From Bacteroidota bacterium (GTDB lineage Bacteria; Bacteroidota; Bacteroidia; UKL13-3), in the NCBI GenBank assembly GCA_947457395.1, contig CANGVA010000018.1, positions 1 through 42,557 of the forward strand: a stretch of DNA of 42,557 nucleotides. Direction: 5' to 3'. Made by a program: the position numbers and the translations under genes. Under the pieces are notes generated by a model that was not told the DNA's origin, ran no database searches, and saw only the letters and a program-made list of their open reading frames with translations. Every line of letters begins with the position of its first letter. The stretch's first letter is position 1. Shown here in pieces: positions 1 through 42,557 of this stretch.

Positions 1-153
1 TTTGATTGTACATAATCATACAAGACCTCCGATTTTGGTGGAATTGTCATGGTTTTATGGTCTGAAATATCACTACGGATATGTACTGACCAAGATTTTT
101 TGTGAAATGCCTAGCATTCATGAATGCAAATAAAATAAAATAATATATGGATA

Positions 154-333
154 ATGTCCACGCCAATGTATAGCTTTGGACTTGCAGTAAGTTGTGTTGT
201 CATAATCACATTTGTTTTGGTAGCTGTTGATTTATCTCCTCAGACTACAGGTGAAACTTTATTTATTTTTATGCAACCAATTTACTGCTTTTGCATGGGT
301 GCTTGCGCCATTGCCGTTGACGCTCTAAAATGA
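154..333 (+). CDS. small membrane protein, 59 aa, unknown function
   Basis: I do not recognise this protein. It is an open frame of 59 codons from ATG (MSTPMYSFGLAV...) to TGA. Two hydrophobic stretches, about residues 8-26 and 36-56, would make a small two-pass membrane protein; the second is rich in Cys and Met. It lies just left of the first attC-like element and would be the cargo of an earlier cassette if the array continues leftward. No promoter was identified. The length and two-helix composition argue for a real gene, but no family assignment is possible. Confidence 0.45.
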   Translation: MSTPMYSFGLAVSCVVIITFVLVAVDLSPQTTGETLFIFMQPIYCFCMGACAIAVDALK

Positions 334-360
334 AACTTTTATGTACGCAAAATATTTTAT

Positions 361-436
361 CTTAGTTGACAGTTTATGCTACGCATCCCGATAGCTATCG
401 GGAGGCAACGAGCGCAAGGCGTGCGAACGTTAGCGG
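361..436 (+). repeat. attC-like site 0 (partial or degraded)
   Basis: The right half is clear: a perfect 18-bp palindrome at 386-403, then a GC-rich stretch ending in GAACGTTAGCGG, with the R'-like GTTAGCGG at 429-436. No matching R''-type sequence was found to the left; the nearest candidate is TTGACAG near 366-372. This may be a truncated site or the boundary of the array. Confidence 0.5.
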
Positions 437-494
437 TCATTGTAAAAAGACGATAGAGTAAACATCTAACAGACAAATAATCTAAACACATTTA

Positions 495-1073
495 ATGAAA
501 AAAATACTCATCATAAACGGACACCCAAACAGTGACAGTTATAATTTTGCACTTTACGAAGCATACAAAAAAGGCGCATTAACTTCAGGAGCAGATATTA
601 AGGAGATTGTGATTAAAGATTTAGTTTTCAATCCAAACTTGCAATTTGGTTACCAAAAAAGAACAGAATTAGAACCCGACTTATTAGATGCTTGGGAAAA
701 AATCAAATGGGCTGACCATTTAGTTTGGATTCACCCTGTTTGGTGGGGCGGACTTCCTGCAATAACAAAAGGTTTTATTGATAGACTTTTTTTGCCCGGT
801 TTTGCATTTCAGTATCGGGAAAATTCTGTTTGGTGGGACAAACTATTAGCAGGTAGGACGGCTCACATTATTACAACCCTTGACCAACCGTCTTGGTATT
901 ATTGGTTTGCATTTGGACGACCAAGCATTAACCAGTTAAAGAAATCCACTTTGGAATTTTGTGGAATAAAGCCAGTTAAAGTAACTTATGTTGGACCAAT
1001 AAAAAACACAGAACTTTCCTTACGAAAAAAATGGTTAGACAAAATTGAAAAATTGGGAGAAGACCTTAAATGA
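495..1073 (+). CDS. NAD(P)H-dependent quinone oxidoreductase, flavodoxin-2 fold (cassette 1)
   Basis: This is a 192-residue cytoplasmic flavoprotein of the Flavodoxin_2 family (KefF, MdaB and YwrO relatives), which usually reduces quinones or electrophiles with NAD(P)H. The N-terminal beta strand and phosphate loop IINGHPNSDSYN (residues 6-17) bind the FMN or FAD phosphate. The motif DHLVWIHPVWWGGLPAITKG near residues 74-93 and the FIDRLFLPGFAF segment are typical of the family. Length is normal for this group. It is the only gene of the first complete cassette, starting about 65 bp after the cassette boundary. Its physiological substrate cannot be read from the sequence. The family call is secure; the role, perhaps detoxification, is inference. 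Confidence 0.9.
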   Translation: MKKILIINGHPNSDSYNFALYEAYKKGALTSGADIKEIVIKDLVFNPNLQFGYQKRTELEPDLLDAWEKIKWADHLVWIHPVWWGGLPAITKGFIDRLFLPGFAFQYRENSVWWDKLLAGRTAHIITTLDQPSWYYWFAFGRPSINQLKKSTLEFCGIKPVKVTYVGPIKNTELSLRKKWLDKIEKLGEDLK

Positions 1074-1097
1074 AAACTGACGACAAAGAATAACGAA

Positions 1098-1222
1098 CCG
1101 CTAACAGCACCTACAAGAAATTGGAGGTTCAGTGGTTAATCAAAGTTTGGTTCTCCGCATCAATCCCGATATATCGGGATGGTGAAAATCGCCACCTTCG
1201 CGAAGCCCAAAACCGTTATAAG
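1098..1222 (+). repeat. attC-like site 1 (end of cassette 1)
   Basis: The left end CCGCTAAC (1098-1105) is the exact complement of GTTAGCGG at the start of cassette 1 (429-436). The right end carries CCAAAACCG followed by GTTATAAG (1215-1222), which belongs to cassette 2. Between them are AGCACCTAC, an 18-bp palindrome at 1163-1180 (ATCCCGATA and its complement) and CCTTCGCGAAG. About 125 bp long, within the range of long attC sites such as the Vibrio cholerae repeats. Confidence 0.7.
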
Positions 1223-1278
1223 TAATGGTACAGACCACACAAACTAAAAGATAGCAAGACCCAAATAGACATTTAACA

Positions 1279-1848
1279 ATGGACATCTTATTCAAAACCT
1301 TTATAGACCATTTTTCCGTTAACCAACAATTGACTGACAATACAAAAGCTGAAATATGTAGTCACTTGTCAATTTTAAATTTGGATAAAAAGTACGTACT
1401 TATTAAAGAAAACCAACGGCACGACTTTGCTTATTTTGTAATAAAAGGTGCTGTGAGAAGTTACTATCTTAAAGACGGAGTAGAAGTGAACACTTGGTTT
1501 GCTTTGGAGAATGATATGGTAGGTTCATTGCACAACTTTAAGGGCAATCCTTCAAGAGAAACTATTGAGTTAATTGAAAATAGTACGCTGATTTCAATAA
1601 ATCTAAAACAAGTAAAGCCTTTAATGTTTTCAAATATTCAAATTGCTAATTTTATCAATGCAATAATAGAAGACTATGCTTTATTTTTAGAAGACAAGAT
1701 TTACTTTTCACAAATGATGAGTTCAATTGATAAATATCTGATATTGCTTGACAAAGAACCACAACTTTTCCAACGTATCCCGCTTACTTACATTGCTTCC
1801 TTTCTTGGAATTTCAAGAGAAACACTTAGCCGTTTGAGGGCAAAATGA
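1279..1848 (+). CDS. Crp/Fnr family transcriptional regulator (cassette 2)
   Basis: This 189-residue protein has an N-terminal cyclic-nucleotide-binding-type beta barrel (about residues 25-115; FAYFVIKGAVRSYYLKDGVE is the strand-turn-strand part) and a C-terminal helix-turn-helix, RIPLTYIASFLGISRETLSR, ending almost at the last residue. Bacteroidota carry many short Crp/Fnr proteins of this type, commonly encoded beside the gene they control. Canonical cAMP-binding residues are not apparent, so the ligand is unknown. The next gene in the same cassette encodes a membrane acyltransferase-like protein, and a palindrome TGACA-TT-TGTCA lies immediately after this stop codon, so the protein is probably a local regulator of that gene. 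The start is supported by the usual Crp N-terminal length. Confidence 0.9.
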   Translation: MDILFKTFIDHFSVNQQLTDNTKAEICSHLSILNLDKKYVLIKENQRHDFAYFVIKGAVRSYYLKDGVEVNTWFALENDMVGSLHNFKGNPSRETIELIENSTLISINLKQVKPLMFSNIQIANFINAIIEDYALFLEDKIYFSQMMSSIDKYLILLDKEPQLFQRIPLTYIASFLGISRETLSRLRAK

Positions 1849-1853
1849 TTTTG

Positions 1854-1865
1854 TGACATTTGTCA
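1854..1865 (+). promoter_or_regulatory. candidate Crp/Fnr operator, TGACA-TT-TGTCA
   Basis: Perfect 5-bp inverted arms around a 2-bp centre, placed six bases after the crp/fnr stop codon and upstream of the next gene. Crp/Fnr proteins typically bind palindromes with TGNNA-type half-sites. The adjacent regulator is the likely ligand; direct binding is inferred. Confidence 0.55.
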
Positions 1866-1888
1866 AATGAAATCATTTTTAAGCATTG

Positions 1889-1896
1889 CAATTTTG
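1889..1896 (+). promoter_or_regulatory. candidate -7 element CAATTTTG
   Basis: This matches the Bacteroidota TAnnTTTG element at seven of eight positions and lies about 22 bp before the ATG at 1918. It is downstream of the TGACA-TT-TGTCA palindrome, so the operator would sit upstream of the promoter core, a position that fits activation. It also argues that translation starts at 1918 and not at the earlier in-frame ATG at 1867. Confidence 0.4.
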
Positions 1897-1917
1897 CAGT
1901 CTAAAAATGATATAAAT

Positions 1918-3006
1918 ATGAATGTTACAACTCAAAACAACAGACTTTTATCTATAGACCTTGCAAGAGGTTTGGCAGTATTTTTTATGATTGCTGTTCA
2001 TACACTTATGGTATTTGCAAGTGAAGAAGTAAAAAACTCGGTATTCGGACAAATTATAGAATTTTTGGGAGGACCGCCAGCCGCACCCGTTTTTATGACT
2101 TTGATGGGATTTTCATTTATGTATTCAAGGAAATCAGAATTGAAGCCAAGATTATTACGTGGCTTTAAAATATTTTTGTCAGGCTATATTTTAAATATCC
2201 TAAGGGGTGTTATTCCGTTCACTCTCTCTACTCAATTAGAAATGGATATTGCAAAAACATTCCCTTTAGAAAAATTAAATGAATACACTATTTTAACCAT
2301 AGTTGACATTTTGCAATTTGCCGGGATTGCATTAATGATAATGGCTCTTATTCAGGAATTCCAAATCAAAAAGTATGTTATATTATTCTCTGCATTTTTA
2401 ATTAGTATGCTTTCACCATTTCTTTGGGGATTAAACCTAAACATTCCGGTAATAGACCAAATTTTTGAACTGTTTTGGGGAGACCAACCAATTGAATTTA
2501 GCTTTATCGCAAATAAAATTGCATTCCCAGTATTTCCTTGGCTATCGTTTCCACTACTAGGTATGTTTCTTGGCGACACAATGAAAAACTCAAAAGACCA
2601 AAGTATGACATTTAAAAACTTTGGAATAACTGGCATTTTGGTTCTGGTTATTGGAGTTGCCATTTCATATTCAAACGTAGATTACCATTTTAACGACTAC
2701 TATCATAGCCGACAAGGTGGAATGTTATTTATGTGCGGCTTTGTAGTCTTTTGGCTTTACATTAATAAATTAATTCTAGACAAAGTACCTCAGAACAAGT
2801 TTTTTGACTTACTTTTTAAGTGGAGCAATGGAGTAACAAACATTTACTTTGCTCAATGGATAATTATCATTTGGAGCATTGCTTTTTTCGGTATTAACCA
2901 AAGCTCTTGCGTCACCATTATTTTATTAATTTTGACATTCACGTTTATATCACACTTTATAAACGAATTCATACTATTCAAACAAAATAAGAACAAAATA
3001 AAATAG
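1918..3006 (+). CDS. membrane acyltransferase-like protein (DUF1624/DUF418 type), cassette 2
   Basis: A 362-residue integral membrane protein with about ten hydrophobic helices. The N-terminal motif RLLSIDLARGLAVFFMIAVH is characteristic of the heparan-alpha-glucosaminide N-acetyltransferase catalytic-domain family (DUF1624) and of related DUF418 and acyltransferase-3 proteins, which transfer acyl groups across or at the membrane. The conserved Asp-x-x-Arg-Gly and the histidine in the first helix are present. The substrate is unknown. An upstream in-frame ATG at 1867 would add 17 residues, but a promoter-like element lies inside that extension, so 1918 is preferred. It shares a cassette with the Crp/Fnr gene, 69 bp apart, and may be controlled by it. 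Assignment to DUF1624 versus DUF418 is not settled by eye. Confidence 0.8.
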   Translation: MNVTTQNNRLLSIDLARGLAVFFMIAVHTLMVFASEEVKNSVFGQIIEFLGGPPAAPVFMTLMGFSFMYSRKSELKPRLLRGFKIFLSGYILNILRGVIPFTLSTQLEMDIAKTFPLEKLNEYTILTIVDILQFAGIALMIMALIQEFQIKKYVILFSAFLISMLSPFLWGLNLNIPVIDQIFELFWGDQPIEFSFIANKIAFPVFPWLSFPLLGMFLGDTMKNSKDQSMTFKNFGITGILVLVIGVAISYSNVDYHFNDYYHSRQGGMLFMCGFVVFWLYINKLILDKVPQNKFFDLLFKWSNGVTNIYFAQWIIIIWSIAFFGINQSSCVTIILLILTFTFISHFINEFILFKQNKNKIK

Positions 3007-3045
3007 ACAGAATGAGAATATACGAAGTGACAGAAAGAACCACTG

Positions 3046-3166
3046 CTTATAACAGCACCTACCCCAAAGGCGGTGTTTTCCAGCTAAAGCGTGACAGGCT
3101 GTGCTCCGCTTGACATCCCGATAGCTATCGGGACCGCTTCTTCGCCAAGCGCCAAAACGTTAGCGG
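3046..3166 (+). repeat. attC-like site 2 (end of cassette 2)
   Basis: The left end CTTATAAC (3046-3053) is the exact complement of GTTATAAG at the start of cassette 2 (1215-1222). Internal parts are AGCACCTACC, GGCGG, an 18-bp perfect palindrome at 3116-3133 and CGCCAAGCGCCAAAACG. The right end GTTAGCGG (3159-3166) belongs to cassette 3. About 121 bp. Confidence 0.72.
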
Positions 3167-3204
3167 AAACCTTACGACTGACAACCTAAATATTAGAGAA
3201 ATTT

Positions 3205-3768
3205 ATGACTGAAAGTTTAGACTATTTTAATTTTTTAGATACTATTAACCCACAAGATGCGAAAATCATTCACTCATTATTTCAACCTAAGATGGTGAAG
3301 AAAAACACCTACTTGCTTAGAGAAGGACAAGTTTGTGAGGACAATTATATCATCACTAAGGGTGTAGCCATAAAAAGCTTCAATCTTGACAACAAAGAAA
3401 TTACAACAGATATTTACTTAATTGGTGACATCGCGTTTTCGTTTGATAGTTTTACATACCAAACAAAAAGCACAGAAAGCATTATTGCTATTACAGATCT
3501 TGAATTGCTTAGCATTAAATATCAAGACTATACGGAAGCTAAAGCTAAGTACCCTTGGCTTGTAAAATATGACACAATATTTATGGAACGATATATTGTA
3601 CAGTTAGAGCACAAATTGAAGGAATTAACCACTTTGAACGCTGCCCAACGCTATGAAAAAATACTTACCCACCACACAAAACTACTTCAAGAAGTTCCAC
3701 TGAAAATTATTGCCTCTTACCTCAATGTATCTGTTGAAAGATTAAGCAGAATAAGAGCCCAGATTTAA
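3205..3768 (+). CDS. Crp/Fnr family transcriptional regulator (cassette 3)
   Basis: This 187-residue protein has the same plan as the cassette 2 regulator: an effector barrel (about residues 22-115, with LREGQVCEDNYIITKG) and a C-terminal helix-turn-helix, EVPLKIIASYLNVSVERLSR. The two proteins are clearly paralogous but strongly diverged, so they probably answer to different signals and sites. The following gene encodes a Gdx/SugE exporter and the gap carries an inverted repeat, TTGAC-N5-GTCAA. The simplest reading is a local activator or repressor of the exporter. The ligand is unknown. Confidence 0.9.
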   Translation: MTESLDYFNFLDTINPQDAKIIHSLFQPKMVKKNTYLLREGQVCEDNYIITKGVAIKSFNLDNKEITTDIYLIGDIAFSFDSFTYQTKSTESIIAITDLELLSIKYQDYTEAKAKYPWLVKYDTIFMERYIVQLEHKLKELTTLNAAQRYEKILTHHTKLLQEVPLKIIASYLNVSVERLSRIRAQI

Positions 3769-3785
3769 TTGACACTGCTCAATAA

Positions 3786-3800
3786 TTGACCTCACGTCAA
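3786..3800 (+). promoter_or_regulatory. candidate Crp/Fnr operator, TTGAC-N5-GTCAA
   Basis: Perfect 5-bp inverted arms with a 5-bp centre, between the crp/fnr stop and the exporter gene. A -7-like element CAACTTTG at 3823-3830 follows, about 23 bp before the ATG at 3846. Position relative to the promoter is similar to that in cassette 2. Binding is inferred. Confidence 0.5.
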
Positions 3801-3845
3801 GTGTTTCAAATAAAGTATTATGCAACTTTGCACAAAAATAATAAT

Positions 3846-4166
3846 ATGAATTGGATAGCATTAATCGTTGCAGGAATTTTTGAAATCGGTTGGCCATTGG
3901 GTTTAAAAATGTCCCAACAGGCAACAAGCAATAAGTCTTTATGGATATTTGTCGCCATAGCTTCAATGTCTATAAGCGGTGGCTTACTTTGGTATGCACA
4001 AAAGACAATTCCCATTGGGACCGCCTACGCAGTATGGACAGGAATTGGGGCAATCGGAACTTTGACAGTTGGAATAATTTTTTTTGGCGATTCTGCAAGT
4101 CTTTTAAGACTAATGGCAGCTCTTCTTATTATAATTGGAATTGTAGGACTAAAATTTGCAAATTAA
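3846..4166 (+). CDS. small multidrug resistance protein, Gdx/SugE (guanidinium exporter) type, cassette 3
   Basis: A 106-residue, four-helix SMR protein that works as an antiparallel dimer exchanging protons for cations in the inner membrane. The essential glutamate is Glu13 in AGIFEIGWPLGLK, and the segment GTAYAVWTGIGAIGT is the signature of the SugE/Gdx branch, whose best-known substrate is guanidinium, rather than of the broad EmrE/Qac branch. Start at 3846 gives the normal family length; an earlier in-frame ATG at 3786 would overlap the palindrome and promoter-like element. No guanidine-riboswitch-like leader was recognised. It shares its cassette with a Crp/Fnr gene and a small downstream gene. 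Confidence 0.92.
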   Translation: MNWIALIVAGIFEIGWPLGLKMSQQATSNKSLWIFVAIASMSISGGLLWYAQKTIPIGTAYAVWTGIGAIGTLTVGIIFFGDSASLLRLMAALLIIIGIVGLKFAN

Positions 4167-4173
4167 TACAAAT

Positions 4174-4404
4174 ATGAAAAATAAGAAATCCATCATATCA
4201 GTATTTGTAACTTCCGTAATCCAAAAAAGAACAGCTAAGCATTTAGTAAATAAAATAAGTCTACTTGATAGCGTACGAGCTTGTAATTTCGACCTTGAAG
4301 ACTGTGATAAAATATTAAGAGTTGAAAGCGAATTTGAAATTTCAAAGACAGTTACGAAGTTAGTCAATTCAAAAGGGTTTAAATGTGTCGAACTGTTAGA
4401 TTGA
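4174..4404 (+). CDS. small protein, 76 aa, unknown function (HMA-like length and pattern)
   Basis: I do not recognise a named family with certainty. The 76 residues, MKNKKSIISVFVTSVIQ..., have an alternating strand-helix pattern and the segment RACNFDLEDCDKILRV, resembling small beta-alpha-beta proteins of the ferredoxin-like or heavy-metal-associated type, but without a CxxC metal site. The start at 4174 is eight bases after the exporter stop, so the two are probably co-transcribed. An in-frame ATG at 4156 overlaps the exporter gene and is less likely. It is the last gene of cassette 3. Confidence 0.6.
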   Translation: MKNKKSIISVFVTSVIQKRTAKHLVNKISLLDSVRACNFDLEDCDKILRVESEFEISKTVTKLVNSKGFKCVELLD

Positions 4405-4420
4405 TTGCTCAAAAAGGCAT

Positions 4421-4553
4421 CCGCTAACATCGGTTTGGTATAAGCAGGGCAGACGGAAGTAATTGAACATTTGTACTTCTATCAAAATTTATACTTAATT
4501 TCGGCAGTCGGTTTTCAAAGCCCCGCCTTCGCTAAGCGCCAAAACGTTAACAG
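4421..4553 (+). repeat. attC-like site 3 (end of cassette 3)
   Basis: The left end CCGCTAAC (4421-4428) is the exact complement of GTTAGCGG that opens cassette 3 (3159-3166). The spacer differs from the other sites (no 18-bp palindrome) but the right part CCTTCGCTAAGCGCCAAAACG matches site 2, followed by GTTAACAG from cassette 4 (from 4546). About 130 bp. Confidence 0.65.
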
Positions 4554-4564
4554 TAATTTGGAAG

Positions 4565-5641
4565 ATGAAAAAAATAATTCAAACCATCATAATATTCTTC
4601 TTCTTTATATCCTGCAAAAAAGAAAAAATTGTAACAAGCTCAACGAATGGAAACGAGTTTTTTGTTTCTGCTGTTGATATTTCAAGTTATCCAGAGATAT
4701 CGTTATCAAATCCAACTTTTTACGATTTGAAACAAGATAAAAAAGACTTTTTTTTAATCCTTAAAGAAAATGGAATAAATACAATTAGGTTGAAACTATG
4801 GGTGAACCCAAGCAATGTACATTCAGGTTTTAATGAGGTAAAAGAATTTTCTAAATCATTAAAGGATCAAGGTTTTAAAATTTGGTTAACGCTTCATTAT
4901 TCAGATACTTGGGCTGATCCAGCAAATCAACAAATACCTGCAATGTGGCAAGGACTTAATTTTTCAACCACTAAGGACAGTGTATATAATTATACTAAAA
5001 ACGTAGTAACGCAAATAAAACCCAATTTCATACAAATAGGCAATGAAATAAACTCTGGATTTCTCCATCCTCACGGTAATATTAATACCAATTATCTGAA
5101 TTTTATTGATTTAATTAAAACAGGAGTTTTAGCTGTTAGACAAAATTCAACTGATTGTAAAATTATTTTACACTTTGCCGGACTACAAAATTCGGATTGG
5201 TTCTTTAATCAAATAAAAACCATTGATTATGATATTATTGGATTATCCTATTATCCCATTTGGCACGGCAAGTTATTCATTGATCTTAAATCAAAATTGA
5301 AACAATTGAGTACCACATACCAAAAAAAAATCATAATAGCTGAAACAGCTTATCCTTTTACATTAGGTTGGAATGATTGGACAAATAATATTGTGGGACA
5401 AAGCGACCAATTGATTTTGCCTGAATATACAGCATCTCCAGAAGGTCAAAGAAGTTTTATTAATCAAATTAAAAGGGTTGTTAAAGAAACACCTAACGGA
5501 ATTGGTTTTTGCTATTGGGGAGCAGAATTAATTGCCTGGAACGGCAGCGAGGCAACAAATGGATCAACTTGGGAAAACCAAGCCTTGTTTGATTTTAATA
5601 ATAAAGCCTTGCCAGTATTAAAAGAGTTTAAGGCAGAATAA
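4565..5641 (+). CDS. GH53 arabinogalactan endo-beta-1,4-galactanase, lipoprotein (cassette 4)
   Basis: A 358-residue glycoside hydrolase family 53 enzyme, which cleaves beta-1,4-galactan side chains of pectin. The start MKKIIQTIIIFFFFISCKK is a lipoprotein signal with lipobox cysteine at residue 17, so it is probably anchored to the outer membrane. Family motifs are AVDISSYPEI (36-45), TIRLKLWVNP (73-82), the acid/base glutamate Glu161 in QIGNEIN, and the nucleophile Glu260 in IIIAETAYPF. A (beta/alpha)8 barrel of this size is full length. It stands alone in a cassette, away from any galactan PUL; codon use is A+T-rich like the rest of the array. A carbohydrate-active enzyme as cassette cargo is unusual. 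Confidence 0.93.
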   Translation: MKKIIQTIIIFFFFISCKKEKIVTSSTNGNEFFVSAVDISSYPEISLSNPTFYDLKQDKKDFFLILKENGINTIRLKLWVNPSNVHSGFNEVKEFSKSLKDQGFKIWLTLHYSDTWADPANQQIPAMWQGLNFSTTKDSVYNYTKNVVTQIKPNFIQIGNEINSGFLHPHGNINTNYLNFIDLIKTGVLAVRQNSTDCKIILHFAGLQNSDWFFNQIKTIDYDIIGLSYYPIWHGKLFIDLKSKLKQLSTTYQKKIIIAETAYPFTLGWNDWTNNIVGQSDQLILPEYTASPEGQRSFINQIKRVVKETPNGIGFCYWGAELIAWNGSEATNGSTWENQALFDFNNKALPVLKEFKAE

Positions 5642-5645
5642 AAAC

Positions 5646-5756
5646 TACTGCCAACAGCACATTGGCAATAGGCGGGGTTTTCCCGCTAAAGCGGGACAGG
5701 CTTTGCTCCGCTTGACATCCCGATAGCTATCGGGATTGTGGCAGCCAAAAGATTAG
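5646..5756 (+). repeat. attC-like site 4 (right end of array, degraded)
   Basis: The left end TACTGCCAAC (5646-5655) pairs with GTTAACAGTA of cassette 4 except at two positions. The interior closely matches site 2 (GGCGG, GTTTTCC, GCTAAAGCG, GACAGGCT, TGCTCCGCTTGACA) and contains the 18-bp palindrome at 5718-5735. The right end reads CCAAAAGATTAG instead of CCAAAACGTTAG, so the recombination point appears mutated. This looks like the end of the array. Confidence 0.6.
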
Positions 5757-5847
5757 TTCTTCGAACAAATCACAATAGCCATCGAAACGCGCGGTAGTTG
5801 GGGCAAGTATAGCAAAACATTAAACCGTTAATGCTGTTAAATTAGAT

Positions 5848-6438
5848 ATGAAAGTATTATTCGTTACCCTTTTGGTGATGCTGCTGCTTAGCGGCTTGGT
5901 TACCCTGCTTGTATCTTTCAAGTATGGCAATATTGAAACACCCCAATACAAAGTTGTTAAAACCATTGGCGCAATAGAAATAAGGCAATACCCTAAAATG
6001 GTGGTGGCGCAAACCAAACTGCCTGATGCCGATATGGATAAAAGCATGAGCATTGGTTTCCAAACCATTGCCGGTTATATTTTTGGAGGCAATACCAACA
6101 ATCAGAAAATTCCCATGACCGCACCCGTTGTTGTTAAAATGGCCGATACCGCCACAATGTATTTTGTGATGCCGGGTCAATACAAAAAAGAAGATTTGCC
6201 CAAGCCAAACTCTGAAAGCGTGCAACTTAGTGAAGAAGATGAAAAAACACTAGCCGTTATTACCTATAGCGGGTACTCTTCGGATGAAAAAATAGCATTG
6301 TACAGCAAAAAACTGCAAAGCGAACTTGTGCAACACAATATTCAAACTGTAGGTGCATTTATATACATGGGATACAACGCCCCCTGGGATATCATTAACC
6401 GAAGAAATGAAGTGGCTATTGAGGTGGTACTGAATTAA
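5848..6438 (+). CDS. SOUL family heme-binding protein
   Basis: A 196-residue protein of the SOUL/HBP family, known from plants, animals and bacteria to bind tetrapyrroles. A hydrophobic N-terminal segment (about residues 2-22) is a signal anchor, so the domain should face the periplasm. Diagnostic segments are YKVVKTIGAIEIRQYPKMVV (32-51), KIPMTAPVVV, the typical MTxPV motif, and the C-terminal APWDIINRRNEVAIEV. Length fits the family. It is the first gene to the right of the cassette array and has more balanced codon use, so it marks the return to ordinary chromosome. Function in bacteria is poorly known. Confidence 0.92.
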   Translation: MKVLFVTLLVMLLLSGLVTLLVSFKYGNIETPQYKVVKTIGAIEIRQYPKMVVAQTKLPDADMDKSMSIGFQTIAGYIFGGNTNNQKIPMTAPVVVKMADTATMYFVMPGQYKKEDLPKPNSESVQLSEEDEKTLAVITYSGYSSDEKIALYSKKLQSELVQHNIQTVGAFIYMGYNAPWDIINRRNEVAIEVVLN

Positions 6439-6521
6439 TCTCCGATTCCAACTTCATCTCTCGTTTGGTATATGTATTATTGTATATCGCGAAATAAAGA
6501 AATGTAAACCTTGAATTAACG

Positions 6522-6550
6522 CACGAAACAGCAGGAAATTGTCTTTCGTG
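6522..6550 (+). promoter_or_regulatory. inverted repeat CACGAAA-N15-TTTCGTG upstream of lipoprotein gene
   Basis: Two perfect 7-bp arms, 6522-6528 and 6544-6550, lie in the 175-bp gap before the next gene. They could be an operator or an RNA hairpin. No regulator is adjacent, so the role is unknown. Confidence 0.25.
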
Positions 6551-6613
6551 TTTATAGCCATTTCGGAACAGCTACTATTAATATTAATCTAAATACTAAT
6601 TGTAATATCTACA

Positions 6614-7129
6614 ATGTATATTAAAAACCTACTAAAAGGAGCCGTTTGCAGCCTTGTATTGCTGGCACTTGCCACCGCCTGCAATAAGTCAGATGATAAA
6701 GATAATAGCGGAACACCATCTACACAGCGCACCAATTATATAAGCTTGAAGCAAAATGGAATACCCATTGAGATTGATTCGGTTTATACAAGTTCCACAG
6801 TTATTATTTCAGGTGTATTTAAAGGAGTAAAAATTGTTTTTTTTGATAAGGCGCGTAATAAGTACGACTTTTCCTTGGCCGATTCCAACCTTAATCTGAA
6901 CTATGTTACACCCAAGCGTTACGAAGGTTCAGGTAACTCATTCATTCATCTAAAAAATGGCCAGTTCTTTTCATCACTCTCATCGCAATCATATTTTACT
7001 TGCACAAAGAGCGATCCTGCTACCAAAAGCTTTTCAGGTTTATTCCAAATCCTGCTGCTTAATGCACCAAACAATACCGATACCATCAGGCTAACTGAAG
7101 GACTCATGGAAAATATTCGGCTACCGTAA
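6614..7129 (+). CDS. hypothetical lipoprotein, 171 aa
   Basis: I do not recognise the family. The N-terminus ends in a lipobox with Cys23 (LALATACNKSDD), so the mature protein is lipidated and begins with an acidic linker, as in many Bacteroidota surface lipoproteins. The remaining 145 residues are mostly beta-strand-forming with few charged helices and resemble small beta-sandwich proteins. It is monocistronic, flanked by gaps of 175 and 257 bp. The 257-bp gap downstream holds no recognisable gene. Confidence 0.75.
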   Translation: MYIKNLLKGAVCSLVLLALATACNKSDDKDNSGTPSTQRTNYISLKQNGIPIEIDSVYTSSTVIISGVFKGVKIVFFDKARNKYDFSLADSNLNLNYVTPKRYEGSGNSFIHLKNGQFFSSLSSQSYFTCTKSDPATKSFSGLFQILLLNAPNNTDTIRLTEGLMENIRLP

Positions 7130-7386
7130 CATACCAACTAACAACTTAGTGAGCCGGCACCAATTTAGGTGGCTATTCATAAACACAGTAGGCGGATATT
7201 GATTGTTGTTGCATTTAAAAGCACCCGGTTACAAATTTGGAACTTCAATAAACTTAGTGTTATTTAGCCTAAGCATAAAGCGGTGGGTAATTGTTAGTAA
7301 AGCCGTATTAATTGAAAATATGCATGAACCGATTAACGCTACCTGAGCTCAAATAATTTATAACAACAAGACATACCCACACACCC

Positions 7387-8502
7387 ATGAAAAAAATAAT
7401 CAGAAAAATAGTTTGCACCACCCTTGCATTGCTTATGCTTTGCAACTCCATTTTCCCTTGTACCGGCATTACCCTTGCTTCAAAAGATGGCGCAGTAGTG
7501 GTGGCACGCACGGTTGAGTGGGCGTTAAATGATGCGCAGCATAATAAAATTCTCGTGGTGCCCCGCAATAAATCGTTCAGGGGGCAAACACCGCAAGGCT
7601 ATAACGGCAAAGCATGGACCGGCAAACATGGCTTTATTACACTTACCGCCTATGGCCAACCCTATGGCCCCGATGGCATGAATGAACATGGACTTTATGT
7701 GGGTGTTTATTACCTGCCCGGCTTTGCTGAATATGCAGCTTACGACAGTACCAAGGCAGGCCAATCTATGAGTGTGGGAGATCTGATGCAGTGGATGCTT
7801 TCCTCTTTTAAAACAGTTGATGAGATTTTAGCAAACCTAAACTCTGTAACGATAGTAAATGTAGATAACAAAGATTTTGGAGGAGCAGAACTGCCTTTTC
7901 ATTTTAAAATTGTAGACCCATCAGGCAATAGCCGCATCATAGAAATTGTAAACAAGGGAGAAGTAAAAATTTACGAACCTTATTTAGGCGTTATTACCAA
8001 CTCACCTACTTATGACTGGCATATAATAAACCAAAGAAATTTTTTACAGCTTTCAACCATTCCCAATAAAACAATGAAGTTTGATGCATATGAAGTAAAA
8101 CCAACCGGTGGCGGATCAGGTTTGATGGGCTTACCAGGCGATTTTACACCACCTTCCAGATTTGTAAGAGCTGCCGCATTTACTGCTTCATGCAGGCCAC
8201 TTGCCAATGCTGCTGATGCAGTTTTTGAATCATTTAGAATACTTGATAATTTTAATATACCACTTGGGGCCCAGGTTCCTGCAGCGCATATACCAACTGA
8301 TATTGTAAGTGCCACACAGGTTACTTCTTCATCTGATTTAACAAGCAAGGTTTATTACTATCATACCATGTGGAACAGGCAGGTAAGAAAAATTGATTTA
8401 AATGCCATTAATTTCAGCACCATTAAAGAGCAGGTAATTGATGATGATGCCTTAAAAACAAATACAGTAAAAGATGTAACACCTAAAGGTGCAAAAAAAT
8501 AA
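7387..8502 (+). CDS. linear amide C-N hydrolase, choloylglycine hydrolase/penicillin V acylase family
   Basis: A 371-residue secreted Ntn hydrolase. After a signal sequence the nucleophile Cys25 stands in FPCTGITL; maturation to an N-terminal cysteine is the family hallmark. The companion motif ARTVEW (about residues 41-46) supplies the conserved Arg and an acidic residue. ITNSPTYDWHI carries the conserved Asn-Ser-Pro. The family includes bile salt hydrolases, penicillin V acylases and N-acyl-homoserine lactone acylases; the substrate cannot be decided here. The location should be periplasmic or extracellular. The outer-membrane barrel gene follows 30 bp later and may be co-transcribed. Confidence 0.9.
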   Translation: MKKIIRKIVCTTLALLMLCNSIFPCTGITLASKDGAVVVARTVEWALNDAQHNKILVVPRNKSFRGQTPQGYNGKAWTGKHGFITLTAYGQPYGPDGMNEHGLYVGVYYLPGFAEYAAYDSTKAGQSMSVGDLMQWMLSSFKTVDEILANLNSVTIVNVDNKDFGGAELPFHFKIVDPSGNSRIIEIVNKGEVKIYEPYLGVITNSPTYDWHIINQRNFLQLSTIPNKTMKFDAYEVKPTGGGSGLMGLPGDFTPPSRFVRAAAFTASCRPLANAADAVFESFRILDNFNIPLGAQVPAAHIPTDIVSATQVTSSSDLTSKVYYYHTMWNRQVRKIDLNAINFSTIKEQVIDDDALKTNTVKDVTPKGAKK

Positions 8503-8532
8503 CATACAGAATAGTACAAATGAATTGATACC

Positions 8533-9252
8533 ATGATGCGGAATACCATACAAATTTTAGCAATCCTTTTATTGAGCCTGAATGTATCTCATGCACAACA
8601 AAAGCTAATTGAGCAGAGAGGCTATATTGGCATTTCTGCCGGACCAAGCTTGCCAAGAGGAGAATTTGGCTCATCAGACTTAAGCAGCCCATCATCTGGT
8701 GCCGCTGAAACCGGAACAATTTTTAATATTTCTTTAGGTTACAGATTAGGTAAATTTTTGGGAATAAGTGCCATGCTGCATGGGCAAACCAATGATATAG
8801 ACAATAATGCTCTTGAAAACGAGTTGATACGTTTAACCGGAACAAGTTGGACAGTAAGCAGCAAACCCTGGACCATTGGAGGAATTATGCTGGGTGGTTT
8901 CAGTTCAGTTCCGCTGAATGAAGAGTCCTTTTTTGATATGCGATTACTGGTTGGTTTAGTAAACTCAACATCGCCTGAAATAAAAACTACACTCAATGCA
9001 AGCGGAGGTTCCGCCTGGGTAAAACAAGGTAGCGCTTCTGCTTCCACGTTTGGGTATTTGTTAGGAGGCGGTTTTAGATATAATGCAGGTAATAGTTTGT
9101 GCCTTCTTTTTAATATAGATTATTTATGGGCTGAGCCAACGTTTAGTAATATTGAAACAACAAGCAGTACCGGAGGTGCGCCATTAATAAGCAGTTTCAA
9201 GCAAAAATTTGGAACCATTAACATAGGTTTTGGCTTGGGTATTAGAATTTAA
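8533..9252 (+). CDS. outer membrane beta-barrel protein
   Basis: A 239-residue protein with a cleavable signal (MMRNTIQILAILLLSLNVSHAQQ) and alternating hydrophobic strands rich in Gly, such as GYIGISAGPSLPRGEF, IFNISLGYRLGKFLGISAML and FGYLLGGGFRYNAG. It ends in INIGFGLGIRI, typical of a closing barrel strand. This fits an 8- to 10-strand OmpW/OprF-like or PorT-like barrel, without specific family evidence. It probably shares a transcript with the amide hydrolase 30 bp upstream. The next gene, tex, converges on it. Confidence 0.75.
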   Translation: MMRNTIQILAILLLSLNVSHAQQKLIEQRGYIGISAGPSLPRGEFGSSDLSSPSSGAAETGTIFNISLGYRLGKFLGISAMLHGQTNDIDNNALENELIRLTGTSWTVSSKPWTIGGIMLGGFSSVPLNEESFFDMRLLVGLVNSTSPEIKTTLNASGGSAWVKQGSASASTFGYLLGGGFRYNAGNSLCLLFNIDYLWAEPTFSNIETTSSTGGAPLISSFKQKFGTINIGFGLGIRI

Positions 9253-9307
9253 TATTTGCCTGCGCAAGCAATACTCATCCATAATGAATTAATGGCTTTT
9301 CATCAAC

Positions 9308-11422
9308 TCAAACCTCTTTCATACTTAGCTGAATTCTTTTACGCACCAAATCTACCTCCAGTACCTTAACCTGCACCTGCTGCTGTAATTTTACTACCTC
9401 ATTCGGGTCGCGCACAAAACGGTCGGCCAATTGCGATATATGCACCAGTCCATCTTGTTTTACACCAATGTCTACAAAACAACCAAAGTTGGTAATATTG
9501 GTTACAATGCCGGGCAAAATCATACCCGTATGCAAATCTTCGGGCTTCTTTACATCTGCAAAAGTAAATGGTTTAAGTTGCTCACGCGGATCGCGACCGG
9601 GTTTTGCAAGCTCCTTTAAAATATCCTGTATGGTAGGCAAACCTGCTTTATCTGTTACATATTGTTGCGGAGAAATTTTTTTGCGCAAACTTTCATCCCT
9701 GATTAAATCATCTACCTTACAGCCTAAATCAATAGCCATGCGCTGCACAATTTCATAACTTTCCGGATGCACTGCGCTATTGTCTAATGGGTTTTTAGCG
9801 TTTGGAATGCGCAAAAAACCTGCACATTGCTCATATGCTTTTTCTCCTAGTCGGCTCACTTTTTTTAACTGCGCTCTGCTGGCAAATGCACCATGCTCAT
9901 TGCGATACTGCACAATATTTTGCGCCAATTGGGGCCCTAAACCGGAAACATAGGTTAGCAAACTTTTACTGGCTGTATTCAAATTGACACCCACATTGTT
10001 TACGCAACTTTGCACAACCGTATCTAAACTTTGTTTTAATTTATGTTGGTCCACATCATGCTGGTATTGCCCCACTCCTATTGATTTAGGATCTATTTTA
10101 ACCAGCTCTGCTAAAGGATCTGCAAGTCTTCTGCCGATTGATACGGCACCTCTTACCGTAACATCCTTATCAGGAAATTCTTCCCTGGCCACCTCTGATG
10201 CTGAATAAACAGAAGCACCGCTTTCGTTTACCATATAAATTTCTAAAGGCTGAGAAAATGTAATGGCTCTAACAAGCTCTTCTGTTTCACGCCCTGCAGT
10301 GCCATTACCAATTGCAATAGCCTGAATTTGGTAAGCACTTACCAAACGCCTGATGACATCCATAGAACCACGCACATCCCGTTGCGGTTCGTGTGGGTAG
10401 ATGATTTCATCGGCCAGCAGCTTTCCTTCTTCATTTAAACAAACCACCTTGCACCCGGAACGAAATCCGGGATCAATTGCCAGTATGCGCTTGCTTCCTA
10501 ATGGAGCAGAAAGTAAAAGTTGCCTGAGGTTTTCGGCAAAAACCGTAATAGCCTGTTCATCAGCACGCGCTTTTGCTATACTACGAAATTCGTTTTCAAT
10601 TGATGGAGCCAGCAACCTGTCGTAACATTCTTCAATGGCTTCGGCAAGTTGTGCGCTGCTGGCATTGCTTCGTTTTATAAACAGTCTTTCAAGTTTTTCT
10701 AAGGTAACCTCTTCATCAGGTTCTATGGCTAATCGAAGGAATCCTTCATCCTCGCCCCTGAATACAGCTAGCAAGCGATGAGAAGGACATTTCTTAAGCG
10801 ATTCGTCAAAGTTGAAGTAATCCATGTATTTGTTTCCTTCTTCCTCCTTACCACGTGCAACTTTAGAATAAATAACTGCTGTTTTTTCAAACATCGAGCG
10901 AACCAAACCACGTGCCAGTTCGTTTTCATTTACCATCTCTGCAATAATATCCCGTGCGCCTTCAAGCGCTTCCGATTCATTGGGCACCTGGTCTGTTATA
11001 AATTTTGCAGCCTCGTCTTCAGCATCTCCGGGTAGTTCTTTCATTATCCAATCTGCCAAAGGCTCCAACCCCTTCTCTTTAGCTATGGTAGCTCTTGTTT
11101 TTCGTTTGGGCTTGTATGGCAAATAGATATCTTCCAGTACAGCGTGGTCCCAGCATTCCTGTATGCGTTGCTCCAGCTCAGGTGTTAATTTACCTTGCTC
11201 CGAAATAATCTCGAGTATATACTGCTTTCGGCTAATCAATTCACGATACCGGGTTGCTGCAAGTCTTACTGTTTCAATCTGTACTTCATCCATACCCCCT
11301 GTTGCTTCCTTACGGTAGCGTGATATAAAAGGAACCGTTGCACCTTCATCAAGCAACGCTATGGTAGATCTAACAAATCGCTCGTTGAGTTGATAGGATT
11401 GCGCAATAAGTGATTCAATCAT
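9308..11422 (-). CDS. tex: Tex-like RNA-binding transcription accessory protein
   Basis: A 704-residue cytoplasmic Tex (YhgF) homologue, associated with transcription and RNA binding. Domains in order are an N-terminal Tex helical region (VPFISRYRKEATGGMDEVQI near residues 30-49), a YqgF RNase H-like fold (ILAIDPGFRSGCKVV), tandem helix-hairpin-helix motifs (VNLNTASKSLLTYVSGLGP) and a C-terminal S1 domain (GMILPGIVTNITNFGCFVDI to IQLSMKEV at the end). The order and the strong sequence match leave little doubt. It is somewhat shorter than the roughly 770-residue proteobacterial forms because it ends directly after S1. Monocistronic and convergent with the barrel gene. Confidence 0.96.
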   Translation of the reverse strand: MIESLIAQSYQLNERFVRSTIALLDEGATVPFISRYRKEATGGMDEVQIETVRLAATRYRELISRKQYILEIISEQGKLTPELEQRIQECWDHAVLEDIYLPYKPKRKTRATIAKEKGLEPLADWIMKELPGDAEDEAAKFITDQVPNESEALEGARDIIAEMVNENELARGLVRSMFEKTAVIYSKVARGKEEEGNKYMDYFNFDESLKKCPSHRLLAVFRGEDEGFLRLAIEPDEEVTLEKLERLFIKRSNASSAQLAEAIEECYDRLLAPSIENEFRSIAKARADEQAITVFAENLRQLLLSAPLGSKRILAIDPGFRSGCKVVCLNEEGKLLADEIIYPHEPQRDVRGSMDVIRRLVSAYQIQAIAIGNGTAGRETEELVRAITFSQPLEIYMVNESGASVYSASEVAREEFPDKDVTVRGAVSIGRRLADPLAELVKIDPKSIGVGQYQHDVDQHKLKQSLDTVVQSCVNNVGVNLNTASKSLLTYVSGLGPQLAQNIVQYRNEHGAFASRAQLKKVSRLGEKAYEQCAGFLRIPNAKNPLDNSAVHPESYEIVQRMAIDLGCKVDDLIRDESLRKKISPQQYVTDKAGLPTIQDILKELAKPGRDPREQLKPFTFADVKKPEDLHTGMILPGIVTNITNFGCFVDIGVKQDGLVHISQLADRFVRDPNEVVKLQQQVQVKVLEVDLVRKRIQLSMKEV

Positions 11423-11573
11423 GTATAATCAATAGTTGTAAGGGTGCAAAATAATTACTGTGCGTGATGCACTATGCACACGTTTTACCCATATTGTTAA
11501 ATGCCAATAACACAGCGCTTCATGAACACAAAACGGGCATGCTGAAAATAATTGCTGAACAATTAGTATAAAA

Positions 11574-11595
11574 AAAGCCGGACAAAGCCGGCTTT
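11574..11595 (-). terminator. rho-independent terminator of the padR-pspC operon
   Basis: The hairpin AAAGCCGG-acaaag-CCGGCTTT is followed on the minus strand by a run of T, directly after the PspC-protein stop codon. Confidence 0.8.
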
Positions 11596-11600
11596 CATCA

Positions 11601-13523
11601 CTATCTATTTTTATTCTTTTTAAACCTGATATGCAAGTCGCCTAACTTGGCCTCATACGTAAACATACTATCTGATACTTGCTCCATACTGTCATTGTTT
11701 TCTATGGCTATTTGAACATCTATATCATCAACGGCCTCCGTTTCTGTATCCGTAACGTCAATTTCAATGGTGTCATCCGATTCTTCCGGCTCATCCTTGC
11801 AATCCAGACATTGTAAACCATTGTTTGTCATTAGAAATGTTGTTCCATGATAATAATATTGTTTCTTATTTTCGCTTCGGTTCATCATGGCAAGCACATA
11901 ATTATCTACCTTAATGATGGTTCCAACAGGAATGCGTAACTTAACCTGTATGTGCTGAAATTGATATTTTTGACCTTGAACAAAAAGCTTAGGGTTAAGG
12001 GTAATGGATGAATCAGTCTGTTGAAACGAATAATTTACCATCCTTGCCAATTCTGCTGCCTCTTCCTCATTTTCACCATGAGCTGTCTTCACAACATATG
12101 AGCTGATTGAATCATCTTTTGCTTGCTTAATAACAAGGCTTGTGGCGCTAATCCATAAGCCGTTTTCAACTTTATTGATGTCAAAGACCTCCTCTCCATG
12201 ATATGAAATTCGGATATCATCTGCTGTTGCAACGAGGTCTGATTCTTTGCCTGATAAATAAAGTGTATCAGGGCATACTAAGGTAGATACATGTTGCGTA
12301 AGTGTTTGTTCTTCCTTTATACTGTTAATAAATGCACCGGTTGCAAAAAAAAGTAATACCACACAAACAAGATCAACCAGCCCAAATGCAATTGCAAATG
12401 CACGTAACTTATAGCGCAAATTAAATAACAAGCGCACACCCAGCAAAATCAAAGAAAGGCAAACAGAAAAAACAAAAATTGCAATTGCCCAACAACTTAT
12501 AAGGTATAAGGTACCCTCACCGGTAAATAATTTTACCAAGGTTTTAAGTTCAGCTGCTTCTGCACCATTAAATATAAAAGCAAATAGCAATAACCCCAAC
12601 AAAATACCCATAAGAACCAGTAACAAGCCCAGAAATTTTCCAAATAATTTAATGATTGACCCCATTACCTGCGCAAGGGCGCTTACCCCGCGTACAGCTG
12701 TTTCTGCCCCCTTTTTAATTTGCTCATTGCTACCTTTAAATGTTTCACGCACTTTCCGCTCTATGCTACTCACATCAACCGGTTCTCCTTTCATTTGTAA
12801 TTTTTCTGCAGCTGTTTGCGCAGCAGGAATAATGATCCAAAGTATCAGGTAAAGCAAAAAACCTGTGCCAACAGCAAAAAACATTACCAAAAAGGTAATA
12901 CGCAACCAAACGGCATCTATACCCATATAGGAGGCAAGACCTGAGCAAACACCACCAAACATGCGCTGATCTTTATCTCTGTATAATCTTTTATTATTGC
13001 GGTTGCTATGGTCAGGTAATTCTGCGGGCGAAGCTTCCGGCATTACCACCCAAAGTAACAGATAAATAAAAATACCACTTCCAAACACAAAGAAAGATGC
13101 CATAAAAACCGCACGCGGTATAATAGGATCAATTTTAAAATAATTACCAATACCTGCACAAACACCACTTATAATTTTGGCACGTGGATCCCTGCGCAAT
13201 TTATCAGGAACTTGTCTGCTTGCTTCCTTTGCAGCATCATCAGTAACAGATGTTTTGTCATCGCCATCAATTTCTGAGGGATTACCCATTAAGGCAATTA
13301 CAGCTTCTACATCATTCAACTGAACGATGCGGTAGCGGTCTGTTATCTTTTGCTGAAGCACTTCTGCAATACGTGCTTCAATATCACTTATAATTTCTGC
13401 CGCCCCCGGTGTTGCTGCAAAATGCTTTCGCAACCCATCTATATAAACTTTAAGTTTATCATATGCTTGTTCATCTATAGTAAAGATGAAACCATTTAAA
13501 TTTATATTTACTACTTTATTCAT
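11601..13523 (-). CDS. PspC domain-containing membrane protein (two PspC domains)
   Basis: A 640-residue inner-membrane protein. After about 110 cytoplasmic residues come two consecutive PspC domains: residues about 112-165 (AKIISGVCAGIGNYFKIDP) and 178-235 (DQRMFGGVCSGLASYMGIDA), each with the GVC-G-A/G-Y pattern plus a hydrophobic helix. Further transmembrane helices lie at about 285-400, and the C-terminal third is a beta-rich domain without helices, ending in a charged tail. PspC proteins sense or respond to envelope stress. It is the last gene of a three-gene operon behind a PadR regulator (11-bp gap), an arrangement recurrent in Bacteroidota, suggesting that PadR controls it. Specific function is unknown. 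Confidence 0.9.
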   Translation of the reverse strand: MNKVVNINLNGFIFTIDEQAYDKLKVYIDGLRKHFAATPGAAEIISDIEARIAEVLQQKITDRYRIVQLNDVEAVIALMGNPSEIDGDDKTSVTDDAAKEASRQVPDKLRRDPRAKIISGVCAGIGNYFKIDPIIPRAVFMASFFVFGSGIFIYLLLWVVMPEASPAELPDHSNRNNKRLYRDKDQRMFGGVCSGLASYMGIDAVWLRITFLVMFFAVGTGFLLYLILWIIIPAAQTAAEKLQMKGEPVDVSSIERKVRETFKGSNEQIKKGAETAVRGVSALAQVMGSIIKLFGKFLGLLLVLMGILLGLLLFAFIFNGAEAAELKTLVKLFTGEGTLYLISCWAIAIFVFSVCLSLILLGVRLLFNLRYKLRAFAIAFGLVDLVCVVLLFFATGAFINSIKEEQTLTQHVSTLVCPDTLYLSGKESDLVATADDIRISYHGEEVFDINKVENGLWISATSLVIKQAKDDSISSYVVKTAHGENEEEAAELARMVNYSFQQTDSSITLNPKLFVQGQKYQFQHIQVKLRIPVGTIIKVDNYVLAMMNRSENKKQYYYHGTTFLMTNNGLQCLDCKDEPEESDDTIEIDVTDTETEAVDDIDVQIAIENNDSMEQVSDSMFTYEAKLGDLHIRFKKNKNR

Positions 13524-13534
13524 AGTGGTTTAAT

Positions 13535-13864
13535 TTATTTTTTTGATGTAGCCCGGTTAACAGCTTCAACAAGTTCATCCCAGGTACTGGCCAATTCTTT
13601 AAGGTATACTGTGCCTTCATCGGTTAGCTGAAAATATTTACGCGGAGGTCCCGACTTAGACTCTACCCACTGATAGCTCAGAAGATTTTCGTTTTTTAAC
13701 CGGGTTAGTAAAGGATACAGGGTGCCTTCTACCACAATCAATTTTGCCGCCTTTAACTCATCCAAAATATCTGATGCATATACCTCACCACGAGAGATAA
13801 TAGAGAGGATACAATATTCCAGAATCCCCTTTTTCATCTGGGCTTTTGAATTCTCAATAGCCAT
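13535..13864 (-). CDS. PadR family transcriptional regulator
   Basis: A 109-residue winged-helix protein of the PadR family. Hallmarks are MKKGILEYCILSIIS (helix 1), the recognition region VEGTLYPLLTRLKNENLL and the wing SGPPRKYFQLTDEG. The short C-terminal helix makes it a PadR subfamily-2 dimer. These repressors often regulate neighbouring membrane genes, here the PspC protein 11 bp downstream. The start codon lies two bases after the stop of the small secreted-protein gene, so all three genes are one transcript. A candidate operator is the inverted repeat at 14221-14262. Confidence 0.95.
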   Translation of the reverse strand: MAIENSKAQMKKGILEYCILSIISRGEVYASDILDELKAAKLIVVEGTLYPLLTRLKNENLLSYQWVESKSGPPRKYFQLTDEGTVYLKELASTWDELVEAVNRATSKK

Positions 13865-13866
13865 AT

Positions 13867-14208
13867 TTAATTATTAACTTTAATTGTACCCGTTTTAACA
13901 ATTTCATTCTCTTTTATAACCTCATAACGATAGTTGCCTTCATCCCATTCTTTAACATCAATTTCTACAGGATCGTTACCAAAAGTTTTTTCCAACAATA
14001 TTTTTCTGTTGGCATCATAAATTTTTAGGCTAACCGATTCATCCTTGCACGTTAGCCTGATGATACCAAGTTTGTTTTCCAATAAAAACACCTCTATGCC
14101 TTTATTTTTTAACGCTATCGTTTTCTCAAGTTTGGTTGGATTGCGGTCGGAAGCCAACAATGCTTGACACCCACCCAGGAGCATCAAGTATGCTAATAGA
14201 ATTTTCAT
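13867..14208 (-). CDS. small secreted or lipid-anchored protein, first gene of the padR-pspC operon
   Basis: A 113-residue protein beginning MKILLAYLMLLGGCQALLAS. The hydrophobic start could be cleaved by signal peptidase I after AS, or Cys14 could be lipidated. The rest is a compact beta-rich domain (GIIRLTCKDESVSLKIYDAN; EWDEGNYRYEVI) that resembles secretion-system C-terminal or Ig-like stalk folds. I do not recognise a family. An in-frame TTG at 14229 would extend it by seven residues, but the ATG at 14208 is better placed behind the promoter at 14238-14267. Co-transcribed with padR. Confidence 0.7.
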   Translation of the reverse strand: MKILLAYLMLLGGCQALLASDRNPTKLEKTIALKNKGIEVFLLENKLGIIRLTCKDESVSLKIYDANRKILLEKTFGNDPVEIDVKEWDEGNYRYEVIKENEIVKTGTIKVNN

Positions 14209-14220
14209 AGTTGTATTTTT

Positions 14221-14262
14221 TAGTACCAATTACAACACAAAACTATGTTTATAATGGTACTA
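14221..14262. promoter_or_regulatory. inverted repeat TAGTACCA...TGGTACTA, candidate PadR operator
   Basis: Perfect 8-bp arms at 14221-14228 and 14255-14262 flank the -7 element: one lies in the promoter spacer, the other in the early transcribed region. This geometry suits a repressor, and the only regulator in the operon is PadR. Assignment is inferred. Confidence 0.45.
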
Positions 14263-14267
14263 TGCAA
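14238..14267 (-). promoter_or_regulatory. consensus Bacteroidota promoter for the padR-pspC operon
   Basis: On the minus strand TTG (14267-14265) is followed after exactly 19 bp by TAGTTTTG (14245-14238), a full match to TAnnTTTG. Translation of the first gene starts at 14208, about 30 bp further on. Confidence 0.7.
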
Positions 14268-14307
14268 TACATAATACTATATTATTTTATATAATACTGA
14301 CTATAAG

Positions 14308-15768
14308 CTATTTAATTTCTATTATAAGAACACTTCCGGCAGATAATTGAAACTTGTTTCCTGATTTAGTTGCCTGTTGTGCATACAAAACAGTAGCATT
14401 TTTTGGCAATTTCAGCTGTAAATTCCCCGGAGCAAGCCGATGAATAATGAGGTATTGCTGTTGCTTATCGAGAAGTTCAAAGGCAATGCAACCGTCATAA
14501 GTGGTGGTATGTGTAACAAGTTTTCCACGTGAAAGAAAAGGATAATCATTGCGCAGTTTTAGCCATAGCCTGTAATAAGAAAAAAGGCTTTTATCATCGT
14601 TCATCTGTTTATCTAACGGTATAACCGTAGCTGAGGTAGTATGCACAGCTTTTTCCCAGCGTGTGTTGTATGCACTTTGCAGTCCCCATAAAAAAGGCTC
14701 ACGCCTGAGTTCATCAGGAAATTTACCCAGCATACCTATCTCTTCACCGTAATATAGAAACGGAATGCCTGGGAGTGTAAACAAAATAGCTATGGCTTGT
14801 TTCATCTGAGGTATATTATTATTTAGGATAGATGCATACCGGTCCTGATCATGATTGGTGATAAAAATGGCATCGGCATAATTTGGGTTATACGAACGAT
14901 AAAGTGCATGCATGCTAATTAACTTTTGAATGAAATCACCAGGCGTTGAGGTACTAACTGCTCTTAAAATGGCAGCCGACAAATCGAAATTAAAACAGGC
15001 ATCCATGCCATCTTTTAAATAAGCAGCTACAAGGCTATCTTTATTCCATACCTCACCTATAATAAATGCATCAGGATTAATTTGCTTTACATGCTTATGA
15101 AATTTATTCCACCAGCGCATGTTTTTCTCCGGTTCATGTGGTTCATAAATATGCTGTGCTGCATCAAGCCTAAAACCGTCTACACCTGCAGCAAGCCAAA
15201 ATGATGCAATTTTAAGAACTTCATTTTCTACTTCGGGGTTATCAAAATTTAAATCAGGCATTTGCTCCCAGAAAAAACCATAATACTTTTGCTGCGGATT
15301 TTTTAAATTGTTATACCAGCCTTTTGCTTTGGCTGTATCACTCCAAACATAATAATTGGCATAAGGCGCTTTACCATCACAAGCATTGATAAACCAAGGA
15401 TGCCTGCTGCTTGTATGATTAACAACCAAATCCATTACCACTTTTATATTTCGCGCATGGGCCTGAGCAAGGAGGTTTTTAAAATCGGCAATGGTTCCAT
15501 ATTCGGGATCAATAGCATAGTAGTCCATCACATCATACTTATGATAAGTTGGTGAAGGATGAAAAGGTGTGAGCCACAAACCACCTATGCCAAGCTGTTT
15601 TAAATAATCTAGCTTTTGCGTAATACCATTAATATCGCCTATACCATCTCCATCACCATCGGCAAAGGAGCGAACAAATATTTCATAAAATACGGGAGTT
15701 GGTTTATTGGATTGAGCAAAGGCGTTGGTGCAACATAACAGAAGCACTGAAATTATTACTTTTTTCAT
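14308..15768 (-). CDS. GH13 alpha-amylase, secreted
   Basis: A 486-residue alpha-glucan hydrolase of family GH13 with signal peptide MKKVIISVLLLCCTNAFAQ. The four classical regions are visible: DLVVNHTS (I), GFRLDAAQH with nucleophile Asp202 (II), IIGEVWN with acid/base Glu239 (III) and FITNHDQDR with Asp307 (IV). A C-terminal beta domain follows from about residue 400. It should act in the periplasm or at the surface on starch fragments, giving maltodextrins or glucose. It diverges from the MFS transporter gene, and the shared 65-bp gap contains the GTGTA-N5-TACAC palindrome at 15797-15811. Exact product specificity (amylase versus oligo-glucosidase) is not clear from sequence. Confidence 0.95.
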   Translation of the reverse strand: MKKVIISVLLLCCTNAFAQSNKPTPVFYEIFVRSFADGDGDGIGDINGITQKLDYLKQLGIGGLWLTPFHPSPTYHKYDVMDYYAIDPEYGTIADFKNLLAQAHARNIKVVMDLVVNHTSSRHPWFINACDGKAPYANYYVWSDTAKAKGWYNNLKNPQQKYYGFFWEQMPDLNFDNPEVENEVLKIASFWLAAGVDGFRLDAAQHIYEPHEPEKNMRWWNKFHKHVKQINPDAFIIGEVWNKDSLVAAYLKDGMDACFNFDLSAAILRAVSTSTPGDFIQKLISMHALYRSYNPNYADAIFITNHDQDRYASILNNNIPQMKQAIAILFTLPGIPFLYYGEEIGMLGKFPDELRREPFLWGLQSAYNTRWEKAVHTTSATVIPLDKQMNDDKSLFSYYRLWLKLRNDYPFLSRGKLVTHTTTYDGCIAFELLDKQQQYLIIHRLAPGNLQLKLPKNATVLYAQQATKSGNKFQLSAGSVLIIEIK

Positions 15769-15796
15769 GGCAATTATTTGTAATTATACAATAATA

Positions 15797-15811
15797 GTGT
15801 ATTTTGTACAC
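15797..15811. promoter_or_regulatory. operator site A, GTGTA-N5-TACAC
   Basis: A perfect 5-bp inverted repeat with spacer TTTTG between the divergent amylase and MFS genes. It is the same motif as sites B (20501-20515) and C (23120-23134). A possible amylase -7 element, TATTATTG, abuts it on the minus strand (15796-15789), so here the bound protein would sit over the promoter spacer rather than upstream of it. Confidence 0.65.
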
Positions 15812-15833
15812 CTAATAGCATAATTTATAAACT

Positions 15834-17084
15834 ATGGTATCCACCACCACTACCAGATCTAATCAACCCATGCAGGAAGAGAAACCGGTTTCCAATGCAG
15901 GTATTGCCCTGGCTTCTTTAATGACACTGTTTTTTATGATGGGTTTTATTACCTGCCTGAATGACATACTCATTCCTTACATGAAAGTAATTTTTAAGCT
16001 TAATTATGCGCAGGCTAATTTTATAAATCTGTGTTTTTTTGGTGCGTATTTTTTTATGTCTATTCCATCCGGAATGCTCATTAACCGAATTGGTTATAAA
16101 AAGAGTATGATAGCAGGATTTGTTATTGCGGCCATTGGTTGTTTTTTATTTTACCCGGCAGCAGGTAGTAAAATTTACGGCTTGTTTTTGGCAGCACTTT
16201 TTATTCTGGCATCAGGCATTACTTTATTACAGGTAGCGGGCAACCCTTATGTAGCTGCATTGGGTCCTTCCTCCTCTTCTTCTGCGCGCCTTACGCTAAC
16301 ACAGGCCTTTAACTCAGTAGGTACTACCATTGCACCATATTTTGGCAGCATGCTCATCCTTTCAGGATTACCTAAAGATGTTTCGGTCATTGAGAATATT
16401 GACGTAAGTGCTGTGCAAAAACCTTATATATGGATTGGCTTATTACTAATTGCAATTGCGGCTATTTTAATGATGTTAAAATTACCGGTGATTCAACATG
16501 GCGGGAAACAACAATCATCAAATACTAAAAAAGCATGGCAATATCCGCACCTGGTTTTAGGTGCCATAGGTATTTTTTGCTATGTAGGCGCTGAAGTAGC
16601 AATTGGCAGTCATATTGTAAATTACTTGCAATTGCCTGAAGTAATGGGTATGCAGGCTGATGAGGCAGGTAAATACGTTTCATATTACTGGGGTGGTGCC
16701 ATGGTAGGGCGATTTATTGGCAGTTGGATTCTCAGTAAATTTAAGCCGGGAAACGTATTGGCATTTAACGCACTGATGGCTTTTGTATTGGTCATGATTT
16801 CTATTTTAAGTGGTGGCGCCACTGCCATGTGGAGTTTACTTGCTGTTGGCTTATTTAACTCCCTGATGTTTGCCACCATATTTACTTTAGCGGTTGATGG
16901 ATTGGGTTCACAAACGGATGAAGGTTCAGGTATTTTATGCACGGCTATTGTAGGTGGTGCACTTATACCCTTTTTATATGGAATTACCGGTGATATTTTT
17001 AGTTTAAAAACAGCATATTTGCTGCCGGCAATTTGCTATATTTATATTATTTATTACGGATTTAAAGGTTACAAACACTCATGA
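15834..17084 (+). CDS. MFS sugar transporter, FucP/GluP type
   Basis: A 416-residue, twelve-helix major facilitator protein of the fucose/glucose-galactose:H+ symporter family. The N-terminal block TLFFMMGFITCLNDILIPYM, with its Asn-Asp pair, and SIPSGMLINRIGYKKSMIAG are diagnostic; helix 4 contains ASGITLLQVAGNPYVA, also a family signature. It should move a monosaccharide, here most likely glucose, from periplasm to cytoplasm. An in-frame ATG at 15870 (MQEEKPVSN) is an alternative start that would leave more room for a promoter. The stop overlaps the start of the kinase gene by four bases, implying translational coupling. Confidence 0.92.
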   Translation: MVSTTTTRSNQPMQEEKPVSNAGIALASLMTLFFMMGFITCLNDILIPYMKVIFKLNYAQANFINLCFFGAYFFMSIPSGMLINRIGYKKSMIAGFVIAAIGCFLFYPAAGSKIYGLFLAALFILASGITLLQVAGNPYVAALGPSSSSSARLTLTQAFNSVGTTIAPYFGSMLILSGLPKDVSVIENIDVSAVQKPYIWIGLLLIAIAAILMMLKLPVIQHGGKQQSSNTKKAWQYPHLVLGAIGIFCYVGAEVAIGSHIVNYLQLPEVMGMQADEAGKYVSYYWGGAMVGRFIGSWILSKFKPGNVLAFNALMAFVLVMISILSGGATAMWSLLAVGLFNSLMFATIFTLAVDGLGSQTDEGSGILCTAIVGGALIPFLYGITGDIFSLKTAYLLPAICYIYIIYYGFKGYKHS

Positions 17085-17953
17085 TACTGATTGCAGACAG
17101 CGGTTCAACCAAAACAGATTGGGCTCTTACTCACCCGGAAAAAGGATTAATAAAGGTTTACCATACCATTGGTTACAATCCTTATTTTATAGATACTGAG
17201 TCAATCTTTTACTCCTTATCAGAAAATCTGGTTAAGGATTTTGACGCCTCTACTGTTACAGAGGTACATTTTTACGGTGCTGGATGCTCCACGCCAGAGA
17301 AGAAAGATATTGTTAGGAAAGCACTGGTAAGAACATTTACTAATGCCGAAGCCATTTTTGTGGGACATGATCTGTTAGGATCAGCCAGGGCGCTGCTGGG
17401 CGATAAAGAAGGTTTTGCTGCCATACTAGGTACTGGAGCTAATACCTGCATTTACAATGGCGATGATTGCGTGATGAATATTGATTCATTGGGTTATCTA
17501 CTGGGCGATGAAGGAAGCGGCAGTTATATAGGTAAAAAAATTGTACGTGATTTTATGCGTAAACGACTTGAACCGGAATTGCAGCAACGATTTAAAGAAC
17601 GCTTTCAGATTGAGAGTAATGAACAGATATTTCATACGCTTTACACCACACAATTCCCGAATAGATACCTTGCCAGCTTTTGCAAGTTTGCCGATGAGTA
17701 TTTAACACATCCTTATATTAAAAATAAGGTGCGCGACTCATTTAGAGATTTCTTTAAAAATCTGGTGAGTAAATATCCTGATTACAAAAACCACAGCTTT
17801 AATTGTGTAGGTTCTGTTGGCTATGTTTTTAGAGAAATACTGGAAGAAGTAGCAGTTAGCTACGATATGAAAGTGGGCAAGGTTATTCAATCACCCCTTG
17901 CCGACCTTGTTCAGTTTCATTTGCAGCGTGTAAAAAGTAAAACTACGGCATAA
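17081..17953 (+). CDS. BadF/BadG-type sugar kinase (annotated family: N-acetylglucosamine kinase)
   Basis: A 290-residue cytoplasmic kinase of the ASKHA superfamily. Phosphate-1 motif ADSGSTKTDWAL is at residues 5-16, phosphate-2 is AAILGTGANTCIYN near residue 112, and the adenosine region has LGDEGSGSYIGKK. Relatives are called N-acetylglucosamine kinases, but many Bacteroidota copies have no tested substrate. The gene overlaps the FucP-type transporter gene by four bases and sits in a starch locus, so a glucokinase role is attractive: transporter brings in glucose, kinase makes glucose 6-phosphate. That role is inference; the fold assignment is firm. Confidence 0.9.
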   Translation: MILIADSGSTKTDWALTHPEKGLIKVYHTIGYNPYFIDTESIFYSLSENLVKDFDASTVTEVHFYGAGCSTPEKKDIVRKALVRTFTNAEAIFVGHDLLGSARALLGDKEGFAAILGTGANTCIYNGDDCVMNIDSLGYLLGDEGSGSYIGKKIVRDFMRKRLEPELQQRFKERFQIESNEQIFHTLYTTQFPNRYLASFCKFADEYLTHPYIKNKVRDSFRDFFKNLVSKYPDYKNHSFNCVGSVGYVFREILEEVAVSYDMKVGKVIQSPLADLVQFHLQRVKSKTTA

Positions 17954-17985
17954 AAAAAAATCCTGCGTCTGCAGGATTTTTTTTT
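17952..17985. terminator. bidirectional rho-independent terminator
   Basis: AATCCTGC-gtct-GCAGGATT flanked by an A-run and a T-run, between the convergent kinase and GH31 genes. It can serve both strands. Confidence 0.9.
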
Positions 17986-17987
17986 GC

Positions 17988-20441
17988 TTACCAGCTGATG
18001 GTTATTTCATCCTTGTTATGCTCAGTTACAAATGAGCCTACTTCTGCTTTTTTGGCATCTATGCTTTTACCTATCGGATCAAACTGAGATACACCCGGCA
18101 TCATTTCCAATTGTGCAGTAGAAATATTCGCTGTTTTGCCATTAACCTTGATTGAAGCGTTGGCAGGGAAACCATGCATATAAAAACGCAAATACTTAAA
18201 CTTGGAAACGTGACTACCTTTAACTTTTGATACACTCAGCGTATTCCGTGATGGATCGTACACAAAATTTCTGGTTAGGAACTTACCATTGAGGTACTCG
18301 TACATATCACCCTGATCTTCGTAGTACTCAAATGTATTGGCTTGTTTGCCATAATAAAAATGAACAGCCAGGGTATCAGAAGGCTTTTCGCCTGCATGCT
18401 GCACAACGGTTTGCATAGGTATAATGCTACCGGCCTTTACATATACCGGCAACATTTCCATCGGTGTTTCTACATATAACTCGCGGTTGCCTTCATATTT
18501 CTCTTCAGTAAAAAACTGATACCACTCTCCTGCCGGCAAATACACCTTATTAATTTCTTTATAGCTCGTAACCGGAGCAATCATAATGCCGTGTCCAAAC
18601 ATATATTGGTTTTGGTACTTCCAATCATATATCATGGGGTCAAATGTATGGTTAATGGCAAGACTGCGTGCCACAGGCATTCCGTTTTTGGTTGATTCGT
18701 AAAACGAGCTGTACAGATAAGGCATCAAACGATACCGTAGCGAAATATAATTTCTTACAATTTCTTCCACTTTCTCGCCATAGCTCCACGGCTCACTATC
18801 TTTAGCATCTATCATTTTGTGGCTTCTGAAAAATGGACAGAAAGAACCCAGTTGCATCCAGCGGCAAAACAATTCCTTAGAAGCCTCGCCTGCAAAACCA
18901 CCCACATCATAACCTGCATTAGACACACCGCTTAATCCCAAACTATTTATAAGACGTACACCCGCCAGCATATGATCATCTTCAGGGCGGTTATCGCCTG
19001 TCCATATAGCTGAGTAACGTTGTATACCAGCGTAGGCTGCACGTGTTAAAATAAATGGCCTTTTACCATTCATTAGTTGTTTAGCTCCTTCATAGGTACT
19101 GCGCGACATTTGCAAGCCATACACATTGTGCCACTCGCGGTGCGATGCTTTACGGCCTTCAAAGTCGGCCTCAACCAAATCAGGAAAACGTTGCCCCCAG
19201 GTAGCAGGCTCATTCATGTCATTCCAAAATCCGTCAATTCCATCATTGATATATCCTGCAAAAGATTGCCCCCACCATTTTCTGGCTTTGGGTTTAGTAA
19301 AATCAGGGAAGTGACACCAGCCCGGCCAAACCTGACCGGTATAATTTGTCCCGTCAGGATACTTTAAGAACAATTCATCCTTCACACCTTCTTCATATGC
19401 TTTATACCCTTTTTCAACTTTAATGCCCGGGTCAACAATCACCACATTTTTAAAGCCCATACCTTCCAGTTCATCAAGCATTTTTTTTGGTTGCGGAAAA
19501 CGTTCATTATTCCAGGTAAATATTTTGTATTGATCCATATAATGGATATCAAAATAAATAACATCAGAGGGGATTTTTTTATCGCGAAAAGTCTTAGCCA
19601 GTGTAATTACCTCCTTATCTGGATAGTAGCTGTAACGACATTGCTGAAAGCCAATGCTCCATAAGGATGGCATTTCCATGCGGCCTGTTAATGCAGTATA
19701 TGATTCAATTATGCCTGCTACATTAGCTGAGGAAAACAGGTAGTAGTTCATTTCTCCATCTTCGGCAGTAAATGAGCTAAAGCGATTATTGGAAGCTCCA
19801 AAATTAAAATGCGATTTAAACGTATTGTCCAAGAACAAACCATAAACCACGTTGTGGTGCACACCCATATAAAAAGGTATAGAAGCATAAATAGGATCTC
19901 CGTTTGATGGATAGGCAAAATAATCGGTATTCCAGTTGGTAAAACCTTCCCCTCTTCTATTCAGGTTACCTGTTTTTTCTCCAAGTCCTATGAATTTCTC
20001 ATCGTCCTGCATTTTTTTATACGTACTCACTTCTTCTCCAATCCATCCGGTTCCAAATGCAGATTCATCTTCATTCAGCAACTCACCTTTATTATTATAA
20101 AGTGAAATGCGTGCAGGATTCTTTGTTATGAGAAGATAGCATGAGTCGGTGCGTAATTCATAAGATGTACCTTTGTCGGATAATTTGATAAGTCCTGCAA
20201 CAGGTTTAGCTTGAACAGCATAACTAAAATCCTCAAAGCCATTTGTTTTACTGATTTGAACGCGCAAGCAAACAGCGGAGTAAGCACTTATACGAATATT
20301 TCCGGATGGGGTGTAAAAATGGATGAATGGATCCTTGTTTTCAAAATTTTTTATATTACCCAAGGATTGATGAAGCTTGGGCTGCGCCTGATTTTGAGTT
20401 AAAACAAAAAGAGCTGTAATGAGGCTTATAATTTTTTTCAT
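17988..20441 (-). CDS. GH31 alpha-glucosidase, secreted
   Basis: An 817-residue family 31 glycoside hydrolase with signal peptide (MKKIISLITALFVLTQNQAQ). An N-terminal beta-sandwich (about residues 40-250) precedes the catalytic barrel: nucleophile Asp408 in FWNDMNEPATWG, acid/base Asp483 in IWTGDN, then GVSNAGYDVGGF and FCPFFRSH. Beta domains follow from about residue 640, including PVYVKAGSIIP. The expected reaction is release of glucose from the non-reducing end of maltodextrins in the periplasm, the role SusB plays in Bacteroides. The divergent neighbour is the Nudix-type regulator, with operator site B between them. A related xylosidase or transferase activity cannot be excluded. Confidence 0.95.
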   Translation of the reverse strand: MKKIISLITALFVLTQNQAQPKLHQSLGNIKNFENKDPFIHFYTPSGNIRISAYSAVCLRVQISKTNGFEDFSYAVQAKPVAGLIKLSDKGTSYELRTDSCYLLITKNPARISLYNNKGELLNEDESAFGTGWIGEEVSTYKKMQDDEKFIGLGEKTGNLNRRGEGFTNWNTDYFAYPSNGDPIYASIPFYMGVHHNVVYGLFLDNTFKSHFNFGASNNRFSSFTAEDGEMNYYLFSSANVAGIIESYTALTGRMEMPSLWSIGFQQCRYSYYPDKEVITLAKTFRDKKIPSDVIYFDIHYMDQYKIFTWNNERFPQPKKMLDELEGMGFKNVVIVDPGIKVEKGYKAYEEGVKDELFLKYPDGTNYTGQVWPGWCHFPDFTKPKARKWWGQSFAGYINDGIDGFWNDMNEPATWGQRFPDLVEADFEGRKASHREWHNVYGLQMSRSTYEGAKQLMNGKRPFILTRAAYAGIQRYSAIWTGDNRPEDDHMLAGVRLINSLGLSGVSNAGYDVGGFAGEASKELFCRWMQLGSFCPFFRSHKMIDAKDSEPWSYGEKVEEIVRNYISLRYRLMPYLYSSFYESTKNGMPVARSLAINHTFDPMIYDWKYQNQYMFGHGIMIAPVTSYKEINKVYLPAGEWYQFFTEEKYEGNRELYVETPMEMLPVYVKAGSIIPMQTVVQHAGEKPSDTLAVHFYYGKQANTFEYYEDQGDMYEYLNGKFLTRNFVYDPSRNTLSVSKVKGSHVSKFKYLRFYMHGFPANASIKVNGKTANISTAQLEMMPGVSQFDPIGKSIDAKKAEVGSFVTEHNKDEITISW

Positions 20442-20466
20442 GTTGATTTATATTTTTATCGCGTCA

Positions 20467-20496
20467 CAATGATACACAACATCTATTAATTATCAA
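20467..20496 (-). promoter_or_regulatory. promoter of the GH31 gene
   Basis: On the minus strand TTG (20496-20494), 19-bp spacer, TATCATTG (20474-20467), which is seven of eight to TAnnTTTG. It lies 25 bp before the ATG, and operator site B ends four bases upstream of the -33 element. Confidence 0.65.
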
Positions 20497-20500
20497 ATAA

Positions 20501-20515
20501 GTGTACAGAATACAC
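20501..20515. promoter_or_regulatory. operator site B, GTGTA-N5-TACAC
   Basis: A perfect 5-bp inverted repeat with spacer CAGAA. Its centre (20508) is 34 bases from the first base of each flanking -7 element and 12 bases from each -33 element, so it is exactly midway between two divergent promoters. The flank CAAATAA before GTGTA is identical in site C. Confidence 0.75.
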
Positions 20516-20519
20516 CAGT

Positions 20520-20549
20520 TTGGATGAAAATAAATTTAAATTAATTTTG
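20520..20549 (+). promoter_or_regulatory. promoter of the Nudix-type regulator gene
   Basis: TTG (20520-20522), 19-bp spacer, TAATTTTG (20542-20549), a full match to TTG-N19-TAnnTTTG. The ATG follows at 20566. Operator site B lies just upstream, so the gene is probably autoregulated. Confidence 0.75.
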
Positions 20550-20565
20550 CAGTACCATTTGCACC

Positions 20566-21279
20566 ATGAAAAAAAGTACCTTTCGTAAACACCTTTCGGT
20601 TGATTGTGTGATATTCGGATATGATGAGAGTAATAACAAGCTGGAAGTTCTGCTTATTGAGCAGAAAGATCCGGCCATGCAATCCGCACATAAATACCGT
20701 CCACAATTTGCTATTCCGGGAGATTTGATAGATGAGGCCGAAAGTTTAGATGAAGCTGCCACCCGTGTATTAAAAGAACTCACACATGTAGAGGGCTTAC
20801 AATTGAAACAATTTCAGACGTTTGGTGACCCCATGCGTGTAAAACAAGAAAAAGACAAAGAATGGCTGGCCTTTTACCGTTCAGATCCGTATGCAAGGGT
20901 TGTTACCATAGCCTACTACACGCTGGTAAGAAAAGAAATGATCAGACCGGTACCGGGTTCTTTTGCCAAAAATGTAGTTTGGAAGAATGTGAAGCGTGTG
21001 CCACCACTTGCGTTTGACCATAACCTGATTGTAAAAACAGCACTAGATGATATAAGAACCCGCATGCATTATAACCATATTGCAGAGCAGTTGCTCCCGA
21101 AGAAATTTACATTAAGACAATTGCAGAACTTATACGAAGTTGTATTAACCACCACATTTGATAAACGCAATTTCATTAAGCGATTCAAGAAAGATGAAGA
21201 ATTGATTGAGCTGGGAGAAAAGCAAAAAGGAGTATTACATAAACCTGCACAGCTTTACTCATTTAAGACCCGCAAATAA
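20566..21279 (+). CDS. Nudix-domain winged-helix transcriptional regulator (NrtR/AraR type)
   Basis: A 237-residue regulator. The N-terminal Nudix fold spans about residues 8-150 (CVIFGYDESNNKLEVLLIEQ) and the C-terminal winged helix about 160-237 (FTLRQLQNLYEVVLTTTFDK then HKPAQLYSF, typical of NrtR-family proteins). The Nudix box is degraded: after GDLIDEAESLDEAATR the usual REUxEE core reads RVLKEL, so hydrolase activity should be lost and the domain probably senses a ligand. A Nudix-type regulator, AraR, is known to control arabinose use in Bacteroides. Its position inside a starch locus and next to a repeated palindrome makes it the likely regulator of these genes, responding to a sugar or sugar phosphate. 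Ligand and sign of control are unknown. Confidence 0.92.
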   Translation: MKKSTFRKHLSVDCVIFGYDESNNKLEVLLIEQKDPAMQSAHKYRPQFAIPGDLIDEAESLDEAATRVLKELTHVEGLQLKQFQTFGDPMRVKQEKDKEWLAFYRSDPYARVVTIAYYTLVRKEMIRPVPGSFAKNVVWKNVKRVPPLAFDHNLIVKTALDDIRTRMHYNHIAEQLLPKKFTLRQLQNLYEVVLTTTFDKRNFIKRFKKDEELIELGEKQKGVLHKPAQLYSFKTRK

Positions 21280-21304
21280 AAAACCAACCTTTATAAAAAC
21301 AAAA

Positions 21305-21323
21305 AGCCCGGCAATGCCGGGCT
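21305..21323. terminator. bidirectional rho-independent terminator
   Basis: AGCCCGGC-aat-GCCGGGCT preceded by an A-run and followed by TATTTT, between the convergent regulator and starch-binding protein genes. Confidence 0.9.
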
Positions 21324-21342
21324 ATTTTGCTAAAAAAACTAA

Positions 21343-23061
21343 CTACTGAACTATAAGTTTCATTACTCTGGTTTCACCGCTATTATCGGTTAAACGTACA
21401 AAGAACAGACCATTGCCCAATTCTTCTTTCAAGAGTTTAATTTCTGTTGCCTGTGTGTTAATGTTTTTTATCACACGGCCTGCGATATCAGCTACAAGTA
21501 CATTCACTTCTCCTTTAACTGAATTCAGATTAAGTATTGCAAACTCTTTGGTAGGGTTTGGATATAACACAACCTGATTAAAAGCGCCTGTAATTTTATT
21601 TAAACCAACAGGAGCGATAGTTAAACACTTATTAAACACAAAACCAAGCACTACCGCGTTTGTATCGGTTCTGCTAAATTTACGATTAAAACCACCTAAT
21701 CCATTTGGCTCTAAGCAAGCACGAGAATTGGTATCAGGATAAGTTTCTTCGCTTGCAGCAAGTGAAGAATCACCATTTAAAAATTTGTAGTTAAAGTTAG
21801 CAGGGCAAACGTTATTTACGGTAATTGCAAATTTTCCAGGCTCGCCTGCAACAGGGCTTAGGCGTAATGCACCAGCTTGCCAGTTAGGGCTTTGGAAGGT
21901 TCCCATTACATAAATTCTGCCTTGGGCATCCGGAACTTCGTTAGACATATCAATTTTAAAAGTAATACGTGAAGGAGCAGGTTTAGGAACGCAAGCAGCA
22001 GTTGTGCTAAAGCAATGCAATGCAATTGTAGAGTCTGACTTAAATACCATAACTCTGTTTGCAATACCTTCCCAGTTTGTATTACCACCTTTATGATAAC
22101 GGAATTTGAATTCAACTTCACCAGAGTCCATCTGAATAGTTTTGCTGTAAACTTTAGAAGTACCAACTTGACTCAAGGTAGTTCCACTACCCCATGCACC
22201 AGGTAATTTACCACCAGCAACCGTTACTGAATCATAACCGCCATCACAATCAGAGTTGGACATGTCTATACGGAATGTAATATTATATTTAGGAAGCGGA
22301 GCAGCCGGGCAAGCAGTACATGAAGCAAAACAAACTTTTGGTAAGGCTTGATCTGAAGTACCAACTGTTAGGCTTCTGTTGCCATTTACTGCGCAACCTG
22401 AAGGAACCGATTCAGGAACACTAGGGCTGTTCCAATCATTTCCGTTTACATACTTATACTCGTATGAACCTGCTGCAAGACATACAATAACTTCGTATAA
22501 TTTGTTAGAGGGATATAAATTAGCCATACCTGTAGAACCCGGATTCCATCCTTGAAGGCTGCCTGCCAAATGAACTCCTTTATTACTTACAGCAGCTTCT
22601 TTAGATAAGTCTACTGCAAAACGAACTGCATACTGACCTGCAGGAGCATTACCACCAAACAAGTAAGCAGGTATATTGGTGGTATCATTAGCGGTTGAGT
22701 CGATATAAAACCAGCGGTTAGAGTTGGTCTCTCCGTTGTTTGGATGACCTTTTTGGCTGAGTGCAGGAACATTTTCAGCATCTCCCCAAGCATTACCGTT
22801 AATGAATTTGAACTCATAATAACGTCCGGCAGGGATATCTACAATAATTGAATAGATGTTTGAAGTACCAACCTTTGATAGTATGGTGGCTCCCGGAGTC
22901 CAATCATTTGGGAATCCTGCAGCATTTTGAAAATTGCCTGCAACCGATAGAGCAGGAGATACTGACGGTTGTCCGGTCATATCAACCTGAAACCTGACTT
23001 TTTTTGCAAATACACCTGAAAACATTCCAAGTGCAGCAGTTAATAGTAGTAATTTTTTCAT
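21343..23061 (-). CDS. secreted multi-module starch-binding-like protein with T9SS sorting domain
   Basis: A 572-residue secreted protein with signal peptide (MKKLLLLTAALGMFSGVFA). It has four tandem modules of about 110 residues (roughly 21-135, 142-250, 257-360, 365-480). Each begins RFQVDM, RFAVDL, TFRIDM or TFKIDM, then has a G-F/LQ-W-type strand, a KVGTSNIYS-like strand and YEFKFINGNAW-like end, the pattern of CBM20/CBM48-type starch-binding or E-set folds. The C-terminal 80 residues (VVLYPNPTKEFAILNL to MKLIVQ) are a type A T9SS sorting domain, so it is exported and probably surface-attached. No catalytic domain is present. It likely captures starch for the SusCD system. Divergent from susC with operator site C between. 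Confidence 0.85.
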   Translation of the reverse strand: MKKLLLLTAALGMFSGVFAKKVRFQVDMTGQPSVSPALSVAGNFQNAAGFPNDWTPGATILSKVGTSNIYSIIVDIPAGRYYEFKFINGNAWGDAENVPALSQKGHPNNGETNSNRWFYIDSTANDTTNIPAYLFGGNAPAGQYAVRFAVDLSKEAAVSNKGVHLAGSLQGWNPGSTGMANLYPSNKLYEVIVCLAAGSYEYKYVNGNDWNSPSVPESVPSGCAVNGNRSLTVGTSDQALPKVCFASCTACPAAPLPKYNITFRIDMSNSDCDGGYDSVTVAGGKLPGAWGSGTTLSQVGTSKVYSKTIQMDSGEVEFKFRYHKGGNTNWEGIANRVMVFKSDSTIALHCFSTTAACVPKPAPSRITFKIDMSNEVPDAQGRIYVMGTFQSPNWQAGALRLSPVAGEPGKFAITVNNVCPANFNYKFLNGDSSLAASEETYPDTNSRACLEPNGLGGFNRKFSRTDTNAVVLGFVFNKCLTIAPVGLNKITGAFNQVVLYPNPTKEFAILNLNSVKGEVNVLVADIAGRVIKNINTQATEIKLLKEELGNGLFFVRLTDNSGETRVMKLIVQ

Positions 23062-23117
23062 ATGTTTTTAATTCAATTGTAATTCGAATAAAAATAATTT
23101 TTTAGAAAAAAACAAAT

Positions 23118-23136
23118 AAGTGTAGGAAATACACTT
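23118..23136. promoter_or_regulatory. operator site C, AAGTGTA-N5-TACACTT
   Basis: The best copy of the motif: 7-bp perfect arms with spacer GGAAA, in the 170-bp gap between the starch-binding protein and susC genes. The 12-base stretch CAAATAAGTGTA is identical to site B, including the CAA that acts as -33 element (TTG on the minus strand) in front of the GH31 gene. Confidence 0.75.
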
Positions 23137-23183
23137 TCTTTTTTCTAAATCGCATTACTAAATGTATTTTTTAGCCTATTAAA

Positions 23184-23211
23184 TACGGATGTTCAATCCG
23201 TAAAATTGAAC
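23184..23211 (+). promoter_or_regulatory. overlapping alternative hairpins in the susC leader
   Basis: TACGGAT-gttca-ATCCGTA (23184-23202) and GTTCAAT-ccgtaaa-ATTGAAC (23191-23211) share bases 23191-23202, so an RNA could form only one at a time. They lie 20-48 bases before the susC ATG, downstream of a possible -7 element TATTTTTT (23165-23172). A regulatory RNA role is speculative. Confidence 0.35.
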
Positions 23212-23231
23212 GAAAAAAATTTTAAGTAAAC

Positions 23232-26200
23232 ATGAAAGGAACCTTACTCACACTGCTGCTGGCAACAATCTTTGCAAGGGTTGGAGCTCAAACCATTTCA
23301 GGTAAAGTAACCGATAACCAAAACCAGCCGCTTATTGGCGTTGTGGTGATGGCTGAAGGTACTCAAAAAGGCGGAGTTACCGATATTGACGGCAACTACC
23401 GCATTGAGGGGCTTGAACCCGGAAAGTACAAAATCAAATTTCAGTACACAGGACTCAAAACAGAGTATAAAACGATTGAGATTGGCAATGCCACCATCAG
23501 TTTAAACCTTACCATGAAAGAAGACCCCAAACAACTGGATGATGTAGTTGTAGTAGGATATGGCGTGCAGCGCAGAAGGGAGCTAACTTCTTCTATTGCC
23601 AAAATATCCACAAAGGAATTAAATGACTTGCCTGTACAAAGTTTTGAGCAGGCTATGCAAGGTAAACTTGCTGGTGTAGCAGTTACACAAGGTAGCGGTG
23701 TAGCAGGCTCTCCATCTATTGTACGAATAAGAGGAATCAGCTCTATTAGTGCCAGCGGAGACCCGCTTTATGTAATTGATGGAATTCCTATTACACAAAG
23801 TTATGCCGTTTATGGCAACAGCGGTGGATTCAATTTTAACCCACTTGCCACCATTAACCCCAACGATATTGAATCGGTAGAAGTATTAAAAGATGCAGCC
23901 GCAACTGCCATTTATGGTTCAAGGGGTGCAAACGGTGTAATCATGATTACTACACGAAGGGCTAAAAAAGGGAAATTTAATGTAACTTATAATGGTCAGG
24001 TTGGATTCTCCACACCAACAGCTCGACCAAGGACAGTAAGCAGAGATGAATTCTTGCAACTATATGAAGAGGCCTGGATTAATGATGGCAGGGTTGGTAA
24101 ACCGGATTTATCTGTTGGAGGTATCACAGGTATCACATGGGATGAAGCCCGTAATAACAATACCGACTGGTATAGTGCAACCACCCAAACCGGTGTTAAG
24201 CATCAGCATGATATTACCATTTCAAAAGGTTGGGAGAATTTTAATATTTTCTCCAGTTTCTCTTACCTTAAAAACGAAACCTTTATAAGAGGAAACTCTT
24301 ATGAAAGAGCCGGAGCACGCATTAATATGGATTATCAGTTATTAAAAAACCTACGTGCTTCATTTGGAACTTCGTTCACTTCAGGACTTAATAATAGAAT
24401 TTACAGCGGTTGGTCCGGTGGGTTTGGACTTGTCATGTCTTCTGCCCTTCCTATATATCCTATCAGAAACCCTGATGGTACATTTTTTACATTCAACAAT
24501 TCAGACGCAGCTTTCAGAACCAATCCGGTAATGATGCAGGAACTATATAAATGGGAAACTGAGGAGTTAAGAAGTATCAATTCATTAAGCTTGGATTATG
24601 AACCTATAAAAAATCTAACAGTGAGGGTGCAGGGTAATTATGATTTTCAAAATGTTGCCGATGACACTTACGCACCTGCTGAATTATTGCGCACAACCCG
24701 AGCGGATACAACAGGGCTTGCCAGAAGAGACGCTAATTATACCAATAACTATAACTACACGATTCAGGCAAATTATAAGTATGATATTAATAAGCATAAC
24801 AATATCATGATTACCGGTGGATTTGAAAGGCAGCATTCTGTTACTAATGGCTTCACTTTAGACCAGCGAAATGCAACCGGTTTACTTCAAAAGAATGATT
24901 CCCTATCTCCTGACTATCTCAAACTAAATAAATTACAGCAAGAGTGGATTTTTGAACGTTACTTCACACGTATCAATTACAGTTTATGGCAGAGATATTA
25001 TGCACAAGTATCATTAAGTTATGATGGCTCCTCTCGTTTTGGTGCAAATAACCGCTATGGTTTCTTTCCTGCAGTTTCTGCAGGTTGGAATATTTCTGAC
25101 GAAAGTTTTCTATCAGGTAACAAATATATCAGTTATCTGAAATTACGGACCTCCTATGGTAAGGCAGGAAATTCTGATTTTGACAACAATGCCCGTTTCG
25201 GATTCTTCCAAAGATCAACCAATACCCCATATAACGGCCAACCAATTTTATTCCCTACCAAACTGGAGAACCAAAACCTACGCTGGGAAACCTCATGGAC
25301 ATTTAATGCAGGCATTGATTTTGGTTTATTCAATGACCGTATTACCGGTTCCGTTGAATACTATGACAAGCGAAGCTCCGATATTATCATGAGGTTAAAT
25401 ATTGACCCATCAAATGGTTTCAGCGAATATTTTGACAATGTGGGTTCTATCAGAAATCATGGCGTTGAATTATCGCTTAAATCAAACAATGTGATGGGTA
25501 GAAACTTTAAATGGACAACCCAGTTTGTAATAGCCAGAAACCTGAATGAACTAACCAGTACCGGCAACTATACAGAAGAAGCGGTAAGTGGCGGAACAAA
25601 TGATACCCGCGTAGTGGTTGGAAGTCCTGTAGGTACATTTTATTTGGTGCGCTTTTCAAGGGTTGATAAAGAAACCGGAAGACCCGTATACCTGGATAAA
25701 AACGGTAATGAAACATTTACATGGGATCCTGATAACCGCGTACCGGTTGGCTCCATTCTACCAAAAGCAACAGGAGGTTTAACCAATACGTTTCAATATA
25801 AAAACTGGGATTTGAGCGTGCTGTTTGTATTTCAGATTGGTGGCAATATTTATGATGCCTCAGCAAAACGTCAGTTGGGTGTAGTTTCATTTTGGAACAT
25901 GCGTCCGGAAATTGCAGAAAGATGGCAGCGCCCCGGAGATGATGCCACATTCCCTCGTTTAACACTAGACGCATCAACTTATGGCTTACCTAACTACTGG
26001 CAATACAATACACCGATGTGGCTATATGATGCAAGTTTTGTTCGCCTAAGAAATCTATCGATAGGATATAACCTGCCCGCTGCATTTGCCAAAAAACTCA
26101 AAATAGGTTCGGCACGTATTGGTTTTATCGGAACAAACTTATTGGTGTTTACCAACTACCCAGGACTAGACCCTGAAATTGCACGTGATGGTGAAGGAAA

Positions 26201-26297
26201 TATCAACCAGTCCAGAAACATGCAGGCGCAAAACACATATTACCTGAATGCGCCTCAGGAAAAAACCTATAATTTCCAAGTTACTGTAACCTTTTAA
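23232..26297 (+). CDS. SusC/RagA family TonB-linked outer membrane transporter
   Basis: A 1021-residue TonB-dependent transporter that imports oligosaccharides, here probably maltodextrins. Order: signal peptide (about 1-19), carboxypeptidase-regulatory-like domain (ISGKVTDNQNQPLIGVVV, 21-38), TonB-box region and SusC signature DDVVVVGYGVQ near residue 107, plug (SIVRIRGISSISASGDPLYV; VEVLKDAAATAIYGSRGANG) and a 22-strand barrel ending in TYNFQVTVTF. Length is typical for SusC. It starts a four-gene operon with susD (11-bp gap) and two further genes, preceded by operator site C. Confidence 0.97.
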   Translation: MKGTLLTLLLATIFARVGAQTISGKVTDNQNQPLIGVVVMAEGTQKGGVTDIDGNYRIEGLEPGKYKIKFQYTGLKTEYKTIEIGNATISLNLTMKEDPKQLDDVVVVGYGVQRRRELTSSIAKISTKELNDLPVQSFEQAMQGKLAGVAVTQGSGVAGSPSIVRIRGISSISASGDPLYVIDGIPITQSYAVYGNSGGFNFNPLATINPNDIESVEVLKDAAATAIYGSRGANGVIMITTRRAKKGKFNVTYNGQVGFSTPTARPRTVSRDEFLQLYEEAWINDGRVGKPDLSVGGITGITWDEARNNNTDWYSATTQTGVKHQHDITISKGWENFNIFSSFSYLKNETFIRGNSYERAGARINMDYQLLKNLRASFGTSFTSGLNNRIYSGWSGGFGLVMSSALPIYPIRNPDGTFFTFNNSDAAFRTNPVMMQELYKWETEELRSINSLSLDYEPIKNLTVRVQGNYDFQNVADDTYAPAELLRTTRADTTGLARRDANYTNNYNYTIQANYKYDINKHNNIMITGGFERQHSVTNGFTLDQRNATGLLQKNDSLSPDYLKLNKLQQEWIFERYFTRINYSLWQRYYAQVSLSYDGSSRFGANNRYGFFPAVSAGWNISDESFLSGNKYISYLKLRTSYGKAGNSDFDNNARFGFFQRSTNTPYNGQPILFPTKLENQNLRWETSWTFNAGIDFGLFNDRITGSVEYYDKRSSDIIMRLNIDPSNGFSEYFDNVGSIRNHGVELSLKSNNVMGRNFKWTTQFVIARNLNELTSTGNYTEEAVSGGTNDTRVVVGSPVGTFYLVRFSRVDKETGRPVYLDKNGNETFTWDPDNRVPVGSILPKATGGLTNTFQYKNWDLSVLFVFQIGGNIYDASAKRQLGVVSFWNMRPEIAERWQRPGDDATFPRLTLDASTYGLPNYWQYNTPMWLYDASFVRLRNLSIGYNLPAAFAKKLKIGSARIGFIGTNLLVFTNYPGLDPEIARDGEGNINQSRNMQAQNTYYLNAPQEKTYNFQVTVTF

Positions 26298-26308
26298 TCA
26301 AACGCAAC

Positions 26309-27739
26309 ATGAAAAGAAATAAATTATCAGCATTTCTATACAGTAGCATCTTCGCAACAGTCCTCATGCTTAGTGCATGCGAAAAAAATCTTGATATAGA
26401 ATTAGAAACTGGAGAAGGAGCATTAACGCCTGATAGTGCCATTAGAAATAAAGATGATATGCAGGCCCTCCTAAACTCATGTTATGATGCATGCGCTAAC
26501 ATGATGAACGGCCAGTTTCAGGTAGCCTCAGATTTACTGGCAGATGATGTAAGCAAGCCAACTAATAATGATGGTTTTCTTACCGGAATATACAACAGAC
26601 AGAGTGATCAGTTTAACTCTTTCATTGGTGGTGCTTTTGCCCAACCTTACTTCACCATCTATCGTTGCAATGTTATGGATTTGTATTACGACAAGCTTAA
26701 TCTGAGTATTGATGAAAAAAATCGCTTTCAGGGTGAAGCAGCATTCCTCAGGGCGCTTTGCCACTTTGAGGCATTGCGTTTGTGGGCTCAGCCGTATGGC
26801 TATACTCCTGACAATTCTCACCTAGGTATTATTCTCAGAAAAAGAGCTAGAAACGAAGCTATTCCTCGTTCAACTGTTAAAGAAAGTTATGATTACATCA
26901 TCAGCGAATTGCAGGGTGCCATTAGCAAATTACCTGAACAAAACGGTGTTTATGTAAATAAAGATGGTGCTAAAGCATTGTTGGCAAAGGTTTACTTTCA
27001 GATGAATGATTATGCAAATGCTTTACCACTGCTTGATGAGGTAATCAATTCCAATAAATATCAGTTAAGCGATAGTTTAAACAGATATATCAGGGCAAAT
27101 GTAGCCAATGAAATAATTTTTGGATTTGTTAGCGGTAATAACGCTTACGAAACCGGCAATAGAAGCGGTGAGTTTAAAGACAAATACAGGAATGATTTGC
27201 AAGGTGATAATGTATTACCAGTCTTATGCTTCTCTGCTGAACTTGCAGGTTTACTAAGCAGCGACACGAGCGACCAGCGTAGTAAAATGACTAGAACCTA
27301 TTTCAAAGGTCAATCAAACCAGCAACTGGCCACAACCAAATTTAACCTGAATAATTTTGCAGCACCATACCTGCATCTAACCGATTTAAAACTGATGCGT
27401 GCCGAAATCTTGGCCATACAAGGCAATTCAGCTGGGGCCATTGCTGATTTAACCCCAATTGTAAAAAGGGCCTATAAACCAAGTGCATCAAAAGAAACTT
27501 ATATTGCATCCTTGAGTGGTAATGCCCTAGTAGATGAAATAAGACTTCAACGCAGATTGGAAATGAATTGTGAAGGAGACAGGCTACATCAGGTAAAAAG
27601 AATTGGCGTAAGCAAAGGTCCAAACAACCTAATGGTAAGAGGTGTGCCATGGAATTGCAATGGTATGATTCTTCAGTTTCCTGCCTCTTGCGGTACTTCC
27701 AGAGTATTTCAGTTTAACCCAACAACTGTTTGTAATTAA
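26309..27739 (+). CDS. SusD/RagB family starch-binding lipoprotein
   Basis: A 476-residue surface lipoprotein, lid partner of the SusC channel. Lipobox LMLSACEKN puts the lipidated cysteine near residue 24. SusD features are the N-terminal NKDDMQALLNSCYDACANMM, TPR-like helices (AKALLAKVYFQMNDYANALP), LTDLKLMRAEILAIQGN and the C-terminal VDEIRLQRRLEMNCEGDR. Substrate binding is inferred to be alpha-glucan from the neighbouring amylase, alpha-glucosidase and starch-binding genes. It lies 11 bp behind susC. Confidence 0.96.
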   Translation: MKRNKLSAFLYSSIFATVLMLSACEKNLDIELETGEGALTPDSAIRNKDDMQALLNSCYDACANMMNGQFQVASDLLADDVSKPTNNDGFLTGIYNRQSDQFNSFIGGAFAQPYFTIYRCNVMDLYYDKLNLSIDEKNRFQGEAAFLRALCHFEALRLWAQPYGYTPDNSHLGIILRKRARNEAIPRSTVKESYDYIISELQGAISKLPEQNGVYVNKDGAKALLAKVYFQMNDYANALPLLDEVINSNKYQLSDSLNRYIRANVANEIIFGFVSGNNAYETGNRSGEFKDKYRNDLQGDNVLPVLCFSAELAGLLSSDTSDQRSKMTRTYFKGQSNQQLATTKFNLNNFAAPYLHLTDLKLMRAEILAIQGNSAGAIADLTPIVKRAYKPSASKETYIASLSGNALVDEIRLQRRLEMNCEGDRLHQVKRIGVSKGPNNLMVRGVPWNCNGMILQFPASCGTSRVFQFNPTTVCN

Positions 27740-27747
27740 TAAATTAT

Positions 27748-28260
27748 ATGAAAAATAAAATTTTAAAACTCATGCTATGTATGCTTCCACTGTTGTGGAG
27801 CGCCTGCGAGAAACCGTATGATGAAGATAAAAAAATAGGTCCGCCACTTTACAGCCCTGATCAGCTATTAACAATTATCAGCGGCAAATGGCAAATGCAA
27901 TCTGCTAAACAGGTGGATGAGAAATCATTGACCAAAGAAACAATAGATATAACAGATTTCTTTACCCAGGAAACCGGATCCAACAATCCAACTATTGAGT
28001 TTAAAGCAGACAAAACATTTATTGCTGATACTGCTGGGGTAGCAGTAAATTATTTTGGTGTAACGTCAGGTAAATGGGTATTTGATGACCCCACCTACCC
28101 TACCAAAATAAATTTGAGTGATGCAAATGATCAAGTTATTGGCAGTATTTCTATAGGAACCAATCTGTTGGGAGCAAATCCAAAATTGCTCTATACCAAA
28201 ACATCAATGTGCGGATCTGATAAAGCATTTACTTTTAATATTGAATTCTTAAAAAAATAG
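27748..28260 (+). CDS. small lipoprotein of the starch locus (lipocalin-like, possibly DUF5004)
   Basis: A 170-residue lipoprotein with lipobox LLWSACEKP. The remainder reads as a lipocalin-like beta barrel, with ISGKWQMQSAKQ, IEFKADKTF and TSGKWVFDD strands, the pattern of Bacteroidota lipocalin-like or DUF5004 proteins that follow susCD genes. It starts eight bases after susD and so belongs to the same operon. A binding or assembly role at the surface is plausible; no ligand can be named. The DUF5004 label is from memory and unverified. Confidence 0.7.
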   Translation: MKNKILKLMLCMLPLLWSACEKPYDEDKKIGPPLYSPDQLLTIISGKWQMQSAKQVDEKSLTKETIDITDFFTQETGSNNPTIEFKADKTFIADTAGVAVNYFGVTSGKWVFDDPTYPTKINLSDANDQVIGSISIGTNLLGANPKLLYTKTSMCGSDKAFTFNIEFLKK

Positions 28261-28264
28261 CGCC

Positions 28265-29131
28265 ATGAAAAAAATTATATTCAGCATTCTTAATATCTGC
28301 TTTTATCTCTCAACCATGGGGCAAGCTGCTTGGGTAGAGCCTGAAAATCCGGATGTAACAAAGAAAATCAGGATCTACTGTAATATTGCTAAAGCCACCT
28401 CAGCCAGTGCAGATGGCATGAAAAGTAATTCTGACGGCCCCTTCTACATCTGGACATGGAACCCGAACGAAGCGCGCGTTGATTCGCTGCTTAATGGCTC
28501 CGGTGACAAACCTTGGAAAAATAGTAATGAAACCTTACGCATGACCAAAGATCCGGATAAAGGTGCGAACGTTTGGTATTATGAAATGGTTCCCGTTCTA
28601 TTCTATGGTGTTGATGCAAATACTGTATACGCAAAAGGCATTTCTTTTCTTGTAAAACCCAAAGATGGCGGTGGTTATGGAGATCCCGATTCTAAAACAG
28701 AAGACTTTAATTTGCCAATTACTCCACCCAAGTTAAACCGTGGTATTGTGTATGCTGTACCAGGAACCATATTTGAAAATGAGATAACGAGCCTCATTTA
28801 TGATAATCCGCAAGAGCCAAAAACAACCATGCAGAATCTGCCGGATGGTGAGGCTTATATGCATATGATTGCTACTATTGAAGATACAGCTACACTTGCA
28901 CGCAGCACCATTGAACCTGCCAAGTTTTTTAAAGTACAGGAAAACCCAAAGTTGCAAATGAAAAAGATGACTGATGGCAGGTTTAAGATAACCATGATAC
29001 CCAGACGCTTCTTTAATATTCCTAACGGATCGAGACTGGTAGAAGTTGAAGCAACAGTAAGAAAGAAAACCTACAACAGCTCAGACGACCAAACCAATGA
29101 GAAAAATAAGTTGAAAGCAGGTTGTCAATAG
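28265..29131 (+). CDS. secreted protein of the starch locus, unknown family
   Basis: A 288-residue secreted protein with a signal of about 20 residues (ICFYLSTMGQAAW). I do not recognise it firmly; it could belong to the DUF4961-like group that accompanies DUF5004 proteins in some PULs. It opens with AAWVEPENPDVTKKIRIYCN, a strand-rich E-set-like start, and contains GPFYIWTWNPNE and VWYYEMVPVLFYG, aromatic segments such as are common in glycan-binding surfaces. It starts four bases after the lipoprotein gene and is the last gene of the operon before a terminator. Positionally it takes the place of SusE/SusF. Confidence 0.65.
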   Translation: MKKIIFSILNICFYLSTMGQAAWVEPENPDVTKKIRIYCNIAKATSASADGMKSNSDGPFYIWTWNPNEARVDSLLNGSGDKPWKNSNETLRMTKDPDKGANVWYYEMVPVLFYGVDANTVYAKGISFLVKPKDGGGYGDPDSKTEDFNLPITPPKLNRGIVYAVPGTIFENEITSLIYDNPQEPKTTMQNLPDGEAYMHMIATIEDTATLARSTIEPAKFFKVQENPKLQMKKMTDGRFKITMIPRRFFNIPNGSRLVEVEATVRKKTYNSSDDQTNEKNKLKAGCQ

Positions 29132-29150
29132 CGTTAAACTTACCTATTTA

Positions 29151-29182
29151 AAAAAGCATGTTTGTTCAGAACATGCTTTTTT
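29151..29182 (+). terminator. rho-independent terminator of the susCD operon
   Basis: AAAAAGCATGTT-N7-AACATGCTTTTTT followed by a longer T-run. It overlaps the first possible ATG of the next gene, so that gene must start later. Confidence 0.85.
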
Positions 29183-29190
29183 GTTTTTTT

Positions 29191-29814
29191 GTGGAGTTGA
29201 ATAACCACCTCAGACATACAAAACCGTTCCTGTTTGCATATATTTTTCTTTGCATTGGTGCCATCTATATACAGTATAGTTTTACCCAGGAATCTCTTTC
29301 ATATGCTATTAACAGCATACACACTCCCCTGCTTGATGTATTTTGCAAATATGGTACACATATAGGTGATGGTTTGTTTTTTGTTGTAATTGCCGCATGT
29401 ATTTCGTTTTTTGATCGCAAAGTGGCATTGGTATTTATACTCACCTATCTAATCAGCTCAGTGCTTGCACAGGGCCTCAAACATTTAATTTTTAGCGACT
29501 CCTTGCGACCTGCAATGGTACTAGATCTTACACATATGCATGTGGTGCAAGGTGTGGAAATAAGAAATTATAACAGTTTTCCATCAGGACACACCACATC
29601 GGCTTTTGCGCTCTTTGCCCTGATTTCATTTTACACCTCTAACAGGCTACTTCAAATATTAAGTTTGGTTCCTGCTGTTTTTGTTGGCTTCACCAGAATT
29701 TATCTACTGCAACACTTCTTTGAAGATACACTCTTTGGGTCACTGCTAGGAGTAATCGCTGCTGTGGTAATTTATTACAGCTTCTATAAATTAAAGCCAC
29801 AAGAGAATGAATAA
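29191..29814 (+). CDS. PAP2 family phosphatase, membrane
   Basis: A phosphatidic acid phosphatase type 2 protein of about 207 residues with six likely helices. The three catalytic motifs are visible: KHLIFSDSLRP (KxxxxxxRP), FPSGHT, and TRIYLLQHFFED (the usual SRxxxxxHxxxD with Ser replaced by Thr). Such enzymes dephosphorylate lipid phosphates, undecaprenyl diphosphate or lipid A in the periplasmic leaflet. The longest frame begins at 29158, but that ATG and the next one (29173) are inside the preceding terminator; a GTG at 29191 or TTG at 29197 is more probable. The end overlaps the glycosyltransferase gene by eight bases, so the two are coupled. Confidence 0.85.
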   Translation: MELNNHLRHTKPFLFAYIFLCIGAIYIQYSFTQESLSYAINSIHTPLLDVFCKYGTHIGDGLFFVVIAACISFFDRKVALVFILTYLISSVLAQGLKHLIFSDSLRPAMVLDLTHMHVVQGVEIRNYNSFPSGHTTSAFALFALISFYTSNRLLQILSLVPAVFVGFTRIYLLQHFFEDTLFGSLLGVIAAVVIYYSFYKLKPQENE

Positions 29815-31453
29815 TTTTCTTAAAAAATATGGTGGGCTCACAGTGGCTTTGCTTTCCGCAATGCTCTTCTTTCCGTTTCTGGGGGATGTGCATTTGTTTG
29901 ATTGGGATGAAATAAATTTTGCAGAATCGGCAAGAGAAATGCTGATTTCAGGTGAATACTTCAGGGTGCAGATTAACTTTCAGCCATTCTGGGAAAAACC
30001 TCCTTTATTTTTCTGGCTTCAGGCAGCAAGCATGAAACTATTTGGTATGAATGAATTTGCTGCACGTTTCCCCAATGCCGTTTGCGGCATTATTACACTT
30101 ACAACAGTTTTTAATATTGGCAAAAAACACTTTAATGTGGAACTGGCCATGTGGTGGGTATTGTTTATGGCGGGCTCATTTACCCCTTTCCTTTATTTTA
30201 AAAGTGGTATTATAGATCCGTGGTTTAACCTGTTTATTTTTGCTGCCATTTATCAACTCTTTCTGGCCAGTATCAATGATGAATCCGAGTATCTCGCCAA
30301 AAGATTTATGTTGGCCGGCATATTCAGTGGCCTGGCTGTTTTAACAAAGGGCCCGGTTGCTTTGCTTATCATTTCATTATGTGCAGTTGTATGGATTGCA
30401 ACCAACCGTTTCAGGATATTCTTTTCAATTCGCCTTTTGATCATGGCAATCATACCTTTTCTGCTCATCAGTTCTCTTTGGGTTGTATCTGAAGTAAGTA
30501 AAAATGGTGTAACAGTAATCAAAGACTTTATCTTCTATCAGATTGATCTATTCAAAAATCCTGTGGCCGGTCACGGTCAGCCGTTTTGGTATCATCCGGT
30601 AGTATTACTCCTTGGATGTTTCCCTGCTTCTATCTTTGCATTTAGAGGTTTTACGACCATAATCAAGACAGGCCATCAATCAAAGGCACAGCTAAAAAAA
30701 TGGATGGCAATTCTATTTTGGGTGGTTCTTATTCTATTCTCTTTGGTAACAACCAAAATTGTTCACTACTCCTCTCTTTGCTATTTGCCTCTTACATTTA
30801 TGGCAGCACTGGGTACAGATACCCAAATAAAAAGTTTGAGAAGATTTTCCTATGCATCTATTGCTGGTATGTTTATACTAGGCTCTGTTATTGCTATTGC
30901 ATTGGGTGGTATTACATTAATAGATACATTTAAAGAATCGATTATCCCTTTTATTAAAGATGAATTTGCCGTTGCATCCATGCAGATTGAAGGCCCCTGG
31001 AAAGGTTATGAATTTTTACTTGGCTTTGTTTTTCTGCTCATCGTTATCAGCAGTGCCATCAGGCTGTTACAAAACCGTGCAGAAACCGGATTGATGTTAC
31101 TGTTATGTAGCACTGCTCTTTTCATAACAAGCTATTTATATTTGGTTGTTCCTAAGATAGAAGCCTACTCACAAAAGCCTGCAATTATGTTTTACAAGCA
31201 ACTGCAGGGTAAAAACTGCTATGTGGAATCATTAGGACACAAAAGCTACGCCCAATACTTTTATGCACAGGTACAACCCCAAACCAACAAAAACTATACT
31301 AATAAAGAATGGCTGTTGCATGGCAATATTGATAAGCCGGCTTATTTTGTGGTGAAGGTAAATCACGTAAAAGATTATCTGAATAACGATATAAAAGAAA
31401 TGGGAAGAAATGGTGGGTTTGCCTTACTTCTTAGAATGCCTGTGGCAAAATAA
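29807..31453 (+). CDS. ArnT/PMT-like glycosyltransferase (GT39/GT83 type), membrane
   Basis: A 548-residue polytopic protein related to ArnT and protein O-mannosyltransferases, which move a sugar from a polyprenyl phosphate to a lipid or protein at the outer face of the inner membrane. The catalytic Asp-Glu motif is in LFDWDEINFAESAREML (about residues 30-46), followed by QINFQPFWEKPPLFFWLQA, the family's typical PPL segment, and LFGMNEFAARFPNAVCG. The C-terminal part is a soluble domain. It overlaps the PAP2 gene, which supports a joint role in modifying an envelope lipid. Donor and acceptor are unknown. Confidence 0.88.
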   Translation: MNNFLKKYGGLTVALLSAMLFFPFLGDVHLFDWDEINFAESAREMLISGEYFRVQINFQPFWEKPPLFFWLQAASMKLFGMNEFAARFPNAVCGIITLTTVFNIGKKHFNVELAMWWVLFMAGSFTPFLYFKSGIIDPWFNLFIFAAIYQLFLASINDESEYLAKRFMLAGIFSGLAVLTKGPVALLIISLCAVVWIATNRFRIFFSIRLLIMAIIPFLLISSLWVVSEVSKNGVTVIKDFIFYQIDLFKNPVAGHGQPFWYHPVVLLLGCFPASIFAFRGFTTIIKTGHQSKAQLKKWMAILFWVVLILFSLVTTKIVHYSSLCYLPLTFMAALGTDTQIKSLRRFSYASIAGMFILGSVIAIALGGITLIDTFKESIIPFIKDEFAVASMQIEGPWKGYEFLLGFVFLLIVISSAIRLLQNRAETGLMLLLCSTALFITSYLYLVVPKIEAYSQKPAIMFYKQLQGKNCYVESLGHKSYAQYFYAQVQPQTNKNYTNKEWLLHGNIDKPAYFVVKVNHVKDYLNNDIKEMGRNGGFALLLRMPVAK

Positions 31454-31477
31454 CTTATTACAGTTTGTTTACGCTAC

Positions 31478-33073
31478 TTAGTGATGAGGAGCCCCTGACT
31501 GAGGCGGCACCTGAATTGTAAGCTCTATATTACGTTGTGGCGCTGTAGCCTTAAATTCATCCAATAGTTCATGTATGGTTGCATCAATAAAAAAAGTGTT
31601 GGATGCGTCTATTTCAACAATGTTTCCTGTTTGTAGCTCTGAGAAAAAATACTGAAGCCGCTGCTTATGTAAAAAAGTAATACTTTCACCAAACACCAAC
31701 TTCTTTCGCCTACCCGTATCTATGATTGTAAGTGTTGCCCCTTCATAATCCTGCTTTATAATAAAGATGGCAGAAACAACTAACCCAATCATTACACCTA
31801 TAAGCAAATCAGTAAATACAATAGCTGTAATGGTTATGACAAAAGGCATTAACTGATTCCAGCCTCTTTTATACATCTGAATAAACTGTGCAGGCTGAAA
31901 AAGTTTATATCCTGTATAAACCAGCACTGCTGCCAAACAAGCTAGTGGAATGGTATTAATTAGCGATGCAAAAAAAACCATCGCAATGATGATAAGAAAT
32001 CCATGAAATATGGCTGATTGCTTAGTGCGTGCACCTGCTGAAACGTTAACCGAACCACGTACAATTACAGCCGTCATCGGCAAGCCTCCTATTAGTCCAC
32101 TCAACATGTTGCCAACCCCCTGAGCAAATAATTCGCGGTTTGCATGTGTTTTTCGTTTAAACGGATCCAACTTGTCAATAGCTTCAACAGACAATAAGGT
32201 TTCAATAGAAGCCACTATAGCGATACTAATGGCAATTACATACACATCATAACGAGCAAGTGCCTGTATATTGGGGAAATGCGTAGCGTAAACAAACTCA
32301 TTGATACTATTAATACCGGGAATCTGCACCAGATGGACAGGTTGCAGCGGCAGTGAACCGGAAAGATATTGCCACAAACGACTGAGTAACACACCCAATA
32401 ATACTACAAGTAGAGATCCGGGAATCGTCTTTAATCGGGATTGTAGAAATCTATCCCATACAAGAAGAAAAATAAATGAAACAATACCAATAATCATGAC
32501 ACCAGTATGCATGTTGCGAAATGAGTCCATTAACAAGCTAAAAGCATTTTGTTCAGCAGGTAAGTTATCCGGTTGTATTTCATTTAGCTGCGGTGCGGGT
32601 ATAATAAATTCTTCAGCCACCATTGACTCAACATCGTACCCAATCATATGAGGAAGCTGTTTAATGATGAGAATGAGCCCAATGGCCGAAAGCATGCCTT
32701 TGATAACTGTGGTTGGAATATAATCTGCAACTGCACCGGTACGAAGCAAACCAAAAATAATTTGTATAACACCAGATATAAATGTTGCAAGCAGAAAAGA
32801 TTCAAAGGAACCTAACTTTGCAATACCCGCCAGTGCTATGGCTGTAAGCCCTGCTGCCGGACCACTTACGCTGAGCGCAGAGTTGCTAATTAAGCCCACA
32901 ACAATGCCACCAATAACACCTGTAATAAGTCCTGATATTAGGGGTGCACCTGATGCATGTGCAATACCCAGACACAGCGGAACTGCAACAAAAAACACAG
33001 CAAGCCCTGCCGGTAAATCATATTTTAAATTTTCTTGGTACTTAGGTGAATGTCTTATAAAATCAGCTCTCAA
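31478..33073 (-). CDS. SulP family inorganic anion transporter
   Basis: A 531-residue SulP/SLC26-type transporter. The N-terminal membrane domain begins LKYDLPAGLAVFFVAVPLCL (residues 16-35), with GPAAGLTAIALAGI and GLIGGLPMTAVIVRGSVNVS as family motifs; a short STAS domain follows from about residue 440 (IVEIDASNTFFIDATIHELL). Substrates in the family are sulfate, bicarbonate and other anions, and cannot be chosen from sequence alone. Convergent with the ArnT-like gene (24-bp gap) and 88 bp downstream of the GT2 gene. Confidence 0.92.
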   Translation of the reverse strand: MRADFIRHSPKYQENLKYDLPAGLAVFFVAVPLCLGIAHASGAPLISGLITGVIGGIVVGLISNSALSVSGPAAGLTAIALAGIAKLGSFESFLLATFISGVIQIIFGLLRTGAVADYIPTTVIKGMLSAIGLILIIKQLPHMIGYDVESMVAEEFIIPAPQLNEIQPDNLPAEQNAFSLLMDSFRNMHTGVMIIGIVSFIFLLVWDRFLQSRLKTIPGSLLVVLLGVLLSRLWQYLSGSLPLQPVHLVQIPGINSINEFVYATHFPNIQALARYDVYVIAISIAIVASIETLLSVEAIDKLDPFKRKTHANRELFAQGVGNMLSGLIGGLPMTAVIVRGSVNVSAGARTKQSAIFHGFLIIIAMVFFASLINTIPLACLAAVLVYTGYKLFQPAQFIQMYKRGWNQLMPFVITITAIVFTDLLIGVMIGLVVSAIFIIKQDYEGATLTIIDTGRRKKLVFGESITFLHKQRLQYFFSELQTGNIVEIDASNTFFIDATIHELLDEFKATAPQRNIELTIQVPPQSGAPHH

Positions 33074-33161
33074 TGCAGGTTTAATCTTTTTAAATGTAAA
33101 TGAGGAAATATGAGGTATACAAAGAAGTATTCATCAACAACAGATATTATAATTTACATGT

Positions 33162-33902
33162 TCAGGTAAAAATCCTAAACTTACCCAAACCCCATTTTTG
33201 TAAACGATAAATAACGGAGGTGCGAAGCACGCCTAATCCGTAAATTGTACTGCGTTTAAAATTAATGGATGAAGCTTCGGGAAAATATTTGGTTGGACAG
33301 GTTACCTCAGCTATTTCATAACCTTTAAAAAATATCTGTGCAGCCATTTCATTATCAAAAACAAAATCATCTGAGCACAAATGGTAATTTACTGCTTCCA
33401 GCACCTCTTTACTAAAAGCCCTATAGCCAGTATGATACTCTGATAGTTTCTGATGCATTAAAACATTTTGAAACAGGGTGAGACAACGGTTAAAAACAAA
33501 CTTATACAAAGGCATCCCCCCTTTTAGCGCACCCATGCCCAGTATGCGTGAACCAAAGACTACCGGATAAACCTCATATGCAATAATGGAAGCCATAGCT
33601 GTTATAAGCTTTGGTGTGTACTGATAATCGGGATGTAGCATAATTACAATATCGGCACCCAGTTTGCGCGCAGTATCGTAACAAGTTTTCTGATTACCTC
33701 CGTATCCTTTATTTTTCTCGTGGCGTATAACATGCTTAATACCAATTTTTTTAGCAAGTTCAGCCGTATTGTCTTTTCCTGCATCATCAACAAGCACCAC
33801 ATCATCTACAATCTGAAATGGAATTTCACTGTAGGTTTTCTCAAGTGTAAGCTCAGCATTATATGCCGGCAATACCACTGCAATTTTTTTTCCGTTGAGC
33901 AT
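33162..33902 (-). CDS. glycosyltransferase family 2 (polyprenyl-phosphate glycosyltransferase-like)
   Basis: A 246-residue GT-A fold enzyme of the dolichyl-phosphate mannosyltransferase (DPM1/ArnC) type. Motifs are VVLPAYNAELTLEKTY at the N-terminus, VDDAGKDNT, NKGYGGNQKT and the metal-binding variant LHPDYQYTP. Membrane helices are absent, so it should act on the cytoplasmic side, loading a sugar onto undecaprenyl phosphate. It is three bases behind the sodium:proton antiporter gene. It could supply the donor for the ArnT-like protein encoded nearby on the other strand, an inference from family roles. Confidence 0.9.
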   Translation of the reverse strand: MLNGKKIAVVLPAYNAELTLEKTYSEIPFQIVDDVVLVDDAGKDNTAELAKKIGIKHVIRHEKNKGYGGNQKTCYDTARKLGADIVIMLHPDYQYTPKLITAMASIIAYEVYPVVFGSRILGMGALKGGMPLYKFVFNRCLTLFQNVLMHQKLSEYHTGYRAFSKEVLEAVNYHLCSDDFVFDNEMAAQIFFKGYEIAEVTCPTKYFPEASSINFKRSTIYGLGVLRTSVIYRLQKWGLGKFRIFT

Positions 33903-33905
33903 AGT

Positions 33906-35252
33906 TTATTTAAAAAAGAATATTAGCCAAATTACCACCAACAATGGCAGCAGAAAAGGCAAACTGTATTTATAAATGTATTGAAAAAACGGTGGCATTT
34001 TAACGCCAGCATTTTCGGCAATGGCTTTCACCATAAAGTTAGGACCATTACCAATATATGTCATGGCCCCCCAAAAAACCGATCCTACTGAAATAGCCAT
34101 TAGATAAATAGCTTGCTCTCCGCTAATAAATGCATGCACATCTTGCACATTGCTCACGCTTAATTGAAAGACCGACATAACCAGCGCAAAAAAGTTTACA
34201 TAAGTAGGCGCATTATCCAATACAGCAGAAAACACGCCTGAACCAAAGTAAACCATTCCTGGCGAGATGTTTCCTAGTGAACTTCCGTAGTGTTCCAAGA
34301 GTTGTAATGCAGGAATCATGGTAAGAAAAATACCCACAAACAAAAAAGCCACTTCCAATATGGGCTCGAAACTAAACTCATTACTCTGCATGGCTGATTT
34401 TTTTGCAAAGCGCAAACAAGCTAAAGCAATGCCAAGCTGAAGCAATTCCCTGATGTAAGATATTTTTTTACCTGCTATCTCCAGACAAGGGAATCCATCG
34501 ATAACCATTGGATCCATAAATACAGTAAGGATAATTAAACCCAGCCAGACAAAATTGCGTTTACCATTAATAATAATGCTATTGGTATAATGCGCACTCA
34601 CATCTACCTCGTCTAGCTGTGTATTGTTTTTTTCCAGTAAAATAAAGATAAAAGTTAGCAGCAGTAAGGCTACTATCCAAGGCCAAATGAGGTGTGTAGT
34701 GGTCCAGAAAAAAGGCACACCTTTTAAGAAGCCCATAAACAAAGGTGGATCACCAATAGGTGTAAGCAAGCCACCCAAGTTAGAAACAAAAAAGATAAAG
34801 AAAACAATATGATAAGGTTTTAACCGATATCTGTTTATGCGCATATAAGGCCTGATGAGCAAGACGGATGCACCTGTTGTGCCAATGATATTGGTTAAAA
34901 CCGCTCCCATCAGCAAAAACAATACATTGGTTATTGCTTTGGATTCAAAATCGGCAAAGATATAAATACCACCTGCTGCCACATACAACGCAAACAATAG
35001 AGAAATAAAGGACACGTATTCAGCCACAGTTTCAATAACCGGAAATGCCTGGTGAAAAACAGTGAGATAATAGATACCAACCAGTAAACCGAGTGATACA
35101 GCTATATGCTTGTAGTATTTGTGCCAGAAATGAGCAAAAAATAGTGGTCCGGTGGCAATAAGCAGCAACAAAAATGCAAACGGAATGACCAGCCATGCCG
35201 GAGGAACAAAACCTGATACAGATAATGAAATCATGCTAAAGATATTTGCCAA
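33906..35252 (-). CDS. sodium:proton antiporter, NhaD/CitMHS type
   Basis: A 448-residue polytopic membrane protein with about twelve helices of the ion-transporter superfamily. Segments NIIGTTGASVLLIRPYMRIN, LGGLLTPIGDPPLFMGFLKG and AVLDNAPTYVNFFAL are typical of the NhaD and putative citrate transporter (CitMHS_2) branch; the Thr-Pro-Ile-Gly-Asp and Asp-Asn-Ala-Pro motifs carry likely ion-binding residues. It exchanges Na+ for H+ in characterised relatives. An ATG at 35234 is an alternative start. Transcribed with the GT2 gene. Confidence 0.88.
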   Translation of the reverse strand: MANIFSMISLSVSGFVPPAWLVIPFAFLLLLIATGPLFFAHFWHKYYKHIAVSLGLLVGIYYLTVFHQAFPVIETVAEYVSFISLLFALYVAAGGIYIFADFESKAITNVLFLLMGAVLTNIIGTTGASVLLIRPYMRINRYRLKPYHIVFFIFFVSNLGGLLTPIGDPPLFMGFLKGVPFFWTTTHLIWPWIVALLLLTFIFILLEKNNTQLDEVDVSAHYTNSIIINGKRNFVWLGLIILTVFMDPMVIDGFPCLEIAGKKISYIRELLQLGIALACLRFAKKSAMQSNEFSFEPILEVAFLFVGIFLTMIPALQLLEHYGSSLGNISPGMVYFGSGVFSAVLDNAPTYVNFFALVMSVFQLSVSNVQDVHAFISGEQAIYLMAISVGSVFWGAMTYIGNGPNFMVKAIAENAGVKMPPFFQYIYKYSLPFLLPLLVVIWLIFFFK

Positions 35253-35304
35253 ATATACTTTTTACTGCAAAAGGGCATAAAGCATGTTTTCAACAATGGT
35301 GTGC

Positions 35305-36540
<1,236 letters not shown>

Positions 36541-36612
36541 CGACTTCTTATTTATGGCAGCAAGATAAGGAATTTGAAATGGAATTGATATTCAATGCTT
36601 GAAGGCAATACA

Positions 36613-36801
36613 CGGGTGTTAGGGATTGGGAATTGGCTATTGGGTGTTGGGAATTGGCTATTGGGTGTTGGGAATTGGCTATTGGGTGTTGGGAATTGGC
36701 TATTGGGTGTTGGGAATTGGCTATTGGGTGTTGGGAATTGGCTATTGGGTGTTGGCTTGGCTATTGGGGATTAGGGATTGTGTGTTGGGGATTGGCTATT
36801 G
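36613..36801 (+). repeat. 21-bp G-rich tandem repeat (minisatellite)
   Basis: Six perfect copies of GGGAATTGGCTATTGGGTGTT occupy 36628-36753, with degenerate copies on both sides. Each unit contains three heptads of the form TTGGNNN. The repeat lies in the 354-bp gap between the divergent permease and folC genes, and apart from the folC promoter nothing else was seen there. A 21-bp unit also gives an open frame with the heptad YWVLGIG, but its composition is purely a reflection of the repeat, so I do not treat it as a gene. Confidence 0.95.
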
Positions 36802-36879
36802 GCCTAAACTAAAATTCAATACACAGCAAGTATAACCTTAGATCACATCATGAAATCATCAAACACTATAACTTTTTCT

Positions 36880-36887
36880 TACTTTCG
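36880..36887 (+). promoter_or_regulatory. candidate -7 element TACTTTCG of folC
   Basis: Seven of eight matches to TAnnTTTG, located eight bases before the ATG at 36895. Its position supports the shorter start of folC over the in-frame ATG at 36850. Confidence 0.4.
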
Positions 36888-36894
36888 CCCAAAC

Positions 36895-38181
36895 ATGAAC
36901 TACCAGCAAACGCTAGATTATTTATTTTCTAAACTGCCCATGTTTACACGCATTGGCGCAGTTGCGTTCAAAAAAGATTTAACCAATACCCTGGCTTTAT
37001 GCAACTTACTCAACGAGCCTCAAAAACAATTTAAATCTATACATATTGCAGGAACCAATGGCAAAGGTTCTACCTCACATATGCTGGCTGCCATCCTGCA
37101 AACAGCGGGCTACAAAACGGGACTATACACTTCGCCACACCTCAAAGATTTCAGAGAACGCATACGTATAAACGGCACCATGATTCCTGAACAGGAAGTA
37201 ATTGCATTTGTACAAAAATACAGTCAGGAGTTTGAATCCATTGAGCCTTCTTTTTTTGAGTGGTGTGTTGCCCTTTGTTTCCATTATTTTGCCAACCAAA
37301 AAATTGATATTGCTGTGATTGAAACGGGCCTGGGTGGCCGACTGGATAGCACCAATATTATAACCCCGCAACTTTCAGTTATTACAAATATTGGTTGGGA
37401 TCATATGGATATGCTGGGCGATACATTGGATAAAATTGCTTTTGAAAAAGCTGGCATCATTAAACCAACTATACCTGTGGTTATTGGTGAGTTGGTGCCT
37501 GAAACAGCAAATGTATTTACCTCACAAGCAATTGCACAACAGGCTCCGCTGGCACTAGCACAGCAACAAATAACACTGCAAAATACCTGCTATGAAAACG
37601 GTGAACTTATTACCGATGTATATGAAAACGAGAAACCATGGTTGCCACAATTGAGATGCGATTTGGCAGGCCACTACCAGCAGCACAATATCATAACCGT
37701 GATGGCAGCAGTTAGGCAATTGCAACAACAGGGATACCTCATAACTGATGCTCATGTGTATGATGCCATGCGTCAGGTAAAAACACTTACCGGCCTCAGG
37801 GGCCGATGGCAACAATTGGGCACAAAACCACTCACAATTTGTGATACGGGACACAATGTAAATGGTATACAATACCTATTGCAGCAAATTGCATTAATCC
37901 CCAAAAAACACCTACATATGGTTATAGGCATGGTAAAAGATAAAGACATAGAAAAAGTGTTAAAACTGCTCCCCCCCCATGCCACTTACTATTTTTGCCG
38001 TGCCAGTATACCGCGGGCGTTGCCGCAGGAAGAGCTGGCTGCTGCTGCGCATACCATAGGACTAAATGGCCATGCCTACCCAACCGTAGCCGATGCGATT
38101 GCTGCTGCACAAAAAAATGCCCAGCCAGATGATATGATTTTCATTGGAGGAAGTACATTTGTTGTGGCCGAAGCCGTTTAA
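36895..38181 (+). CDS. folC: bifunctional folylpolyglutamate synthase/dihydrofolate synthase
   Basis: A 428-residue Mur-ligase-type enzyme that adds glutamate to dihydropteroate and to folates. The P-loop is in AGTNGKGSTSHMLAAIL, followed by TGLYTSPHLKDFRERIRING and the metal-binding ETGLGGRLDSTN, all hallmarks of FolC. The C-terminal domain contains ICDTGHNVNGIQYLL. The start at 36895 (MNYQQTLDYLFSKLP) matches the usual FolC N-terminus; an extra 15 residues from 36850 overlap a promoter-like element. Confidence 0.96.
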   Translation: MNYQQTLDYLFSKLPMFTRIGAVAFKKDLTNTLALCNLLNEPQKQFKSIHIAGTNGKGSTSHMLAAILQTAGYKTGLYTSPHLKDFRERIRINGTMIPEQEVIAFVQKYSQEFESIEPSFFEWCVALCFHYFANQKIDIAVIETGLGGRLDSTNIITPQLSVITNIGWDHMDMLGDTLDKIAFEKAGIIKPTIPVVIGELVPETANVFTSQAIAQQAPLALAQQQITLQNTCYENGELITDVYENEKPWLPQLRCDLAGHYQQHNIITVMAAVRQLQQQGYLITDAHVYDAMRQVKTLTGLRGRWQQLGTKPLTICDTGHNVNGIQYLLQQIALIPKKHLHMVIGMVKDKDIEKVLKLLPPHATYYFCRASIPRALPQEELAAAAHTIGLNGHAYPTVADAIAAAQKNAQPDDMIFIGGSTFVVAEAV

Positions 38182-38199
38182 TTATTATACATTCACCTC

Positions 38200-38727
38200 A
38201 TGAAAAAAATCATTTATACCATCGCGTTGCTATTTGAACTTGTGCCTTTACAAGCGCAGCAAAAGCCCGACAAACCCAACCCCGCTAAAACCGAGTCTAT
38301 CATTTTCAGAAATGCTTCGCTCACTATCAGACAAGGAGAGGATAATGATAGTGTTAATATTTATCCCAAAATGGGTACAGGTAAAATGTGGGTGGTCCAA
38401 TACAGCTATCAGGCTCCGGAATATCCGGAAATGACCGATGATGAGTATTATGAATCACTCATCTTTCAACTGGCACCTCCCAAGGGCAACCGTTTTATGC
38501 TAAAAGATGAAGATCTTGTAAAAGCCAATACCGTTTTTCAAAAATCCTGCTTCTGTGCCGACAGGGGTTATTTTAAAATAAGCAAGGGAGCCATAACCGG
38601 CACACGCATTAATAACACCACATGGAAAATTACAGCCAACTATATGGTACCTGCAAAAAACGGCTTATCTATGGGGCCAATCTCTAAAAGTTTCAGTGCC
38701 CGTTTTCGTATACAAACTCAAAAATAA
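38200..38727 (+). CDS. hypothetical secreted protein, 175 aa
   Basis: I do not recognise the family. A signal peptide (MKKIIYTIALLFELVPLQAQ) precedes about 155 residues rich in beta-type segments, with KMWVVQYSYQAPEYPEMTDD and a Cys pair in KSCFCADRGYF. It starts 18 bp after folC and ends one base before the acetyltransferase gene, so it lies in the folC-rnhA operon. Probably periplasmic. Confidence 0.7.
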   Translation: MKKIIYTIALLFELVPLQAQQKPDKPNPAKTESIIFRNASLTIRQGEDNDSVNIYPKMGTGKMWVVQYSYQAPEYPEMTDDEYYESLIFQLAPPKGNRFMLKDEDLVKANTVFQKSCFCADRGYFKISKGAITGTRINNTTWKITANYMVPAKNGLSMGPISKSFSARFRIQTQK

Positions 38728-38728
38728 T

Positions 38729-39175
38729 ATGCACATCAGAAAAGCAGAGCCTGCAGATGTCGGCATCATTCTTCATTTTATTGAGGCCATTGCCGATTAC
38801 GAAAAACTGAGTGACCAGGTTGAAACCACCGAAGAAAAACTAAATCAAACCCTGTTTGGCGAAAAACCTTATGCATCAGTATTGCTTTGTTATGAAGGAA
38901 CTACACCTGTTGGCTTTGCCCTTTATTTTTATAACTACTCCACGTTTAGGGCCAAGCCCGGAATTTACTTAGAGGATTTATTTGTAGATCCTGCATACCG
39001 CGGTAAAGGCTATGGCAAGGCTTTGTTTCAGGAATTAATTGCCTTGGCAAAGCGCGAACATCTGGGGCGTTTGGAGTGGAGTGTGTTAAACTGGAATACC
39101 CCTGCCATTGATTTTTATAAAGCCATGGGCGCAACCGCTATGGATGAGTGGACCGTTTACCGCATTACCATCTAA
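38729..39175 (+). CDS. GNAT family N-acetyltransferase (SSAT/diamine type)
   Basis: A 148-residue acetyltransferase. It begins MHIRKAEPADVGIILHFIEA, with the acetyl-CoA motif EDLFVDPAYRGKGYGKALFQ (V-x-P-x-x-R-G-K-G-x-G) at about 83-102 and SVLNWNTPAIDFYKAMGA near the C-terminus, closest to spermidine/spermine or thialysine acetyltransferases. The start is chosen at 38729, two bases after the upstream stop; a longer in-frame start at 38696 overlaps that gene. The substrate is unknown, a polyamine or thialysine being likely. Confidence 0.9.
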   Translation: MHIRKAEPADVGIILHFIEAIADYEKLSDQVETTEEKLNQTLFGEKPYASVLLCYEGTTPVGFALYFYNYSTFRAKPGIYLEDLFVDPAYRGKGYGKALFQELIALAKREHLGRLEWSVLNWNTPAIDFYKAMGATAMDEWTVYRITI

Positions 39176-39178
39176 AGC

Positions 39179-39640
39179 ATGCAAATTACTGTTTACACAG
39201 ATGGCGCTGCACGAGGTAACCCTGGGCCGGGAGGGTATGGCGTGGTTATGGTTTCAGGTAAACACCGTAAGGAACTTTCAGCCGGTTATAAACGCACCAC
39301 CAACAACCGCATGGAGTTACTGGCAGTGATTGCTGCACTGGAGGCTATGAAAATGCAAGGCACCTTTATTACCATATATACCGATTCTAAATACGTATGC
39401 GAAGCTGTTGAGAAAGGCTGGGTGTTTAACTGGCAAAACAAGGATTTTAAAGGCAAAAAAAATGCCGACCTCTGGAAACGTTTTCTGGAGTTATATCCCA
39501 AACAACACATCACTTTTAGGTGGATTAAAGGCCATGCCGGGCATAAAGAAAATGAGCATTGCGATAAACTTGCAACCACCGCTGCAGATGGGCACGACTT
39601 GCTCATAGATGAGGGATTTGAAAGCGGCCTGTATAACTAA
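39179..39640 (+). CDS. rnhA: ribonuclease HI
   Basis: A 153-residue RNase H type 1 that degrades RNA in RNA:DNA hybrids. Catalytic residues are Asp8 (YTDGAARGNPGPGG), Glu46 (NNRMELLAV), Asp69 (IYTDSKYV) and Asp129 (NEHCDKLA), with His119 in IKGHAGHKENEHCD. Full length for the E. coli-like type. It begins four bases after the GNAT stop. Confidence 0.97.
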   Translation: MQITVYTDGAARGNPGPGGYGVVMVSGKHRKELSAGYKRTTNNRMELLAVIAALEAMKMQGTFITIYTDSKYVCEAVEKGWVFNWQNKDFKGKKNADLWKRFLELYPKQHITFRWIKGHAGHKENEHCDKLATTAADGHDLLIDEGFESGLYN

Positions 39641-39774
39641 GCGCCAAAATGACCTTAACTTAAATCTCTGATTTTCTAATAGCTAACAAGAGGCACGGCT
39701 ATTGTTCATAAAATTGGCAAAACCTCTTGTGAAGGAAATATAGTTTTACCGAACAATTTTAATTTCGCTTTTAT

Positions 39775-40719
39775 ATGTCGATTCAAAATATTGAATGTTT
39801 AATTATAGGCAGTGGCCCTGCAGGTTATACCGCAGCCATTTATGCGGCACGAGCTGATATGAAACCCATAATGTATGCAGGCATGCAGCCTGGTGGCCAA
39901 CTCACCATTACTACAGATGTAGAAAACTATCCAGGCTACCCGGATGGCATCATGGGACCAGAAATGATGGAGCTCTTTCGCAAACAAGCGGAGCGCTTTG
40001 GCACCGATGTGCGTTATGGCATGGTAACCAAAGTAGATTTCTCGCAACGTCCGTTTAAAATAGAGGTTGATGAAAGCCAACAGTTGCTGGCAGAAACCGT
40101 AATTATTGCCACAGGCGCCTCTGCAAAGTGGCTGGGCATACCCTCAGAGCAAAAGCTTAATGGTAAAGGCGTATCGGCATGTGCTGTATGCGATGGTTTC
40201 TTTTTCCGTGGTAAAGAAGCAGCCATTGTTGGTGCCGGAGATACCGCATGTGAGGAAGCCAGCTACCTGGCAAAAATTTGTAGCAAGGTGTACATGCTGG
40301 TTAGACGTGATTCTTTCCGTGCATCTAAAGCCATGCAACACCGGGTGCAAACCACACCTAATATTGAAATATTGTTTAATACTGAAACCGATGAAATTCT
40401 AGGTGAAAATAAGGTTGAAGGTATGCGCATAAAAAATAACCAAACAGGCCAGACACAGGAAATACCCATTCAGGGCTTTTTTGTAGCCATAGGCCACCAG
40501 CCAAATACAGATGTGTTTAAAGGATGGATTGATATGGACGAAACCGGCTATATTAAAACTTTGCCGGGCACTAGCAAAACCAATATTGAAGGCGTGTTTG
40601 CCTGTGGTGATGCGCAGGATAAGGTATATCGCCAGGCCGTAACCGCAGCAGGTTCAGGCTGTATGGCTGCGCTAGATGCTGAGCGTTTTTTGGCAGCCAA
40701 TAAACATGCCGTTGCCTGA
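39775..40719 (+). CDS. trxB: thioredoxin reductase
   Basis: A 314-residue FAD/NADPH enzyme of the low-molecular-weight type. FAD-binding GSGPAGYTAAIYAARAD starts at residue 12, the redox Cys136-Ala-Val-Cys139 is in ACAVCDGFF, the NADPH-binding glycine motif GAGDTACEEA follows, and GVFACGDAQDKVYRQA near the end closes the FAD site. It reduces thioredoxin or related disulfide proteins. The gene is preceded by a -7-like TAATTTCG at 39760-39767. The ytxJ gene follows after five bases. Confidence 0.97.
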   Translation: MSIQNIECLIIGSGPAGYTAAIYAARADMKPIMYAGMQPGGQLTITTDVENYPGYPDGIMGPEMMELFRKQAERFGTDVRYGMVTKVDFSQRPFKIEVDESQQLLAETVIIATGASAKWLGIPSEQKLNGKGVSACAVCDGFFFRGKEAAIVGAGDTACEEASYLAKICSKVYMLVRRDSFRASKAMQHRVQTTPNIEILFNTETDEILGENKVEGMRIKNNQTGQTQEIPIQGFFVAIGHQPNTDVFKGWIDMDETGYIKTLPGTSKTNIEGVFACGDAQDKVYRQAVTAAGSGCMAALDAERFLAANKHAVA

Positions 40720-40724
40720 TACTT

Positions 40725-41060
40725 ATGAACTGGTTATCCTTAACTTCAGAAGCAGATTTGCATCAAGCAATTGCAGCTTCGCATACCCATTCCGTTTTAT
40801 TGTTTAAGCACAGCACCCGCTGTTCCATTAGCCATGCTGCATTAAGCCGCATAGAAAATGCATGGAATGCCGAAGCCATAAACGACACCATGCCCTATTA
40901 TCTAGATTTGCTAAACCACCGCGATATTTCCAACCTCATAGCCCAAACTTTTGGCGTCACGCATCAATCGCCACAAATACTCATTATCAAAAACGGTAAA
41001 TGCACCCACCATGCGTCACACATGGAAATTACGTTTGATGATGTAAAGGAGCATCTCTGA
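40725..41060 (+). CDS. ytxJ: bacillithiol system redox-active protein YtxJ
   Basis: A 111-residue thioredoxin-fold protein of the YtxJ family. Its reactive site is Cys33 in LFKHSTRCSISH, a single-cysteine monothiol motif. YtxJ is associated with bacillithiol and occurs in bacteria that make it. It lies five bases downstream of trxB, so the two are probably co-transcribed in thiol homeostasis. That the organism makes bacillithiol is inferred from family association. Confidence 0.93.
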   Translation: MNWLSLTSEADLHQAIAASHTHSVLLFKHSTRCSISHAALSRIENAWNAEAINDTMPYYLDLLNHRDISNLIAQTFGVTHQSPQILIIKNGKCTHHASHMEITFDDVKEHL

Positions 41061-41287
41061 TTTTATTGAGTTTTTTAATGTATAGCACTTTAAATTCACT
41101 ACATTTAAATCAACTTTAAAGATGCATTTTCCGGAAACAGAATTCACCAGGTAAGCTCCCTATCTCTTAACACTGAGGTATGAATTCCACAAAAACATTG
41201 GATGTGGGTAATAAATACCTAGATAAGAGCTAAAACCTGCTAGCCAAATAAGACACAATCATGACAACATACAATGAGCGCCTTTGC

Positions 41288-41295
41288 TAATTTTG
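41288..41295 (+). promoter_or_regulatory. -7 element TAATTTTG of the coiled-coil lipoprotein gene
   Basis: A perfect TAnnTTTG match, 18 bases before the ATG at 41313. No clear -33 TTG was found at the expected spacing. Confidence 0.45.
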
Positions 41296-41312
41296 TATGT
41301 AACTATTAAACC

Positions 41313-41582
41313 ATGTTTCATATGCAATTTAACATAAAACAATTGTCTATTCTACTAACTTCTACACTCCTCATGGCTTCATGCGGCAACCTGAGTAGTG
41401 ATGTTGAAAAGAAACTCAACGAATTGAAAAGCAAATCTGAATCACTCGATTCGATGCTTACAAAAGAAGTAAATAAGGTTTATGCCCTAGATTCGCTTAT
41501 ACATAGCGAACACGAAAAAGTAAAACAACTAGACTCGGTAATTCAAAGTAAAACCCAACTGCTCCAGCAACTAACCCAATAG
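41313..41582 (+). CDS. small coiled-coil lipoprotein, 89 aa
   Basis: I do not recognise the family. The lipobox SILLTSTLLMASCGN places the lipidated Cys at about residue 25. The remaining 65 residues form a continuous amphipathic helix (VEKKLNELKSKSESLDSM...LDSVIQSKTQLLQQL) with heptads of Leu/Val, a small coiled coil reminiscent of Lpp-type spacer lipoproteins. An ATG at 41322 is an alternative start. The gaps on both sides (251 and 276 bp) hold no other recognisable gene. Confidence 0.7.
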   Translation: MFHMQFNIKQLSILLTSTLLMASCGNLSSDVEKKLNELKSKSESLDSMLTKEVNKVYALDSLIHSEHEKVKQLDSVIQSKTQLLQQLTQ

Positions 41583-41858
41583 TAAATCGTTTCCGGGAAG
41601 CAGGTACTGAGCGCAGGGAATTGAGTTATGAGCGTAAACAACATGATACTTAATTAATCACGTTCAATCCAACTGTTGCCTTTAGCTCCTATCGGCTTAA
41701 TGCTTTTTTTATTAAACACTCAAAATTCAATATCCAAAAGTTAGCTTTTGATGAGCACTGTTTAGTTATTGCTATTTCCTAACAAAAATCATACATAGTA
41801 TTGATCAATATCATAGTTAGTTCATCACTAGCACAGGAATTTTGTTGAAAAAACAAAC

Positions 41859-42227
41859 ATGAAACAATCCTGCTATTTAATGGCCATATTGATGCTTACT
41901 GCCGTGGCCTGCCAGAAAGAAAAAGCAGAAATCCCTGCTACCGTATCAACAGTTAGCATTACAGATGTAACAGCACGCACTGCTAAAATAGTAATAAGGG
42001 TAACGGATGAAGGCGGCACACAGGTAACAGGTGCCGGTGTATGCTGGGCTAAAACGGCTAATCCCAACCTTACAAATAACTTATCTAACGTGGGACAAGG
42101 CCTGGGAGAATTTACTGCCATCCTAACCAATCTCGACTCAAATACAACCTATCATGTAAGAGCATTTGCCACCAATAAAATTGGTACTTCCTACGGAAGT
42201 AATCTGACGTTTAACACTAAACCATAA
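41859..42227 (+). CDS. lipoprotein with one fibronectin-III-like domain
   Basis: A 122-residue lipoprotein: lipobox LMLTAVACQKE near residue 18, then one beta-sandwich of the Bacteroidota-type fibronectin-III-like repeat, with GAGVCWAKTANPNL, the loop GEFTAILTNLDSNTTYHVRA and FATNKIGTSYGSNLTF. In other proteins this domain occurs in long tandem arrays; a single copy is unusual. Likely surface-exposed and involved in adhesion or binding. Confidence 0.8.
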   Translation: MKQSCYLMAILMLTAVACQKEKAEIPATVSTVSITDVTARTAKIVIRVTDEGGTQVTGAGVCWAKTANPNLTNNLSNVGQGLGEFTAILTNLDSNTTYHVRAFATNKIGTSYGSNLTFNTKP

Positions 42228-42367
42228 TCAATAAAAAAATCAGTGCGTAACACTCTATCTAAATTTAGTTGTAAGACTAAAAATTTATAGCTCGCAATTA
42301 AGATCACCTCATCATTCGAAATTTAATATACATTAATCTCCATTATTGTTTGAGGTTCGATGTATTT

Positions 42368-42557
42368 CTAAAGCTCTAACTTCGGTTCCACCAACATCAC
42401 CTCTTCCATATCAACAATTACCTGCCCGGGTTCCATACCTTTAGGTTTACGCACGTATTTTTTTAGCGTATAGCACACAGGTACCAAAGTACTACCCTTT
42501 AACTTTGAATAATAGGCAGCCAACTGCGCAGCATAAGTAACAACCGATGTAGGAAAA
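42368..42557 (-). CDS. NFACT family protein (RqcH/Rqc2 homologue), C-terminal fragment cut by the window
   Basis: The minus strand is open from the window edge to TAG at 42368-42370. The 62 encoded residues contain PTSVVTYAAQLAAYYSKLKG, VPVCYTLKKYVRKPKGMEPG and QVIVDMEEVMLVEP, a close match to the NFACT RNA-binding domain of RqcH/FbpA proteins, which add alanine tails in ribosome-associated quality control. The start and the first part of the gene lie beyond the window. The call rests on this C-terminal block alone. Confidence 0.85.
   Translation of the reverse strand, partial: FPTSVVTYAAQLAAYYSKLKGSTLVPVCYTLKKYVRKPKGMEPGQVIVDMEEVMLVEPKLEL

Follow-up and report, generated by a model that had tools for sequence, protein, structure and literature searches.

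Three divergent intergenic regions of a starch-utilization locus in a Bacteroidota bacterium carry the palindrome GTGTA-N5-TACAC, and one of them adjoins the gene of a Nudix-type regulator. Our analysis of the contig (42,557 nucleotides, referred to here as the window) and of the rest of the genome indicates that these palindromes are very probably operators for a dimer of this NrtR-family regulator, which would control its own gene together with an alpha-glucan regulon that includes unlinked amylases, and whose degenerate Nudix domain would act as a sugar sensor.

Palindromes and genes of the starch locus

Exact, strandless matches to GTGTA-N5-TACAC are located at 15797–15811 (operator 1, GTGTATTTTGTACAC), at 20501–20515 (operator 2, GTGTACAGAATACAC) and at 23120–23134, the last one within a full extended palindrome at 23118–23136 (operator 3, AAGTGTAGGAAATACACTT). 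The sequence-only reading had reported these three intergenic sites and the differences between their spacers, and both observations hold, but it missed a fourth exact copy at 23674–23688 (likewise strandless), within susC. The four copies in the window compare with 0.04 expected by chance, and this number was reached in 0 of 100 shuffles. The susC-internal copy corresponds to the codons for GVAVTQ, and wobble-position differences abolish the motif in orthologues with an identical or almost identical protein; hence, it was rejected as an operator, regarded as a coding coincidence and left outside the regulon.

Operator 1 separates a secreted GH13 alpha-amylase, identified by the domain search (14308–15768, minus strand), from an MFS transporter of the glucose/galactose GluP type (15834–17084, plus strand; TIGR01272, 344 bits at a cut-off of 203), which is followed by a BadF/NagK-like sugar kinase (17081–17953, plus strand). 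Operator 2 lies between a GH31 alpha-glucosidase with a signal peptide read from the sequence (17988–20441, minus strand) and the regulator (20566–21279, plus strand). Operator 3 lies between a SusE/F-like starch-binding protein with X25/CBM20/CBM48-type modules and a T9SS tail (21343–23061, minus strand) and a SusC-type TonB-dependent transporter (23232–26297, plus strand), downstream of which are encoded a SusD-type lipoprotein with a weak SusD match (26309–27739, plus strand) and DUF5004 and DUF4961-like proteins (27748–29131, plus strand), which form the distal part of the susCD operon and are conserved in relatives. The BadF/NagK-like kinase is the sole candidate hexokinase of the genome. 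Its relatives of known structure are annotated as kinases of GlcNAc or MurNAc; because no kinases of the ROK and Glk families were found in the near-complete genome, and no second kinase of its own type, it is likely to be a glucokinase. Just beyond the amylase there is a PadR-family regulator (13535–13864) next to a PspC-domain membrane protein gene, a pair (together 11601–13864) apparently unrelated to the starch locus. The Nudix protein can accordingly no longer be called the sole transcription factor of the locus, as had been proposed from the sequence alone.

The Nudix-type regulator and its recognition helix

The regulator (237 aa) consists of a degenerate Nudix domain followed by an NrtR/AraR-type winged helix, and all its domain scores exceed the cut-offs (PF21906: 74.5 bits, cut-off 27; PF00293 NUDIX: 27.4, cut-off 21.1; AraR_C: 30.4). 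The best solved relatives are AraR from B. thetaiotaomicron and NrtR from Shewanella; the AlphaFold model (mean pLDDT 85) matches AraR with Z-scores of 20–21 over 203–206 residues (21 for 5BS6) and NrtR (3GZ5) with a Z-score of 18.5. The Nudix box reads R67-V-L-K-E-L in place of the canonical R-E-U-x-E-E and is thus degenerate, a feature shared by other family members. Judged by the domain profiles and the predicted structure, this is a genuine NrtR/AraR-type regulator, in agreement with the class originally assigned to it, and both the protein search and the family search returned a single copy in the genome.

In the AraR–DNA crystal structure, K179, R180, N181 and K184 touch the GTGT half-site, and the two half-sites are seven bases apart (PMC4666351). 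According to the sequence alignment, these residues correspond to K200, R201, N202 and K205 in the recognition helix of the regulator, D199-K200-R201-N202-F203-I204-K205. Moreover, the operators gel-shifted with AraR include GTGTATTTGATACAC, an exact GTGTA-N5-TACAC, as well as GTGTAAAAAAGACAC (PMC4666351). A dimer of the regulator would therefore be expected to bind GTGT-N7-ACAC operators via AraR-like recognition residues.

The same association is seen among homologues, a set collected in part with the DKRNF pattern: the full eight-base core, counted within 350 bp upstream or in the first 100 bp, accompanies 74 of 94 homologues with the KRN helix and 1 of 22 with other helices, counts that ignore kinship, and is found in 0 of 118 in-gene control stretches. 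Mapping of the helix type against the motif on the tree yielded three well-supported independent contrasts, on average 2.4 of 3 being in the expected direction, which is not significant alone. The spacing is specific: in the 21 loci surveyed around homologues, GTGT-N7-ACAC was counted 34 times, while each other spacing from 2 to 13 occurs 2–6 times. In one case (L163:3454–4182), the helix of the homologue contains NRNK in place of KRNK and GCGTA-N5-TACGC is present upstream; this pair may represent a changed recognition code.

Sites across the genome and in relatives

Pattern searches of the genome (2.54 Mb, 34 contigs, 99.96% complete) revealed only six exact copies of GTGTA-N5-TACAC: the four of the window, described above, and two that fall within coding sequences resembling murC and nuoM. 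When up to one mismatch was allowed, the extended palindrome was found at four sites, namely operator 3, one site in coding sequence and two sites on another contig (C3:73262 and C3:76178), which end 41 and 24 bp ahead of the start codons of two amylases. These amylases are secreted and contain CBM53/CBM25 and CBM48 modules, and genes for CBM20 proteins come after them. Since there are just three GH13 genes in the genome (one in the window and two on C3), each with a site, the motif marks all of them. Among the relaxed matches inspected elsewhere (two on contigs C29 and C31 were left out), nearly all are in coding sequence; one match in apparently non-coding DNA (C11:36134) looks like a chance occurrence. 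Outside the window, good non-coding sites were found at one place only, in the promoters of the two remaining alpha-amylase genes. The genome search thus adds just two amylase genes and not the many copies at unrelated genes that the sequence-only reading had named as evidence against itself. The data support a predicted regulon of three amylases, GH31, SusC/D, the starch-binding proteins, the GluP-type transporter, the candidate hexokinase and the regulator's own gene.

Relatives that have an orthologous locus (regulator identity 66–93%) carry sites at the GH31/regulator and starch-binding-protein promoters. The position of operator 2 is conserved in loci L052, L055, L056 and L058–L063, with ATGT in L057; operator 3 is also conserved in relatives, and operator 1 is conserved in the amylase/transporter gap of a same-genus genome (L052:15096). 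The aligned sites read AAGTGTA-N5-TACACTT, with TGT invariant in each arm and the outer G nearly so; relatives share the core GTGT-N7-ACAC between A/T-rich flanks and differ in the fifth base of each arm. For orthologues of the first C3 amylase, a site is present at the amylase or the next gene in both regulator-bearing genomes (G001 and G015), while neither of the two genomes without the regulator (G003 and G006) has one. In G015 it is a perfect palindrome, and in G001, which belongs to the same genus, the second site of the C3 amylase locus is intact and the first is degenerate. The numbers are small and in the predicted direction, and support the proposal that the amylase sites track the presence of the regulator.

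Two alternative explanations of the palindromes themselves deserve consideration. The arms are just five bases long, and one could regard the sites as chance occurrences or structural repeats such as hairpins or terminators, but this is exceedingly improbable in view of the conserved positions, the sites at unlinked amylase genes, the specific spacing and the failure of all 100 shuffles to produce four copies; a purely accidental origin was rejected on the shuffle statistics and the spacing specificity. The palindromes could also be read by another transcription factor, with the Nudix protein as a bystander. The PadR-family regulator is nearby and binding by the Nudix protein is a prediction, yet this explanation too is very unlikely, as the operator type and the contact residues match AraR exactly, the sites track the regulator across genomes and one operator adjoins the regulator gene. 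The Nudix-type regulator as the predicted reader of the three sites, the central proposal of the sequence-only reading, is thus supported by the recognition residues, the AraR operator layout, conservation and the content of the regulon.

On the phylogenetic tree the regulator belongs to a well-supported clade of 25 rows, separate from BtAraR, the latter grouping with the second regulators of L127 and L130. Neighbours of its members and of more distant homologues include phosphofructokinase (pfkA), GAPDH (gapA), BadF kinases, GH65, beta-phosphoglucomutase and maltose-type transporters, as well as SusCD, GH13 and G6PDH/6PGL/Edd/Eda (zwf-pgl-edd-eda); such sugar-gene neighbours were found for 73 KRN-type homologues, and Pedobacter and Mucilaginibacter have the unit pfkA-BadF-gapA. 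Together with the shared operator, these neighbours suggest a phylum-wide regulator of alpha-glucan and glucose utilization. A more far-reaching scenario is speculative and on balance doubtful: through one conserved operator, a Bacteroidota-wide branch of NrtR proteins that sense cytoplasmic glucose would join starch capture at the outer membrane to central glycolysis (pfkA, gapA, hexokinase and Entner-Doudoroff genes), and in the window's clade the operator would have shifted upstream of the core promoters, with conversion of an ancestral repressor into an activator. In two loci (L066:2304–3761 and L067:9575–11046), two Nudix regulators of different branches are encoded in tandem next to BadF, GH31 and GH13 genes, and a single GTGT-N7-ACAC site precedes the tandem. 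In L082 and L083, members of a second regulator clade (helix DKSNF) are accompanied by a GPH-type transporter and beta-glucan-type hydrolases, and no GTGT-N7-ACAC site was found there.

Control, effector and known systems

Bacteroidota promoters are characterized by TTTG near -33 and TAnnTTTG at -7 (PMC7366714). The predicted promoter of the regulator gene (20519–20549, plus strand) comprises TTTG (20519–20522), 19 bp and TAATTTTG (20542–20549), while the GH31 promoter is predicted as TTTG-19-TATCATTG; operator 2, through which the regulator would control its own gene, is midway between these divergent promoters, centred at -45 from both predicted starts. Promoter scores at the GH31/regulator loci, which are related to each other, beat 500 of 500 shuffles. 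Eight of 10 such loci (the window and seven others; the placement in L056 and L057 does not fit) have the operator at -45 to -62 relative to each of the two predicted starts, usually clear of the -33 box, and the placement is similar for the predicted promoters of the starch-binding protein and the first C3 amylase. Operator 1 overlaps or abuts both core promoters, as the amylase/transporter intergenic region comprises only 65 bp, and these promoters are weakly predicted. In distant homologues the operator is often located downstream of the predicted start, from +7 to +21, and over all homologues the operator–promoter distances form a broad mixed distribution, consistent just in the window's clade.

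As operator 2 is just upstream of the -33 boxes at both divergent promoters, we lean slightly towards activation as the mode of control in the window's clade. Nearly as plausible is that the same protein works on the same sites as an AraR-style repressor, the apo dimer occupying the operators until glucose or maltose releases it and the genes are induced. Ligands abolish DNA binding by AraR and by NrtR proteins of the NAD type (PMC4666351), the downstream operators of the distant homologues are in a repressor position, and the overlap of operator 1 with the predicted promoters suits repression better than activation; against this stand the upstream operators in most GH31/regulator loci and the similar arrangement at the starch-binding protein and the first C3 amylase. 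What the regulator senses is a separate question, and the motif by itself does not identify the effector, because the same operator serves NAD-type and arabinose-type relatives. Sensing of an NAD-related nucleotide, e.g. ADP-ribose, as in classical NrtR, would tie starch use to the redox state. Family and fold are shared with classical NrtR, and a homologue with the same operator (L090) adjoins NAD-salvage genes, but the ADP-ribose contacts of SoNrtR are replaced in the regulator (K76 by L72, N43 by D35 and R41 by Q33; compared with PMC4666351), the NCBIfam family of ADPR-responsive NrtR proteins (NF050029) yields only 84.7 bits at a cut-off of 400, the locus contains no NAD genes and the predicted sites are at starch genes only; we consider such sensing unlikely.

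Judging from the pathway logic of the locus genes, the proposed sugar-sensing Nudix domain most likely responds to free D-glucose in the cytoplasm or to a closely related metabolite, whose binding would most likely alter DNA binding, as in AraR. Compared with the arabinose pocket of AraR, R34 is replaced by Q33, F49 by L54 and G48 by D53, H152 and F150 are kept, and the equivalent of R86 is ambiguous. The L090 regulator (9584–10357), an NAD-type member, has two GTGT-N7-ACAC sites and a nicotinamide phosphoribosyltransferase-like gene nearby. As the operator is thus shared by a homologue among NAD-salvage genes, the operator type is old and the sensed ligand appears to have changed.

The closest characterized system is BtAraR (BT0354; PDB 5BS6, 5DDG and 5DEQ), the NrtR-family L-arabinose regulator (PMC4666351), which like the window's regulator combines a Nudix-like sensor with a winged helix, the DKRNFxK helix and a GTGT-N7-ACAC operator, and whose regulon joins SusCD, hydrolases, a transporter and catabolic genes. 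The regulator differs from it by an identity of about 34%, approximately 15 extra residues ahead of the RVV strand, starch/glucose genes in place of ara genes (none of which were seen at the starch locus) and an operator upstream of -33. It thus shares the DNA contacts and the operator expected of a BtAraR orthologue, but neither the arabinose pocket nor the tree grouping with an ara context. BtXylR (BT0791) is a predicted NrtR-family xylose regulator (PMC3878776); compared by description, it is likewise an NrtR-family sugar regulator of Bacteroidota, with xylose genes as targets. Shewanella NrtR (PDB 3GZ5, 3GZ6 and 3GZ8) has the same fold, domain order and degenerate Nudix box, but controls NAD metabolism, has QGKSF in the helix in place of DKRNF, and its ADP-ribose contacts are not conserved in the regulator. 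A starch or glucose regulator of the NrtR type was not found in the searchable literature, a scope outside which most subscription journals fall. The NrtR family itself is known from regulators of arabinose, xylose and NAD genes, and within the literature searched the starch pathway is a new assignment for it.

What is known of starch control in Bacteroidota comes mainly from gut Bacteroides and their membrane-bound SusR. SusR of B. thetaiotaomicron is a membrane-spanning activator with a periplasmic maltose sensor and a direct-repeat motif with a long spacer (PMC3878776). Like the regulator described here, it controls susC/D and starch-degrading genes, but the two are unrelated, the latter being a 237-aa Nudix/wHTH protein that lacks the membrane-bound features of SusR and has palindromes in place of direct repeats, in line with the earlier suggestion of a different control circuit. 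If our prediction is correct, a soluble Nudix-type sensor would be a second solution to starch control, spread over many free-living Bacteroidota. With the operator and the recognition residues known, the regulons of many genes annotated as 'NUDIX hydrolase' become predictable, and the predicted sites also point to candidate hexokinases of the BadF type, which has been little studied.
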